Positions 1-64,000 of a stretch of DNA of 64,000 bases are shown here, piece after piece. The stretch is taken from assembly GCF_018310535.1 (NCBI RefSeq), contig NZ_CP074102.1, forward strand, positions 4,154,001-4,218,000, in the 5' to 3' direction. The notes below the pieces were generated by a model. The model made no database searches. It worked only from the letters and a program-made list of their open reading frames with translations, and was not told the DNA's origin. Both the position numbers and the translations under genes were made by a program. Source of the DNA: Streptomyces mirabilis (GTDB taxonomy: Bacteria > Actinomycetota > Actinomycetes > Streptomycetales > Streptomycetaceae). Each line of letters opens with the position of its first letter. The first letter of the stretch is position 1.

Positions 1-631
1 GCCCGGTCACCGTGGCGAGATAGCTGGCCGCGTTGAGCAGCATGGCCGTCCCCGCGCCGACCTCGCTGATCAGCAGTCCGGCGAGGGCGGGACCCACCAC
101 GCGGGCGGTGTTGAAGTAGGCGGCGCTGAGCGCAGAGGCGTTGGGCAGCAGCTCGGGGCCGACCATCTCGCTGACGAACGCCATCCGGGTGGGCACCTCG
201 ACCGCGTTGACGGTGCCGAGGCCCAGCGCGAACAGATACAGCTGCCACAGCTGGGCGGAGCCCGCCAGGACGAGCACGGCGAGTGCCAGCGCGAGGGCGC
301 CGGAGACGAGGTTGGCACCGGTGAGCAGCAGCCGCTTGTCGTGGCGGTCGGCGAGCCGGCCGCCGTACAGCGTGAACAGCAGCAGTGGGGTGAACTGGAG
401 CGCGGTCACGGTGCCCAGGGCCGTGCCGGAGTCCCCCGTCAGGGAGAGCACCAGCCAGTCCTGGGCGGTGACCATCATCCAGGTGCCCGCGACCGAGACG
501 ACCTGGCCGGCCGCGAAGAGCCGGAAGTTGCGCACGGCCAGGGACCGGAAGGGCGTACGACGGCTGCCGCCGCCCGCCGCCCTCCTGCCCCTCTTCGCGG
601 TGTCCCTGGCCTCGGGCCGTGTGGTCGTCAT
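1..631 (-). CDS. MFS transporter, N-terminal 210 residues (runs off the window)
   Basis: Probable drug/metabolite exporter of the major facilitator superfamily. The ATG at 629-631 opens a frame that is still open at base 1, so the C-terminal half lies outside. A basic cytoplasmic N-terminus (about 35 residues) precedes hydrophobic helices, and GGRLADRHDKR near residue 92 is the loop 2-3 MFS signature (motif A). The helix pattern resembles the MFS_3 (EntS-like) group. It starts only 4 bases after the stop of the upstream hydrolase gene, so it is probably translated with the polyketide operon. Inference: export of, or self-resistance to, the aromatic polyketide. The substrate is unknown. Confidence 0.85.
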   Translation of the reverse strand, partial: MTTTRPEARDTAKRGRRAAGGGSRRTPFRSLAVRNFRLFAAGQVVSVAGTWMMVTAQDWLVLSLTGDSGTALGTVTALQFTPLLLFTLYGGRLADRHDKRLLLTGANLVSGALALALAVLVLAGSAQLWQLYLFALGLGTVNAVEVPTRMAFVSEMVGPELLPNASALSAAYFNTARVVGPALAGLLISEVGAGTAMLLNAASYLATVTG

Positions 632-635
632 GGCA

Positions 636-1586
636 TCAAGGGGTCACGGACGCGCCCGCGGACCGGCGCGCGAGGCATTCTTCGAAGAACGCGAACGCGC
701 GCAGGTGGTAGGTGCGGGCGGCCCAGCCGAGGCTGATGTTGTGCCCGGCGCCGGGCTGACGGTCGACGGCGGCGGACGGCGCCGAGGCGAAGTGCGCGGC
801 GAGGTCGGCGACGGTGTCCTCGTCGTGGTGCCACCACAGTTCCTGCTCGGCGAACGTCAGCCGCACCGGAACCTGCACGGCCGCCGCCGCGACCGGGAAC
901 CGTCGCGGCCACTGGAGTGCCTCGGCCTGCTCGCGCGGGGGCATCGGGGCGACCAGGGCCTCCGCCTCGCGGAAGGTGTTCGGCGGGTAGAAGCGCAGGG
1001 CACCCCAGTTCCGCTTCCAGTGCCGGTGCTGGTGCGGGTCGGGGCCGCCCGCCGGGTGGTCGACCGCATAGTCCCGGCCGAGCCCGGAGATGTCGAGCCC
1101 GAGCAGCGGCGGTACGGCCGGATCCGGATCGCCGGCCTGGCAGGCGGCGTACGTCAGGGCGAGCTTGCCGCCGAAGGAGTGCGCGAGCAGGAACACCCCG
1201 GCGCCCGTCTCGGCGCGCCCGGCCAGGTGCCGCAACGCCGCGTGCAGCGCAGCGGACTGCTCGGCCAGGCTCTGACCGCTCGGGGCATCCGCGGCGGACA
1301 GCCCGTAACCGGGCCGGTCGACGGCGACCATGGTGTAGCCGAGCCGGGCGCCGAGGGCGAGCAGGGAGACGTCGGGGTGGGCCTGCCCGTCGAAGTACCC
1401 GGCGCTCATTCCTCCCCCGTGCACCGCGACGACCGTGGCCCGCGGTGGCCCGGACGGTTGGGCGATCAGCGCGGAGAGCGTGACGTCACCGGCCGCCAGG
1501 GCGACGGGGCGCACACCCGGGGACATCGAGGGCATGGCCGAACCGGTTACGGACGAGGGGATGGTCTCGACCGTGGGAACGCTCAC
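636..1586 (-). CDS. alpha/beta hydrolase
   Basis: Alpha/beta-hydrolase-fold enzyme, 316 residues from a GTG start at 1584-1586. That start has GAGAGGAAG upstream; an in-frame extension further upstream reads through a tandem repeat and is rejected. Visible features are the oxyanion strand VVAVHGGGMSAG, the nucleophile elbow LLAHSFGGK (Ser, with Ala where Gly is usual in GxSxG) and a late GAGHN histidine. There is no signal peptide. It lies between two FAD hydroxylases and an MFS gene on the same strand, so a tailoring role (hydrolysis, lactone opening or cyclisation help) is likely, but the substrate cannot be read from the sequence. Confidence 0.85.
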   Translation of the reverse strand: MSVPTVETIPSSVTGSAMPSMSPGVRPVALAAGDVTLSALIAQPSGPPRATVVAVHGGGMSAGYFDGQAHPDVSLLALGARLGYTMVAVDRPGYGLSAADAPSGQSLAEQSAALHAALRHLAGRAETGAGVFLLAHSFGGKLALTYAACQAGDPDPAVPPLLGLDISGLGRDYAVDHPAGGPDPHQHRHWKRNWGALRFYPPNTFREAEALVAPMPPREQAEALQWPRRFPVAAAAVQVPVRLTFAEQELWWHHDEDTVADLAAHFASAPSAAVDRQPGAGHNISLGWAARTYHLRAFAFFEECLARRSAGASVTP

Positions 1587-1598
1587 TGGGGTACTTCC

Positions 1599-1648
1599 TC
1601 TCGTGTTCGTGCTCTCGTGTTCGTGCTCTCGTGTTCGTGCTCTCGTGC
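1599..1648. repeat. 14-bp tandem repeat, about 3.6 copies
   Basis: The unit TCTCGTGTTCGTGC is repeated exactly at 1599, 1613 and 1627, with a partial fourth copy at 1641-1648. It fills the gap between the FAD hydroxylase stop and the hydrolase start. A 14-bp period is not a multiple of three, so it is unlikely to be coding. Confidence 0.9.
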
Positions 1649-1671
1649 GGAACGGATGCCGGTGGTGGTTC

Positions 1672-3147
1672 TCAGCGGGCTTCGGGCGCGCCGAACCAGC
1701 GGTGCAGCGTCGCGCACAGCTCCGCCGAGCCGGTGTCCGCCCAGGCCACATAGCCGTCGGGGCGGACCAGCACCGCGGCGGCGCCGCCGAACGCGGCCGG
1801 GTCCTGCGGGGTACCGGTGACAACGGTGACGCGGTCCTTCCAGCGAGCGGCCGCCTCGCGCAGCACGGAGTCGTCGGCGAGGTCGAGCAGCACGCCCTGG
1901 GCGGCGTGGAGAAGTTCCGGTGTACGGACCTCGCCGGCGGCGGTGTTCAGCGCCCGCGGCGGCAACCGGCGCCCGACCAGCGAGTCTCCGGCGTCCCCGA
2001 GGTCGTAGCGGACGTCGAGGTGGCTGACCACCCCGGCGAGGTGCCGCTTGACCGTGTCGAGGCCGATGAGCTCGGCGAACAGAGCGCGCAGCGGCTGGGA
2101 CTCGGGGCCGCCGAGAAAGACCGTGCCCTGTGCCTTGGTGTTCATCAGCAGCCGCGCGCCGACCGCGTGACGCTCGTCGTGGTAGGTGTCGAGCAGTCCC
2201 TCGGGGGCCCGGTCCTGGACGGTCGCCGCGAGCTTCCAGCCGAGGTTGACCGCGTCCTGGACACCGGTGCTCAGTCCCTGTCCGCCGGCCGGCAGGTGGA
2301 TGTGCGCGGCGTCGCCGACGAGCAGCACCCGCCCGCGCCGGTACTCGGTGACCTGGCGGGTGGCATCCGTGAAGGAGCTGACCCAGTCCGCGCCGCCGCC
2401 GGAGATGTCCTCACCCGTCAACCGCTCCCAGGCCGCCGCCACTTCGGCGAACTCCGGGGTCTCACTGCGGTCGGCCGGCGGGGTGCCGTGCTCGCACACG
2501 ATGATCCGGTCCACGCCCTCCTTCAGCGGGGCGGCCATCACCATGCCGCCGGGCAGCCGCTCGCCCAGGAAACGCGGCGGGATCTCGCAGCCGACGACAT
2601 CCGCGAGGTACATGCCACGGGTGGCGGGCGTACCGGGGAAGTCGAAGCCCGCGGCCTTGCGCACCGGGCTGTGCCCACCGTCGGCGCCCACCAGGTACGC
2701 GGCGCGCAGCGTGCGCTCGCCGTCGGGCGCGGCCACGGTGACGGTGACCCCGGTCCCGTCCTGCTCCAGCGCCAGGAACTCCCAGCCCCGCCTGATGTCG
2801 GCGCCGAGCTCACGCGCCCACTCCTCCAGGACCGCCTCCGTCTGGGACTGGGGGACACCACGGGCTCCGAAGTGGGCGTCCTCCAGCACGGTGTAGTCGA
2901 ACTGCACCCCGCCGAAGTGGCCCATCGGGCTCTTCTCCAGCCCGCCGAAGCGCGGGACAAGACCGCGCTGGTCGAAGGACTCCATGGCGCGGGCGGTGAA
3001 CCCGAGCCCGCGCGACTGTCCGGTGGGCCGCGCCAGCCGCTCGGCGACGATGACACTCACCCCGCCCAGCCGCAGTTCCCCGGCCAGCATCAGCCCGGCC
3101 GGGCCGGCGCCGACGACGATGACGTCCGCGTCCATCTGCGCGTCCAT
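1672..3147 (-). CDS. FAD-dependent aromatic polyketide hydroxylase (PgaE/JadH-like) A
   Basis: Flavoprotein monooxygenase of 491 residues, the usual length for angucycline hydroxylases such as PgaE, UrdE and JadH. The FAD Rossmann motif VVGAGPAGLMLA lies near residue 11, and the second FAD motif GRVLLVGDAAHIHLPAGG near residue 285 is followed by the conserved GVQDAVNLGWKL. A C-terminal thioredoxin-like segment ends in DGYVAWAD. Start ATG 3145-3147 is preceded by GAGGAGAGGA. It would hydroxylate (and, in PgaE/JadH relatives, sometimes dehydrate) a tetracyclic intermediate with NADPH and O2. It is paralogous to the next gene; which one does C-12 or C-12b chemistry cannot be decided here. Confidence 0.9.
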   Translation of the reverse strand: MDAQMDADVIVVGAGPAGLMLAGELRLGGVSVIVAERLARPTGQSRGLGFTARAMESFDQRGLVPRFGGLEKSPMGHFGGVQFDYTVLEDAHFGARGVPQSQTEAVLEEWARELGADIRRGWEFLALEQDGTGVTVTVAAPDGERTLRAAYLVGADGGHSPVRKAAGFDFPGTPATRGMYLADVVGCEIPPRFLGERLPGGMVMAAPLKEGVDRIIVCEHGTPPADRSETPEFAEVAAAWERLTGEDISGGGADWVSSFTDATRQVTEYRRGRVLLVGDAAHIHLPAGGQGLSTGVQDAVNLGWKLAATVQDRAPEGLLDTYHDERHAVGARLLMNTKAQGTVFLGGPESQPLRALFAELIGLDTVKRHLAGVVSHLDVRYDLGDAGDSLVGRRLPPRALNTAAGEVRTPELLHAAQGVLLDLADDSVLREAAARWKDRVTVVTGTPQDPAAFGGAAAVLVRPDGYVAWADTGSAELCATLHRWFGAPEAR

Positions 3148-3210
3148 GGGTGTCCTCTCCTCGCGCGCCCGGGCGCGCGTCGCATCGGTGGGTGACGTGC
3201 GGTGCCTCAG

Positions 3211-3264
3211 CTGTGCGTGTGCTGTGCGTGCGCTGGTCCGTGCTGTGCCTGTGCTCGTCGGTGA
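3211..3264. repeat. imperfect 11-bp tandem repeats (CTGTGCGTGTG)
   Basis: Units of 10-11 bases resembling CTGTGCGTGYG start at 3211, 3222, 3233, 3243 and 3254 in the gap between the two hydroxylase genes. The array is degenerate and may be a slippage product or a spacer. Confidence 0.6.
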
Positions 3265-3282
3265 CGGGCCGTGCGGTCGTTC

Positions 3283-4896
3283 TCAGTCGTCGTCGGCGGC
3301 CGGGGCGCCGAACCAGCGGGTCAGCGCCTGCGCCAGACCGGCCGGACCCGCCGAACCGGAATCGGAACCTGCCCACGCCACGTAGCCGTCGGGCCGTACC
3401 AGCAGGGCCTGCCCGATCGGGAGCGGGCCGTCGGCCTCGGGGCGGTCGGCGACGAAGACGACCCGGTCCGACCAGGAGGCCGCCGTCGCGCGCAGCGCCG
3501 GGGCGCCGTCCCCGTCCAGGGACAGCAGCAACCCGCGACCGGTGCGCAACAGTTCGGTCGTACGGCGCCGCGCGCCACGCTCCGCGGACTCCAGCCACGC
3601 GTCCGGCAACCGCCGCCCGAGCAGCGGGTGTTCGTCGGAGTGGATCTCGGGGCCGACGCCGACGCCCTTGGCGGCGCCGGCCCCGAAGTCGTCGCCCCCG
3701 TCGCCCCCGGCGCCGCGACCCTCGACACCCTCGACGTCGTACCGGATGCCGAGGCCGCTGATCATCCCGGCGAGGTGCTGCCGCACGCCGTCCAGGGCGA
3801 CGAGTTCGGTGAGCAGGGCGCGGGCGGGTTCGACGTCCGGGCCGCCGAGCAGCAGCTCGACCTGGGCCCGGATGTTGGCGAGGACCTGGCGGCCCACGGT
3901 GTGCCGCTCGGAGTGGTAGGTGTCGAGGAGGTCCTCGCCCGCGCTGCCGCGGACGACGGCGGCGAGCTTCCAGCCGAGGTTGAAGGCGTCCTGGACACCC
4001 AGGTTCAGGGCCTGTCCGCCGCTCGGCATCTGCCGGTGCGCGGCGTCCCCGGCGAACAGGACGCGACCGTGCCGGTAGCGGGCGAGCTGCCGGTTGGCGT
4101 CGCCGAAGGCGTTGACCCACAGGGGGGTGCCCTGGCTGATGTCCTCGCCGGTGACGCGCTTCCAGACGTCGGTGACCTCCGCGAAGTCCGGTTCGGCGCC
4201 GCCGCGTTCGGCGGCGGGCCGCCCGAACTCGTGGACCATCACCCGGGTCACCCCCTCGCGGGTGGCGGCGATGGCGAGCCCGTGCTCCAGGCGCTGGAAG
4301 CGCCGGTCGGCGACCTCGACGCCGGAGACGTCGGCGCGCAGCAGTTCGCGTGCGGCGTCCCGGCCCGGGAAGGGGGCCCGGACCAGGCGCCGTACGGTGC
4401 TGTCCTCGCCGTCGCAGCCGACCAGGTAGCGGGCCCGGATGCGGACGGGACCGTAGGGACCGATGGCCTCGGCCTCCACCCCGTCCTCCGCCGTAAGGGA
4501 CAGCAGCTGGTGCCGGCGCCGCAGATCGGCGCCCAGCGCGGCGGCCCGCCGCTGCAACAGCTCCTCGGTGCGGGTCTGCGCCACCTTCCACTGCCCGGGG
4601 TGCGAACTGGGCAGCGTCAGGTCCAGCGGTACGCCGCCGAAGTGACCGCGCGGCTCGCACGGCGGCGTACCGAGCTCGTCCAGCAGCCCGCGGGAGTCGA
4701 AAATCTCCATCGTGCGGGCGTGCAGGGTGGAGGCCCGGGATTCGGTGGTCGGGCCGGGGCGCTGGTCGACGACGACCACCTCGGCGCCGCCCAGCCTCAG
4801 CTCGGTGGCGAGCATCAGCCCGGCGGGGCCCGCTCCGACCACGAGGACGTCGGTGTCCAGGATGGTCGTGTCGGTGTCCTGATGGTCCGTCGTCAT
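3283..4896 (-). CDS. FAD-dependent aromatic polyketide hydroxylase (JadF/PgaE-like) B
   Basis: Second flavoprotein monooxygenase, 537 residues from the ATG at 4894-4896, which lies 2 bases after the cyclase stop and so is probably translationally coupled. Motifs: VVGAGPAGLMLATEL near residue 18, GRVLFAGDAAHRQMPSGGQ, GVQDAFNLGWKL, and the C-terminal DGYVAWAG. A glycine-rich insert (GRGAGGDGGDDFGAGAA) sits between the substrate domain and the C-terminal thioredoxin-like domain, making it about 45 residues longer than gene A. Its place directly after the aromatase/cyclase matches jadF in the jadomycin order. Expected role: oxygenation of the angular tetracycle. Confidence 0.9.
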   Translation of the reverse strand: MTTDHQDTDTTILDTDVLVVGAGPAGLMLATELRLGGAEVVVVDQRPGPTTESRASTLHARTMEIFDSRGLLDELGTPPCEPRGHFGGVPLDLTLPSSHPGQWKVAQTRTEELLQRRAAALGADLRRRHQLLSLTAEDGVEAEAIGPYGPVRIRARYLVGCDGEDSTVRRLVRAPFPGRDAARELLRADVSGVEVADRRFQRLEHGLAIAATREGVTRVMVHEFGRPAAERGGAEPDFAEVTDVWKRVTGEDISQGTPLWVNAFGDANRQLARYRHGRVLFAGDAAHRQMPSGGQALNLGVQDAFNLGWKLAAVVRGSAGEDLLDTYHSERHTVGRQVLANIRAQVELLLGGPDVEPARALLTELVALDGVRQHLAGMISGLGIRYDVEGVEGRGAGGDGGDDFGAGAAKGVGVGPEIHSDEHPLLGRRLPDAWLESAERGARRRTTELLRTGRGLLLSLDGDGAPALRATAASWSDRVVFVADRPEADGPLPIGQALLVRPDGYVAWAGSDSGSAGPAGLAQALTRWFGAPAADDD

Positions 4897-4898
4897 CG

Positions 4899-5834
4899 TC
4901 AACGCCTGTTCTCTGCGAAGGCCTTGGCGTGGGTGAGGGTGGCCCGGCTGTTGGTGGACAGGGCGGTGTGGACGTACTCGCGGGCGTCGGCGACGGTGGC
5001 CCCGCAGCCGAGGATGCTCTCGATGTTGTCCGTGTTGAGGGTGACCGTGTGCTGGGAGGTTGCCGCGACGCCCTGGTCGGTGTCCTGGAAGGTCCAGTGA
5101 CCGGTGTGCAGGGTCATCAGGGCGGGCAGGGTGACCTGCTTGTACGCGATGTGCTGGTGGGGGAAGGTCACCCGGTAGGACTTGGTGGTGTGGACGGATC
5201 CGTCCTTGGCCCGGGTGTCCATCTCCAGGGTCTGGAGCCCCACCGTGTCCTCTTCCAGACGGACCGTGGCGACGTGCGGCAGACGCTCCGACCACAGGTT
5301 CGCCTCGTTGATGAAGGCGAACACGTCCTTGGCGGACCCGTCGACGTGGACGGTGTCCTCGAAGGAGAAGGTCACCTCCTCCGCCGCGTGCGCGAACTCG
5401 ACGTTCTTCTTCAGCGCGGCAAGCTCCGAGCGGCTGTTCTTGTCGACGGCCTGGTCGATCCAGAGGAGGTCGTGCGGGTCGTCGTCGACGGCGCGGTAGT
5501 CGTGCAGCAGCCGTACCCGGGACTCGTTCTCGCCGAGCGGCTCGATGATCCAGGTGCCGCCCATCGCGGCGACCGGCGGAGCGGTCACCTCCTGGCGGAA
5601 GGTGATGCGCAGGGCCTCGGGGTCCAGTTCGCGGCGCGAGGTCCAGTTCTTGGCCTCGCCGTTGGCGGTGGCCCAGATCCGTATCCGCTCCTGAGAGCCC
5701 TCGTGCTCCACTCGGTCCACGTGGATGGTGGGCGGGAAGATCCGGGGCCAGTTGGTGACCTCCGCCAGCAGCCGGTACACGGCCGGTGCGGGCGCGGCGA
5801 TCGTGATCTCGTGCTCTACCTCACGGGTCGTCAT
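4899..5834 (-). CDS. didomain aromatase/cyclase (ActVII/JadD type)
   Basis: Polyketide aromatase/cyclase of 311 residues with two tandem START/Bet v1-like halves (about 1-150 and 155-311), the form that aromatises the first ring of reduced (C9-ketoreduced) decaketides. The first half begins VEHEITIAAPAPAVYRLLAEV and the second VTFSFEDTVHVDGSAKDVFAFI; both contain the W-S/W-P pattern of the family. The ATG at 5832-5834 follows the ketoreductase gene by 50 bases. It acts with KS/CLF/ACP and the KR product. Assignment to the didomain family is firm; regiochemistry (C7-C12) is inferred from family and cluster type. Confidence 0.93.
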   Translation of the reverse strand: MTTREVEHEITIAAPAPAVYRLLAEVTNWPRIFPPTIHVDRVEHEGSQERIRIWATANGEAKNWTSRRELDPEALRITFRQEVTAPPVAAMGGTWIIEPLGENESRVRLLHDYRAVDDDPHDLLWIDQAVDKNSRSELAALKKNVEFAHAAEEVTFSFEDTVHVDGSAKDVFAFINEANLWSERLPHVATVRLEEDTVGLQTLEMDTRAKDGSVHTTKSYRVTFPHQHIAYKQVTLPALMTLHTGHWTFQDTDQGVAATSQHTVTLNTDNIESILGCGATVADAREYVHTALSTNSRATLTHAKAFAENRR

Positions 5835-5884
5835 GACGCTTTCTTCTCCATGGCTGGGTACGGGCTGCCGGTCGGTGGGGGTGC

Positions 5885-6670
5885 TCAGAAGTTGCCGAGT
5901 CCGCCGCAGACGTTGATGGCCTGCGCGGTGACCGAGGCGGCCGTGTCGGAGGCGAGGTAGGCGACCATGCCGGCGACCTCCTCGGGGGTGGAGTAGCGGC
6001 CGAGCGGGATCTTGGCCTGGAACTTCTCGAGGATGGCGTCCTCGGAGGTGTCGTAGGCGGCCGCGTATCCGGCGCGCACCCGCTGGGCCATCGGCGTCTC
6101 GACATAACCGGGGCAGACGGCGTTCACGGTGATGCCGGTGGGGGCCAGCTCATTGCCGAGGGCCTTGGTGAAACCGACCACGCCGTGCTTCGAGGCGGAG
6201 TAGGGGGCACCCAGGACCACGCCCTGCTTGCCGGCCGTGGAGGCGATGTTGATGATGCGGCCACGGCTCTTGTGGCGCATGCCGCCGGTGTTGAGCACCT
6301 CCCGCGTCAGCCGGAACACGCTGTTGAGGTTGGTGTCGATGACATCGGTCCACAGCTCGTCCTCGATGTCGGCGGTGACGCCGCCACCGGACCGGCCGGC
6401 GTTGTTGACCAGGACGTCGACGGTGCCGAAGCGGTCGACCGCGGCCTGCACGAAGGCGCCGACCGAGGCGGGGTCGCGGACGTCGAGGACCGTGCCGTCG
6501 GCGTCGATGCCCTCCTCCTGGAGGATCTTGACGGTCTCGGCGACGTTGTCCGCGCTGCGGGCGCCGATGAACACGCGGTGGCCGGCCGCGGCCAGCGCCC
6601 GCGCGGACGCGAGGCCGATGCCGCTGGTGGCCCCCGATATGAGAGCGACCCGCTTTTCCAGCGTTGACAT
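5885..6670 (-). CDS. polyketide C9 ketoreductase (ActIII type, SDR)
   Basis: NADPH-dependent short-chain dehydrogenase of 261 residues, the same length as ActIII. The cofactor loop SGATSGIG is at 12-19 and NNAG at 89-92; the catalytic residues N114, S144, Y157 and K161 are all present in ActIII numbering. The stereospecificity loop that is PGG (94-96) in ActIII reads SGG here. The enzyme reduces the C-9 carbonyl of the nascent poly-beta-ketone on the ACP, placing the product in the reduced aromatic class (angucycline, anthracycline, benzoisochromane). It sits between ACP and aromatase genes as in jadC-E-D. Confidence 0.95.
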   Translation of the reverse strand: MSTLEKRVALISGATSGIGLASARALAAAGHRVFIGARSADNVAETVKILQEEGIDADGTVLDVRDPASVGAFVQAAVDRFGTVDVLVNNAGRSGGGVTADIEDELWTDVIDTNLNSVFRLTREVLNTGGMRHKSRGRIINIASTAGKQGVVLGAPYSASKHGVVGFTKALGNELAPTGITVNAVCPGYVETPMAQRVRAGYAAAYDTSEDAILEKFQAKIPLGRYSTPEEVAGMVAYLASDTAASVTAQAINVCGGLGNF

Positions 6671-6766
6671 GTGCTTCCTCTCCCTTTGTTCTGCGGGGGT
6701 GCGGCGGAGCCGGACCGGACGAGGTCAGGTGAAAGGTTTCGCCCGGCCCGGGAACGCCGTCGGGCG

Positions 6767-7042
6767 TCAGGCGGCGGCGGGCTCGTCGGCGCCGAACTGC
6801 TGGTTCACGGCCTCGATGAGGGCGCGCGGGGTGTCGGCGTCGGTCAGCAGGTCCTCGTCGAGGACGATCCCGTACTCGCGCTCTATACGGCTGCCGGTCT
6901 CCAGGAGCGCCAGCGACTCGTAGCCGAGGACTTCGAACGGCTCGTCGAGGATGTCGCCGTCGAGGTCGACGCCCTCGTCGACGCCGGCGCCCTCCTGGAG
7001 GATGCGGCGCAGGTCGTCCAGGGTGAATTCCGAAGTGGACAC
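6767..7042 (-). CDS. type II PKS acyl carrier protein
   Basis: Acidic 91-residue ACP starting at GTG 7040-7042, with GGAAGGAA upstream. The phosphopantetheine-accepting serine is S43 in LGYESLALLE; the residue before it is Glu, whereas Asp (DSL) is usual in this family. It carries the growing polyketide chain between the KS/CLF pair and the tailoring enzymes. It lies 74 bases after the CLF stop in the same operon. No phosphopantetheinyl transferase gene is in the window, so activation must come from elsewhere. Confidence 0.95.
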   Translation of the reverse strand: MSTSEFTLDDLRRILQEGAGVDEGVDLDGDILDEPFEVLGYESLALLETGSRIEREYGIVLDEDLLTDADTPRALIEAVNQQFGADEPAAA

Positions 7043-7116
7043 GTGGGTTCCTTCCCAGGTCGAAATGGATCGTTCAGTCGGGGGTCTCGGGGCGTTGGGG
7101 GCAGGGGGAGTGCCGG

Positions 7117-8331
7117 TCAGTCCACGGCGCGGACCACGACGGCCGAGTTGAAGCCGCCGTAACCGCGGGCCAGGACCAGGGCGGTGCGCACCTGGGCGGT
7201 GCGCGACTGGTTGAGGACCAGGTCGAGGCCGTACTCCTCGTCGGGGTTGATGTGCACCGTCGGAGGGATGAGGCCCTCCTCGATGGCCAGCAGCGCGGTG
7301 GCGACGTCGAGCGGGGCCGCTCCGGAGTACAGCCGGCCCGTCATCGTCTTGGGCGCGGTGACCGGGACGCCCCGGACACCGAAGACCGCCGAGATCGCGT
7401 CGGCCTCGATACGGTCCAGCTCCGGCACGCCCGCCGCGTCCGCGAAGACCACGTCGACGTCCTCGGGGGCGGTGTCCGCGTCGGCGAGGGCGAGTTCGAT
7501 CGCCTTGCGCAGGGCGGGCTCGCGGTCGCTGCCGGGCCGCGGGTCGAACGTCGAGCCGTAGCCCGCGATCTCGCCGTAGATCTTGGCGCCGCGCTCGCAC
7601 GCCGACTCGGCCGACTCCATGATCAGGATGGCGCCGCCCTCGCCCGGTACGTAACCGGCCGCGTCGGCGTCGAAGGGCAGATAGGCACGGGTCGGCTCGT
7701 CGCTGGTGCTGAGCCGGTCGCCGGCCATCTGCGCCACCCAGCCCCAGGGACAGATCGACGCGTCGACGCCCCCGGAGACGATCATCGGGGTGCCCTTGCG
7801 GATGAGCCGCCGGCCGTGCGCCACCGCGTCGAGACCGCCGGCCTCGTCGCTGACGATGACGCCGCTGGGACCCTTGAGCCCGTTGCGGATGGAGATCTGG
7901 CCGCTGTTGACGGCGTAGAACCAGGCGAAGGACTGGTACGCGGACACGTACTGGCTGCCCTGGCTCCACAGCTTCTCCAGCTCGCCCTGGCCGAACTCGA
8001 AGCCGCCCGAGGAACTGGCCGTGACGACGCCCATGTCGTACTGGGGCAGTTCCTTGGGGTCGATGCCCGCGTCCGCGAGCGCCCACTCGGCGGCGACCAG
8101 CGCCATCCGCGTCATGTGGTCGGTCTGCGGCAGCAGCCGGCTCGGCAGCACGTCCGCGGCGACGAAGCCGGGCACCTCGCCCGCCAGGGTCGACGGGTAG
8201 GAGGACGGGTCGAAGCGGGTGACCCGCCCGATGCCGTTCTTGCCGGTCCGGGTGGCGGCCCAGTAGTCCTGTGTGCCCAGTCCGTTGGGGGCGGCGATGC
8301 CCAGACCGGTCACTACCACCGTGGTGGTCAT
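7117..8331 (-). CDS. ketosynthase chain-length factor (KS-beta)
   Basis: KS-beta subunit, 404 residues, starting at ATG 8329-8331 and overlapping the KS-alpha stop by 4 bases (ATGA), typical of 1:1 coupled translation. The fold matches KS-alpha, but the active-site Cys is replaced: the segment reads [10 protein letters not shown] with Glu at about residue 163, where most CLFs have Gln. The heterodimer partner sets chain length (a decaketide is expected for angucyclines). Assignment as CLF is firm; chain length is inferred from the cluster type. Confidence 0.95.
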
Positions 8332-9599
8332 GCCACGCTCCTCTCGGGACGCGCCAGCACCATGGCGCTCTGGAAGCCCCCGAAGCCGCTGCCGACCGTG
8401 AGCACCGCGTCGGTGAGCTGCTCGCGGGCGACCAGCGGCACGTAGTCGAGGTCGCACTTGGGGTCGGGGGTGGTGAGGTTGGCCGTGGGCGGCACGACGT
8501 GGTTCTCCATCGCCAGCGCGGACGCGGCGATCTCGATGGAGCCGATCGCGCCGAGCGAGTGCCCGACCATCGACTTGATCGAGCTGACCGGGGTCCGGTA
8601 GGCGTGGTCGCCCAGGCTCCGCTTGAACGCCTCGGTCTCGTGGCGGTCGTTCTGCTTGGTGCCCGAGCCGTGCGCGTTGATGTAGTCGATCTCGGTCGGG
8701 TTCATCCTGGCCTCGTCGAGTGCGACCGTGATGGCCTCGGCCATCTCCGCCCCGTCCGGGCGCAGACCCGTCATGTGGTACGCGTTCGAGCGCGTCGCAT
8801 AGCCCGCGATCTCGGCGTAGATGTGCGCACCGCGCCGCTTGGCGCTCTCCAGCTCCTCCAGGACGAACACGGCGGCACCCTCACCGAGGACGAACCCGTT
8901 GCGGGTCCCGTCGAAGGGGCGCGAAGCGCGCTCGGGTACGTCGTCCCGGGGCGTCGTCGCCTTGATCGCGTCGAAGCACGCCATCGTGATCGGCGAGATC
9001 GGGGCGTCGGACGAACCCGTGATCATGACGTCGGCCGAGCCCTCGCGGAGCAGTTCCACGGCGTGCCCGACCGAGTCGATGCCGGACGTACAGCCCGTGG
9101 AGACCACCGTGTTGGGGCCCTGCGCACCCACGGCCCACGCGACCTCGGCCGCGAAGGAGCTGGGGACCAGGTAGTTGTACAGATGCGGGGCCGTGTAGGC
9201 GTGGTCGACCAGGTGAAGCCGGCCGCCGTCGCTGACGACGTTGTACTCCTCGTCCAGACCCATGGTCGCGCCGACCGCGCTGCCGATGGTGACGCCGACG
9301 CGGTACGGGTCGTAGGCGTCGATGTCGATACCGCTGTCGGCGACCGCGCCGCGGGCCGCGACCACCGCGAACTGCGCGGCGCGGTCCATCCGGCGTATCT
9401 CCTGCGGGCGCAGTCCGTGCTCCGCCGGATCGAAGTCGATCTCGGCGGCGACCCGGGAACGGAACGGGCTGGGGTCGAAGAACGTGATGCGGCGGGTGGC
9501 CGTACGGCCCTCGCTCAGCAGGTTCCAGAAGTTCTTCGCCCCGACACCACCGGGGGCGAGCACCTCGATACCGGTGATGACAACTCGTCGGCCGGTCAC
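8328..9599 (-). CDS. ketosynthase alpha (KS-alpha)
   Basis: Catalytic beta-ketoacyl synthase of the minimal PKS, 423 residues, starting at GTG 9597-9599 and overlapping the cyclase stop by 4 bases. The active-site nucleophile is C170 in [10 protein letters not shown], with H310 (NAHGSGT) and H347 ([10 protein letters not shown]) completing the Cys-His-His triad. It performs the decarboxylative condensations of malonyl units on the ACP together with the CLF. The cyclase-KS-CLF-ACP order with overlapping starts is that of jadI-A-B-C. Confidence 0.96.
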
Positions 9600-9925
9600 G
9601 CGGACGCCTCCCAGTTGTAGAAGCGTGTGGCCATCGCGTCGGCCGGGGAGCGCCAGGTGGCCGGGTCGTACGCCTCGATGAACGGCTTCAGGTCCTCGCT
9701 GATCTGTATGAAGCGGGGGTCGTGCCGGGCGTGCTGGATCAGCTCGCCGCCGTTGTCCGCGTCGAAGTCCTGGAGGTGGAAGTACAGACCCCGGTACTGG
9801 AAGAGCTGGCGCCGGCGCGTGCCCATGCGGTGCGGCATTTCCGTGTCGTCGAAATCACCGAAAACCTTCGCGACGTCGACGCTCGACCCGGGATCCATCC
9901 GAGCCACAATCAGCGTGCTGTACAT
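9596..9925 (-). CDS. TcmI-family polyketide cyclase
   Basis: Small dimeric alpha/beta-barrel cyclase of 109 residues, the usual TcmI/JadI length. Start ATG 9923-9925 has GAGGAGAGGGA upstream; an in-frame extension (MWWAPRRGK) lacks a ribosome site and is rejected. Motifs [12 protein letters not shown] and LYFHLQDF are typical of the family, which directs later ring closures and is needed for the angular fourth ring in angucycline pathways. It is the first gene of the minimal PKS operon. Confidence 0.93.
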
Positions 9926-10090
9926 ACTTTTCCCTCTCCTCGGGGCCCACCACACAACAGTTGACGAAAGCTCATATTCAGTATCTTGGGCGGTACGAGC
10001 GGTTTCAATATTCCCCGTGTCAGGGAATTGTCAGACCGGTTCAGAATTGCGCTGGAGAATGCCGGAAAATGCCAGGCAATGCCAGGGAAT
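9926..10090 (-). promoter_or_regulatory. probable PKS operon promoter region with three 10-bp direct repeats
   Basis: This gap separates the biotin carboxylase stop from the cyclase start. It is AT-richer than its surroundings. Three exactly spaced decamers, GCCGGAAAAT, GCCAGGCAAT and GCCAGGGAAT, occupy 10061-10070, 10071-10080 and 10081-10090. OmpR/PhoB-family regulators are known to bind direct repeats about one helical turn apart, and an OmpR-type regulator gene lies at 14897-15691. That this is its site is inference. Confidence 0.5.
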
Positions 10091-11866
10091 TCAGCTGGTG
10101 ATTTCGCACATGGCGGCGCCCGCGGCGACGGACGCGCCCACTTCGGCGGTGAGGCTCTTCACGATCCCCGAGCGGTGGGCGTTGAGGGGCTGTTCCATCT
10201 TCATGGCCTCCAGGACGACGACGAGGTCGCCCTCCTTGACCTCCTGGCCTTCCTCGACCGCGACCTTGACGATCGTGCCCTGCATGGGCGAGGCGAGCGT
10301 GTCACCGGAGGCGACCGGGCCCGACCTCCTGGCCGCGCGGCGCTTCGGCTTGGCGCCGGCGGCGAGGCCGGTGCGGGCCAGCGACATGCCCAGCGAGGAC
10401 GGCAGCGAGACCTCCAGGCGCTTGCCGCCGACCTCGACGACGACGGACTCGCGGCCCGGCTCGTCCTCCGCATCCGCCGCCTCGGCGGGGTTGGTGAAGG
10501 CCGGGATGCCATTGACGAACTCGGTCTCGATCCAGCGGGTGTGGACCGTGAACGGGTCGGTGGAGCCGGTCAGTTCGGGGGCGAAGGCCGGGTCCTTGAC
10601 GACCGCACGGTGGAAGGGCAGCGCGGTGGCCATCCCGCCGATCTCGAACTCCTCGAGGGCGCGGGCGGCGCGCTGGAGCGCCTGCTCGCGGGTGGCGCCG
10701 GTGACGATCAGCTTGGCGAGCAGGGAGTCCCAGGCCGGGCCGATCACACTGCCGCACTGCACACCCGCGTCCAGGCGGACGCCAGGACCCGACGGCGGGG
10801 CGAACAGCGTCACCGTGCCGGGGGCGGGCAGGAAGTTGCGTCCCGGGTCTTCGCCGTTGATGCGGAACTCGAAGGAGTGGCCGCGCAGGGCGGGGTCGCC
10901 GTAGCCGAGTTCCTCGCCGTCGGCGATGCGGAACATCTCGCGGACGAGGTCGATGCCGGCGACTTCCTCGGTGACGGGGTGTTCGACCTGGAGGCGGGTG
11001 TTGACCTCCAGGAAGGAGATCGTGCCGTCCATGCCGACGAGGAATTCGACGGTGCCGGCGCCGACGTAGCCGGCTTCCTTGAGGATCGCCTTGGAGGAGG
11101 AGTACAGCTCCGCCACCTGGGCGTCCGACAGGAACGGCGCCGGGGCCTCTTCCACCAGCTTCTGGTGGCGGCGCTGCAGCGAGCAGTCGCGGGTGGAGAC
11201 GACGACGACGTTGCCGTGGGTGTCGGCCAGGCACTGGGTCTCGACGTGGCGGGGCTTGTCGAGGTAGCGCTCGACGAAGCACTCGCCGCGGCCGAAGGCG
11301 GCCACTGCCTCGCGGACGGCGGAGTCGTAGAGCTCGGGGACTTCTTCGAGGGTGCGGGCGACCTTCAGGCCGCGTCCGCCGCCGCCGAAGGCGGCCTTGA
11401 TCGCGATCGGCAGTCCGTGCTCTTCGGCGAAGGCGACGACTTCGTCGGCGCCGCTCACCGGGTCGGGGGTGCCCGCGACGAGAGGGGCGCCGGCACGCTG
11501 GGCGATGTGGCGGGCGGAGACCTTGTCGCCGAGGTCGCGGATGGCCTGCGGGGGCGGGCCGATCCAGGTCAGGCCGGCGTCCAGGACCGCCTGGGCGAAC
11601 TCGGCGTTCTCCGACAGGAAGCCGTAGCCCGGGTGGATGGCGTCCGCGCCGGAGTCCTTGGCGGCCTGGAGGACCTTGGCGATGTCCAGGTAGCTGGTGG
11701 CGGGGGTGTCACCGCCCAAAGCGAACGCCTCGTCCGCCGCCCGGACATGCGACGCGTCCCTGTCTGGTTCCGCATACACGGCAACGCTCGCGATCCCGGC
11801 ATCCCGGCACGCCCGGGCCACGCGGACAGCGATTTCGCCACGGTTGGCGATGAGCACCTTGCGCAC
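10091..11866 (-). CDS. acetyl/propionyl-CoA carboxylase alpha subunit: biotin carboxylase plus BCCP (AccA2/JadJ-like)
   Basis: Two-function subunit of 591 residues from GTG 11864-11866 (GGAGG 6 bases upstream). It shows a biotin carboxylase N-domain ([12 protein letters not shown]), an ATP-grasp domain with glycine loop [11 protein letters not shown], the [16 protein letters not shown] motif, and a C-terminal biotinyl domain with EAMKM; the biotinylated Lys is near residue 555. It makes malonyl-CoA together with a separate carboxyltransferase that is not in the window. A copy inside the PKS locus, directly upstream of the cyclase gene, matches jadJ of the jadomycin cluster, which supplies extender units. 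A primary-metabolism copy probably exists elsewhere. Confidence 0.93.
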
Positions 11867-12021
11867 GATGAACCTCCCCAGACTCCGCTCGGAGCCACAA
11901 GACTGTTCGAGTGCGCACTTCCCCTTCAATACGGTCCGTTGCAGAACTGGGTCAGAATCAGCAGACCCGGGGCAGCATTTACCGGAAGAGGAAAGAAGAA
12001 GGTCAGGCCTCCGTCAAATTG

Positions 12022-12053
12022 CCGGACCCGGCGGACGGATCCGCCGGGTCCGG
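12022..12053 (-). terminator. perfect 14-bp hairpin, probable terminator of the epimerase transcript
   Basis: The arms CCGGACCCGGCGGA (12022-12035) and its exact complement (12040-12053) flank a 4-base loop. It lies downstream of the minus-strand epimerase gene and upstream of the carboxylase start. There is no strong T-run, as is common in Streptomyces. Confidence 0.65.
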
Positions 12054-12094
12054 AAAGAAAAGGAATGCGCCATTCCGGGGAAAATTTCGAGGGC

Positions 12095-12175
12095 CGTTCA
12101 GGAGGCGTTCCGGGGTGGCGTTCGGGAGACGCTCAGGAGGCGTTCAGGAGGCGTTCAGGGGCTGCGTTCGGGAGG
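12095..12175. repeat. seven 11-bp direct repeats (CGTTCAGGAGG), candidate activator site
   Basis: Units begin at 12095, 12106, 12119, 12130, 12141, 12152 and 12165; five are 11 bases long and two carry 2 extra bases. Consensus CGTTCRGGAGG. The array lies about 230-310 bases upstream of the carboxylase (jadJ-like) start. An 11-bp phase places all units on one DNA face, as in SARP and OmpR-type activator sites. Confidence 0.75.
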
Positions 12176-12266
12176 CACTTCCCGCCGCCCCACAGGGTTT
12201 CGCGGGCCGGTCGACCACTTGGCGGGTCGACCACTTGGCCGGTCGAGCTCGCGGGCCCGTACTCGG

Positions 12267-13244
12267 TCAACCGTCCCGCAGGGCCTTGCGGTACCAGGGC
12301 GCCGCGAGGGGGAAATCGGTGTCGAAGCCGGCGCCGGGTGCGCGACGCAGGTCGGACCAGAGCGGGGTGCTGTCGAAGACGTGGTCGGTGGTGAACATGT
12401 CGAGCCCGGACGGAGGCACGCCCTTCTCGGCCAGGACCGCCCGGGCTCGGTCGGCGGTCAGTTCCCGGTCCGGCCAGTCGGTCCCCGTGCAGTCGGCGAC
12501 CGCGCGCAGGAGGGTGCCCACGGGGAGGGGCTCCGGGTGGGTGGCGTGGTAGACGGAGGCGGTCAGGTCGGCGGCGGGAGCGAGCGCGGTGGCCACCAGC
12601 AGCGCGGCCAGTTCGGGTGCGGCGATCACGGAGGTCCGGGCGGGCCAGCCCTCCACCGTGCCGGGCAGCACGCGCAGCATCCGGGTCAGGCCGGGCACCA
12701 CCCACCTGTCGCCCTCCCCGTACACCAGGTGCGGGCGCAGGACGACACCGCCGGCCGCGAGGACGGTGTCCTCGGCCGTGGCCCGGGTGAGGGACGTGGG
12801 CGAGCCCGGGTTACGGGACAGTTCTTCGGGCCGGTCGCCACGGAAGGTGCCACGGCCGTAGACGGACGCGGTGCTCAGCTGGACGATGCGCACGACCCCC
12901 GCGCGGCGCGCTTCCTCGATGAGCGCCGCCGTGCCACGGGCGTTGACGGCCTCGTTGGCCTCGACGCCGCCGCCGATCTGCGAGGCGCAGTGGATCAGGA
13001 CGTCGACTCCGTCGCACACCCCGTGCAAGGACGCGGGGTCGGTCAGATCGGCCCGTACGACGCGAGCACCGTCATGGGCCGCAGGACCCTCCTGGATGGG
13101 GGAGCCCTTGTGGAGCGGGGGACCGGAGCCGAGCAGGGGACTGCGATGGGACATGAGCCTCAAGTCGGCCCGGTACCGGGCCGCTTCACGGGCGACGTGT
13201 CCGCCGACGAAGCCGGCGGCGCCGGTGATCAGGATGGTGGGCAC
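12267..13244 (-). CDS. NAD-dependent epimerase/dehydratase-like protein
   Basis: Extended SDR-like protein of 325 residues from GTG 13242-13244 (GAGGAG upstream). The nucleotide-binding motif LITGAAGFVGGH is intact near residue 5, and the STASVYGRG strand follows. The usual catalytic YxxxK is not seen: the aligned stretch reads SPTSLTRATAEDT, so Tyr and Lys seem replaced by Thr and Arg. It is next to afsA on the same strand, the arrangement seen where an SDR acts in gamma-butyrolactone synthesis (JadW2-like), but a tailoring or non-catalytic role is equally possible. Confidence 0.75.
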   Translation of the reverse strand: MPTILITGAAGFVGGHVAREAARYRADLRLMSHRSPLLGSGPPLHKGSPIQEGPAAHDGARVVRADLTDPASLHGVCDGVDVLIHCASQIGGGVEANEAVNARGTAALIEEARRAGVVRIVQLSTASVYGRGTFRGDRPEELSRNPGSPTSLTRATAEDTVLAAGGVVLRPHLVYGEGDRWVVPGLTRMLRVLPGTVEGWPARTSVIAAPELAALLVATALAPAADLTASVYHATHPEPLPVGTLLRAVADCTGTDWPDRELTADRARAVLAEKGVPPSGLDMFTTDHVFDSTPLWSDLRRAPGAGFDTDFPLAAPWYRKALRDG

Positions 13245-13300
13245 GGGTCTGTCTCCTCGGGATGGGGACGCTCTCCCAGGCGTACGGAGGATGCGCGGGC

Positions 13301-14422
13301 TCAACGGCCGCGCGGGCTCAGGACGAGCTCGGCGGTGAAGACGGTCTCAGCGTGCTGCGTACCGCGCACCCGCACCAGTACGCCGCCCTCCGTACCGTGC
13401 GGTTCGGCCTGCGGCTCGATCCAGCAGGGCGCGTCGAACTCGGCGTAGCGCGCGAAGTTGCTCTTGAGGCCGACCAGGAGGGCGTCCGGCATCCCGGTCG
13501 AGACGAGGGCGGCCTGCCGGGCGGCTTCCAGCAGGACCATGCCCGGTATGTGATCGACGGGGTGGTCGAAGAAGGTGGGGTGGGCGGTGTCGACGCGCAG
13601 TTCCCAGCGGTCGCCGGTACCGGAGGCCCATCCGGGCTCGGGCTTGAGTTCGGACTCAGGCCTGGACTTGGGCTCGGCGAGCAGCACGTGCCGGTCGTCG
13701 GAGTGTCCCACCGCGGCCGGGTCGATCGCGGGCGGCACGACGCGGTCGGTGGTGGTGGGCCGGCCGGCGCGCAGCCTGCGGTGGACGGCGGGACTGGTGC
13801 AGCTGAACGCGGCGCCCGCGGTGGCCAGCGCCCTTCCGTCGCGCAGCACGGTGACGTCGTAGCGCATACCGCCGAGCACCCGGCCCCTGCGGACGATGTC
13901 GCGGCAGACGGTGCGCAGTTCGACTTCCGTGGGGACGGCGTCCGCGACGAGGAGTTCGGGGGAGGTGCTGAAGAACATGTCCCACATCAGGAACTGGTGC
14001 CCGAAGGGGACGCCGAACTCGGCGTGCGCGAGCAGGGAACCGATCTGGCGGACGGACTCGATCAGGAGCATCGGGTCCTGGTAGCCGCCGGACTGGGTGA
14101 AGAAGGAGTGGCTGCGCGGCCATTGGGCACTGACCGCGAACTCGTCCGGCCGGTCGGGTCCGGCTGGTTCGGCGGCGGCTTCCCAGCCGGTCAGCAGGAC
14201 CTCCGAGACGGCGGCGCGATGGACGTACTCGCGCGGAACCGTCGTGGTCAGCCGCGGCGTCAGAGTTCGCGCGGCGGTCTGGACGGAGGCTTTGGCAGAG
14301 GCCTGGGCAGAGGCCTGAACGGCGGGTTTAACAGCGTTTCGAGCAGCGGTTCGTGAGGCGCTGGTGCCCACCGTCGCGACGTCGTCTTCGACGGACACAC
14401 GGGTGGAGGTGGTGTACGACAT
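13301..14422 (-). CDS. AfsA-family gamma-butyrolactone synthase (JadW1-like)
   Basis: AfsA-type enzyme, 373 residues from ATG 14420-14422 (AGGAG 8 bases upstream), condensing a beta-ketoacyl chain with dihydroxyacetone phosphate to begin butenolide/gamma-butyrolactone autoregulator synthesis. Two hot-dog-like AfsA repeats are visible: about 75-215 (PRSHSFF...DPMLLIESVRQIG) and 255-360 (HPTFFDHPVDHIPGMVLLEAARQAA). The N-terminus carries an unusual low-complexity Ala/Ser stretch (about residues 25-50, QASAQASAKASVQTA) not needed by the family. It is transcribed away from an ARE-like operator at 14512-14540. Confidence 0.9.
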   Translation of the reverse strand: MSYTTSTRVSVEDDVATVGTSASRTAARNAVKPAVQASAQASAKASVQTAARTLTPRLTTTVPREYVHRAAVSEVLLTGWEAAAEPAGPDRPDEFAVSAQWPRSHSFFTQSGGYQDPMLLIESVRQIGSLLAHAEFGVPFGHQFLMWDMFFSTSPELLVADAVPTEVELRTVCRDIVRRGRVLGGMRYDVTVLRDGRALATAGAAFSCTSPAVHRRLRAGRPTTTDRVVPPAIDPAAVGHSDDRHVLLAEPKSRPESELKPEPGWASGTGDRWELRVDTAHPTFFDHPVDHIPGMVLLEAARQAALVSTGMPDALLVGLKSNFARYAEFDAPCWIEPQAEPHGTEGGVLVRVRGTQHAETVFTAELVLSPRGR

Positions 14423-14511
14423 GTACGGCACTCCTGTCTGGTTCCGAGCAGGGGGCAGCAATCCGTACCGCCGGCAGCCACCCCCCGTGGCCGACGTTCT
14501 CTCGCTCACAC

Positions 14512-14540
14512 AAGATACAGACATGTCTGTTCGGTTTTTC
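14512..14540. promoter_or_regulatory. ARE-like operator 1 (afsA promoter)
   Basis: The perfect palindrome ACAGACATGTCTGT at 14517-14530 is flanked by AAGAT on the left and TCGGTTTTTC on the right, matching the general form of gamma-butyrolactone autoregulatory elements. It lies about 90-120 bases upstream of the afsA start. Confidence 0.7.
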
Positions 14541-14803
14541 AAGTAAAGCTTTAGCATCCTTCGAGCGATGAGCCGCCCCTACAGGCCGATACAGCACGAT
14601 TGCGCCACCCGGGACGCCTGATCTTTCAAACCGTGCAGACCTGCATGGTTAGCGCCAGAGACACACGCCGGACAAGAGGCTCCACCCCGACCGCAACCTG
14701 CCGGAAACATGACCTTGAAGCTCCGGATCTCTCTACATATACGCAGGTCAACGTGGGTAGATTGGAAAAGGCACGGACCGACGCGCGGGGGATTTCGAAC
14801 ACG

Positions 14804-14827
14804 TTGACAATCAGACAAGTCTGTTTG
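14804..14827 (+). promoter_or_regulatory. ARE-like operator 2 overlapping a promoter of the response-regulator gene
   Basis: TTGACA (14804-14809) is a good -35 hexamer. The imperfect palindrome CAGACAAGTCTGTT lies in the -35/-10 spacer, with a weak -10 (TATCGT) near 14829. The whole 24-base block is repeated without a mismatch at 18146-18169. A TetR-type receptor bound here would block polymerase. Confidence 0.75.
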
Positions 14828-14896
14828 CTATCGTCCTCATTGTGAGAGTTCAGCAGTCCGTTCCGTGATGACGAGACTGTGCCTCAGGAGGAGCAG

Positions 14897-15691
14897 ATGA
14901 ATCGGCAAGCCGTGGATCTACTCGACGCCCGATCGCAGCGCAATCTTCCGCACCGCCCCACGATTCCCCAGCCCGGGCGGGCCGTTGCCCCACAGACGGC
15001 CACCGACCACCCCGGCCCCCCGGCCGGAGCACTGCGCGTCCTGGTCGTAGAAAACGATGTCAGGGCCGCCGACTCCCTCGTCCAGGGCCTGCTGCGGCAG
15101 GGGTACGCCGCACAGAGCGTGGCCACCGGCACCAAGGCGCTCCAGGCGCACCGCGATGCCGATCTCCTACTGCTCGACCTGGACCTGCCCGACCTGGACG
15201 GGCTCGAGGTGTGCCGGGGCATCCGGGCGGTCTGCGACACCCCGGTCATCGCCGTCACCGCGCGCGGCTCAGAGCTCGACCGGGTGCTCGGACTACAGGC
15301 CGGCTCGGACGACTACCTGGTCAAGCCGTACGGCTTCCGCGAGTTACTGGCCCGGATGGAGGCGGTGATGCGCCGGGTGCGTCAACAGCCCGCCGCCGCC
15401 CAGGTCATCACCCACGGGCCGCTGCGCATCGACGTCGGCACCCGGGTGGCCACGCTGAACGGGAAGCCGGTGGACCTGACCCGCAAGGAGTTCGACCTGC
15501 TGCATCTGCTGGCCTCGCAGCCCGGCACCGTCATGCCGCGACGCCAGCTCATGGCGCAGGTCTGGGACGACACCTGGTCCCACCGCGGGCGCACCATCGA
15601 CACCCACGTCAGCAGCCTGCGCGGCAAGCTCGGTTCGAGCAGTTGGATCATCACCGTACGCGGTGTCGGTTTTCGGCTCGGCCACCCCTGA
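14897..15691 (+). CDS. atypical OmpR-family response regulator (JadR1-like)
   Basis: Pathway-specific regulator of 264 residues from ATG 14897 (CAGGAGGAGCAG upstream). About 45 leader residues precede a receiver domain (47-160) and a winged-helix domain (about 165-262, RKEFDLLHLLASQPG...VRGVGFRLG). The phospho-acceptor D94 (LLLLDLDLPDLDG), T121 and K143 are kept, but the acidic Mg-binding pair reads E52-N53 (VVEND) rather than E/D-D, as in atypical regulators of antibiotic clusters. Codon 150 is TTA, so translation should depend on bldA tRNA-Leu. No cognate kinase is adjacent. By analogy with JadR1 it should activate the carboxylase/PKS operon. Confidence 0.9.
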   Translation: MNRQAVDLLDARSQRNLPHRPTIPQPGRAVAPQTATDHPGPPAGALRVLVVENDVRAADSLVQGLLRQGYAAQSVATGTKALQAHRDADLLLLDLDLPDLDGLEVCRGIRAVCDTPVIAVTARGSELDRVLGLQAGSDDYLVKPYGFRELLARMEAVMRRVRQQPAAAQVITHGPLRIDVGTRVATLNGKPVDLTRKEFDLLHLLASQPGTVMPRRQLMAQVWDDTWSHRGRTIDTHVSSLRGKLGSSSWIITVRGVGFRLGHP

Positions 15692-15711
15692 GCGGCACCC
15701 GCAGGCCGTAC

Positions 15712-15810
15712 GAGGACCACGCGAGGACCGCTCGACGACCCCATGAGGGCCACTTGATGACCGCTTGACGACCGCTTGAGAAGCACTCGAGGAGTGGCCG
15801 AGGACCGACC
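15712..15810. repeat. nine 11-bp tandem repeats (consensus GAGGACCGCTT)
   Basis: Nine consecutive 11-base units start at 15712, 15723, 15734, 15745, 15756, 15767, 15778, 15789 and 15800 without gaps; the best pair are GATGACCGCTT and GACGACCGCTT. The array fills the gap between the response-regulator stop and the TetR promoter. The 11-bp phase is the same as in the array at 12095-12175, but the sequence differs. Confidence 0.8.
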
Positions 15811-15870
15811 GAAAATCGAGCCAAACCGGAAGCAAATACTCCCGCCTACTGGCGGCGTGCCGCCTTGCCG

Positions 15871-15896
15871 ATACAATACAGACCAGTCGGTAAAAT
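15871..15896 (+). promoter_or_regulatory. ARE-like operator 3 (TetR promoter)
   Basis: ATACAGACCAGTCGGTAAAA at 15876-15895 has arms TACAGAC and GTCGGTA that match in 6 of 7 positions. It lies 30-50 bases upstream of the TetR ATG at 15924, a position typical of autoregulation. It shares the CAGAC half-site with operators 1, 2 and 4. Confidence 0.6.
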
Positions 15897-15923
15897 TCCA
15901 GTGGGCGAGAGCAAGGACCTGGT

Positions 15924-16544
15924 ATGGCCACACAAGAGCGCGGGACGAGGTCGAGGCACTCGATCCTGGAGTCCGCGGCCCGCGTGTTCGACGAGCGCGG
16001 CTACGACGCGGCGAGCACCAACGACATCCTGGCCCGGACGGGCCTCACTCGAGGCGCGCTGTACCACCACTTCCCTTCCAAGGAAGCGATCGCCGTGGCC
16101 CTCGTGACCGCGCACAGCGAGGCGCTGGTGGTGCCGGACCAGGCGGTGAAGCTCCAGGCGGTCATCGACCTCACCCTGGAGTTCGCCCAGCGTCTCCAGC
16201 GCGATCCGGTGCTACGGGCCAGTGTACGGCTCGCCGTCGAGCAGACGTCGTTCTCGCGGCCGCCGCAGACGGCGTACGAGCAGTCCGGCGCCGCCATACT
16301 CGCCCTGCTGCGGCAGGCCGAGGAGCAGGGCGAGATCCTGCCCGGCGTGGACATCCAGGAAGCCACGTCGACCATCGTCGGCGCCTTCACCGGCCTGCAG
16401 TTGATGTCCCAGGTCTACAGCAACCGCGAGGATCTGCCGGAACGCATCGGTGCCTTCTGGCGCTTCGTGCTGCCCGGTCTGGCCACGCCCGGCATGCTCG
16501 GCCGCCTCCGCACCGTCCCGCCGCCGGCCCACGAGCCCGCCTGA
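15924..16544 (+). CDS. TetR-family gamma-butyrolactone receptor or pseudo-receptor (ScbR/JadR type)
   Basis: DNA-binding repressor of 206 residues from ATG 15924. The N-terminal helix-turn-helix (about 8-55) reads RHSILESAARVFDERGYDAA followed by TNDILARTGLTRGALYHHF, the pattern of ArpA/ScbR-type butyrolactone receptors. The ligand domain contains VRLAVEQTSFSRPP, also typical. It probably represses through the ARE-like sites at its own promoter and at the afsA, response-regulator and kinase-like promoters until autoregulator binds. Two such genes are present; which one is the true receptor and which a pseudo-receptor (JadR2-like) cannot be told by eye. Confidence 0.85.
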   Translation: MATQERGTRSRHSILESAARVFDERGYDAASTNDILARTGLTRGALYHHFPSKEAIAVALVTAHSEALVVPDQAVKLQAVIDLTLEFAQRLQRDPVLRASVRLAVEQTSFSRPPQTAYEQSGAAILALLRQAEEQGEILPGVDIQEATSTIVGAFTGLQLMSQVYSNREDLPERIGAFWRFVLPGLATPGMLGRLRTVPPPAHEPA

Positions 16545-17314
16545 CCACCGTCCGGCCCGCCCGGCCGCACCCCTGAACCCGACAACCTCACAACCAAGCC
16601 CGCACCCCGCGCCCCCGCACCGCCCGCCGAACAGAACACGGCACCCCGAACGCGAGCTCCGGGCAGGTCCGCCTCACCCGTGAGGGACCCCAGCCCGACA
16701 CCTCACCCCGGGCCAAGCCCCCCACCAGGGGTGTTTTTCGCGTGCCGTCCCGTTCACGGGCACGCCCCGCGACGGACCTGCGAAGGCCGAGGGCCTGTCC
16801 CGACCCCGGCCCCCGGACAACACCCGCTCCGGACCAACCCCGTCACCGCAGGCGCCCTCTCGCGCCGCCCCGAACACGGGCCCCCGCAACCGACCTCCGA
16901 CCACCGAGGACCCCACCCGCACCCGGGCCCCGACACGTCACCGAGTTCGGGCCTCGTTCCCCCGCGCGCAGCCCAGCCGGGCTCCAGCCGCCTTCCAACT
17001 CCGGGACGGGGCCGATGTCCCCCGGGCTCTGGGCCGCGTACCCAAGCCCATGACCACGAACTCGCCCGGGGTTCGCGACTCCCCACCGCTGCCTCACCCA
17101 GGTCGAGAGACGGCCCCTGCCCCTGGCCCGGCCAAGTTGCGCTCGCCGAACCTCGGGTCAACTCCGCCCGGAACGTGGGAGCTTGAGGAAGGCCCAGAGG
17201 CCCGCGCTCACCCCCGCACGGACCTCGAGCCCCGTCCCCGTCGAGCGACGCAGGCGAGCCCCTCTCCGGCCGAACTCCCCACACCCCGCCCCCGCTTCAA
17301 GACGTCAGGCCCCC
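16545..17314. other. 770-base C-rich non-coding gap between convergent TetR genes
   Basis: No recognisable gene. The plus strand is strongly skewed to C over G (for example 16560-16740 and 17270-17400), so every frame gives low-complexity Pro/Arg-rich or Gly/Arg-rich translations. The two flanking TetR genes converge, so no promoter is required. No clear terminator hairpin was found. Confidence 0.6.
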
Positions 17315-17920
17315 TCAAACCCCCTCGGACCCGCTGCCCACCCGCTGTTCCTCCTCCGCCCGCCCCTCCCCGGCCAACGAGAACAACGGACGCAACAACA
17401 CCCACAACCGCTTGGACGTCTTGGGGTCCCACCACTCCGCGTCCGTGTGCCCGAGCGACTCCAGCCCCGCGGCCACCACCACCGCCAGATCGGCCAGATC
17501 CTCCGGCGCCGGCACCACGTCCCGGTGCGCGTCGACCACCCGCCTGCGCACCAACGCCAGTACGTCGTCACGCAACCGCGGGGGCCCCGCCGACCCGTCC
17601 ACCGCCAGCTGTATGCCGGCCCGGACCAGTTCCTCCGTACGCAACGCCTCGCACAGGGCGACCAGGAGGCGCTCCGGGGCATCCTCCACGGGCCCCTCGA
17701 AGGCCTCGTCCATCAGCGCGACAACCCGCTCGTGCGCCTGCTCGTACACCGCGGCCGTCAACTCCGCGGTGGAGGAGAAGTGGTGATAGAGAGCCCCCCG
17801 GCTCACCCCGGCCCGGCGGCAGATGTTGACCAGTCCCGCATCGGAGAGCCGGCCGTTCGCTATCAGTTCCGCCGCGGCACGGACGAGAGCCTGACGGGTC
17901 TGTTCGGACCGGGTCTGCAT
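17315..17920 (-). CDS. second TetR-family regulator, gamma-butyrolactone receptor-like
   Basis: 201-residue regulator starting at ATG 17918-17920; longer in-frame starts upstream run through an operator and are rejected. The helix-turn-helix reads SDAGLVNICRRAGVSRGALYHHF, close to the other receptor, and GIQLAVDGSAGPPR corresponds to the VRLAVEQ region of the ligand domain. It is followed by a C-terminal SLAGEGRAEEEQR tail. It is transcribed from a region with an ARE-like palindrome (about 17996-18020) and convergently to the other TetR gene. Likely partner of JadR2/JadR3-type control. Confidence 0.85.
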   Translation of the reverse strand: MQTRSEQTRQALVRAAAELIANGRLSDAGLVNICRRAGVSRGALYHHFSSTAELTAAVYEQAHERVVALMDEAFEGPVEDAPERLLVALCEALRTEELVRAGIQLAVDGSAGPPRLRDDVLALVRRRVVDAHRDVVPAPEDLADLAVVVAAGLESLGHTDAEWWDPKTSKRLWVLLRPLFSLAGEGRAEEEQRVGSGSEGV

Positions 17921-17997
17921 CAGGCTGCACCTGCCTATTCCTGCTCTTGGCATGAAGGAGCGCGCGGGCGCCCTGAGGGCGCCGGCAACAACCGGAA

Positions 17998-18020
17998 TCA
18001 TACAACCATGCATGTTTTAG
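17998..18020 (-). promoter_or_regulatory. ARE-like operator 4 (second TetR promoter)
   Basis: ATACAACCATGCATGTTTTA (from 18000), centred on the palindrome CATGCATG, resembles butyrolactone autoregulatory elements (ATACNAACC...GGTTTTT form). It lies 80-100 bases upstream of the TetR start at 17920. Confidence 0.6.
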
Positions 18021-18145
18021 TCGACAGCCCTGTGAACCCAGACCTCCATCCAATCCCCATAAATCCTGCAGCTCTTGCCCATGTACGGCCTCTTGACGGC
18101 CGGACGATCCCGTGAGCACACCCCATCCGGAACCCCCTCTCACTC

Positions 18146-18169
18146 TTGACAATCAGACAAGTCTGTTTG
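18146..18169 (+). promoter_or_regulatory. ARE-like operator 5 overlapping promoter of the kinase-like gene
   Basis: Exact 24-base copy of the block at 14804-14827: TTGACA (18146-18151), then CAGACAAGTCTGTT in the spacer and a weak TTACGT -10 at about 18171. The identity over the whole block, but not beyond, argues for a selected operator-promoter. Confidence 0.8.
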
Positions 18170-18232
18170 TTACGTTGGCGATGGCCACGTTGCCCCCGGC
18201 ACCCAAGCGTCACCCGAGCGTTGAGGAGTCCG

Positions 18233-19420
18233 ATGAGCAGCACGACCGCCCCCACCGCGCCCACCTCCACGACCGCACCGACCGGCCCGATCCCCCCTGT
18301 CACCGCGGCCATCCCCCTGGTCGGCAATGGATTCGGCGAAGCCCTGCACGAGGGCCTGGTCCGTGCGGCGGCCCGGATGTCGCCCCGCCCGGGCCACTCC
18401 CCCTTGATGTCGTCCGCCACCACCCTGGGATCCTGGGAGACCGGCGCCGTCCTGGACCGCTTCACCGCCCGCCTCCCCACCGCACTCGCCCCCGCCGAGG
18501 CGGAAGTGCCCACCCTGCGCACCACGCTGACGGAGTTCGCCCGCACCGCCCTGGCGCGTGCCGCGGACACCATCCCCGCCCCCGCGCCCATCGCCCCGCC
18601 CGCCGCCTCCCCGCACCAGGTGGCCGCCGCGGTCGCCCTGCTCCTCGAGTGCGCCCTGCTGCACGTCCTGGAGAACGGCATCGCGCACCACGAGAGCGCG
18701 CTGCCCCGCGCGGTCGCGGTCGTCCGGCGCCTCGGCGAGGTCGTCCGGGAGGCCGGGGAGGGCATGTGGTCCGGCGACGACGGCCGCGGCGAGCGCCGCC
18801 GGCTGGCCCGGCAGCTGCACGACGAGCTGGGCGGCGCCCTGTCCCTGGCCCGACTCAGCCTCGACGCCGCGGCGACCTGCGCCCCCGGCAGGACCGGCTC
18901 ACCCACCGCTGGCGCTCCCGGCACCGTCGCCGCCCACCTCGCCACCGCCCAAAGGGCACTGTCCGCGGCGGCCAGGGAGAACCAGGCGCTCATCGACGGT
19001 GTGCGCCACCGCGCCGACCTGCCGCCCCTGCGCGAGGCCCTGGAGGCCTTCCTCGCGGGCCCACGTCCCCGCGACGGCCGCGGTATCCAGACCTCCGTCG
19101 AGGTCATCGGCGACGAGTGGACCCTCTCCGAGCGGCACCGGGAGGAGACATTCCTCGCCCTGCGCGAGGCCCTGCGCGACCGCCTGGCCCGCTCGGGCGC
19201 GCGCCGCGTGGACACCGTCGTACGCATCACCAGGCGCTGGCTGTACGCGAAGGTGACCGACGACGGCCACGGCCCCGTGGGAGGTTCCGCCGATTCCGCG
19301 CGGGCCCTGCGCTCCCTCACCGACCGCGTCGAGGACCTCGGCGGCCGGACCGGCATCACCCCGGGCACCCCCACCGGCACCCTGCTGGAGATCCATCTGC
19401 CCCTGCGCGGACACCCCTGA
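18233..19420 (+). CDS. soluble NarL-type histidine-kinase-like protein
   Basis: 395-residue protein from ATG 18233 (TTGAGGAGTCCG upstream). No membrane segment is evident. A HisKA_3-like dimerisation helix carries RRRLARQLHDELGGALS, with H196 as the expected phosphorylation site. The ATPase region keeps a G1-like DDGHG at 343-347, but the N-box, usually EALTNALRHA, reads EALRDRLARSGARR, so the Asn is missing and kinase activity is doubtful. The N-terminus (1-30) is Ala/Thr/Pro-rich. The gene is controlled from the same operator block as the OmpR-type regulator, which suggests a shared regulatory circuit. Confidence 0.75.
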   Translation: MSSTTAPTAPTSTTAPTGPIPPVTAAIPLVGNGFGEALHEGLVRAAARMSPRPGHSPLMSSATTLGSWETGAVLDRFTARLPTALAPAEAEVPTLRTTLTEFARTALARAADTIPAPAPIAPPAASPHQVAAAVALLLECALLHVLENGIAHHESALPRAVAVVRRLGEVVREAGEGMWSGDDGRGERRRLARQLHDELGGALSLARLSLDAAATCAPGRTGSPTAGAPGTVAAHLATAQRALSAAARENQALIDGVRHRADLPPLREALEAFLAGPRPRDGRGIQTSVEVIGDEWTLSERHREETFLALREALRDRLARSGARRVDTVVRITRRWLYAKVTDDGHGPVGGSADSARALRSLTDRVEDLGGRTGITPGTPTGTLLEIHLPLRGHP

Positions 19421-19540
19421 GCCCCGCCCGACAAAAACTGAGAGACAGAACACACTCCGACCAGCACCCCGGCCGACCCCACCTCAACCCCCCGGACCCA
19501 GCCCGGCGCGCCCGACCCCGGCCCCGTACCGGAGACACGG

Positions 19541-19574
19541 AAAAGGGCCCATCGTCTTGACGATGAGCCCTTTT
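19541..19574 (-). terminator. terminator after tRNA-Leu
   Basis: AAAAGGGC at 19541-19548 and GCCCTTTT at 19567-19574 close a hairpin with CATCGTC/GACGATG inner arms. It lies just downstream of the minus-strand tRNA and ends in T residues on both strands. Confidence 0.8.
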
Positions 19575-19577
19575 CGC

Positions 19578-19664
19578 TGGTGCGCGAGGGGGGAGTTGAA
19601 CCCCCACGCCCTTGCGGGCACTGGAACCTGAATCCAGCGCGTCTGCCTATTCCGCCACCCGCGC
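19578..19664 (-). tRNA. tRNA-Leu (CAG)
   Basis: An 87-base class II tRNA with encoded CCA. The acceptor GCGCGGG pairs with CUCGCGC. The anticodon stem CTGGA/TCCAG encloses TTCAGGT (anticodon CAG), a long variable arm follows, and the T-loop reads GGTTCAACTCC. Its 3' end faces the polyketide locus, the side on which tRNA-targeted elements insert. Confidence 0.95.
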
Positions 19665-20163
19665 ATTGGGTGTGTCTTTGGTCTCTCACCGAGTGGTGTG
19701 AGCGCCTGTCGACATGCAGAAGATTAGCACGCTGTCCGGGGTGGAATCACATCCCTTTCCCACGGCCACGGGCCCCGCCGGCACCGCACGTCTCAGGCCT
19801 AACCGGTTCACGTATCAACCTCGTACCGGTCCAGGCCATCTCTCCAGGAGCAGGGCAGGGTGCACAGTCAGGTGCGGGACACTGGTCTCGGAGCGCCTCT
19901 ACGATCCTTGGCAGGAGTAGTGCCGGGAAGTGTTCGAAGAGGTGCCCCGGAGGGAACTCCGGGAAGGGACTTCGGAAGGCGTCGACACCCGTCGACAGGG
20001 CCGACAGGGGGAACCAGCCGATTTCCCGACGCGTGGATACGATCAGTAAGCAGTACCAGCAGGACCAGGACGACTACGGCAGGCCGTACGACACAGTGGG
20101 CCGTACGCAGTACGACGTGGACAGCAGGCAGAACCAGGACGGTTACGAAGGAGGAGGTGCCCC
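19665..20163. other. 499-base upstream region of fhaA
   Basis: No gene or repeat could be supported. It should contain the promoters of tRNA-Leu (leftward) and of the fhaA operon (rightward). A strong ribosome site, GAAGGAGGAGG, lies just before fhaA. Confidence 0.5.
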
Positions 20164-21021
20164 ATGGGAGTCCTGAAGAAGTTCGAGCAGCGCCTCGAAG
20201 GTCTGGTCAACGGCACCTTCGCCAAGGTGTTCAAGTCCGAGGTCCAGCCCGTGGAGATCGCCGGAGCGCTGCAGCGCGAGTGCGACAACAACGCCACGAT
20301 CTGGAACCGCGACCGGACCGTCGTACCCAACGACTTCATCGTGGAGCTGAGCGCGCCGGACTTCGAGCGCCTCAGCCCCTACTCCGGCCAGCTCGGCGAC
20401 GAGCTCGCCGGGATGGTGCGCGACTACGCCAAGCAGCAGCGCTACACCTTCATGGGCCCCATCAAGGTCCACCTGGAGAAGGCGGACGACCTCGACACCG
20501 GTCTCTACCGGGTGCGCAGCCGTACGCTCGCCTCCTCCACCGACCAGCAGGCCCCCGAGCGCGCCCCCGCGGGCCCGCCCCCCGGCCGGCCCGGTGGCTA
20601 CGGCTATCCGGCTGCCGCCCCGGGCGCGAGTCCCGCAGGCGCTCCCCCGATGCCGTCCGCGCCGCCGCCCGGCGTGCGCCCCGGCCCCTCGCCGATGGGC
20701 TCCCGGCCCGGCGCGGCTCCGGGCCCGGCGGCCGGCGGCCGTATGCGGCACTGGATCGAGATCAACGGCGCACGCCATCAGATCTCCCGCCCGACGTTGG
20801 TGATGGGCCGCAGCACCGAAGCCGACGTGCGGATCGACGACCCCGGCGTATCCCGCCGGCACTGTGAGATCCGGACCGGAACGCCCTCGACGATCCAGGA
20901 TCTCGGGTCCACCAACGGCATCGTGGTGGACGGGCAGCACACCACCCGCGCTACGCTCCGCGACGGCTCGCGGATCGTCGTGGGCAGCACCACCATCATT
21001 TACCGGCAAGCCGAAGGGTGA
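20164..21021 (+). CDS. fhaA: FHA-domain protein FhaA
   Basis: Phosphothreonine-binding signalling protein of 285 residues. The N-terminal DUF3662 domain (about 1-125, MGVLKKFEQRLEGLVNGTFAKVF) is joined by a Pro/Gly/Ala-rich linker (about 130-195) to a C-terminal FHA domain (about 198-285) with GRSTEADVRIDDPGVSRRHCEI and LGSTNGIVVDG. It is cytosolic. It heads the fhaA-fhaB-PP2C-rodA-pbpA-pknB operon and should bind Thr-phosphorylated partners of PknB, linking kinase signalling to cell-wall growth. Confidence 0.94.
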   Translation: MGVLKKFEQRLEGLVNGTFAKVFKSEVQPVEIAGALQRECDNNATIWNRDRTVVPNDFIVELSAPDFERLSPYSGQLGDELAGMVRDYAKQQRYTFMGPIKVHLEKADDLDTGLYRVRSRTLASSTDQQAPERAPAGPPPGRPGGYGYPAAAPGASPAGAPPMPSAPPPGVRPGPSPMGSRPGAAPGPAAGGRMRHWIEINGARHQISRPTLVMGRSTEADVRIDDPGVSRRHCEIRTGTPSTIQDLGSTNGIVVDGQHTTRATLRDGSRIVVGSTTIIYRQAEG

Positions 21022-21031
21022 AGCGGGGGCA

Positions 21032-21565
21032 ATGTCAGAGCTGACCCTCACGGTCATGCGGCTGGGTTTCCTGGCCGTACTGTGGCTGTTCGTGATCGTG
21101 GCCGTGCAGGTCATCCGCAGCGACCTGTTCGGAACGCGCGTCACACAGCGCGGCTCGCGCAGGGACGCCTCCAGGCCGCAGCAGGCCGCGCGCCAAACCA
21201 CACCACCTCCGCAGCGCCAGCAGGCGGCGCCGCCGAGCGGCGGCGGCGGTGGTGGCCGACAGCGCCGCGGCGCCCCCACCAAGCTGGTCGTCTCCGAAGG
21301 CACTCTCACGGGCACGACCGTCGCGCTGCAGGGGCAGACCATCACCCTGGGCCGCGCGCACGACAGCACCATCGTGCTGGACGACGACTACGCGTCCAGC
21401 CGCCATGCCAGGATCTACCCGGACCGGGACGGCCAGTGGATCGTCGAGGACCTCGGCTCCACCAATGGCACGTATCTCGACCGGAGCCGACTGACGACTC
21501 CCACGCCTGTTCCGCTGGGCGCGCCGATCCGCATCGGCAAGACCGTCATCGAGCTGCGGAAGTAG
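21032..21565 (+). CDS. fhaB: FHA-domain protein FhaB
   Basis: 177-residue protein from ATG 21032, 10 bases after fhaA. One N-terminal membrane segment (about 8-28, RLGFLAVLWLFVIVAVQVI), a Gln/Pro/Gly-rich linker (45-85) and a C-terminal FHA domain (about 88-177) with LGRAHDSTIVLDDDYASSRH and LGSTNGTYLDR. It is a membrane-tethered phosphothreonine reader and a likely PknB substrate, with the phosphatase gene next in the operon. Confidence 0.94.
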   Translation: MSELTLTVMRLGFLAVLWLFVIVAVQVIRSDLFGTRVTQRGSRRDASRPQQAARQTTPPPQRQQAAPPSGGGGGGRQRRGAPTKLVVSEGTLTGTTVALQGQTITLGRAHDSTIVLDDDYASSRHARIYPDRDGQWIVEDLGSTNGTYLDRSRLTTPTPVPLGAPIRIGKTVIELRK

Positions 21566-21649
21566 TACGACAATGAGCGAGCGGAGCGAGCACGCAGCAG
21601 CGGTCCACACGACGGACCCCGGCGCGCTCCCGACCGGAGGGTGGGCACC

Positions 21650-23239
21650 GTGCGGATGTACCCGGAGCCGACGGGCGAGGTGCGCATGAGTCTGTCACTG
21701 CGCTTCGCCGCCGGATCGCACAAAGGCATGATCCGCGAGGGCAACGAGGACTCCGGTTACGCCGGTCCCCGCCTGCTCGCGATCGCCGACGGGATGGGCG
21801 GCCAGGCCGCCGGTGAGGTCGCCTCCTCCGAGGTGATCTCCACCATCGTCGCGCTCGACGACGACGTCCCGGGCTCCGACATCCTCACCTCGCTGGGCAC
21901 CGCCGTACAGCGTGCCAACGACCAGCTGCGGATGATGGTCGAGGAGGACCCCCAGCTGGAGGGCATGGGGACCACCCTCACCGCGCTCCTGTGGACCGGT
22001 CAGCGCCTCGGCCTCGTGCACGTCGGCGACTCCCGTGCGTACCTCCTGCGTGACGGCGTCCTCACGCAGATCACCCAGGACCACACGTGGGTGCAGCGCC
22101 TCGTCGACGAGGGCCGCATCACCGAAGAGGAAGCCACCACCCACCCGCAGCGCTCCCTGCTGATGCGCGCGCTGGGCAGCGGCGACCACGTCGAGCCGGA
22201 CCTCTCCATCCGCGAAGTCCGCGCCGGCGACCGCTACTTGATCTGCTCCGACGGCCTGTCCGGCGTCGTCTCCCATCAGACGATGGAAGACACGCTCGCC
22301 AGCTACCAGGGCCCGCAGGAGACCGTCCAGAACCTCATCGAGCTCGCGCTGCGCGGCGGCGGCCCCGACAACATCACCGTCATCATCGCCGACGTCCTCG
22401 ACATCGACTCCGGCGACACCCTCGCCGCCCAGCTCTCCGACACCCCGGTCGTGGTCGGCGCGGTCGCCGAGAACCAGCACCAGCACCAGATGCACGACAA
22501 CGACGCCATGCAGACCCCCGCGGGCCGCGCCTCCAGCCTCGGCCGTCCGGTGCCCGGACAGGGCGGTGGCGGCGAGTTCGGACCGCCCGGCAGCGGCGAC
22601 ACCACCGGTTACGTCTCCACGGGCGGCTACGGCGACTACTCCGACGAGGACTTCGTCAAGCCGAGCGCCGGGCGCAAGTGGCTGAAGAGATCGCTCTACA
22701 CCGCGCTGGCCCTCGCCGTCATCGGCGGCGGTCTGTACGGCGGCTACCAGTGGACGCAGACGCAGTATTACGTCGGCGCCCAGGATCAGCACGTCGCGCT
22801 GTACCGCGGAATCAGCCAGGACCTGGCCTGGGTCTCGCTCTCGAAGGTGGAGAAGGATCACCCCGAGATCGAACTCAAGTACCTGCCGCCGTACCAGCAG
22901 AAGCAGATCAAGGCGACGATCGCGGAGGGCGGCCTCCAGAACGCCCAGAAGAAGATCAGCGAGCTCGCCACGCAGGCCTCCGCGTGCAAGAAGGACGCCG
23001 AGCGCCGCGCCGCCGACAGCAACAGCGCGAAGACCGGCGCGGGCCAGGCAGGTGGAACCACGGGAACCACAACCACCTCTCTGACGTCCAAGGCCACGTC
23101 CAGGCCGTCCCCGACGCCGCACGCATCGAGCTCGGCACCGTCTTCGAAACCGTCCACCTCCACCGCACCCACTCCCACACCCGGCCCCAGCCTCTCCGAC
23201 GAGGAGCAGAAGCTGGTCTCGCTGTGCGGTAAGCAGTAA
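21650..23239 (+). CDS. PP2C-type Ser/Thr protein phosphatase (PstP-like)
   Basis: 529-residue membrane phosphatase. GTG 21650 is chosen because GGAGGG lies 8 bases upstream; ATG 21655 is also possible. The PP2C catalytic domain (about 18-250) shows GMIREGNEDSG, ADGMGGQAAGE, HVGDSRAYLLRDG and GGGPDNITV metal-binding motifs. A Gly/Ser-rich linker, one membrane helix (about 340-360, SLYTALALAVIGGGLYGGY) and an extracellular tail follow; the tail has a long Ser/Thr/Pro-rich stretch. It should reverse PknB phosphorylation of the FHA proteins and wall factors. Confidence 0.93.
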   Translation: MRMYPEPTGEVRMSLSLRFAAGSHKGMIREGNEDSGYAGPRLLAIADGMGGQAAGEVASSEVISTIVALDDDVPGSDILTSLGTAVQRANDQLRMMVEEDPQLEGMGTTLTALLWTGQRLGLVHVGDSRAYLLRDGVLTQITQDHTWVQRLVDEGRITEEEATTHPQRSLLMRALGSGDHVEPDLSIREVRAGDRYLICSDGLSGVVSHQTMEDTLASYQGPQETVQNLIELALRGGGPDNITVIIADVLDIDSGDTLAAQLSDTPVVVGAVAENQHQHQMHDNDAMQTPAGRASSLGRPVPGQGGGGEFGPPGSGDTTGYVSTGGYGDYSDEDFVKPSAGRKWLKRSLYTALALAVIGGGLYGGYQWTQTQYYVGAQDQHVALYRGISQDLAWVSLSKVEKDHPEIELKYLPPYQQKQIKATIAEGGLQNAQKKISELATQASACKKDAERRAADSNSAKTGAGQAGGTTGTTTTSLTSKATSRPSPTPHASSSAPSSKPSTSTAPTPTPGPSLSDEEQKLVSLCGKQ

Positions 23240-23265
23240 GAAGCCGTGAGGGGCCCTGTCACACC

Positions 23266-24714
23266 ATGAGCAGTAGTACGAACACGCCGACGCACCACAC
23301 GTCGACCATCGGTTCGATCGGCACACCGAGCCGCCGCAACACCGAGTTGGCGCTGCTGGTGTTCGCCGTCCTCATCCCGGTCTTCGCGTACGCCAACGTG
23401 GGCCTCGCCATCGACGAGAAGGTGCCGTCCGGCCTGCTGAGCTACGGCCTCGGCCTCGGCCTGATCGCGGGCGTCGGCCATCTCGGCGTCCGCAAGTTCG
23501 CGCCGTACGCCGACCCGCTGCTGCTGCCTCTGGCGACGCTGCTCAACGGCCTCGGGCTGGTGATGATCTGGCGTCTCGACCAGTCCAAGCTGCTCCAGTC
23601 GCTGCCCAACTTCGCCCAGGCAGCGCCACGCCAGCTGCTGTACACCGCGCTGGGCATCGGTCTGTTCGTCGCCGTGCTGATCTTCCTGAAGGACCACCGC
23701 GTCCTGCAGCGCTACACCTACATCTCCATGTTCGGCGCCCTGGTCCTGCTCCTGCTGCCGCTGGTCCCGGGCCTCGGCGCCAACATCTACGGCGCCAAGA
23801 TCTGGATCTCGATCCCCGGTCTGGGCACCCTCCAGCCCGGCGAGTTCGCGAAGATCATCCTCGCGGTCTTCTTCGCCGGCTACCTCATGGTGAAGCGTGA
23901 CGCGCTGGCCCTCGCCAGCCGCCGCTTCATGGGCCTCTACCTGCCGCGCGGCCGTGACCTCGGCCCGATCCTGGTGGTCTGGTTCGTCTCCATCCTGATC
24001 CTGGTCTTCGAGACCGACCTCGGTACCTCGCTGCTGTTCTTCGGCATGTTCGTGATCATGCTGTACGTCGCCACGGAGCGGACCAGCTGGATCGTCTTCG
24101 GTCTGCTGATGTCGGCGGCCGGAGCCGTCGGCGTGGCGAGCTTCGAACCGCACATCCAGACGCGTGTCCAGGCCTGGCTCGACCCGATGCGCGAGTACAA
24201 GCTCAGCCAGGCCGGAACCCACGACGGCATCCTCCACTCCGAGCAGGCCATGCAGGCCCTGTGGGCCTTCGGCTCCGGCGGCACGCTCGGCACCGGATGG
24301 GGACAGGGCCACTCGGAACTCATCCGGTTCGCCGCCAACTCCGACTTCATCCTCGCCAGCTTCGGCGAGGAACTGGGCCTGGCGGGGATCATGGCGATCC
24401 TGGTCATCTACGGCCTGATCGTGGAGCGCGGCATCCGAACGGCGCTCGCGGCCCGCGACCCGTTCGGCAAGCTCCTCGCGGTCGGCCTCTCCGGCGGCTT
24501 CGCGCTCCAGGTCTTCGTCGTCGCGGGCGGCGTCATGGGCCTGATCCCGCTCACCGGTATGACGATGCCGTTCGTGGCCTACGGAGGCTCCTCCGTCATC
24601 GCCAACTGGGCGCTGATGGGCATCCTGATGAGAATCAGCGACACGGCCCGCCGCCCGGCCCCCGCGCCCGCCCCCAGCCCCGACGCCGAGATGACCCAGG
24701 TGGTCCGCCCGTGA
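23266..24714 (+). CDS. SEDS-family peptidoglycan polymerase (RodA/FtsW)
   Basis: Polytopic membrane glycosyltransferase, 482 residues, with about 10 helices from residue 27 on. Family landmarks include IWRLDQS, KIWISIPGLGTLQPGEFAKI, the extracellular FGSGGTLGTGWGQG, NSDFILASFGEELGLAG and the C-terminal MPFVAYGGSS. Pairing with a class B PBP gene that overlaps its stop by 4 bases supports a polymerase-transpeptidase pair. Whether it serves elongation (RodA) or division (FtsW) is not readable; its position in the pknB operon suggests RodA. Confidence 0.93.
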   Translation: MSSSTNTPTHHTSTIGSIGTPSRRNTELALLVFAVLIPVFAYANVGLAIDEKVPSGLLSYGLGLGLIAGVGHLGVRKFAPYADPLLLPLATLLNGLGLVMIWRLDQSKLLQSLPNFAQAAPRQLLYTALGIGLFVAVLIFLKDHRVLQRYTYISMFGALVLLLLPLVPGLGANIYGAKIWISIPGLGTLQPGEFAKIILAVFFAGYLMVKRDALALASRRFMGLYLPRGRDLGPILVVWFVSILILVFETDLGTSLLFFGMFVIMLYVATERTSWIVFGLLMSAAGAVGVASFEPHIQTRVQAWLDPMREYKLSQAGTHDGILHSEQAMQALWAFGSGGTLGTGWGQGHSELIRFAANSDFILASFGEELGLAGIMAILVIYGLIVERGIRTALAARDPFGKLLAVGLSGGFALQVFVVAGGVMGLIPLTGMTMPFVAYGGSSVIANWALMGILMRISDTARRPAPAPAPSPDAEMTQVVRP

Positions 24715-26198
24715 ACAAGCCCCTGCGCCGGATCGCGCTCTTCTGCGGGCTCCTCGTCCTCGCCCTGCTCATCCGCGACAACTACATCCAGTACGTCCAG
24801 GCGGACAGCCTGCGGACCAACGCGAGCAACCGCCGCGTCGCCATCGAGCGGTACGCCACTCCGCGCGGCGACATCATCGTCGACGGCAACCCGATCACCG
24901 GGGCCACCAAGTCGACCAAGAGCGGCATCAACGACTTCGAGTACAAGCGCACCTACAAGGACGGCCCCATGTGGGCGCCGGTCACCGGGTACGCCTCGCA
25001 GGCCTTCGACGCCTCCCAGCTGGAGAAGCTGGACGACGGCATCCTCACCGGCAACGACGACCGGCTCTTCTTCCGCAACACCCTCGACATGATCACGGGC
25101 AAGAAGAAGCAGGGCGGCAACGTCGTCACCACCCTCAACGCCGCCGCGCAGAAGGCCGCGTACCAGGGCTTGCTGAGCCGCGGCAAGGGCGCCGTCGCCG
25201 CGATCAACCCGCAGACCGGCGCGATCCTGGCGCTGGCCTCGACCCCGTCGTACGACCCCTCGACCTTCGCCGGAACCTCCGGGAGCGACGAGAAGGCCTG
25301 GAACAAGCTCCAGAAGAAGAACAACCCCGACGAGCCGATGCTCAACCGGGCGCTGCGCGAGACCTACCCGCCGGGCTCCACCTTCAAGGTGGTCACCGCG
25401 GCGGCGGCGCTGGAGAACGGCCTGTACAAGTCCGCGGACGAGAACACGGACTCGCCGCTGCCGTACACGCTGCCGACCACCTCGACCGAGCTGAAGAACG
25501 AGGGGAACATCCCCTGCAAGAACGCCACCATGCGCGTGGCGCTCAAGGTGTCCTGCAACACGGTCTTCGGCAAGATCGGCGCGGATCTCGGCAAGGACAA
25601 GATGCTCGCGGAGGCCGAGAAGTTCGGCTTCAACTCCGAGCAGCTCACGCCGGTGCGCTCCAACGCCTCCGTCTTCCCCAAGACGATGGACAAGCCGCAG
25701 ACCGCGCTCAGCTCCATCGGCCAGTTCGAGACCGCCGCGACCCCGCTGCAGATGGCCATGGTCGCCTCCGCCGTCGCCAACAACGGCACGCTCATGAAGC
25801 CGTACATGGTCGACAAGCTGCAGGCCCCGAGCCTGGACGTCATCTCGCAGACCGAACCGCAGAAGTTGAGCGAGCCGCTCTCCAAGAGCAACGCCCAGAT
25901 CCTTCAGTCCATGATGGAGACGGTCGTCAACGACCCGCAGGGCACCGGCAACAAGGCCCAGATCAGCGGCGTCACCGTGGGTGGCAAGACCGGTACCGCC
26001 CAGCACGGTGTCGCGAACAGCGAGAAGCCGTACGCGTGGTTCATCTCGTACGCCAAGCTCGCCGACGGCAGCTCGCCGGTCGCCGTGGCCGTCGTGGTCG
26101 AGGACGGCAGCGCCAACCGTGACGACATCACGGGCGGTGGTCTCGCCGCCCCCATCGCGAGGAGCGTGATGAAGGCAGTCATCGACAGCAAGAAGTGA
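24711..26198 (+). CDS. pbpA: class B penicillin-binding protein (PbpA)
   Basis: Peptidoglycan transpeptidase, 495 residues from GTG 24711, overlapping the SEDS stop (GTGA). There is one N-terminal signal anchor (about 6-22) and a short dimerisation domain with RGDIIVDGNPI. The transpeptidase domain carries the nucleophile motif S223-T-F-K226 and the SCN motif at 281-283, followed by K426-T-G428. It cross-links nascent peptidoglycan together with the neighbouring SEDS polymerase. All catalytic motifs are intact. Confidence 0.95.
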   Translation: MNKPLRRIALFCGLLVLALLIRDNYIQYVQADSLRTNASNRRVAIERYATPRGDIIVDGNPITGATKSTKSGINDFEYKRTYKDGPMWAPVTGYASQAFDASQLEKLDDGILTGNDDRLFFRNTLDMITGKKKQGGNVVTTLNAAAQKAAYQGLLSRGKGAVAAINPQTGAILALASTPSYDPSTFAGTSGSDEKAWNKLQKKNNPDEPMLNRALRETYPPGSTFKVVTAAAALENGLYKSADENTDSPLPYTLPTTSTELKNEGNIPCKNATMRVALKVSCNTVFGKIGADLGKDKMLAEAEKFGFNSEQLTPVRSNASVFPKTMDKPQTALSSIGQFETAATPLQMAMVASAVANNGTLMKPYMVDKLQAPSLDVISQTEPQKLSEPLSKSNAQILQSMMETVVNDPQGTGNKAQISGVTVGGKTGTAQHGVANSEKPYAWFISYAKLADGSSPVAVAVVVEDGSANRDDITGGGLAAPIARSVMKAVIDSKK

Positions 26199-26368
26199 CC
26201 CCTGTCACGTCCCCTTCACATCGGTGCACGTTGCGATACCGGTCCTGTATCGGGTGACGGGCTTGGCCAGGTCACAGAAGCCGAGCCGGGTACGGTATGC
26301 CCGGACGGCACACCGCCGGACCACACAAGCGTGCGGTCGGGACCGACGGAGAGGGCTGGTAGGTAGCT

Positions 26369-28372
<2,004 letters not shown>

Positions 28373-28401
28373 CGCGGCGGTTGAAACAGCGGTCAGACGA
28401 A

Positions 28402-28440
28402 CTGTGCCCCGCCCGGGCTCCCGGGCGGGGCACAGTTTTT
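28402..28440 (+). terminator. strong rho-independent terminator after pknB
   Basis: A perfect 15-bp GC-rich stem (CTGTGCCCCGCCCGG and its complement ending at 28435) with a 4-base loop is followed by TTTTT. Confidence 0.93.
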
Positions 28441-28602
28441 CGTTGTCTGGTCCGTACCGTCGCGCCATGCACGCAAAGGCCCACCTTCTGTACGAAAGTC
28501 GACCACATCTTCATACTGCCCCGACTCATTAAAAGCGGTGGGGTGGGAAATCAAAGCTCTGCCCCGGCCACATGGCCACAACACAAGCAGAAGGGGCAGA
28601 AC

Positions 28603-29499
28603 GTGATCAACGAAGCGGTTCTGCTGGAGTCGAAGGCCCTGCGGGCAGCATGCTGGAGCGCACGGAAGTGCTCGACCGAGTCAAGGCACTGTCACTACTG
28701 CCGGACGGCATGCATGTGACGACGGCGATGGTCGCCACCTACTTCCAGGTGGGCCTCAAGGCCATCCGTTCCCTCGTGGTCGACCACCGGACGGAGCTGG
28801 AAGCCAGCGGCTACCGGGTTCTGACAGGTTCAGAACTGAGCTCCTTCAAGGAGCTCAGTGGAATTCAGTCACGCTCCCGGTCGCTCGCGCTGTTCTCCCG
28901 TCGCGCCGTCCTCAACGTGGCCATGCTGCTCCGGGACAGCGAAGGCACGTCAGGTGCGTACATACCTCCTCGACATGGAGTACCTGGCACGCACGCAGCA
29001 GCCTGTGGACAACCCTGTACACAGGGACACCACCTCCCTCGACGACCGTATCGACGAGCGCATCACCCACATCCTCGGCAGGACCTTGGAAGGAGAAGCC
29101 CCCACCGACAGCGTCAGGGTGTCCATCAAGGCCATGACTTGGCAGGCGTTCGAGCTCCATGTCGCCGACCTGCTGCGCCGTGACGGCTGCACGCAAGTCG
29201 TCGTACGGCAAGCCCGGAGCGACCGGGGCATCGACATCACCGCGTGCACGGCTGACGGACGCGCGGTGGCTGTGCAGTGCAAAAACCGCGACAGCCGCTC
29301 CTCCGTTCCGAGCGCCGACATGCAGAAGTTCGCGGGCGCCGCCCGGACCATCAACCCCGCGGAGGTGGCCCTGTTCGTCGCCACCTCCCACTTCAGCCGC
29401 GAAGCACAAGCAATCGCCGATCTGAGCGGGATCATCACCGTCAACCGCGACGAGCTGGAGGCGTGGACCGCCGGAGTGCGCCTCAAGGCACTGCGATAG
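28603..29499 (+). pseudogene. frameshifted Mrr-type restriction endonuclease-like gene
   Basis: Three reading frames join to one protein. GTG 28603 (with AGAAGGGG before it) gives VINEAVLLESKALRAA and then loses frame. From ATG 28650 a second frame encodes MLERTEVLDRVKALSLLPDG...LNVAMLLRDSE. Near 28948-28956 the frame must shift again to continue as ARQVRTYLLDMEYLARTQ. The C-terminal domain (29130-29490) is Mrr-like with a PD-(D/E)xK core, GIDI...VAVQCKN. A short deletion at each junction would restore one ORF of about 300 residues. Either the gene is broken or the sequence has errors; the second junction is the better supported. Confidence 0.7.
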
Positions 29500-29514
29500 G
29501 TGACGCGAAACAGC

Positions 29515-29555
29515 AAGGCCCGAAGCCGCAAGAGCAAGTTGCGGCTTCGGGCCTT
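29515..29555. terminator. 17-bp perfect hairpin, probable bidirectional terminator
   Basis: The arms at 29515-29531 and 29539-29555 are exact complements around a 7-base loop, flanked by AA and TT. It separates the rightward restriction-like gene from the leftward sortase gene. Confidence 0.85.
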
Positions 29556-29598
29556 CGCCATGCTAGGTGACCGAGTTGCTGCCAGTCACTCAGTCACC

Positions 29599-30351
29599 TC
29601 AGCCCAGCTCCGCCGGCGGCGTACGCGCGCTGTCCACCTTCTGCACGCGCTCCAGCTCGCCCCACACGATGTAGCGGTACTCCGACGTGTAGACCGGCGT
29701 GCAGGTCGTCAGGGTGATGTAGTGGCCCGGCTTCGTCTTGCCCGACTGCTTCGGGACCGACTGGAGGACCTTGACGTTGTACTTCGAGGTCTCCGGGAGG
29801 ATCGAGAAGACCTTGTAGACGTACCAGTCGTCCTTGGTCTCGAAGACGATCGGGTCGCCCTTCTTGATCTTGTCGATGTTGTGGAACTTGGCGCCGTGGC
29901 CGTCGCGGTGGGCGGCGAGCGTGAAGTTGCCCGTCTTGTCGGTCATCGGCAGGGTCGCCTTGGCGGGGTCCACGTAGTAGCCGGCGACGCCGTCGTTGAG
30001 GACCTTCGTGGAGGTGCCCTTCTCGACCAGCACCTCGCCGTTCTTCATCGACGGGACATGCAGGAAGCCGATGCCGTCCTTGGTGTCCAGCGCACCCGGG
30101 CCGCCCTTGTCCTGGGCCCAGTTGTCACGGACCTTGTCACCTTGCTTGTCGGCCGCGCGATCCGCGACGACGTTCGTCCACCACAGCGAATAGACGACGA
30201 ACAGGCCGAGCACCAGGCCCGCGGTGATGAGGAGTTCACCCAGGATGCTGACCGCCATCGCGATCCGGCTCACTCCACGACGCTTCGGAGCGGCCGCTTG
30301 GGCGTCGGCCTCGGCCTCGGCGCGCTCGTCGTGGTCGGTCCTCGCTGCCAC
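29599..30351 (-). CDS. class E sortase (1)
   Basis: Cell-surface transpeptidase, 250 residues. A charged N-terminal cytoplasmic segment precedes one membrane helix (about 33-58), then the sortase beta-barrel with catalytic H148 (LAAHRDGHG), C217 (TLTTCTP) and R226 (YRYIVWG). Class E sortases of high-GC Gram-positives anchor LAxTG proteins, including chaplins in Streptomyces. It is the last gene of a minus-strand group with two further sortases. Start ATG 30349-30351; no start ambiguity was found. Confidence 0.93.
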   Translation of the reverse strand: MAARTDHDERAEAEADAQAAAPKRRGVSRIAMAVSILGELLITAGLVLGLFVVYSLWWTNVVADRAADKQGDKVRDNWAQDKGGPGALDTKDGIGFLHVPSMKNGEVLVEKGTSTKVLNDGVAGYYVDPAKATLPMTDKTGNFTLAAHRDGHGAKFHNIDKIKKGDPIVFETKDDWYVYKVFSILPETSKYNVKVLQSVPKQSGKTKPGHYITLTTCTPVYTSEYRYIVWGELERVQKVDSARTPPAELG

Positions 30352-30413
30352 TGTGCATCTGCCCCGTCTGGTCTGTCTCAGGTTGTCTCACGTGCTGGTG
30401 CCCGACGGGGCTC

Positions 30414-31778
30414 CTACCCGAGGAGCGCGTCCGGCTTGCCCTTGCTGCGCGGGCGTTCCTCGACCATCTTGCCCCACACGATCATGCGGTAGGTGCTGGT
30501 GAATTCCGGCGTGCAGGTGGTCAGTGTGATGTAGCGGCCCGGCGCCGTGAAACCGGACCCCTGGGGGATCGGGTCCAGCACCTTCGTGTTCGACGGGGAC
30601 GTCACCGGCAGGATCGACGTCATCTTGTAGACGAAGTAGTCGTCCTGGGTCTCGACCACGATGGAGTCACCGGGCTTGAGCCGGTTGATGTACCGGAACG
30701 GTTCTCCGTGCGTGTTGCGGTGCCCCGCGAGCCCGAAGTTGCCCGTCTTGGCGTCCGGCATCGCCGTCTTCAGGGATCCCTCCCCGTAGTGACCCACCAT
30801 CCCGCGGTCGAGCACCTTCGTCTTGCTGGTGCCCTCGGCGATCGGAGCGACCACGTCCAGCTTCGGGATGTGCAGGATGGCGAAACCCTGTCCCGGCTCG
30901 AACGTCCCCGGACTCCGCTTGCCGCTCGCCCAGTCCTCCTGGAGGTGGTGCGCGGCACTGCCCGCCTGCTGGTGCGCCCGCACGTTCGACCACCACAACT
31001 GGTAGGTCACGAAAAGCAGCATCAGGACGCCGGTGGTGATGAACACCTCGCCGATCAGCCGACTGACGAGGACGGCCGCACCGGGCTTCTGCGCGCGCGC
31101 CGCCCGCCGGGCCTCCATACGGCTCCGCGGCGCCTCAGCGGCCTTCTCCGCCGACTCCACCGACTCCTGGGCACCCTGGGGCTCCTGGGGCTCCTGAGCC
31201 CCTCCGTGGCGCCCGTGGCGCCGCGCCGCCTTCCGCCGGGCCGCACGGCCCCCGGACGCGGGTATCCCCTCGTTCGTGGCCCCGCCCGCCAACTGCTCGG
31301 CCCTGCGCCGGGCCTCGGAGACCTCCGAGGCCCGCAGCGCCACGGTCGCGTCGTCCAGCTTCGGAACCGCGCCGACCGGTTCGGCGTACAAGGGCATGGG
31401 TCTGGTGAGCGGTTCCCCGTAGGCGGGAGCGGGAGCCTGCGCACCCCCCGGCATCCCCTGCCAGTCCCGCGTATACCCCTCGGGGCCGTCCACGGCGTAC
31501 TGGTGCTGTCCCTGCCCGGACCACTCCTGCCCGCGCCCGCCCTCCGACACGGCGGCGGGCGGTACGGGAGCGGGCGGGACGTCGGCCGGCGGCGGAGCGG
31601 CGTGCCGCCCGGCGGCCCGTCGGCCCGGCAGCGGATCGGTGAGCGGATCCGCGAGCTGCTCGACCGCGGCCTCGAACGCACCGGGTCCCCCGTACGGCTG
31701 CTGCCCGTACGAGGACCCGTCGTCTGCGGTGCCGCCGTAAGCGGCACCGGACTCGCGCTCGGGGCGCAGGGCGGTCAC
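30414..31778 (-). CDS. class E sortase with long N-terminal cytoplasmic region (2)
   Basis: 454-residue sortase from GTG 31776-31778, overlapping the pabA stop by 4 bases. Residues 1-230 form a low-complexity Pro/Gly/Ala/Gln region rich in charged segments (ARRKAARRHGRHGG, MEARRAARAQ). A membrane helix lies near 243-265, and the catalytic domain shows LAGHRNTHG, TLTTCTPEF and YRMIVWG. The long N-terminus is about 200 residues more than the adjacent sortase and is likely disordered. Its function should be surface protein anchoring. Confidence 0.92.
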   Translation of the reverse strand: MTALRPERESGAAYGGTADDGSSYGQQPYGGPGAFEAAVEQLADPLTDPLPGRRAAGRHAAPPPADVPPAPVPPAAVSEGGRGQEWSGQGQHQYAVDGPEGYTRDWQGMPGGAQAPAPAYGEPLTRPMPLYAEPVGAVPKLDDATVALRASEVSEARRRAEQLAGGATNEGIPASGGRAARRKAARRHGRHGGAQEPQEPQGAQESVESAEKAAEAPRSRMEARRAARAQKPGAAVLVSRLIGEVFITTGVLMLLFVTYQLWWSNVRAHQQAGSAAHHLQEDWASGKRSPGTFEPGQGFAILHIPKLDVVAPIAEGTSKTKVLDRGMVGHYGEGSLKTAMPDAKTGNFGLAGHRNTHGEPFRYINRLKPGDSIVVETQDDYFVYKMTSILPVTSPSNTKVLDPIPQGSGFTAPGRYITLTTCTPEFTSTYRMIVWGKMVEERPRSKGKPDALLG

Positions 31779-32413
31779 GCCGTGGCCCTGCCCACCACCG
31801 GGGCGAGCCCCACCGACCTCGCCACGGCACCCTGGTCGCCGCACTCCACCAGCCAGTTGGCGAGCATCCGGTGACCGTGCTCGGTCAGCACCGACTCGGG
31901 ATGGAACTGCACACCTTCGACCGGGAGTTCACGGTGGCGCAGTCCCATGATGATCCCGTCGTGGGTACGGGCGGTGACCTCCAGCTCGGCCGGCACGGTC
32001 TCCGGCTCGGCGGCCAGCGAGTGGTAGCGGGTCGCGGTGAAGGGGGACGGCAGTCCGGCGAAGACGCCTCTGCCCTCGTGCTCCACCAGCGACGTCTTGC
32101 CGTGCAGCAGCTCGGGCGCACGGTCCACGACACCGCCGTACGCCACCTGCATCGACTGCATGCCGAGGCAGACGCCGAAGACGGGGACACCCGTGTCCGC
32201 GCAGTGGCGGACCATGTCGACGCAGACGCCGGCCTGCTCGGGAGCGCCGGGGCCGGGTGATAGCAGTACGCCGTCGAATCCGTCCTGGGCGTGCGCGGTC
32301 GAGACCTCGTCGTTGCGCAGCACCTCGCACTCGGCGCCGAGCTGGTACAGGTACTGGACCAGGTTGAAGACGAAGCTGTCGTAGTTGTCGACGACGAGAA
32401 TCCGCGCGCTCAC
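31775..32413 (-). CDS. pabA: class I glutamine amidotransferase, para-aminobenzoate/anthranilate synthase component II (PabA-like)
   Basis: 212-residue amidotransferase from GTG 32411-32413 that supplies ammonia from glutamine to a chorismate-using PabB/TrpE partner. Triad: C82 in FGVCLGMQS, H171 and E173 in VQFHPES; the oxyanion loop SPGPGAPE is intact. The PabB partner is not in the window. Its setting between sortase genes, with 4-base overlaps on both sides, is a conserved Streptomyces arrangement and suggests co-translation rather than a shared pathway. Confidence 0.92.
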   Translation of the reverse strand: MSARILVVDNYDSFVFNLVQYLYQLGAECEVLRNDEVSTAHAQDGFDGVLLSPGPGAPEQAGVCVDMVRHCADTGVPVFGVCLGMQSMQVAYGGVVDRAPELLHGKTSLVEHEGRGVFAGLPSPFTATRYHSLAAEPETVPAELEVTARTHDGIIMGLRHRELPVEGVQFHPESVLTEHGHRMLANWLVECGDQGAVARSVGLAPVVGRATA

Positions 32414-32571
32414 TGGTTGTTCACCGTCACATCGTTGAAGGGGAGCAACGGTTCGGCCCACGGGAAGACGTACTGGAAGAGTACGTAGACCACCGCGAGG
32501 ACGAGCACGAGTGAGATCAGCGCCTTCACCCATGCGTTACCCGGCAGATGCCGCCAGATGAAGCCGTACAT
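32410..32571 (-). CDS. small membrane protein, 53 residues
   Basis: Short ORF from ATG 32569-32571 with GGAAGGGA upstream; its TGA overlaps the pabA GTG (GTGA). The product begins MYGFIWRHLPGNAWVKALIS, has one strong hydrophobic helix (about 18-37, LISLVLVLAVVYVLFQYVF), and ends PFNDVTVNNQ. Both the ribosome site and the stop-start overlap argue that it is real. The function is unknown. It lies within the sortase group, so a role in the membrane next to a sortase is possible but unproven. Confidence 0.8.
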   Translation of the reverse strand: MYGFIWRHLPGNAWVKALISLVLVLAVVYVLFQYVFPWAEPLLPFNDVTVNNQ

Positions 32572-32644
32572 GCTGTCCCTTCCGTCGCATCACGGCACCA
32601 GAGCCACGCCCTACACCATCGGACCCACGCCGTACGGGACCAGA

Positions 32645-33412
32645 CTAACGGCGTAGCGCCTGAGGTTTCCCGGCCTCCACGGGCTGCGTGGAATCCAGAT
32701 GTGCCCAGACGATCAGCCGATGGCTGTGTCCCCACTCCGGATCGCACGTGGTCAGCGTGAGATAGCGGCCCGGAGCCGTGTACCCGGACTTACGTGGCAC
32801 AGGATCGATCACCTCAACGTCCGTAGGCACTGTTTTGTAGGGGCCTTTGTCGATCCGATACGTGAACCAGGTCGTCCCGTCGGTCAGCACCACCGCGTCC
32901 CCCCTGCGCAGCTGGGGAAAGTCCTTGAACGGGTCGCCGTACGTGCGCCGGTGCCCCGCGACGGCGAAGTTCCCCACCTGCCCGAGCTGGGCCGTCCCCC
33001 GGTAGTGCCCGAGCCCCTTCTGCAGGACGCTCGTGCCGGTGCCTTCGAGCACGGGCTTGTTCCACGTGAAACCAAGACGTGGGATGTACATCACCGCGAA
33101 GGGCTTGCCGTAGGCGTAGGGGCCCGGGGCCTTCGGGCTCTCGGTCGTTTTCGCCGCCGGAGCGTTCGGGTTCCCGGTTGCCGGGCCGGTCGGGGGCGCC
33201 TTCGACTGCTGTGCGACCGATCCCTTCGACCACTGCTTCTGGAGTTGGTCGATCTGGTGGTTCATCTCGCTGTCGGCCTTCACGCCCGTCCAGAACAGGA
33301 CGTAGACCACGAAGAGCACGATGAGCGTGCCGACGGTGATGCACAGTTCGCTCACTGTCCGGACGAGCACTCGCACCGACACGGGACCCCCAGCGGCAGC
33401 TGCTTCAGCCAC
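32645..33412 (-). CDS. class E sortase (3)
   Basis: 255-residue sortase from GTG 33410-33412, sharing one base with the stop of the DUF881 gene (TAGTG). It has a short cytoplasmic start, a helix at about 22-42 and a Pro/Ala-rich stem (65-98). The catalytic domain carries H154 (AVAGHRRTYG), C223 (LTTCDPEWG) and R232 (HRLIVWA). TTCDPEW differs from the TTCTP of the other two sortases, so substrate preference may differ. Confidence 0.92.
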   Translation of the reverse strand: MAEAAAAGGPVSVRVLVRTVSELCITVGTLIVLFVVYVLFWTGVKADSEMNHQIDQLQKQWSKGSVAQQSKAPPTGPATGNPNAPAAKTTESPKAPGPYAYGKPFAVMYIPRLGFTWNKPVLEGTGTSVLQKGLGHYRGTAQLGQVGNFAVAGHRRTYGDPFKDFPQLRRGDAVVLTDGTTWFTYRIDKGPYKTVPTDVEVIDPVPRKSGYTAPGRYLTLTTCDPEWGHSHRLIVWAHLDSTQPVEAGKPQALRR

Positions 33413-34191
33413 TACTCCACAGGTTTTGCGTAGTGGAGATCCACTGTGCCCGAGTAGCCGGGAAGAGTCACCGTTCCGTTCTCCTCGACTTTCCAGCCGA
33501 GCCCGTAGACGTTGACGTACACCATGTAGTTCTGGATCGCCGCAGAGTCGGCAAGGGCCTTCTGGAGCTTCTGGGGGTCACCGATCGCGGTGATCTTGTA
33601 CGGGGGCGAGTAGACCCGGCCCTGGAGGATCAGGGTGTTGCCGACACAACGCACGGCGCTGGTGGAGATCAGCCGCTGGTCCATCACCTTGATGCCCTGG
33701 GCGCCACCCAGCCACAGGGCGTTCACCACGGCCTGCAGGTCCTGCTGGTGGATGACCAGATAATCGGGCTGCGGCTCGGGGTAGCCAGGCAGCTTGGCCG
33801 TGGCGTTCGGCGGGGCGTCGTTGAGGGTGACCGTGACGGCCTTGCCCTTGAGCTTCTGGGTGCCGGTGTTCTTCTCCAGCGCGGCGAGCTTGGCGGTGTC
33901 GGCCTTGCTGCCGCCGTTCTCCCGCCCGGCGAGCGTGTCGACCTCGGCGCGCAGGACGCCGTTGGACTCGTCCAGCGACGCGTTCTTGTGGCTGCGCTCC
34001 TGAATGAGGTCGGAGAGCTTCAGCATGGACGCGTCCGTGCGGATATTGGTGCCCTTGGCCGTGTTGAAGCTGGTGAAGAAGATCAGCCCGGCGAGCGCGA
34101 AGACGGCGACGGTGAGTACACGTACGGGCCGGAAACGGCGCGTAACGGCAGGACTGGAACCCGTCCCGGGGGAGTCGGCAGAATTGCTCAA
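33412..34191 (-). CDS. DUF881 membrane-anchored protein
   Basis: 259-residue protein starting at TTG 34189-34191. The N-terminal membrane helix is at about 24-42 ([18 protein letters not shown]), then comes a coiled-coil-like segment (about 55-115) and the DUF881 domain (about 118-255, with [30 protein letters not shown] and [11 protein letters not shown]). Family members are found near division and wall genes of actinobacteria. Here it lies between crgA (divergent) and a sortase. The biochemical function is not known. Confidence 0.88.
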
Positions 34192-34333
34192 CGTACCCTT
34201 ATCTCCTTCGGCGCCGCGGAAGCACTACGCTAACGGACGCCCGGGGGAGCGCTCAGTGTCCCCTTGTACGCTGCCCCGGAGCCCGCCCCAGTTCCCTGCG
34301 CGGCCACGCAGCGCATCGACAGGAGAGACCCTC

Positions 34334-34588
34334 GTGCCGAAGTCACGTATCCGCAAGAAGGCCGACTACACGCCGCCCCCGGCGAAGCAGGCGACCAACA
34401 TCAAGCTGACCAGCCGCGGCTGGGTCGCACCGGTCATGCTGGCCATGTTCCTCATCGGCCTCGCCTGGATCGTCATCTTCTACGTGACGGACGGGTCACT
34501 GCCCATCGACGCCCTCGGCAACTGGAACATCGTGGTCGGCTTCGGCTTCATCGCGGCGGGATTCGGCGTCTCCACGCAGTGGAAGTAG
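34334..34588 (+). CDS. crgA: cell division protein CrgA
   Basis: 84-residue membrane protein from GTG 34334 (AGGAGAGACCCTC upstream). The basic N-terminus [16 protein letters not shown] and two helices (about 31-53 and 61-80) ending VSTQWK are the CrgA hallmark. CrgA acts at the septum with FtsZ, FtsI and FtsQ partners and coordinates sporulation septation in Streptomyces. It is divergent from the DUF881 gene. A DnaA-box cluster follows directly. Confidence 0.95.
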
Positions 34589-34600
34589 CTCTGCCCAGGG

Positions 34601-34664
34601 TTATCCACTGAGTTATCCACAAGAGTTTTCCACAGGTGGAAAAAGAACGACGATCTGTGGATAA
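34601..34664. promoter_or_regulatory. DnaA-box cluster outside oriC
   Basis: Five boxes lie within 64 bases: TTATCCACT (34601), TTATCCACA (34613), TTTTCCACA (34626), and inverted TTTTCCACC (34635-34643) and TTATCCACA (34656-34664). Another, TGTGGACAA, is at 34805-34813. These include closer matches to the strong TTATCCACA box than most in oriC. The region between crgA and the rhomboid gene (34589-34853) has no gene. Confidence 0.85.
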
Positions 34665-34853
34665 CTCATCCGGGGTTGACGCCGGTGTGACTGACCTACC
34701 GGGATCCGCAAACCTGTTCGCCCCCTGTCCGACCTGCGAAAACTCGGGTCAGTTACAGGGGGCACAGCTGTTCCCACACAGCGTGCACAAGATCCGCCAC
34801 GATCTGTGGACAACACCGCTCCCCAGGGCTTCTCAGGTGAGCCGAGCGGTACC

Positions 34854-35765
34854 TCAGGTGAGCTGAGCCGTCCTGACCAGCGTCGCGACGACCACCAGGG
34901 CCAGGACCACCGCGCTCACCCCGTACTGGATCAGGGCCCGCCGGTCGCGCGGGGCGTGGACCATGGCGTAGCCGACTACGACACCGGCGACGAGTCCGCC
35001 GATGTGGGCCTGCCAGGCGATGTTGCTCCACCCGAAGGTGAAGATCAGGTTGATCACCAGCAGGGCGATCACGGGGCGCATGTCGTAGTTGAGCCGGCGC
35101 ATCAGGACGGCGGTCGCGCCGAAGAGGCCGAAGATGGCGCCGGAGGCGCCCAGCGAGGGCTGGTTCGGCGCGGCGACGAGGTAGGTGAGCGCGCTGCCCG
35201 CCAGACCCGAGACGAAGTAGAGGGTGAGATAGCGGGCACGGCCGAGGGCCGCTTCCAGGGGGCCGCCGATCCACCACAGGCTGAGCATGTTGAACAGGAT
35301 GTGGACATAGCTGCCGTGCAGGAACATCGCCGTCAGCATGCGGTACCACTGGCCCTCGGCGACGCCCTCGACCGAGCCGAGCAGCGGGACGTACGCGCGG
35401 CCGATGAGGTCGAAGCTGTCGGTGAAGCGGTCGCCCACCGACAGCTGGACCAGGAAGACGGCGAGGTTGAGCCCGATCAGGACCTTGGTGAGGAGCCGGG
35501 GGTCCGCGGTGACGGTGCCGCCCGCGAGGGTGCGGGGCTGCGAGGCCGACGGCGCGTGGCCCGTACCGGAGCCGGCGCGGACGCACTCGGGGCACTGGAA
35601 GCCCACGGAGGCACTGATCATGCACTCGGGGCAGATGGGGCGCTCGCAGCGGGTGCAGCGCACGCCGGTTTCACGATCCGGATGCCGGTAGCAGGTGGGC
35701 AGGGCCTGGGCGTCCTGATGTCCCTGGTCCTGCGGGCCCTGCGGGTTGCCTGGCGCCTGGTCCAT
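34854..35765 (-). CDS. rhomboid-family intramembrane serine protease with N-terminal zinc-ribbon
   Basis: 303-residue protein from ATG 35763-35765. The N-terminal part carries cysteines at 25, 37, 40, 45, 48, 58 and 61 (CTRCERPICPECM...CPEC), a zinc-ribbon/B-box-like module. It is followed by six to seven helices from about residue 92 with the catalytic dyad S208 (LGASGAIFG) and H254 (WQAHIGG). Rhomboids cleave transmembrane substrates within the bilayer. The zinc module may recruit substrates. No substrate is apparent. Confidence 0.93.
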   Translation of the reverse strand: MDQAPGNPQGPQDQGHQDAQALPTCYRHPDRETGVRCTRCERPICPECMISASVGFQCPECVRAGSGTGHAPSASQPRTLAGGTVTADPRLLTKVLIGLNLAVFLVQLSVGDRFTDSFDLIGRAYVPLLGSVEGVAEGQWYRMLTAMFLHGSYVHILFNMLSLWWIGGPLEAALGRARYLTLYFVSGLAGSALTYLVAAPNQPSLGASGAIFGLFGATAVLMRRLNYDMRPVIALLVINLIFTFGWSNIAWQAHIGGLVAGVVVGYAMVHAPRDRRALIQYGVSAVVLALVVVATLVRTAQLT

Positions 35766-35798
35766 GGGGTCCCCTCAATCCGGTCGTACGCACTGCAC

Positions 35799-35833
35799 CG
35801 CCCCGCCCATCCTTACGGATGAGCGGGGCGTTT
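35799..35833. terminator. hairpin between cyclophilin and rhomboid genes
   Basis: Arms CGCCCCGCCCATCC and GGATGAGCGGGGCG pair with one mismatch around TTAC and are followed by TTT on the plus strand. Both neighbouring genes read leftwards, so it may end the cyclophilin transcript. Confidence 0.5.
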
Positions 35834-35859
35834 GGTTCCCTGCGGGAGTCTTCGGGACC

Positions 35860-35938
35860 TTCGGGTCTCAGCCCTCGCGGATCTCAGCCCTGGCGGGAGT
35901 CCGCTCTTGCGGGTCTCAGCCCTTGCGGGTCTCGACGA
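35860..35938. repeat. 16-bp imperfect tandem repeat at the 3' end of the cyclophilin gene
   Basis: Units start at about 35860, 35875, 35891, 35907 and 35923, with a consensus near TTGCGGGTCTCAGCCC. The last unit overlaps the cyclophilin stop codon at 35916-35918 and final codons. Confidence 0.7.
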
Positions 35939-36449
35939 CGACCGACTCGATGACGACGTCGTTGACCGGGCGGTCGGTGCGCGGGTTCGTCTGGGTGCTC
36001 GCGATGGTGTCCACGACCTTCTGGCTGGCCGCGTTGGTGACCTCGCCGAAGATGGTGTGCTTGCGGGTCAGCCAGGCCGTCGGGGAGACGGTGATGAAGA
36101 ACTGCGAGCCGTTGGTACCGGGGCCGGCGTTGGCCATGGCCAGCAGGTACGGCTTGTCGAAGGCGAGCTCCGGGTGGAATTCGTCCTCGAACTGGTAACC
36201 GGGGCCGCCGGTGCCGTTGCCCAGCGGGTCACCGCCCTGGATCATGAATCCGCTGATCACCCGGTGGAAGACCGTGCCGTCGTAGAGCTTGTCGGTGGAC
36301 TTCTCACCCGTCTCCGGGTTGATCCACTCACGCTCGCCCGTGGCAAGCTCTACAAAGTTCCGGACCGTCTTGGGCGTGTGGTTCGGCAGGAGCCGGACTT
36401 CGATGTCGCCTTGGTTGGTCTTCAGGGTGGCGTAAAGCTGCTCGGCCAC
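35916..36449 (-). CDS. cyclophilin-type peptidyl-prolyl cis-trans isomerase
   Basis: 177-residue cytosolic cyclophilin from GTG 36447-36449 (GGAAGG upstream). Active-site motifs are FHRVISGFMIQGGDP, GPGTNGSQFFIT and the later HTIFGEV. No signal sequence, so it is the cytoplasmic form. It catalyses proline isomerisation during folding. It is divergent from the DUF5324 gene. Confidence 0.94.
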   Translation of the reverse strand: MAEQLYATLKTNQGDIEVRLLPNHTPKTVRNFVELATGEREWINPETGEKSTDKLYDGTVFHRVISGFMIQGGDPLGNGTGGPGYQFEDEFHPELAFDKPYLLAMANAGPGTNGSQFFITVSPTAWLTRKHTIFGEVTNAASQKVVDTIASTQTNPRTDRPVNDVVIESVVVETRKG

Positions 36450-36760
36450 GATCTGCCTTCCGTTGCCTTCTTTTGACCCCCCGATCCTCGCACGGACAGG
36501 GCCACGCGTCGCCCGGCCACCACCTCCGAGCGAATATCCGCGGGCGCGCTTGCAGAAATCCCCTCGAGTCCTTGCGTGCACAGGGCGCGACGCGGCGATC
36601 CGTGGCATTGTCGGCGACAAGCTCCTGTTGCCCCGTATGCCCTATCTCGCATGCCTCGCGGCCCCTCGGGGGGCATGATCTCGAACAGGGTGGAAAGGTG
36701 AACTGTGCCTTTTTGGGGTACCCGAACGCCCACGTACGCCACCGAGGAGGAGGAAAACCC
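36450..36760. promoter_or_regulatory. divergent promoter gap cyclophilin / DUF5324
   Basis: A 311-base region with no gene. No repeat or palindrome stands out. A strong ribosome site GAGGAGGAGG lies at its right end before the GTG at 36761. Confidence 0.5.
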
Positions 36761-37447
36761 GTGACCCGCATTGACAGCGTGCGCGCCGCGACCGGCTCGG
36801 CGAAGGACAGCGTGCTGCACGCCGCGGAAGTGGTGGCGCCTTACGCCGACACGGCCAAGGACCGGGCCTCGTACTACGCGAACGAGGCACTCGTACGGCT
36901 CGCGCCCAAGGTGTCGCTGGCCGCCGAGCAGGCCCGCGTCCAGTACGGCGCCCATCTCGCGCCGCGCCTGGAGCAGGCCCGTACACATGTGCCGCCCAAG
37001 GTCGACCAGGCCGCCGTCCGAACCCGCCAGGCGGCCGTGCAGGCCGCCGAGTACACCAAGCCGAGGATCGAGCAGGCGGTGGCCGCGGCTCAGCCTGTGC
37101 GTGAGGAGGCCGCGGCACGCGGTGTGGCGGCGATCGCCGCGCTGCGCGGACAGGTCTCGCCTAAGGAGATCCAGAAACTGGTCCGCAAGCACGAGCGGCA
37201 CGCGAAGGCCGGCCGCGCCGCCAAGCGTCTGCTCGTTCTGGGGATTCTCGCGGCCGGCGCCTTCGCTGCCTGGAAGTGGTGGGACAAGCAGGCCAACCCC
37301 GACTGGCTGGTCGAGCCGCCCGCCGCGACGGAGGTGCCCGAGACGGGCCGTCTTTCCTCGGTCGACGGCACTGGCCTGTCCGACCTGGACCCCGAGGTCC
37401 AGGCCAAGCAGGCCGAGGAGGAGACGGACCGCGACGACCGCCGCTGA
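36761..37447 (+). CDS. DUF5324-like membrane-associated protein
   Basis: 228-residue Ala-rich protein from GTG 36761. Long amphipathic helices (about 1-140) with repeated AAE/RQAAVQAAEYTKPRIEQA patterns suggest an apolipophorin- or late-embryogenesis-like coiled structure. One membrane helix is at about 151-168 (RLLVLGILAAGAFAAWKWW), followed by an acidic tail. Streptomyces homologues are annotated DUF5324; the function is unknown. It precedes a perfect 22-bp hairpin. Confidence 0.85.
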   Translation: MTRIDSVRAATGSAKDSVLHAAEVVAPYADTAKDRASYYANEALVRLAPKVSLAAEQARVQYGAHLAPRLEQARTHVPPKVDQAAVRTRQAAVQAAEYTKPRIEQAVAAAQPVREEAAARGVAAIAALRGQVSPKEIQKLVRKHERHAKAGRAAKRLLVLGILAAGAFAAWKWWDKQANPDWLVEPPAATEVPETGRLSSVDGTGLSDLDPEVQAKQAEEETDRDDRR

Positions 37448-37484
37448 CCCCGAACCCGGGAAACAGCCCTGAGCAAGGGCAACA

Positions 37485-37534
37485 ACATCGCCGTGGGGCA
37501 GGAGACCCTCAAGTCTCCTGCCCCACGGCGATGT
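37485..37534 (+). terminator. perfect 22-bp hairpin terminator
   Basis: The arms 37485-37506 and 37513-37534 are exact complements around a 6-base loop, one of the longest perfect stems in the window. TTT follows but is part of a parS-like site. Confidence 0.85.
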
Positions 37535-37546
37535 TTCACGTGGAAC
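37533..37546. promoter_or_regulatory. parS-like site (one mismatch)
   Basis: GTTTCACGTGGAAC differs from the ParB target GTTTCACGTGAAAC by one base. It overlaps the end of the hairpin by two bases and lies about 23 kb from the perfect sites by parA. Confidence 0.7.
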
Positions 37547-37901
37547 CGGCGGAACCGAACGATGGGCCGTGGGCGCGCGGCACGGAAACAAGCCGATTAC
37601 GCCTTCCGCCACGATGACGTTTGCAACGACCGATGCTCACAACATCCGCACAGACCCTCTTCACCGTGTGCATTGCAATGATTACGCATATCTGCTTACA
37701 GCAGCTCACACGAGGCTCCGGTGTCGGTTCGGACCGCCCCCGGGCCACGTCGGCCACCGGTGGGGCGACATCGACACCCACCCGCAAGCCGACCATTTGC
37801 GCAAACAACTGCAACGACTGCGAAGCCCGATGCGTGACCCAGGTCACCGAAAAACAAGAACCGGCCAGCCGCCGCGAAGGGCGTCTGACCGGTCCGTGAT
37901 G

Positions 37902-37974
37902 TGGAGCCTAGGGGAGTCGAACCCCTGACATCTGCCATGCAAAGACAGCGCTCTACCAACTGAGCTAAGGCCCC
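37902..37974 (-). tRNA. tRNA-Ala (TGC)
   Basis: A 73-base cloverleaf: acceptor GGGGCCT/AGGCTCC, D-arm TAGCTCAGTTGGTAGAGC, anticodon loop TTTGCAT (anticodon TGC) on stem CTGTC/GGCAG, T-arm AGGGGTTCGACTCCCCT. CCA is not encoded. Confidence 0.96.
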
Positions 37975-38092
37975 GGAAGACAGGCGTCCGGCCGGTGGAA
38001 TCGGGTACCGGAGGGCGCCGCAGACCAGAGTACCGGGTCACCCCCGGGATCTCGCAAAAAGATTAGGGGTCCCCGTGGGCGACCACTCTCCG

Positions 38093-38125
38093 TAAGATGC
38101 TCGACGTGGTTCGCTACAGCGAACC
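38093..38125 (+). promoter_or_regulatory. promoter with 18-bp palindromic operator upstream of HTH gene
   Basis: A -10-like TAAGAT (38093-38098) is followed by the perfect palindrome GGTTCGCTACAGCGAACC (38108-38125), two 8-base arms around AC. The gene for a helix-turn-helix protein starts 31 bases later, which suggests autorepression. Confidence 0.55.
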
Positions 38126-38156
38126 GCGGTATTTGGGGAAGCGATGGGGAGACGCA

Positions 38157-38705
38157 ATGGACGCCGCACAGCAGGAAGCAACCGCAAGAGCTCAAGAGCT
38201 GCAGCGGAACTGGTACGGAGAGCCGTTGGGGGCGCTCTTCCGTAGGCTCATCGAGGATCTGGGCCTCAACCAGGCGCGTCTTGCCGGGGTGCTGGGACTT
38301 TCCGCGCCCATGCTGTCGCAGCTGATGAGCGGTCAGCGTGCCAAGATCGGCAATCCCGCGGTGGTCCAGCGCGTGCAGCTGTTGCAGGACCTGGCGGGGC
38401 AGGTCGCGGACGGCAGCGTCAGCGCCGCCGAGGCGACCGAGCGCATGGACGAGATCAAGAAATCGCAAGGGGGCTCGGTGCTCAGCAACACCACGCAGTC
38501 GACGAGCAGTTCAGGTGCGCCCACGGTCAAGCGGGTGGTCCGCGAGATCCAGTCGCTGCTGCGCTCCGTGGCAGCCGCGGGAGACATCATCGACGCGGCC
38601 GACACCCTCGCCCCGACCCACCCGGAACTGGCAGAGTTCCTCCGGGTGTACGGCGCCGGCCGCACCTCCGACGCGGTCGCGCACTACCAGTCGCACCAGA
38701 GCTGA
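38157..38705 (+). CDS. helix-turn-helix DNA-binding protein
   Basis: 182-residue protein from ATG 38157 (GGGGAGACGCA upstream). An XRE/lambda-repressor-like HTH lies at about 27-75 (LIEDLGLNQARLAGVLGLSAPMLSQLMSGQ), followed by a helical middle, a Ser/Thr linker (about 108-122) and a C-terminal helical segment. It precedes a Ser/Thr kinase gene by 132 bases. The target is unknown; the palindrome at 38108-38125 is a candidate. Confidence 0.88.
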   Translation: MDAAQQEATARAQELQRNWYGEPLGALFRRLIEDLGLNQARLAGVLGLSAPMLSQLMSGQRAKIGNPAVVQRVQLLQDLAGQVADGSVSAAEATERMDEIKKSQGGSVLSNTTQSTSSSGAPTVKRVVREIQSLLRSVAAAGDIIDAADTLAPTHPELAEFLRVYGAGRTSDAVAHYQSHQS

Positions 38706-38837
38706 GCCGGCGGCCCGGCCGCCGCACACCCGGCGCCGGGGGCTCAGGACGCCGTCCGGTTCCGCACCTCGGGCCGCCGGGCGTCTCAACGGGGGGCCTC
38801 CGCCGGACCGACCGCCGAAGGGGAGCGACGCACGACC

Positions 38838-40376
38838 ATGGGTGAGGTCTTCGCCGGACGCTACGAACTGGTCGACCCGATCGGCCACGGGGGAGTCGGT
38901 GCGGTCTGGCGCGCCTGGGACCGGCGGCGGCGCCGTTATGTGGCCGCCAAGGTGCTCCAGCAGAGCGACGCGCACGCGCTGCTGCGCTTCGTGCGGGAGC
39001 AGGCGCTGCGGATCGATCACCCCCATGTCCTCGCCCCCGCCAGCTGGGCCGCCGACGACGACAAGGTGCTGTTCACCATGGACCTGGTGGCCGGGGGCTC
39101 CCTGGTCCACCTGGTCAACGACTACGGCCCGCTGCCGCCCGCGTTCGTCTGCACCCTGCTCGACCAGCTCCTCTCGGGAGTCGCCGCGGTGCACGCGGAG
39201 GGGGTCGTGCACCGTGACATCAAGCCCGCCAACATCCTGCTCGAAGCGACAGGTACGGCCCGGCCACGGCTGCGGCTGTCCGACTTCGGCATCGCGATGC
39301 GGCTGGGCGAGCCGCGGCTGACCGAGACCAACTACGTGGTCGGAACGCCCGGTTACTTCGCTCCCGAGCAGATGATGGGCGCCGAGCCGGACTTCCCCGC
39401 CGATCTGTTCGCCGTCGGCCTGGTCGCCCTCTACCTGCTCGAAGGGGCCAGACCCGATGCCAAGGCCCTGATCGAGTACTTCGCGGAGAACGGCACACCG
39501 GCCGCCCCCCAGAGCATCCCCGAGCCGCTGTGGCAGGTCGTGGCCACGCTGCTGCAGCCGGACCCCCGGGCACGGTTCCGCACCGCGACCGGGGCACGCA
39601 AGGCGCTGGCCTCGGCCACCGAGCTGCTGCCCGAGCCCGGCCCCGACGACGAGCTGGTCGAGGTCTTCGACCAACTCGGTCCGCTTCCCCCGGGGTTCGG
39701 CCCGGAAGGGCCACTCAGGGCGACCACGCCACGCGCCGCGGAGAACCCGGCTTCGTGGTCCGGTTCTGCCCTCGACTCCGGATCCGGATCCGAGTCCGCG
39801 ACCGGCTCCAGCACCACTTCTGGCACCGCCTCCGGCACCGGTTCCGGCCCGCACGACTCGGGGCCATGGCATCACGATTCCGGGGCGCTTTCCCGGGAGC
39901 CCGTCTCCGGGGCCGCGTGGGCGGATCGTTCCTCCGGGGGCGTATGGCCTGCGTCCGACTCGGGTGGCGTACGACCGGAGCCTGCCCCCGGCGCCGTACG
40001 ACACGAGCCCGCCACCGGTGCCGTACCGCCGCACCTCGCGCCCGACGCCACACCCCCGCAGCCGTCCACGATGTCGGACACCGGCAGCTTCCACCTGCCG
40101 CCACCGCAGCCACGTCCCCAGTCCGTGTGGCAGCACGATCAGCCCCCCACTCCCCCCACCTCGGTCGTGCTGCCGGTGCCGACCCCCACTCCTGCCCTGC
40201 CGTTCGACCACACGCCCGTGCAGCCGCCCTCCCCCGTGCGGCCCGCGGATCCGAGCGCCGCGACGCGTCAGCACGCGCAGCCCCGCCCCGGACCGCCCGC
40301 GAAGGTGGCCGTCCCGGTGCTGCTCCTCGCGCTGGCCTGTTTCGCGGTGGGCTTCTGGGCGCTGACCCAGATCTGA
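38838..40376 (+). CDS. membrane-anchored Ser/Thr protein kinase
   Basis: 512-residue kinase. The catalytic domain (about 8-260) shows IGHGGVGAVW, VAAKVL, HRDIKPANILL, SDFGIAMR and FAPEQ. A very long disordered region rich in Ser, Gly, Pro and Thr (about 290-485) leads to one C-terminal membrane helix (about 490-508, VAVPVLLLALACFAVGFWAL). Unlike PknB it has no PASTA or other extracellular domain. Substrates are unknown; the adjacent HTH regulator is one candidate. Confidence 0.92.
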   Translation: MGEVFAGRYELVDPIGHGGVGAVWRAWDRRRRRYVAAKVLQQSDAHALLRFVREQALRIDHPHVLAPASWAADDDKVLFTMDLVAGGSLVHLVNDYGPLPPAFVCTLLDQLLSGVAAVHAEGVVHRDIKPANILLEATGTARPRLRLSDFGIAMRLGEPRLTETNYVVGTPGYFAPEQMMGAEPDFPADLFAVGLVALYLLEGARPDAKALIEYFAENGTPAAPQSIPEPLWQVVATLLQPDPRARFRTATGARKALASATELLPEPGPDDELVEVFDQLGPLPPGFGPEGPLRATTPRAAENPASWSGSALDSGSGSESATGSSTTSGTASGTGSGPHDSGPWHHDSGALSREPVSGAAWADRSSGGVWPASDSGGVRPEPAPGAVRHEPATGAVPPHLAPDATPPQPSTMSDTGSFHLPPPQPRPQSVWQHDQPPTPPTSVVLPVPTPTPALPFDHTPVQPPSPVRPADPSAATRQHAQPRPGPPAKVAVPVLLLALACFAVGFWALTQI

Positions 40377-40413
40377 CCTCCGGCGCCCGTAAGCCCTGTC
40401 CCTCCTTGGTGGC

Positions 40414-41757
40414 TTACCAGCCGCGCGGCGTCGCCCGCCGTCGTGCGGCCACCGTCCACACCCCGAGCGCCAGCACCAGGACGCTCCCGGTGCCGATACC
40501 GCCCACGGCGACCAGCTTCATCGTGGTGCCGTCGTCGCTCCCGCCCCTTCCGGCAGGCACCATCCCACCGGTGGACGGCACGGAGTCACCGGTCGCGGAA
40601 TCGAACGCGCCACGCGGTACGGCCCGCCCCGCGTACGCAGGGCCGCTCTGCGCGGCGCCGTCCACCCGTACGCGCAGGATCAGTCCGAACGGCCCGTCGC
40701 CGAACTTGTCGGCGACCTGCGCCGCGAGATGGACGACGAGATAGTACGAACCGGCGAACCGCATGCCGCCGGTCCGATCGTTGAAGGCGTAGCGGTTGTC
40801 GTACTCGACGGGCGGCAGCGGATCCAGAGCGGCGGACCGCTGGCTGCCGTCGTATCCCGCGCCCGTGTCGGTGACGAGTCCGCGCACGGGGTTGTAGAGG
40901 GACATGACGAGAGCCGTGCCCACGAATCCCTCGCCGCCGCTCGAACTGCCGAGTTCGGCGGTGGCGGAGAACTGCTGTCCCCAGTCGACCGGCACCTTGT
41001 AGAAGAGCGTCTGCCCGGGGCTGATCCCGTCCTTCCAGACTCCCTGTTCGAGGGCGCCTGCCGTGGTGAACCCCGCGCCGCCCCGGCGTGGCCGCGCGTC
41101 GCCCTGGAGGGCCTCGGGCGAGGCGGAGTTCCAGGTCTCAGGGGCACTGGTCGACCCCGCCTTCTTCAAACGGGGTTCGGACACATAGTTCAGTTCGAGG
41201 TCCCAGGCGTCGGGGGAGGAGGGCGGGGAGGCCGAGGAGGCGGATGCCGCGGTGCGCTCGACGACCACGTAGTACGTTCCGGCCGTCTGGCAGGCGTACT
41301 TGCCGGGGCCGATCTCGCGCGACGCCCAGGCGGCGATGGGGTGGGGGCTCTGGGAGGGGCCGAAGTGGGCGGTCGTAGAAGGGGAGCAACTGCCGCTGTT
41401 GCCATCCTGTACGGAGACCTTGACGCCGTCGGAGTAGGCGACCGTGGCACCGGGCCTGGGGACGGCGGTGGCGGCGATGTACGCGTTGGAGGTGGCGTCG
41501 AGCTCCAGGCGGTAATAGAGCTTGCCGTCCTTGCCGAGGGAACTGCGGTACGTCCGGCCGGGCTCCAGCCGTACGGCGTCCGTGGTGCCCGTGGCGCCCT
41601 GGACCGTCGTGGCGTCCTGGGCGAAGGCGTACGGCTTCGGTGTACCGGTCTCGGCTGCCGCGGCGGACCGCCCGGGCAGGGCCGCCGTCGCGCACAGGAC
41701 CGTCGCCACGATCGCGAGCGGCCGACCGCCGTGCCACCATGCCGTGCGCCGCCCCAT
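40414..41757 (-). CDS. secreted, C-terminally membrane-anchored protein of unknown function
   Basis: 447-residue protein. ATG 41755-41757 (GAGGGGTGG upstream) is preferred over an in-frame ATG 57 bases earlier because it gives a clean signal peptide: GRRTAWWHGG, a hydrophobic core IVATVLCATAALPG and AAAA near a cleavage site at about 35. The mature part has beta-rich repeats with YYRLELDA and SYYLVVHLAAQ. A C-terminal helix (about 420-440, VGGIGTGSVLVLALGVWTVA) ends in ARRRATPRGW. It is extracytoplasmic. No catalytic motif was recognised. Confidence 0.82.
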   Translation of the reverse strand: MGRRTAWWHGGRPLAIVATVLCATAALPGRSAAAAETGTPKPYAFAQDATTVQGATGTTDAVRLEPGRTYRSSLGKDGKLYYRLELDATSNAYIAATAVPRPGATVAYSDGVKVSVQDGNSGSCSPSTTAHFGPSQSPHPIAAWASREIGPGKYACQTAGTYYVVVERTAASASSASPPSSPDAWDLELNYVSEPRLKKAGSTSAPETWNSASPEALQGDARPRRGGAGFTTAGALEQGVWKDGISPGQTLFYKVPVDWGQQFSATAELGSSSGGEGFVGTALVMSLYNPVRGLVTDTGAGYDGSQRSAALDPLPPVEYDNRYAFNDRTGGMRFAGSYYLVVHLAAQVADKFGDGPFGLILRVRVDGAAQSGPAYAGRAVPRGAFDSATGDSVPSTGGMVPAGRGGSDDGTTMKLVAVGGIGTGSVLVLALGVWTVAARRRATPRGW

Positions 41758-41932
41758 CACGCGCCACCCCTCGTCGTAGCCCCGGACCGTGGCCCATCCT
41801 GCCCCGCCGGTCACGGAGCCACCCCCGCTATCCGCACAAGCGGCCGAAACCGCCTGCCCAGAGGGCCGATATCTTCACTTACGCAATCAATTAATTTGCC
41901 AAAGCGAATCCAAAGCGGGTGGGCAATACAAA

Positions 41933-41958
41933 ACCCCGACCGCGAGGGCGGTCGGGGT
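41933..41958 (-). terminator. terminator of the DLW-39 gene
   Basis: The stem CCCCGACCGC/GCGGTCGGGG, extended by one A-T pair, encloses a GAGG loop. On the minus strand it is followed by TTTTG, and it lies 24 bases after the small gene stop. Confidence 0.88.
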
Positions 41959-41982
41959 CTGATCTGAGACTGGTGTCGATTC

Positions 41983-42111
41983 TCACGAACCCGTGGGCAC
42001 GGAGTCAGTCGCCTCCGTCCACAGATCCTGCTCGGCGCGATCCGCCTGGATCTGGCGGTACACGAGGAGCCCGCCGATGGCGGCCAGTGCGACCAGGAGA
42101 AGCTTCTTCAC
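41983..42111 (-). CDS. DLW-39 family small protein
   Basis: 42-residue protein from GTG 42109-42111. A hydrophobic helix at about 3-16 (KLLLVALAAIGGLLVY) precedes QIQADRAEQDLWTEATDSV, which contains the DLW motif that names this actinobacterial family. It is a small inner-membrane or exported peptide of unknown role, typically encoded near gyrA. It has its own terminator and a palindromic promoter. Confidence 0.85.
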   Translation of the reverse strand: MKKLLLVALAAIGGLLVYRQIQADRAEQDLWTEATDSVPTGS

Positions 42112-42459
42112 CGCGCGACCTCGTCTTTCGTTGACGTAGGGGACCTCTGGCGCCCGACTATACACACCGACCGATATCGATCGGTGACCTGCACCGACCC
42201 CCAACTGCCGCCCACCGGAGAGCAGTAGGAGCGGATCCGGCCGCTCCGGTCACGGTCGTATCGCACGGTGATCACACCTCGCACACAGTGACTTTCGGCA
42301 CCCTCTCGCACCTTTCAGGCACTTTTCCGACCTCTTGCGTCCATCCGAGTGGTGTTGATCTGAACATCGACGCGCCACGGGCGTCGGTCCACCACTTCGC
42401 GGCCCACATACACATCATGAGGAAAGTACGCAAATCGCCTGACCCGAAAGTGAGGGGCC
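42112..42459. promoter_or_regulatory. divergent promoter gap DLW-39 / small secreted protein
   Basis: A 348-base gap. On the minus side, TATAGT (42156-42161) is a good -10, and the near-perfect 22-base palindrome at 42164-42185 (CACCGACCGAT and ATCGATCGGTG arms, one mismatch) covers the -35 region. It may be an operator. Nothing further is seen to the right except the ribosome site GTGAGGGGCC. Confidence 0.55.
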
Positions 42460-42813
42460 ATGACCCAGAACAAGGTCATGAAGCTGTGGACCGCCATCGT
42501 CACCGTCTTCGTCGCGCTGTGCACGGCGCTCGGTTTCATCACGACCACCGCGGCCGCGGCGGTACCGCAGGCCGAAGCGACGCGCAACAGCACGGTCGCC
42601 GCGACAGTGCCGGCGATCTCTCCCTGGGCCGGTCCACACAGCCGGGCCCTGCCCCCCACCATGAAGCAACGCATCCGCGCCGAGGCCCACGGCTCCTCAC
42701 CGAGCTGCCGGCACCGCCCGCCGACCGAGGCCACCGAGGCCGACCCGGCCGACCTCGCGTCGCTCTACGGCCCTGAGGCCCACACCGAGCCCGAGACCCG
42801 CCTCCAGCGCTGA
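42460..42813 (+). CDS. small hypothetical exported protein (DUF6344-like)
   Basis: 117-residue protein from ATG 42460 (GTGAGGGGCC immediately upstream). An N-terminal hydrophobic stretch (about 9-32, LWTAIVTVFVALCTALGFIT) followed by TTAAAAVPQA looks like a signal peptide or anchor. The rest is polar and probably disordered. Similar proteins in Streptomyces are annotated DUF6344, but that family link is from memory of the pattern and is uncertain. Confidence 0.65.
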   Translation: MTQNKVMKLWTAIVTVFVALCTALGFITTTAAAAVPQAEATRNSTVAATVPAISPWAGPHSRALPPTMKQRIRAEAHGSSPSCRHRPPTEATEADPADLASLYGPEAHTEPETRLQR

Positions 42814-42893
42814 CCGGCGCGGCTCCGCCCCATCCCCCAGCTCCTCTCACCTGACGTAGCGGCGAACTTGCGTACACCGCCACCCACAGATCC

Positions 42894-42929
42894 GAAGGCC
42901 CGGCACCTCGAAAGAGCTGCCGGGCCTTC
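42894..42929 (+). terminator. terminator after small hypothetical gene
   Basis: The arms GAAGGCCCGGCA and TGCCGGGCCTTC are exact complements around a 12-base loop. The surrounding gap 42814-43145 holds no gene. Confidence 0.8.
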
Positions 42930-43107
42930 GCCGTGTCCGGCGCCTGGCCATGTCCGGCACCTCGTCGTCCCGGTCCGCACCGAGGAGTACGCGGCGTTGA
43001 CGCTTGGACGAAGGGGGAAACCTGTAGCAACTCCCGTGATTCCCAGCCAAGAGCGCGGAGTAGTGACACTGAGGCGGCACCGGCGACTGATGTCGGCCGT
43101 AAATGCC

Positions 43108-43142
43108 AAAGACCCCCGGGTGTGATCACCCGGGGGTCTTTT
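43108..43142 (-). terminator. terminator after tRNA-Ile
   Basis: Hairpin with stem AAAGACCCCCGGGTG and its complement, and T-runs on both strands, directly beside the tRNA-Ile 3' end at 43146. Confidence 0.9.
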
Positions 43143-43145
43143 GGT

Positions 43146-43222
43146 TGGTGGGGCTAACAGGATTTGAACCTGTGGCCTCATCCTTATCAGGGATGCGCTC
43201 TAACCAACTGAGCTATAGCCCC
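43146..43222 (-). tRNA. tRNA-Ile (GAT)
   Basis: A 77-base cloverleaf with encoded CCA: acceptor GGGGCTA/TAGCCCC, anticodon loop CTGATAA (anticodon GAT) on stem CATCC/GGATG, T-arm ACAGGTTCAAATCCTGT. Downstream of the gyrB-gyrA-DUF3566 group, a common actinobacterial arrangement. Confidence 0.97.
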
Positions 43223-43334
43223 GCCGCGCTTTGCGGTGTGTGTCCCGCGCGCTGACCTCTGAACATTAGCGCACGACGCGGCCAGTCCCAAAATCGGTAT
43301 CCCAGGCCTCCCGGCCGGGCCCGACGAGCTGCTG

Positions 43335-44126
43335 TTACTCGTCCTCGGCGAGGGTCAGCTCGATACCGCCGACGAAGCCCGCGGAAAGGTTGTAGATGAA
43401 CGAGCCGAGCGTCGCGAGCGCCGTGGCGAGCACGACGTCGATGACCGCGATGATCGACGTGAACATCAGGACGTGCGGCAGGGAGAGGAACGACTGCAGG
43501 TCGAAGCCGTTCGACTCGTTCGAACCCGTCGCCTCGGAAATGGTGCCGCCGACCGTCGAGAAGACGCCCATCGCGTCCAGGACCATCCACAGCACCGCCG
43601 CCGCCACGATCGTGCAGATGCCGAGCGCGATGGAGAGCAGGAAGCTGACCTTCATCACCGACCAGGGGTCGGTCTTGGCCACCCGCAGCCGCGCCTTGCG
43701 GGTGCGGGGCGCGGTGCGCGCTCCGGTCCGCGGCCGGCGTACGGCGCCGGCCGGCGTCTGAGCCGGGTACGCCTGCGGCGGGTGGTACGGCTGCGCGGGC
43801 TGTTGCGGCTGCCGTTCCCCCGGCAACGCGGAGCCGGCCTCGGGAGCGGCCCCGGCAGGGGCCGCCGAGGCGGCTGAAGCGGCCGAAGGAGCCCCCGGTG
43901 GGGGCGTCGAAGCGGGCGCCGCGCCGGGCGCGGGCTTGGTCTTCGCCGAACCGGCCGCCGCCGGGCCCGCTCCGGCCGCGTACTGCTGGGCCTGCGGGCC
44001 TCGGGTGTCCGTCACAGTTCCCCCCTGGGATCCATGAGAGTCATGGGAGTCAGTCGCCTCCGCGGCGGAGCCACGGCCGCCGTCCGTATCCGTACCGGTC
44101 GATCCGGCGCCCGTGGCTCCGCTCAC
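43335..44126 (-). CDS. DUF3566 membrane protein
   Basis: 263-residue protein from GTG 44124-44126 (AGGAGTGAG upstream). The N-terminal 140 residues are low-complexity Ala/Pro/Gly/Thr. The C-terminal DUF3566 domain has two membrane helices (about 160-183, VSFLLSIALGICTIVAAAVLWMV, and 220-245) and the typical KTDPWSVMKVSF entry. It is conserved directly downstream of gyrA in actinobacteria; the function is unknown. Confidence 0.92.
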   Translation of the reverse strand: MSGATGAGSTGTDTDGGRGSAAEATDSHDSHGSQGGTVTDTRGPQAQQYAAGAGPAAAGSAKTKPAPGAAPASTPPPGAPSAASAASAAPAGAAPEAGSALPGERQPQQPAQPYHPPQAYPAQTPAGAVRRPRTGARTAPRTRKARLRVAKTDPWSVMKVSFLLSIALGICTIVAAAVLWMVLDAMGVFSTVGGTISEATGSNESNGFDLQSFLSLPHVLMFTSIIAVIDVVLATALATLGSFIYNLSAGFVGGIELTLAEDE

Positions 44127-44144
44127 GATGACTCACTCCTCGCG

Positions 44145-46739
<2,595 letters not shown>

Positions 46740-46781
46740 TGCTGGTGAAGATCCTTTCTGCTGCGGTCAGCTGAGACCGAC

Positions 46782-49207
<2,426 letters not shown>

Positions 49208-49789
49208 TCACCCGTAGGTGTCGCCGGGACCCGTGCTTCCAGGGGCGCGCAGGGGGCCGAAGCGGCGCGCGGGACCGCCGGGGCCCTGCACCTTGATCAG
49301 TCGCACCGTGCCGTGCCCGAGGTCCTGGTTCAGCCGCGCGACCACCTGCGGAGCGAGCAGCCGCAACTGGGTGGCCCAGGCGGTCGAGTCGCACTGCACG
49401 GTCAGCACCCGTTCGTCCTCGTCGTACTTCTGCGGGACGCAGTGCTTGGCCAGATCCTCGCCGACGATCTGCGGCCAGCGGCCCATCACACCGCCCACCG
49501 CGGCCGGGGTCTCCCAGCCGCGCTCGGTGAGCAGCCGGTTGATCGCGGCGCCGAGCGCCATCGGATCACGCCCGTCGGCGCGCGCGCCGGAGCGCAGGCC
49601 GCCGCGCCGCGCCTGCTTCTTCTGCTGTGCCGCGTCCCCCCGCGCGCGTGCCTGCTCCTTCGCGGCGCGCAACGCCACGCGCGCGAGGTCGACGCCGGAG
49701 TGCTCGGGGGTCTTCTTGGAGGCCGTCTCCGGGCCTTTCTCCGGGGCTCCCTCGGAGGCGGCCGATTCGCCGGATGTGTTCTCCGTCAT
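49208..49789 (-). CDS. DUF721 (DciA-like) protein
   Basis: 193-residue protein overlapping the recF stop by 4 bases (ATGA). The N-terminus (1-75) is charged and disordered. The C-terminal DUF721 domain (about 80-175) has [22 protein letters not shown] and [26 protein letters not shown]. Proteins of this type resemble DciA, the helicase operator that replaces DnaC in most bacteria. Its place between recF and gyrB by the origin fits a replication role. That function is inferred from the family. Confidence 0.9.
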
Positions 49790-50907
49790 ACCCGCTCCAC
49801 CGTGCCCTCGGAGACTGCGTACCGCGTCCCCGTCAGTACGACCGGTACGTCGTCGTCGACCGCGGCCGTCACGAGGACCTGCTCGCCGGGAGCGACGAGT
49901 TCCGCGAGGCGCTCTCTTCTGCGGCTGTCCAGTTCGGCGAAGACGTCGTCGAGGACCAGCACCGGTTCATTGCCCTCGGCCCTCAGGAGGTCGTACGAGG
50001 CCAGGCGCAGCGCCAGCGCGTACGACCAGGACTCGCCGTGGGAGGCGTACCCCTTGGCGGGCAGCTGACCGAGTTTGAGGACCACATCGTCCCGATGGGG
50101 TCCTACGAGGGTCACGCCCCGCTCGATCTCCTGCTTGCGGACCTCGGCGAGAGCCGCCATCACCTGCTCGTACAGGTCCTCGCGGGTGTGCGCCTCGCCG
50201 GGCGCGGACGGCTTGTACTCCAGGGCGACGGGTCCGCCGCCGGGGGCCAGCTGCTCGTACGCCTTGTCGGCCAGCGGCTGGATCGCGGCGACCAGGTCGA
50301 GCCGCTGGGCGAGCAGTTCGGCGCCCACGCGCGCGAGGTGCTGGTCCCACACGTCGAGCGTGGAGAGGTCCATGGTGCGGCCGCCGTGACGGCGGGCCAG
50401 CGCGGCCGACTTCAGGAGAGTGTTGCGCTGCTTGAGGACCCGCTCGTAGTCGGAGCGGACGCCCGCCATCCGCGGGGAGCGTGCGGTGATCAGTTCGTCG
50501 AGGAAGCGGCGCCGCTCACCGGGGTCGCCCTTGATCAGCGCGAGATCCTCGGGCGCGAACAGCACGGTCCGCACGATGCCGAGCACATCACGGGGTCTGA
50601 CCTGCGAGGACCTGTTGATGCGGGCACGGTTGGCCTTGCCGGGGTTCAGCTCGAGCTCGACGAGCTGCTGGCGTTCGCCCTGACGGACATTGGCCCGGAT
50701 GATCGCCCGGTCGGCGCCCATGCGCACCAGCGGCGCGTCGGAGGAGACGCGGTGGCTGCCGAGGGTCGCGAGATAGCCGACCGCCTCGACCAGATTCGTC
50801 TTGCCCTGTCCGTTGGGGCCCACGAACGCGGTGACGCCCGGGTCGAGCGGGACCTCGACCCGGGCGTACGAGCGGAAGTCGGCCAGCGACAGATGCGTGA
50901 CGTGCAT
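49786..50907 (-). CDS. recF: DNA replication and repair protein RecF
   Basis: 373-residue SMC-like ATPase from ATG 50905-50907. Walker A is GPNGQGKTN (near 29-37), Walker [13 protein letters not shown], and the family start [13 protein letters not shown] is intact. It loads RecA with RecO/RecR at gapped DNA and stalled forks. It is coupled to the DUF721 gene and lies downstream of gnd. Confidence 0.97.
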
Positions 50908-50970
50908 GGTCGTTCGCCGACCTCCCCCAGGGTTGTGGATCCACCGCCGCACGGCCTGTGGATCTGTGGA

Positions 50971-51846
50971 TTACTTCGTCTCGACCGCGTGGCCGCCGAA
51001 CTGGTTGCGCAGCGCCGCGACCATCTTCATCTGCGGCGAGTCCTCCTGCCGCGAGGCGAACCGCGCGAACAGCGACGCGGTGATCGCGGGCAGCGGCACC
51101 GCGTGGTCGATGGCGGCTTCCACAGTCCAGCGGCCCTCGCCGGAGTCCTGTGCGTAACCGCGCAGCTTCTCCAGGTGCTCGTCCTCGTCCAGGGCGTTAA
51201 CCGCCAGGTCCAGCAGCCAGGAACGGATGACCGTGCCTTCCTGCCAGGAGCGGAAGACCTCGCGCACGTCGGTGACGGAGTGGACCTTCTCCAGGAGCTC
51301 CCAGCCCTCGGCGTAGGCCTGCATCATGGCGTACTCGATGCCGTTGTGGACCATCTTGGAGAAGTGGCCGGCGCCGACCTTGCCGGCGTGCACCGCGCCG
51401 AAGTCGCCCTCCGGCTTGAGTGCCTCGAAGATCGGCTGCACCTTGGCGATGTTCTCGGCGTCGCCGCCGTACATCAGCGCATAGCCGTTCTCCAGGCCCC
51501 AGACGCCGCCGGAGACGCCGCAGTCGACGAAACCGATGCCCTTGGCGGCCAGCTCCTCCGCGTGCTTCTCGTCGTCCGTCCAGCGGGAGTTGCCGCCGTC
51601 CACGACGACGTCACCGGGCTCCAGGAGCTCGCCGAGCTGGTCGACGGTGGACTGCGTGGCGGCACCGGCCGGGACCATCACCCACACCACGCGCGGACCC
51701 TTGAGCTTGCCCACAAGCTCTTCCAGGCTGTGGACATCGGCGAGGTCCGGGTTGCGGTCGTATCCGATGACGGTGTGGCCTGCGCGGCGAATCCGCTCGC
51801 GCATGTTGCCGCCCATCTTGCCGAGGCCGACGAGACCGAGCTCCAT
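50971..51846 (-). CDS. gnd: 6-phosphogluconate dehydrogenase, short (NAD-type) form
   Basis: 291-residue decarboxylating dehydrogenase from ATG 51844-51846. The cofactor motif LGLVGLGKMGGNM is at the start, and the substrate motifs DGGNSRWTDDEKHAEEL and VSGGVWGLENGYALMYGG precede the catalytic KMVHNGIEYAMMQAYAEG. It converts 6-phosphogluconate to ribulose 5-phosphate. The length is that of the short GndA/YqeC class rather than the 470-residue enzyme. A gnd between dnaN and recF is the normal Streptomyces order. Confidence 0.95.
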   Translation of the reverse strand: MELGLVGLGKMGGNMRERIRRAGHTVIGYDRNPDLADVHSLEELVGKLKGPRVVWVMVPAGAATQSTVDQLGELLEPGDVVVDGGNSRWTDDEKHAEELAAKGIGFVDCGVSGGVWGLENGYALMYGGDAENIAKVQPIFEALKPEGDFGAVHAGKVGAGHFSKMVHNGIEYAMMQAYAEGWELLEKVHSVTDVREVFRSWQEGTVIRSWLLDLAVNALDEDEHLEKLRGYAQDSGEGRWTVEAAIDHAVPLPAITASLFARFASRQEDSPQMKMVAALRNQFGGHAVETK

Positions 51847-51972
51847 CAGGTTGTTCCTTAGGTTTGCGACGTGGCGTGAGGGCACTTTCGTACCTGTGTC
51901 TGAGCCTAAACCCGGACGCTCACGCACACCTGTGGGCATAGCCGCTCAGGCGTACACCCCACCTGTGGATGC

Positions 51973-52016
51973 GCCCGCCGGACGACCGGGCCGATCAGAC
52001 CGACCGTCCGGCGGGC
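51973..52016 (-). terminator. hairpin after dnaN
   Basis: GCCCGCCGGACG (51973-51984) and its exact complement (52005-52016) could form a 12-bp stem with a 20-base loop just downstream of the dnaN stop. Confidence 0.6.
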
Positions 52017-52034
52017 CCGGTGGGCTCACATCGC

Positions 52035-53165
52035 TCAGCCGCTCAGACGCACCGGCATGATCAGGTACTTGTAGGCCTCGTCTGCCTCGGCGTCCACGGC
52101 GGGCCTGCCGCTCAGCAGCGCGGGCTTCGTGGACGTCGTGAAGGAGAGCTGCGCCACCGGTGAGTCGATGGCGCTCAGGCCGTCGAGCAGGAACGTCGGG
52201 TTGAAGGCGATCGAGACGTCGTCACCCTCCAACTGTGCGTCGACCCTTTCCACAGCCTGTGCGTCGTCGCTGGAGCCCGCCTCCAGGATCAGCACGCCCT
52301 GCTCGAAGCTCAGACGCACCGGGGTGTTGCGCTCGGCGACCAGGGCCACACGCTTGACGGCCTCCACGAAGGGGGCGGTCTCGATCACGGCGATGGAGTT
52401 GAACTCCGTCGGGAACAGCGAGCGGTACTTCGGCAGGTCGCCCTCCAGCAGGCGGGTGGTCGTACGCCGACCCGCGCCCTCGAAGCCGATCAGGCCCTCG
52501 CCGGCGCCCGAGCCGGACAGCGCCAGGATCACGCTGTCGCCGCTCGTGAGGGCCTTGGCGGTGTCCAGGAGCGTCTTGGCGGGCACCAGGGCCACCGCGG
52601 ACGCCTCGGGGTTCTCCGGCTTCCACAGGAACTCACGGACCGCGAAGCGGTAGCGGTCGGTGGAGGCCAGGGTGACCGTGTCGCCCTCGATCTCGATGCG
52701 CACACCGGTGAGCACGGGCAGCGTGTCGTCACGGCCCGCCGCGATGGCCACCTGGGCGGCCGCCGAGGCGAAGACCTCACCGGGGACGGTGCCGGTCGCC
52801 GACGGCATCTGCGGCAGCGCCGGGTACTCCTCCACAGGGAGTGTGTGGAGTGTGAATCGCGAGGAGCCGCAGACCACGGTCGCCCGTACACCGTCTGTGG
52901 AAATCTCCACCGGCCTGTTGGGGAGGGCGCGGCAGATGTCCGCGAGCAGGCGGCCGGAGACGAGGACCGTGCCCTCCTCGTCGACCTCCGCGTCCACGGA
53001 GACGCGTGCCGAGACCTCGTAGTCGAAGCTGGAGAGGCTCAGGGCGCCCTCCTCGGCCTTCAGAAGGAGGCCGGCGAGCACAGGCGCCGGCGGACGGGCC
53101 GGGAGGCTGCGTGCCGCCCAGGCCACTGCCTCCGCGAGTACGTCGCGTTCCACCCGGATCTTCAC
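52035..53165 (-). CDS. dnaN: DNA polymerase III beta sliding clamp
   Basis: 376-residue clamp from GTG 53163-53165 (GGAGG upstream). Three clamp domains are visible with MKIRVERDVLAEAVAWAARS at the start, EYPALPQMP in the first junction, LTGVRIEIEGDTVTLASTDRYRFAVRE in domain 2 and the C-terminal KYLIMPVRLSG. It encircles DNA and tethers the replicative polymerase. It reads away from oriC. Confidence 0.98.
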   Translation of the reverse strand: MKIRVERDVLAEAVAWAARSLPARPPAPVLAGLLLKAEEGALSLSSFDYEVSARVSVDAEVDEEGTVLVSGRLLADICRALPNRPVEISTDGVRATVVCGSSRFTLHTLPVEEYPALPQMPSATGTVPGEVFASAAAQVAIAAGRDDTLPVLTGVRIEIEGDTVTLASTDRYRFAVREFLWKPENPEASAVALVPAKTLLDTAKALTSGDSVILALSGSGAGEGLIGFEGAGRRTTTRLLEGDLPKYRSLFPTEFNSIAVIETAPFVEAVKRVALVAERNTPVRLSFEQGVLILEAGSSDDAQAVERVDAQLEGDDVSIAFNPTFLLDGLSAIDSPVAQLSFTTSTKPALLSGRPAVDAEADEAYKYLIMPVRLSG

Positions 53166-53339
53166 CGTTGCCGCCTCCGTCTGTTGCCGGCGCTCTCGCC
53201 CTGCTGGCCTTCGTCGTCTGACTCGGTGTCGTTCGGCCCTGTGGCGGGAAGGACACCGGGGACCAGTCTGACGCACCGCGCTGACAGTCGGTGCCCCTCG
53301 GGGTCAAGTCGTGCCGAGCGGCACCTGAGCCTCCGAGAG

Positions 53340-53925
53340 CGAGTTGTGCACAGCCCCGTCTTCGAAACGATTCCCAGCCTCTATCTAGTTGGTCTTAGTA
53401 GTAGGGGCTGTGGAAACCGTGGATAACCGCGTTTTCGCAGGTCAGCAGGGATTTTTTGTCCACTGACCCTGTGGGCGGAGGCGGTGGACAACCGGGGGTC
53501 TCTGTGGACGACGAAAAGTTCTGCACACTCGATGCACAGCCTCGGGCCACTTCTCCCCAGATCCGTCCCCAGCTTTACCCACGTTCCCCACAGGCCAATC
53601 CGGCACCTTGGTGTGACGCCTTTCACTCGACACGGTGATCGGGCGCGTCACGTTGCCGAACAGTGGACAGGGGTGTGGAGAAGCTGGGGATGGCTGGGGA
53701 CAACCGGCTCCAGCCTGTGGGTCGTCGGTGGACAACTTCGTGCACACCCTGTGGATCTTTTCTTCGTCCACAGTCTGTGGAGAGTCTTCGTCCACGAATC
53801 CACAGGGGGCTGACCTGGTCTGATGGTCTTTCAACAGCGGCCCCTGTGGACACGATCGGGAAAACTTTGGGGTCCCCAGGGTGTGGACGCCAGAAAGTCA
53901 CCGAATCTGTGGAGGGTGGCCGTAA
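53340..53925. other. oriC: replication origin oriC
   Basis: The non-coding interval between dnaN and dnaA holds a dense array of DnaA boxes in both orientations, most of the TGTGGAYRN or NNGTCCACA type: for example 53409, 53418, 53456, 53483, 53503, 53584, 53662, 53674, 53727, 53750, 53764, 53788, 53796, 53845, 53882 and 53908. About 18-20 are counted depending on the mismatch allowed, in line with the roughly 19 boxes known in Streptomyces origins. The less GC-rich stretch at 53368-53400 is a possible unwinding site. Confidence 0.95.
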
Positions 53926-53993
53926 CCAGGCCCGTATTCGAACAGCTGATGTCGTTCCGGTAGCGGTGAAACGAGAGCCGACGGCCTCGGAAC

Positions 53994-54125
53994 GGGCCTC
54001 AGAAGCTCTCTGAGCCCCCTTGGGACGAGCCTCAGAAGCTCTCGGAGGCCCCTCGGAGCGAGGTCCAGAACCTTCCGGGGCTCTCTCGGAGCGGGTGCCG
54101 GAAGCTCTGCGACGGCTGCCGGAAT
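53994..54125. repeat. 33-bp tandem repeat, four imperfect copies, between oriC and dnaA
   Basis: Units start at 53994, 54027, 54060 and 54093, exactly 33 bases apart, with shared CCTCAGAAGCTCTCGGAG-like cores. Because 33 is a multiple of three, the minus-strand frame reads as an 11-residue repeat (RASEARSE...), but no start or domain supports a gene. Confidence 0.85.
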
Positions 54126-54169
54126 CCCTCTCGGCGCGCATGCGAGCTCCGCGGACCAGAACAGCGAAA

Positions 54170-54198
54170 GGCGCCCTCGGGACGTGTCCCGGGGCGCC
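54170..54198 (-). terminator. dnaA terminator
   Basis: The arms GGCGCCCTCGGGAC and GTCCCGGGGCGCC pair with one bulged T, 25-53 bases downstream of the dnaA stop. Confidence 0.75.
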
Positions 54199-54222
54199 CT
54201 CGGCGGCGTACCGCCGCGCCTG

Positions 54223-56349
54223 TCAGCCGTTCTTGATGCGGTTGGTGAGCTCGGTGACCTGGTTGTAGATGGAGCGGCGCTCGGCCATCAGCGCGCGGAT
54301 CTTGCGGTCGGCGTGCATGACGGTCGTGTGGTCGCGGCCGCCGAACTGCGCGCCGATCTTCGGCAGCGAGAGATCGGTGAGCTCGCGGCACAGGTACATG
54401 GCGATCTGCCGCGCGGTCACCAGGACGCGACTGCGTGAGGACCCGCACAGGTCGTCCACCGTGAGGCCGAAGTAGTCCGCGGTGGCCGCCATGATCGCGG
54501 TTGCGGTGATCTCCGGCGCGGAGTCCTCGCCGCCCGGGATCAGGTCCTTCAGGACGATCTCCGTCAGTCCGAGATCCACCGGCTGCCGGTTGAGCGACGC
54601 GAACGCCGTCACCCGGATCAGCGCGCCCTCCAGCTCACGAATGTTGCGCGAGATCCGGGACGCGATGAACTCGAGCACCTCCGGCGGAGCGTTGAGCTGT
54701 TCCTGCACCGCCTTCTTGCGAAGGATGGCGATACGGGTCTCCAGCTCGGGCGGCTGGACGTCCGTGATCAGCCCCCACTCGAAACGGTTCCGCAGCCGGT
54801 CCTCCAGGGTCACCAGCTGCTTGGGCGGCCGGTCGCTGGAGAGCACGATCTGCTTGTTCGCGTTGTGGAGCGTGTTGAAGGTGTGGAAGAACTCCTCCTG
54901 CGTCGACTCCTTGTCCGCCAGGAACTGGATGTCGTCGACCAGCAGGATGTCCATCTCGCGGTACCGCTTGCGGAAGCTGTCGCCCTTGCCGTCGCGGATG
55001 GAGTTGATGAACTCGTTGGTGAACTCCTCGGAGCTCACGTACCGCACACGCGTGCCCGGGTAGAGGCTGCGCGCGTAGTGCCCGATCGCGTGCAGCAAGT
55101 GTGTCTTGCCGAGACCCGACTCCCCATAGATGAAGAGCGGGTTGTACGCCTTCGCGGGCGCCTCGGCGACAGCGACCGCGGCGGCGTGCGCGAAGCGGTT
55201 GGAGGCGCCGATGACGAACGTGTCGAAGAGGTACTTCGGGTTGAGGCGCGCGGTGGGCTCGCCCGGACCGGACGCCGGCGCGGGCTTCGCGCCCAGCGGG
55301 CCGGGCGCGCCGCTGGAGGACGGCAGCGAGGAGCCGCCGCGATGCAGCGGCGCACCGCCCGAGGACGGCTCCTGGAGGTCGCGGCGGTCGGGGCGCTCGT
55401 ACTCGGAGCGCGGCTGGTCGTAGTCCTGGCGCTGTTGCTCGTAGGGCGGCCGCTCCATCGACTGCGGCCGGTAGTCCTGCGAGGGCGAGGCATACGGGTC
55501 GCGGTCGGGGAAGCCGAGGCGCTGCTGCTGCCAGCCGTAGTCGTCCTGGGCGTGCCGCGGCCAGGCGCCGGGCTCGGGGCGCTGATAGTCCGGGTAGGCG
55601 GGGCGGGCGGTCGGCAGGTGGTCCGCGCGGGACGAGGGCAGCTGGTCGGAGCGGCCGGGCGGCAGCTGGTCGCCGGGGGCGCCCGGGAGCTGGTCGGAGC
55701 GACCGCCTCGGTGATCACCCCGGTGGTCTTCGGCACGGTGGCGGCCGTACCCCTCGTATCCGTCGCGGCGCTGTGCGTCATAGGGGTTGCGCTCGTCACG
55801 GCCCGGGGAGTCGTAGCCGCCCCGGTCTTCGCGGCTCTGGGAGTCGTAACCGTGGCGCTCGTCACGGCCCTGGCCGCCGTAGCTGTTGCGGTCCTCGCCG
55901 CCCTGGCCGCCGCCGTAGCCGCTCCGGTCCTCGCCGCCCTGGCCGCCGTAGGGGTTTCGCTCGTCGCCGCCCTGACCGTCGTAAGCGTCACGGCCCTGGC
56001 CCGATCCTGAGGGGAGCTCGGGCTCCTCGTACCGAGGCTGGGGGGCGGGCGGCGTCGGAGGCTGGGGTTCCCCGGCCGAGTCGTCGACGGTGATCGCGAT
56101 GCGGATCGGGCGGCCGCACTCGCGGCTCAGCGTGTCGCTGACGATCGGTGCGAGACGTCCTTCGAGGACGCCCTTCGCGAATTCGTTCGGAACCGCGAGC
56201 AGCGCGGTGTCCGCGACCAGCGCCAGCGGCTGGCAGCGCTTGATCCAGTGCTCGTCCTTCGCCTCCACACCCTGACCGCGGCCCTCACCGAGGAGCTGTT
56301 CCAGTACTCGTGGCCACACTGCGGCAAGATCGGCAGGTACGTCAGCCAC
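54223..56349 (-). CDS. dnaA: chromosomal replication initiator DnaA with extended domain II
   Basis: 708-residue initiator from GTG 56347-56349. Domain I occupies about 1-90 ([16 protein letters not shown]). Domain II (about 95-360) is greatly enlarged and repetitive: units such as [11 protein letters not shown] and [11 protein letters not shown] run from about 112 to 205, then DQLP repeats at about 218-250. Domain III AAA+ carries Walker [10 protein letters not shown] and Walker B LLVDDIQF; domain IV has [15 protein letters not shown]. Streptomyces DnaA is usually about 620-660 residues, so the excess lies in domain II. All catalytic and DNA-binding motifs are intact. Confidence 0.98.
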
Positions 56350-56747
56350 AGGGCACGCTCTCTCATGGGTCCCACGAACGTGTGGTTCTGGGAACAGGTT
56401 GGGAAGTCAGTCGGGTGGGGCGGTGGGAACAAATCCGCTGGGGCGGTGGGAAGGGAACGAATCGGAGTTCAGCCACGGTAGTCAGGGCGACCGCTGCGGT
56501 TCAAGTTGTTGTCCCCAGCCTGTGGACAGTGTCTCCCGCCAGGAGCTGGTTTGACCGGATGGCGTAGCCGCGCGTACCGTAACCAGGTCGAGTTGTCGAT
56601 GGCTGCTGCCGCCTGCCTCCGATGGGCACAGATCGCGAAGAGTGATCGGGAAGCGGTGCACTCGGGCGTAATACGAGCTACCTCGTGGGCGCACGGTGAC
56701 AGCCAGGACGGCACCCCGCCACCACCGATTCTTTCTGGAGCCCCCGA
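56350..56747. promoter_or_regulatory. divergent dnaA / rpmH promoter region
   Basis: A 398-base gap. One DnaA-box-like TGTGGACAG lies at 56521-56529, a possible autoregulation site. The rpmH ribosome site is TCTGGAG before GTG 56748. No other gene is visible. Confidence 0.6.
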
Positions 56748-56885
56748 GTGAGCAAGCGCACCTTCCAGCCGAACAACCGTCGTCGCGCCAAGACCCACGG
56801 CTTCCGCCTGCGGATGCGCACCCGTGCCGGCCGCGCGATTCTCGCGAACCGCCGTGGCAAGGGTCGCGCCAGCCTGTCCGCCTGA
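56748..56885 (+). CDS. rpmH: ribosomal protein bL34
   Basis: 45-residue basic protein from GTG 56748, beginning [18 protein letters not shown] and ending KGRASLSA, the complete L34 signature. It is a component of the large ribosomal subunit, divergent from dnaA as in most bacteria. It is too short for ordinary ORF thresholds but unmistakable. Confidence 0.98.
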
Positions 56886-56905
56886 TAGCAACAGGTCATG
56901 ACGTC

Positions 56906-57277
56906 GTGCTGCCTACCGAGCATCGGCTGAGGCGGCGCGAGGACTTCGCGACCGCGGTACGCCGAGGACGCCGGGCCGGACGCCCGCTCCTCGTCGTCCA
57001 TCTACGTAGCGGTGCAACGGACCCGCACGCGCCTGGGGAGAGCGCTCCCCCGACGCGTGCGGGTTTCGTCGTGAGCAAGGCCGTGGGTGGAGCGGTTGTC
57101 CGCAACAAGGTGAAGCGCAGACTTCGCCATCTGATGCGTGACCGAGTCGCCCAGTTGCCCCCCGGTAGCCTGGTAGTCGTACGAGCGCTGCCCGGTGCGG
57201 GCGACGCCGACCATGAACAGCTGGCCCGAGACCTGGATGCCGCCCTTCAGCGGCTACTGGGAGGGGGCGCGCGATGA
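56906..57277 (+). CDS. rnpA: ribonuclease P protein component
   Basis: 123-residue basic protein from GTG 56906, starting [13 protein letters not shown], with the RNR motif [15 protein letters not shown] that contacts the RNase P RNA. It matures tRNA 5' ends with the rnpB RNA (not in the window). The start 20 bases after rpmH matches the usual length; longer in-frame starts overlap rpmH and are rejected. Overlaps yidD by 4 bases. Confidence 0.96.
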
Positions 57278-57639
57278 AGTACCCGCTGCTGGCTCTTATC
57301 AAGCTGTACCAGTGGACGATCAGCCCGCTGCTCGGGCCGGTGTGCAAGTACTACCCGTCGTGCTCCCACTACGGCTACCAAGCCATCGACCGGCACGGTG
57401 CGATCAAGGGAACGGCACTCACCGCCTGGCGCATCCTCCGGTGCAATCCGTGGTCGCTGGGCGGCGTGGACCATGTTCCGCCGCGCAAGCGTCCGCGGTG
57501 GCACGAAATGCTGCGTAACGCCTGGCGCGCACGCAAGGGCGGGAACTCCGCCGCCGAACCGGCCATTGAGGGTCATGGAATGTCCGACCATCCCTCGAGC
57601 CCGGCCGCCGAGACCCCGTCCCATGCTCAAGGAGCCTGA
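57274..57639 (+). CDS. yidD: membrane protein insertion efficiency factor YidD
   Basis: 121-residue protein, ATGA overlap with rnpA. The conserved core is at 1-75: [27 protein letters not shown] and [17 protein letters not shown], with the cysteines typical of the family. The C-terminal 45 residues are polar and variable. It aids YidC-dependent insertion; the next gene is yidC. Confidence 0.95.
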
Positions 57640-57642
57640 TTA

Positions 57643-58935
57643 GTGGACACGATTGCCAGTCTTTTCAGCTTCATCACGACACCCGTTTCCTGGGTCATCG
57701 TCCAGTTCCACTCTGTGTACGGGAAGATCTTCGGTCCCGATACGGGCTGGGCCTGGGGCCTGTCCATCGTGTCCCTGGTGATCCTGATCCGTATCTGCCT
57801 GATCCCGCTTTTCGTGAAGCAGATCAAGGCCACTCGGGCCATGCAGACGCTGCAGCCCGAGATGAAGAAGATCCAGGAGCGCTACAAGAACGACAAGCAG
57901 CGCCAGTCCGAAGAGATGATGAAGCTGTACAAGGAGTCGGGCACCAACCCGCTCTCCTCGTGCCTTCCCATCCTGGCGCAGTCGCCGTTCTTCTTTGCTC
58001 TGTACCACGTGCTCAACGGCATTGCGACCGGCTCGACGATCGGCGTCATCAACGAATCGCTGCTGGCCAGCGCTCGTAAGGCGCACATCTTCGGCGCCCC
58101 GCTGGCCGCGAAGTTCACGGACGGCCAGGCCAAGGTCGAGGCACTCGGTGCCTCGCTGACCGATGTCCGGGTCGTCACCGCGATCATGATCGTGATGATG
58201 TCGGCGTCGCAGTTCTACACGCAGCGCCAGCTGATGACGAAGAACGTCGACACCACCGTGAAGACGCCCTTCATGCAGCAGCAGAAGATGCTGATGTACG
58301 TCTTCCCGGTCATGTTCGCCGTCTTCGGCATCAACTTCCCGGTCGGTGTCCTCGTCTACTGGCTGACCACCAACGTGTGGACCATGGGCCAGCAGATGTA
58401 CGTCATCCGCAACAACCCGACCCCGGGTTCCAAGGCTCAGGCCGCGTACCTCGAGCGCCTGCAGAAGCACGTCACGCACCACGAGAAGACGCGCAGCCGT
58501 GGCGAGAAGGCCATCGTCAAGGCGATCGTCTCCAAGGGCCGCGACCGCAACGAGTTCGAGCGCAAGTTCATCAACAGCCTGACCAAGGTGGGCCTGGTGG
58601 CCCAGGCCGACGGCACCCTGGTGAAGGGGCAGGCCGAGGCGGCTGTCGAGGCCGAGGACGGCACCACGACCACCACCGGCGGCGCTCCCAAGCGTCAGCA
58701 GCCGAAGCGCCAGTCCAAGTCCCAGCGCCAGTCGGGCACGACGGCCGGTGGGGCGAAGGCGGCAGGTGAGCCCGAGCCGAAGACCTCGCTGACCAAGTCC
58801 GACGAGCCGCAGGACGCCAAGCCCGCCCCCAAACCGGCAGGCGGCGGCAACAAGCCCGGCACCGGTACCCGCAGCAAAGCCCAGTCCGGACAGCGCAAGG
58901 GTCCGCAGCGGCCCAAGTCCCCGTCCAAGAAGTAA
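57643..58935 (+). CDS. yidC: membrane protein insertase YidC (Oxa1 family)
   Basis: 430-residue insertase from GTG 57643. It has five helices, the insertase domain about 30-245 with [19 protein letters not shown] in the cytoplasmic hairpin and [20 protein letters not shown] after it. A long basic, Gly/Lys/Pro-rich cytoplasmic tail (about 290-430, ending RPKSPSKK) is probably for ribosome contact. It inserts membrane proteins with or without Sec. Confidence 0.96.
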
Positions 58936-58950
58936 GAAGGAGTCCATCCC

Positions 58951-59460
58951 GTGACGGAAGGCACCACCTCCGCCGCCGCTGAGGGCGACACCCTGACCCG
59001 CCTTGAGCAGGAAGGCGAGATCGCGGCGGACTACCTCGAGGGTCTGCTGGACATCGCCGATCTCGACGGCGACATCGACATGGACGTCGAGGCCGACCGC
59101 GCCGCTGTCTCGATCATCAGCGACGCCGGCAGCCGTGACCTGCAGAAGCTGGTCGGTCGCGACGGCGAGGTGCTCGAGGCCCTCCAGGAGCTCACGCGCC
59201 TGGCCGTTCACCGGGAGACCGGGGACCGCAGTCGGCTGATGCTGGACATCGCGGGCTACCGGGCCAAGAAGCGCGAGGAGCTCTCCGAGCTGGGCGCCAA
59301 GGCCGCGGCCGAGGTGAAGAGCTCCGGCGAGCCGGTGAAGATGAAGCCGATGACGCCCTTCGAGCGCAAGGTCGTCCACGACGCGGTCAAGGCCGCGGGT
59401 CTGCGCAGTGAGTCCGAGGGCGAGGAGCCGCAGCGCTTCGTCGTCGTGCTTCCCGCCTGA
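58951..59460 (+). CDS. Jag/KhpB-like R3H RNA-binding protein
   Basis: 169-residue protein from GTG 58951. A KH-like domain (about 20-100, with LVGRDGEVLEALQELTRLAVHR) is followed by an R3H domain (about 100-165, PMTPFERKVVHDAVKAAGLRSES). It is an RNA-binding factor encoded after yidC in nearly all actinobacteria. An N-terminal Jag domain is missing, as is usual in this phylum. A terminator follows. Confidence 0.93.
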   Translation: MTEGTTSAAAEGDTLTRLEQEGEIAADYLEGLLDIADLDGDIDMDVEADRAAVSIISDAGSRDLQKLVGRDGEVLEALQELTRLAVHRETGDRSRLMLDIAGYRAKKREELSELGAKAAAEVKSSGEPVKMKPMTPFERKVVHDAVKAAGLRSESEGEEPQRFVVVLPA

Positions 59461-59476
59461 TCAGAACAAATATTCC

Positions 59477-59509
59477 TTCGGCCCCGTCTGTTGAGCAGGC
59501 GGGGCCGAA
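59477..59509 (+). terminator. terminator after jag
   Basis: TTCGGCCCCG and CGGGGCCGAA arms with an extra CTG/CAG pair and a 5-base loop, followed by CTTTG, 17 bases after the stop. Confidence 0.85.
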
Positions 59510-59608
59510 CTTTGTCAGCCTGATAGTCCCTCGTAGTTCCTGGTAATCCCTGAATAGCCCTGGTGGTCAGCGCTCAGCGCGCTTATGCGGTACGGAAGGA
59601 CGGTCCCC

Positions 59609-60325
59609 GTGACGGAGGCAGCGGAGCTTCCCCCTGCGCCCGAGCAGGCGCGTGAGGTATTCGGCGATCGCTTCGCAGACGCGGTCCGGTACGCGGAGCT
59701 GTTGGCCGAGACGGGGGTGCAGCGAGGGCTGATCGGCCCCCGCGAGGTGCCCCGGCTGTGGGAGCGGCACCTGCTGAACTGCGCGGTGCTCTCCGAGGTC
59801 GTGCCCGAGGGCGTGACCGTGTGCGACGTCGGCTCCGGCGCGGGGCTGCCCGGCATCCCGCTGGCCCTGGTCCGGGAAGACATCAAGATCACTCTGCTGG
59901 AACCGCTGCTGCGGCGGACCAACTTTCTCACCGAGGTCGTCGAGCTCCTCGGCCTCCACCATGTGACCGTCGTGCGTGGCCGGGCCGAGGAGGTCATGGG
60001 CAAGCTGCCGGCTGTCCACGTGGTGACGGCCCGGGCGGTCGCTCCACTGGACCGGCTGGCGACGTGGGGCATCCCCCTTCTCCGCCCGTACGGCGAGATG
60101 CTGGCTCTCAAGGGCGACACCGCTGAGGAGGAGCTGAAGAGCGCCGCGACGGCCCTCAGTAAGCTCGGCGCCGTGGAGACGTCCATCCTGCACGTTGGCG
60201 AGGGCATTGTGGACCCGCTGTCGACTGTGGTGCGGGTGGAGGTCGGGGAGAGCCCAGGCGGTGTGCGCTTCGCCGCGAAGAGGGCGAAGGCGGCCCGGAC
60301 GGGGCGGACGCGCCGACGACGCTGA
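59609..60325 (+). CDS. rsmG: 16S rRNA (guanine527-N7) methyltransferase RsmG
   Basis: 238-residue SAM-dependent methyltransferase (GidB). GTG 59609 is chosen for its GGAAGGA 8 bases upstream; an in-frame ATG at 59585 lacks one. The SAM motif is VCDVGSGAGLPGIPLAL, with ERHLLNCAVL before it and VTARAVAPLDRL after. It modifies G527 of 16S rRNA; loss gives low-level streptomycin resistance and affects secondary metabolism in Streptomyces. Upstream of parAB as usual. Confidence 0.95.
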   Translation: MTEAAELPPAPEQAREVFGDRFADAVRYAELLAETGVQRGLIGPREVPRLWERHLLNCAVLSEVVPEGVTVCDVGSGAGLPGIPLALVREDIKITLLEPLLRRTNFLTEVVELLGLHHVTVVRGRAEEVMGKLPAVHVVTARAVAPLDRLATWGIPLLRPYGEMLALKGDTAEEELKSAATALSKLGAVETSILHVGEGIVDPLSTVVRVEVGESPGGVRFAAKRAKAARTGRTRRRR

Positions 60326-60349
60326 TCATGAGCGCGAAATGGATCATGG

Positions 60350-60380
60350 ACTCCCGGTTCCGCAGGGCGGAGCCGGGAGT
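60350..60380 (+). terminator. terminator after rsmG
   Basis: ACTCCCGGTTCCGC and GCGGAGCCGGGAGT pair with one mismatch around AGG, followed by TCTTTG. Confidence 0.85.
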
Positions 60381-60492
60381 TCTTTGTCACTCTGGCTGAT
60401 CCGTCCTGACGACGAGCCGTACTCCACACAAGCTGCCAAACTTACGCATCTCGGAGTGTCGCGCCGCGATGGCCCTGGCCGCTGGGCATCGT

Positions 60493-60506
60493 GTTTCACG
60501 TGAAAC
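60493..60506. promoter_or_regulatory. parS site (perfect)
   Basis: Exact GTTTCACGTGAAAC, the ParB nucleation site, in the parA upstream region. Confidence 0.95.
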
Positions 60507-60664
60507 GTCGCTCACTGCTGCACGGCATCATCAGTCGCGGCCGCGCCGCGGCCGAACCCCGCGACCGGAAGCCTCTCGGTTCACTCGCGGAGGGTGCGGA
60601 GTTGTCCACAGAGGTGGATTTCTCCACAGAACAACGGGCCTCGCTGGTTCATGACCCCGAAGAC

Positions 60665-61738
60665 ATGGGAGGCTCTGTTCATTGCGAGCCTGAAGTCGAG
60701 GAGAGTGAATCCTTGCGGTCCGACGCCAACATCGCGGGACCGATGACCGATCCGGTCCCCGGTCCCCGTACCGAGTCGATGGGGGAGGATGTTTCACGTG
60801 AAACACCGCCCCCAATGGACGACACTCCTATTGGTCGTGCTGCCCAACTGGCGGTGGAGGCGCTGGGTCGCGCCGGTGAGGGCCTGCCACGGCCCGAACA
60901 GACCCGCGTCATGGTGGTCGCCAACCAGAAGGGCGGGGTGGGCAAGACCACGACCACGGTCAACCTTGCCGCCTCGCTTGCACTGCATGGCGGCCGTGTC
61001 CTGGTGATCGACCTCGACCCTCAGGGCAACGCCTCCACCGCGCTGGGTATCGACCATCACGCCGAAGTGCCTTCCATCTACGACGTGCTGATCGACAGTA
61101 AACCGCTCTCCGAAGTCGTCCAGCCGGTCCCCGATGTCGAGGGCCTCTTCTGTGCGCCTGCCACGATCGATCTCGCCGGTGCGGAGATCGAGCTGGTGTC
61201 CCTCGTGGCACGGGAGAGCCGGCTGGAGCGAGCGATTCAGGCGTACGAGCAGCCGCTGGACTACATCCTCATCGACTGCCCGCCGTCGCTCGGCCTCCTC
61301 ACGGTCAACGCGCTGGTCGCCGGTGCGGAGGTCCTCATTCCTATCCAGTGCGAGTACTACGCGCTGGAAGGCCTGGGCCAGCTCCTGCGTAACGTCGACC
61401 TGGTGCGAGGGCATCTCAACCCCAACCTCCATGTCTCGACGATCCTGCTCACCATGTACGACGGCCGGACGCGCCTCGCGTCCCAGGTCGCGGACGAGGT
61501 GCGCAGCCACTTCGGTGACGAGGTGCTACGGACGAGCATTCCTCGCTCGGTCCGTATCTCCGAGGCCCCGAGCTACGGCCAGACGGTGCTGACCTACGAT
61601 CCAGGGTCTAGCGGCGCCCTCTCGTATCTTGAGGCTGCACGAGAAATCGCCCTCCGCGGAGTCGGAGTGGCGTACGACGCGCAGAACGCCCATGTGGGCG
61701 TACAGAACAGTCAGAACATGGTGGAGGGGATCCAGTGA
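60665..61738 (+). CDS. parA: chromosome partitioning ATPase ParA
   Basis: 357 residues from ATG 60665. The frame is open from about 60491, but the extra leader would be encoded over a parS site and has no ribosome site; still, the start is uncertain. The N-terminal 85 residues are variable. The deviant Walker [24 protein letters not shown] and [12 protein letters not shown] are intact. ParA acts with ParB-parS in chromosome segregation and, in Streptomyces, in organising nucleoids before sporulation septation. A perfect parS is inside the coding region. Overlaps parB by 4 bases. Confidence 0.92.
60791..60804. promoter_or_regulatory. parS site (perfect), inside parA
   Basis: Exact GTTTCACGTGAAAC read in frame as V-S-R-E-T in the variable N-terminus of ParA. 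Confidence 0.95.
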
Positions 61739-62829
61739 GTGAGCGACGACGAGGGCTGGGGCGGGGCCTCGGCGCACTGATCCCCGCGGCTCCGACAGAG
61801 AGGGCGGTTCCCTCGCCGACAGGTGGATCCTCCGCCTCGTCGGCTGCCGTACCCGTGCTCACGGCGGAGCGCGGGGTGGCTGCGGCGAAGGTGACCACAC
61901 TGCCGCCTGTTTCACATGAAACAGAGGAGTCGTCGGCGATCGGAACCCCAGAGGTGCCCTCCGAGCCTGTCGGTGCTCACTTCGCTGAACTGCCCCTCGA
62001 CTACATCACCCCCAACCCGCGTCAGCCCCGTGAGGTGTTCGACGAGGACGCTCTTGCCGAGCTGGTTACCTCCATCAAGGAGGTCGGGCTTCTCCAGCCG
62101 GTCGTCGTGCGGCAGGTGGGTCCCGCGCGCTACGAGCTCATCATGGGTGAGCGGCGCTTCCGTGCCTGCCGTGAGGCGGGGCTTGAGGCCATTCCTGCGA
62201 TCGTGCGGGCCACGGAGGACGAGAAGCTTCTCCTGGACGCGCTGCTGGAGAACCTGCATCGGGCCCAGCTGAACCCACTGGAAGAGGCGGCCGCCTACGA
62301 CCAGCTGCTCCAGGACTTCAACTGCACGCACGACCAGCTGGCGGACCGCATCGGCCGCTCGCGCCCGCAGGTCTCCAACACCCTGCGGCTGCTGAAGCTC
62401 TCGCCGTCGGTTCAGCGTCGTGTCGCAGCCGGAGTGCTCTCCGCGGGCCATGCCCGCGCCCTGCTCTCCGTCGCGGACTCGGAGGAGCAGGACCGGCTGG
62501 CCCACCGCATCGTGGCGGAGGGGCTGTCGGTGCGGGCCGTCGAGGAGATCGTCACCCTCATGGGATCGCGCCCCCAGACCGCTCCGCGCTCCAAGGGACC
62601 GCGGGCCGGCGCCCGGCTCTCCCCGGCGCTGAGCGACCTCGCCACCCGCCTCTCGGACCGCTTCGAGACCCGAGTGAAGGTCGACCTGGGGCAGAAGAAG
62701 GGAAAGATCACGGTCGAGTTCGCCTCGATGGACGACCTCGAGCGGATCCTCAGCTCTCTCGCCCCGGGTGAGGGAGGAGTTCTCCAGAGGAGCCTCCTGG
62801 ACGACGACTCCGAGGACGCTGAGGCCTGA
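61735..62829 (+). CDS. parB: chromosome partitioning protein ParB
   Basis: 364-residue CTPase/DNA clamp from GTG 61735, overlapping the parA stop. The N-terminus [14 protein letters not shown] (ParA-stimulating), the box [18 protein letters not shown] and the CTP motif [13 protein letters not shown] are followed by the [24 protein letters not shown] and a C-terminal dimerisation domain ([16 protein letters not shown]). It loads at parS and spreads. A near-perfect parS lies in its own coding region. Confidence 0.97.
61909..61922. promoter_or_regulatory. parS-like site (one mismatch), inside parB
   Basis: GTTTCACATGAAAC differs at one centre base from the consensus and is read in frame as V-S-H-E-T near residue 60 of ParB. 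Confidence 0.8.
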
Positions 62830-62867
62830 GTCACCCGGCGGCGGGGCGGTCCCCGTCGGCGGACCAC

Positions 62868-62913
62868 AAGAGCGGGCCGTGTCCGGTGTGTACCGGAACA
62901 CGGCCTGCTCTTT
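62868..62913 (+). terminator. terminator after parB
   Basis: Long hairpin, AAGAGC...GCTCTT outer arms with GGCCGTGT-CCGG / CCGG-ACACGGCC inner pairing, followed by TTTGCTTT. Confidence 0.85.
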
Positions 62914-63155
62914 GCTTTCAGGCAGTATCTATGCAATCGCATCGTGGATACGATGCGATCGGGTATGGCGCATCCACCTGACGGCACCTTCATTGGGGAG
63001 GCGGGGGCCATGCAAACCGTGAGCCGTACCGGACTGGTGACCGCGGGCCTGGGACTGGGGGCGGTCGGTGGCTTCATCGGCAGCCTGCTCAGGGAGCGAA
63101 GCGCTCTGACAGCCGCTCGCGACGCTGCGGGCGAAGGAAGCGAGGAACATCCTTC

Positions 63156-63773
63156 ATGGGGCGCCGGCTCGTACCGCTCACGCTGGACAACCTTCCGGAC
63201 CTTCCCAAGCGCTGTCGCGCGTGTGTCTTCTGGGAACTGGATCCCGTCAGTGGGGAAGCCGCGGTAAAGGCGGGAAGGCCCGAACTCGAGAAGGAGGCGT
63301 GGATCTCCGCCGTCCTGCTGGAGTGGGGATCCTGCGGCCGCGTCGTCTACGTGGACGACGTACCGGTGGGCTTCGTGCTGTACGCACCCCCTGCCTATGT
63401 ACCCCGCTCCACGGCATTCCCCACGAGCCCGGCCTCACCGGACGCCGTCCAGCTGATGACCGCCTTCATCATGCCGGGCTATCAGGGACAGGGACTCGGC
63501 CGAGTGATGGTCCAGACGGTCGCCAAGGATCTGCTGCGGCGAGGCTTCAAGGCGATCGAGGCTTTCGGGGACGCACGGTGGAAGGAACCGGCCTGTGTGC
63601 TCCCCGCCGACCATCTCCTCGCGGTCGGCTTCAAGACGGTACGCCCCCACCCCAGGTACCCCCGCCTGAGGCTGGAGCTGCGGACGACGCTCTCCTGGAA
63701 GGAAGATGTGGAGTTGGCTCTGGACCGCCTCCTGGGAGCGGTACAGAAGGAACCGGCGCTTCGTCCTCTGTAG
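63156..63773 (+). CDS. GNAT-family N-acetyltransferase
   Basis: 205-residue protein from ATG 63156 (GCGAGGAAC upstream). The N-terminal part contains RACVFWELDP. The acetyl-CoA loop is GYQGQGLGRVMVQTVAKDLL (near residue 110), with FIMPGYQG before it and FKAIEAFGD after. Substrate unknown. It lies between parB and trxA, the usual Streptomyces order, with a bidirectional terminator after it. An overlapping ORF from 63011 in another frame is not called. Confidence 0.9.
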   Translation: MGRRLVPLTLDNLPDLPKRCRACVFWELDPVSGEAAVKAGRPELEKEAWISAVLLEWGSCGRVVYVDDVPVGFVLYAPPAYVPRSTAFPTSPASPDAVQLMTAFIMPGYQGQGLGRVMVQTVAKDLLRRGFKAIEAFGDARWKEPACVLPADHLLAVGFKTVRPHPRYPRLRLELRTTLSWKEDVELALDRLLGAVQKEPALRPL

Positions 63774-63808
63774 CCGTGACGCTGCCTGCCGACGCGACCC
63801 CTACGTCA

Positions 63809-63846
63809 CGCGAATGGGCCAGCCCTTCCGGGCTGGCCCATTCGCG
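63809..63846. terminator. 17-bp perfect bidirectional terminator
   Basis: The arms 63809-63825 and 63830-63846 are exact complements around TTCC, between the convergent GNAT and thioredoxin genes. Confidence 0.92.
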
Positions 63847-63859
63847 TTTCACGTGAAAC
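63846..63859. promoter_or_regulatory. parS site (perfect)
   Basis: Exact GTTTCACGTGAAAC in the GNAT/thioredoxin intergenic gap; its first base is the last base of the terminator stem. Confidence 0.95.
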
Positions 63860-63889
63860 ATCGCCGCCGTTGTAGGACGGCGCTTCCGG

Positions 63890-64000
63890 TCAGACGGTCT
63901 TCTCGGCGCCCTCGGTGATGAAGTCCTCCAGGTCGCGGACGATCGCGGCCTTCGGCTTCGCACCCACGATGGTCTTGGCGACCTCGCCACCCTGGTAGAC
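63890..64000 (-). CDS. thioredoxin, C-terminal part (cut by the window edge)
   Basis: The last 36 residues only: VYQGGEVAKTIVGAKPKAA, then IVRDLEDFITEGAEKTV and a TGA at 63890-63892. The GxxVxxxVGAxPKxxl pattern is the C-terminal helix region of thioredoxin. The CGPC active site lies outside. Thioredoxin after parB is the usual Streptomyces order (trxA), and this context supports the call. Confidence 0.75.
   Translation of the reverse strand, partial: VYQGGEVAKTIVGAKPKAAIVRDLEDFITEGAEKTV

Follow-up and report, generated by a model that had tools for sequence, protein, structure and literature searches.

A predicted ARE-type regulon with altered operators and receptor beside an angucycline-type cluster of Streptomyces mirabilis

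Why two identical 24-base blocks precede two different regulatory genes beside an angucycline-type cluster is the question raised by this locus of Streptomyces mirabilis. Within the window, meaning the whole 64-kb stretch of DNA that was analysed, exact copies of TTGACAATCAGACAAGTCTGTTTG were found at 14804–14827 and 18146–18169 on the forward strand, just where an earlier note had placed them. The first six bases of the block are TTGACA. In the first copy this -35 box (14804–14809) runs into the operator CAATCAGACAAGTCTGTTTG (14808–14827) before a response regulator gene, RR (14897–15691, forward strand). In the second the -35 box lies at 18146–18151 and the operator at 18150–18169, before the gene of a soluble histidine-kinase-like protein, HK (18233–19420, forward strand). 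Two identical copies in one locus might point to a duplicated or mobile repeat devoid of regulatory function, a reading that is scarcely credible: the flanks of the copies are unrelated (14/60 and 18/60 positions identical), so the pair is not part of a longer duplication, the same promoter positions are conserved across species, and no further copy with up to three mismatches was found in the 9.6-Mb genome (reversed-pattern control 0) or in the window (100 shuffles gave none). Wide occurrence of the block outside the locus, which the earlier note had named as speaking against its proposal, was not observed either, as the block was detected at up to three mismatches in 13 of 392 Streptomyces genomes. 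The searches of the organism's own genome and of these 392 genomes rule out a genome-wide repeat.

Related inverted repeats precede afsA, RR, both TetR genes (tetR1 and tetR2) and HK. Besides the two operators given above these are GATACAGACATGTCTGTTCG before afsA (14514–14533), with a perfect ACAGACATGTCTGT, AATACAGACCAGTCGGTAAA before tetR1 (15875–15894) and CATACAACCATGCATGTTTT before tetR2 (17999–18018). A matrix pooled from 14 loci of other species ranked the five sites first in the 64 kb, with scores of 29.7, 29.7, 28.8, 19.3 and 17.8, compared with 9.4 for the next site of the window and 15.9 for the best site across 20 base-shuffled windows, the shuffles preserving base content only. 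The idea of an ARE-like operator set common to five genes is thus supported by the cross-species matrix and by conservation, and chance as the origin of the sites is ruled out by the shuffles and the pooled matrix. On its own, the core ACAGACNNGTCTGT with two mismatches was not significant in the window (5 occurrences vs 2.45 expected, a count of 5 being attained in 8/100 shuffles). Single-gene matrices were weaker than the pooled one. The matrix from afsA sites ranked RR (19.2), HK (19.2) and tetR1 (16.1) next, the best shuffle scoring higher at 21.1, and neither the tetR1-only nor the tetR2-only matrix raised the site of the other above shuffles (9.6 vs 15.2 and 8.0 vs 14.2). This lack of cross-detection marks the tetR2 site as a divergent member and leaves room for the two TetR proteins to divide the sites between them; a separate operator class for tetR2 was rejected, as the matrices agree better with a single family that includes one divergent site.

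The sites are dyads of about 18–20 bp that lie over the promoter cores of gamma-butyrolactone (GBL)-cluster genes, as is characteristic of ARE operators. A comparable arrangement is described for SfbR/SfbR2 of S. filipinensis, where the genes of receptor, pseudo-receptor, synthase and regulator are preceded by an 18-bp dyad in the same frame that overlaps the -10 or -35 (PMC7480387). The published consensus AAACVGNNBVNNCSGTTT is however not matched here, with 3 mismatches at the RR, HK and tetR1 sites, 5 at afsA and 6 at tetR2, and no exact match to it was found in the organism's own genome (reversed control 2). At RR and HK the identical operators are placed between the -35 and the -10, the latter being TATCGT (14829–14834, forward strand) and TACGTT (18171–18176, forward strand), respectively. 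The spacer from TTGACA, or a variant of it, to TANNNT measures 19 bp in 17/17 orthologous loci for RR and in the 7/7 loci where HK was found. The earlier expectation of a -35 box inside the block was thereby borne out, and joint control of the regulator and the kinase-like gene appears right at the promoter level, judging from the shared operator and -35. A promoter scan with spacers of 16–18 did not list the RR and HK promoters on account of their 19-bp spacer, its sole match being at tetR2. The afsA operator lies between a reverse-strand -35 TTGAAA (14537–14542) and -10 TATCTT (14512–14517), also with a spacer of 19, and overlaps the -10, much like the aco ARE of S. avermitilis, the target of AvaR1, which is described between CTTGAAG and TATCTT (PMC7347384). 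The tetR1 operator overlaps a TANNNT at 15872–15877 that is retained in 16/17 loci, and the tetR2 operator overlaps the -10 TATGAT, with TANNNT at the operator 3' end in 17/17.

All 17 orthologous loci, several of which are close relatives, have the sites before afsA, RR and the two TetR genes, and the HK site occurs in the 7/7 loci where HK was found, with 0–2 mismatches. The RR 24-mer is exact in 15/17 loci, and its pairwise identity is 0.98 compared with 0.30 and 0.27 in the flanks (15 loci). In the remaining 10/17 loci no tblastn match to HK above 60 bits was seen in the flanks retrieved, about 4.5–9.5 kb on that side; L029 and L036 among them keep the HK-type operator and have lost the -10.

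The genes under these sites are those of a signalling module. The afsA-like GBL synthase gene (13301–14422, reverse strand; NCBIfam NF041195 ScbA/BarX equivalog, 333 bits, cut-off 200) is the only AfsA match in the genome, with two domains in one gene. Just downstream of it lies an NAD-dependent epimerase/reductase gene (12267–13244, reverse strand; PF01370), a candidate GBL-pathway gene, a relative of which adjoins afsA in 15/17 loci, the window counted; in L027 it is found beyond HK instead, and in L041 none was found. RR is encoded in the adjacent cluster, whose two ketosynthase-type genes, two cyclase families, ketoreductase and ring hydroxylases are of angucycline type. TetR1 (15924–16544, forward strand) is an ScbR/ArpA-type receptor-like repressor that scores 196.6 bits against the ScbR model NF041196, above the cut-off of 150, and a single strong ScbR relative was seen in the genome. 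The same model fits TetR2 (17315–17920, reverse strand) best, at 95.4 bits and below the cut-off, in keeping with a divergent ScbR-related protein. Among solved structures, AvaR1 is nearest to TetR1 in sequence (E 1.5e-40), and the predicted TetR1 fold (pLDDT 81.5, 12 sequences) matched AvaR1 best and then TylP. The 34 best PDB chains comprised these two, two bacterial-hormone-receptor entries and ArpA-like CprB, followed by other TetR folds, so that the model places TetR1 in the GBL/butenolide receptor family. TetR1 differs from AvaR1 in residues that were mapped by hand: Gln64 is replaced by His, DNA-contact Lys43 by Arg43, and the pocket residue Trp127 is missing. The residue aligned to Trp127 is Tyr118, or possibly Ser121 with another gap placement. 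No Trp occurs at TetR1 residues 91–150 in 17/17 orthologs, whereas a Trp is present in 19/20 related receptor-like stretches, all but that of L026. Lacking the pocket Trp and having His at the Gln64 position, TetR1 may not have a standard GBL as its ligand.

These results are best explained, with a probability of roughly 80%, by a compact GBL-type ARE regulon beside the angucycline-type cluster that is read by TetR1, a member of the ScbR family, probably with TetR2. Dimers of TetR1, probably with TetR2, would occupy the 20-bp inverted repeats over the afsA, RR, tetR1, tetR2 and HK core promoters and block RNA polymerase. Upon accumulation of an AfsA-dependent signal the repressor would leave, afsA would then feed forward, and RR and HK would rise together on account of their identical operators and -35 boxes. 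We infer that RR most likely activates the adjacent cluster, by analogy to JadR1 and Aur1P; in practical terms, the operators would then name the repressors to remove for waking it.

A circuit of this type is already known. In the auricin system SagA/SagR-Aur1R-Aur1P of S. lavendulae CCM 3239, the promoter of an atypical response regulator is described as a target of both a GBL receptor and a TetR pseudo-receptor, and this regulator in turn switches on an angucycline-like cluster (PMC8910723). In the jadomycin system of S. venezuelae, JadR1/JadR2/JadR3, an OmpR-type atypical regulator is likewise combined with GBL-receptor-type TetR proteins at an angucycline cluster (PMC8910723, PMC3261101), and a JadR3 mini-network is named by a reference title in PMC8306873. 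Here, in contrast to both, the kinase-like gene has the same operator as RR. Compared with auricin, half-sites, recognition helix and pocket residues moreover differ from the canonical type, the aur1 sequences themselves lying outside the comparison. Relative to the known circuit, the switch sequence and the receptor are altered here. No title or abstract on the locus itself was found in the open-licence PMC literature, among the matches listed.

As to which protein reads the operators, the block follows tetR2 closely. Twelve of the 13 genomes with the 24-mer are exactly the 12 that bear TetR2 at E ≤ 1e-35, and it occurs in 1 of the 380 genomes lacking TetR2. A matrix from tetR2 sites also ranks afsA, HK and RR next, above shuffles. 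TetR2 could accordingly be the main reader of the 24-mers, with TetR1 controlling only its own gene and afsA, but this is unlikely: TetR1 is present in the same loci, and the tetR1-site matrix ranks afsA, HK and RR equally well. Further, genome G175 (locus L026) combines a hybrid operator with a TetR1-like protein and gives no TetR2 match, and the related loci L039, L042 and L046, also lacking a TetR2 match, keep the promoter layout and a TetR1-type receptor. A variant in which receptor and second TetR protein compete for the same operators, so that a signal receptor would be followed there by a metabolite-sensing repressor, is given somewhat less than an even chance. It has precedents in the same-site footprints of SfbR and SfbR2 (PMC7480387) and in the binding of aur1Pp by both SagR and Aur1R (PMC8910723), one pooled matrix finds all five sites, and related loci commonly encode a second TetR protein. 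TetR2 is however far from ScbR, below the model cut-off, and among the five operators its own diverges most.

Preferring the regulon read by TetR1, probably with TetR2, leaves the relation of its two presumably co-induced products, RR and HK, to be considered. RR looks like an atypical regulator of OmpR type (Pfam Response_reg and Trans_reg_C), with an incomplete phosphorylation pocket. Its second acidic-pocket residue is Asn53, which aligns with an Asp of RegX3 and is Asn, Ser or Thr in 12/12 aligned sequences, the window included; Asp94 and Lys143 are invariant in the 12. A JadR1-type name was not found among the best 120 of 5884 matches listed, and the JadR1 homologue SimReg1 is reported to keep three of six (PMC3261101), whereas RR lacks one pocket residue in our alignment. 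HK carries a HisKA_3 domain (Pfam PF07730), and no PDB relative of it was found by sequence. In an alignment of 64 sequences its His196 is kept in 61, and the N-box position is Asn in 20 and Asp in 41, including the window; the HK ATP site thus appears degenerate, as read from the alignment. A seemingly atypical RR and an apparently degenerate HK ATP site make a classical two-component pair doubtful. The paired operators in two lineages, together with the retained Asp94, Lys143 and His196, would suit a phosphorelay pair induced together, but the missing acidic-pocket residue, the N-box Asp and the lack of an HK match in the retrieved flanks of 10/17 loci argue against it, as does the fact that NarL-type regulators are the usual partners of HisKA_3 kinases. 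A normal kinase/regulator pair is therefore judged quite unlikely.

The layout recurs with a different operator in related loci outside the orthologous set. The upstream sequences examined came from 30 of 76 such non-orthologous RR loci (75 and L026). TTGACA, a canonical ARE and TANNNT were found in this order in 12/30 related RR promoters and in 3/3 related HK promoters read, and these 15 promoters are all 15 matches of the pattern in 943,400 bases. The helix TRG(A/S)(L/M)YHHF accompanies the variant operator in 17/17 loci, and a KGALYFHF protein was found near the canonical operator in 8/12. A second TetR protein with another helix (GALHFHF) is often present in these cousin loci, and in L040 and L048 of the 12 only this type was found. 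By sequence, then, related loci keep the RR/HK layout, where it comes with the canonical ARE and, as a rule, with a receptor that has the canonical helix, and operator and helix are both changed in the S. mirabilis clade, which may reflect a single event.

A bolder reading, possible and rather on the improbable side, is that of a private channel. The receptor clade would have re-targeted helix and operator together at the regulon promoters, from CAAACNG...CNGTTTG to CAATCAGAC..GTCTGTTTG, and with a remodelled pocket would sense a different butanolide-like signal free of cross-talk; a kinase-dead, co-induced HK-like partner would control the atypical RR by binding rather than by phosphorylation. 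If the regulon is as proposed, canonical and switched receptor/operator alphabets occur in otherwise alike promoters, which would make DNA choice and insulation of GBL receptors directly testable. In two lineages that differ in their operators, an atypical RR and a kinase-like gene would also share an operator type, which suggests a functional connection that may go beyond phosphorylation.

Across the organism's own genome, a strict core pattern was matched at 9 distinct places, 4 at the locus and 5 elsewhere, compared with 3 reversed-control matches. The 5 off-locus matches fall inside mechanical ORFs of more than 120 codons, which is weak evidence of coding in GC-rich DNA. A sixth, weaker operator-like site, CGTGCAGACCTGCATGGTTA, absent from the list of the earlier note, lies in the afsA–RR gap at 14632–14651, with 7 mismatches to the published consensus. 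It is the best leave-one-out match there (p = 0.03 in the window). No such site was found at the usual place in L023, L028, L035 and L041 of the 17 loci; p is ≤ 0.05 in 10/17, and in 13/17 the site lies 133–160 bp ahead of the RR site.

The earlier note, whose observation was confirmed and whose first reading was largely right, had pointed to two identical 24-base blocks upstream of the OmpR-type response regulator gene (RR; 14804-14827) and the histidine-kinase-like gene (HK; 18146-18169). Both copies are exact, none occurred in 100 shuffles of the window, and the same two were the only copies in the 9.6-Mb genome at ≤3 mismatches. The sequences around them are unrelated (14/60 and 18/60 identical). 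Each block opens with TTGACA, the embedded -35 box as claimed, and contains the near-palindrome CAATCAGACAAGTCTGTTTG. The remaining three operator sites lie before the γ-butyrolactone (GBL) synthase-like gene afsA (14514-14533), the ScbR/ArpA-type receptor-like repressor TetR1 (15875-15894) and the divergent ScbR-related protein TetR2 (17999-18018). The strict core alone had no significance within the 64-kb window, and operator matrices were therefore built from orthologous loci of other species only (14 loci; the window and its near copies L030 and L033 excluded) and scanned across the 64 kb. The pooled matrix ranked all five sites proposed in the note first (29.7, 29.7, 28.8, 19.3 and 17.8), with the next window site at 9.4 and the best among 20 base-shuffled windows at 15.9. 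The TetR1-site matrix recovered the afsA, TetR1, HK and RR sites at 22.4-26.0 (shuffle maximum 15.2; TetR2 site 9.6), the TetR2-site matrix the TetR2, afsA, HK and RR sites at 17.2-25.4 (shuffle maximum 14.2; TetR1 site 8.0) and the RR-site matrix the RR, HK and afsA sites at 22.1-35.9 (shuffle maximum 18.1; TetR2 site 7.8, TetR1 site 3.8). The afsA-site matrix scored afsA at 28.7, RR and HK at 19.2 and TetR1 at 16.1, with a single shuffle at 21.1, while pooling afsA, RR and TetR1 sites gave 20.4-30.9 for four sites (shuffle maximum 17.5) and just 6.7 for the TetR2 site. A sixth operator-like site was found inside the afsA-RR gap (14632-14651); it lies 133-160 bp upstream of the RR site in 13/17 loci, with p ≤ 0.05 in 10/17. 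The consensus AAACVGNNBVNNCSGTTT (PMC7480387) had no exact match in the genome and two for the reversed control.

The 24-base block is not widespread elsewhere. At ≤3 mismatches it was present in 13/392 Streptomyces genomes, this one included, with no hit of the reversed-pattern control in any row, and 12 of these are exactly the 12/392 genomes encoding TetR2 at E ≤ 1e-35. In the one remaining genome (G175), the block has 3 mismatches, and both a TetR1-like protein and a related RR are encoded. A second collection yielded 80 loci, of which five named ones are orthologous (L033-L036 and L041), among them S. diastatochromogenes ATCC 12309 (RR 99%). Together with the window and 11 genus loci these form a set of 17, which represents fewer than 17 independent lineages on account of some close pairs. 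The RR site is exact in 15/17 loci (two differences each in L023 and L041), and the afsA, TetR1 and TetR2 sites are kept in all 17. Mean pairwise identity, calculated on 15 loci with two near copies omitted, was 0.98 for the block, 0.30 for the preceding 40 bases, 0.75 for positions +1 to +8 (-10) and 0.27 for +9 to +40. HK was detected in 7/17 loci (the L033 copy truncated by the contig end), all with the HK site at 0-2 mismatches. An HK-type site was also found where HK gave no match, at two mismatches in L036 and four in L023 and L029; in L029 (7348) and L036 (8387) this operator is retained with the -10 lost.

TANNNT can serve as a -10 element in Streptomyces. RR promoters carry TTGACA in 16/17 loci and TANNNT in 17/17 at a 19-bp spacer, and HK promoters, where HK is present, TANNNT in 7/7 and TTGACA in 6/7. 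On the reverse strand, afsA promoters have a -35 beginning TTG and, at a 19-bp spacer, an operator-overlapping TANNNT (each 16/17). TANNNT overlaps the left end of the tetR1 operator in 16/17 loci and lies at the 3' end of the tetR2 operator in 17/17. By this geometry, the operators lie at predicted RNA polymerase sites.

Upstream regions of 30 non-orthologous RR relatives were compared, and 12 contain the canonical pattern TTGACAAAC-N(7-11)-GGTTT, the remaining 18 lacking it. All 12 canonical RR promoters have TANNNT at an 18-bp spacer. Three of these loci (L039, L042 and L046) also encode a related kinase-like gene (34-36% identity), with TTGACAAACAGG...CCGGTTTG and TANNNT at 19 bp in its promoter. 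In 943,400 bases, both strands, the pattern matched 15 times, exactly at the 12 RR and three HK promoters. RR and HK thus share an operator-in-promoter layout in two lineages with differing half-sites. The recognition helix of the receptor differs as well, reading TRG(A/S)(L/M)YHHF in 17/17 variant loci and KGALYFHF in 8/12 canonical loci (L039, L042, L044, L046, L051, L054, L057 and L069). The sole TetR shown in L040 and L048 has GALHFHF, as does the one of two in L037 whose helix was read; no TetR1 relative was found in L061. A second TetR with GALHFHF or a similar helix occurs in L039, L042, L046, L054 and L057, and variant locus L024 has an additional TKGALYFHF protein at 12864. In one case, L026 (the G175 locus), a hybrid operator (3405-3428) joins a canonical left half to a variant right half; its receptor (2183-2797) has the intermediate helix TRGALYFHF and lacks the pocket Trp, and angucycline-type genes adjoin. 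The helix lysine of AvaR1 (Lys43) contacts DNA (PMC7347384).

The predicted TetR1 fold (pLDDT 81.5) matched AvaR1 most closely (TM by query length 0.70-0.78), followed by TylP and CprB. Counterparts of AvaR1 Phe161, Thr162 and Gln165 are retained; in contrast, Gln64 is replaced by His (Gln in L025) and Trp127 is absent, with no Trp at positions 91-150 in 17/17 orthologs. This Trp is described as almost universal (PMC7347384), and both SfbR and SfbR2 carry such a residue (PMC7480387).

The locus agrees with known GBL regulons in its layout, its complement of genes and the placement of its operators, above all with SagR/Aur1R-Aur1P (PMC8910723). By sequence and homology, TetR1, perhaps in competition with TetR2, likely represses afsA, tetR1 itself, tetR2, RR and HK, and an AfsA-dependent signal would likely lift this repression; by analogy, RR would then likely activate the polyketide cluster. 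This kind of regulon is already known; new are the switched operator, the accompanying receptor changes and the co-controlled kinase-like gene. In RR, Lys143 and the phosphoacceptor Asp94 are retained, but the second acidic residue is replaced by Asn, Ser or Thr in 12/12 aligned sequences. Sharing of the RR operator type in two lineages suggests that HK probably acts as an RR accessory, although it was detected in just seven of the 17 loci and is often degenerate. His196 is kept in 61/64 HK relatives, and the N-box Asn is kept in 20/64 and is Asp in 41/64, the window included. Of the canonical loci, L042 likewise has Asp at this position, and L039 and L046 retain Asn. In the L021 HK (6760-7917) Ser replaces the phosphoacceptor histidine.

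The AfsA-like gene matches NF041195 and is the only gene in its genome with an AfsA match (E ≤ 0.001). TetR1 matches NF041196 above the cut-off, TetR2 below it, and TetR1 has no strong paralog in the genome (437 bits for itself versus 51.9 for the next best). HK is a HisKA_3 protein and RR belongs to the OmpR-type family. On the afsA side, downstream on the minus strand (1672-13244), lie type II polyketide genes for two ketosynthase-type proteins (KS and CLF by order), a phosphopantetheine-site protein, two cyclase families, a ketoreductase, two ring hydroxylases, a biotin carboxylase and an epimerase, and from this gene content we judge the cluster to be of the angucycline type. Only about 57 bases separate afsA from the epimerase gene, so control by the afsA operator could extend to the epimerase and perhaps beyond it to later genes. 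Directly past HK lies tRNA-Leu (cag; 19578-19664), followed by genes with FhaA, PP2C, FtsW, transpeptidase and PASTA-kinase domains; the cluster may have inserted here. The gene surroundings of the signalling module differ among species (L025, 196-2744; L027; other orthologous loci), and in L027 the epimerase gene lies on its opposite side, so transfer of the module from one cluster to another may be possible.
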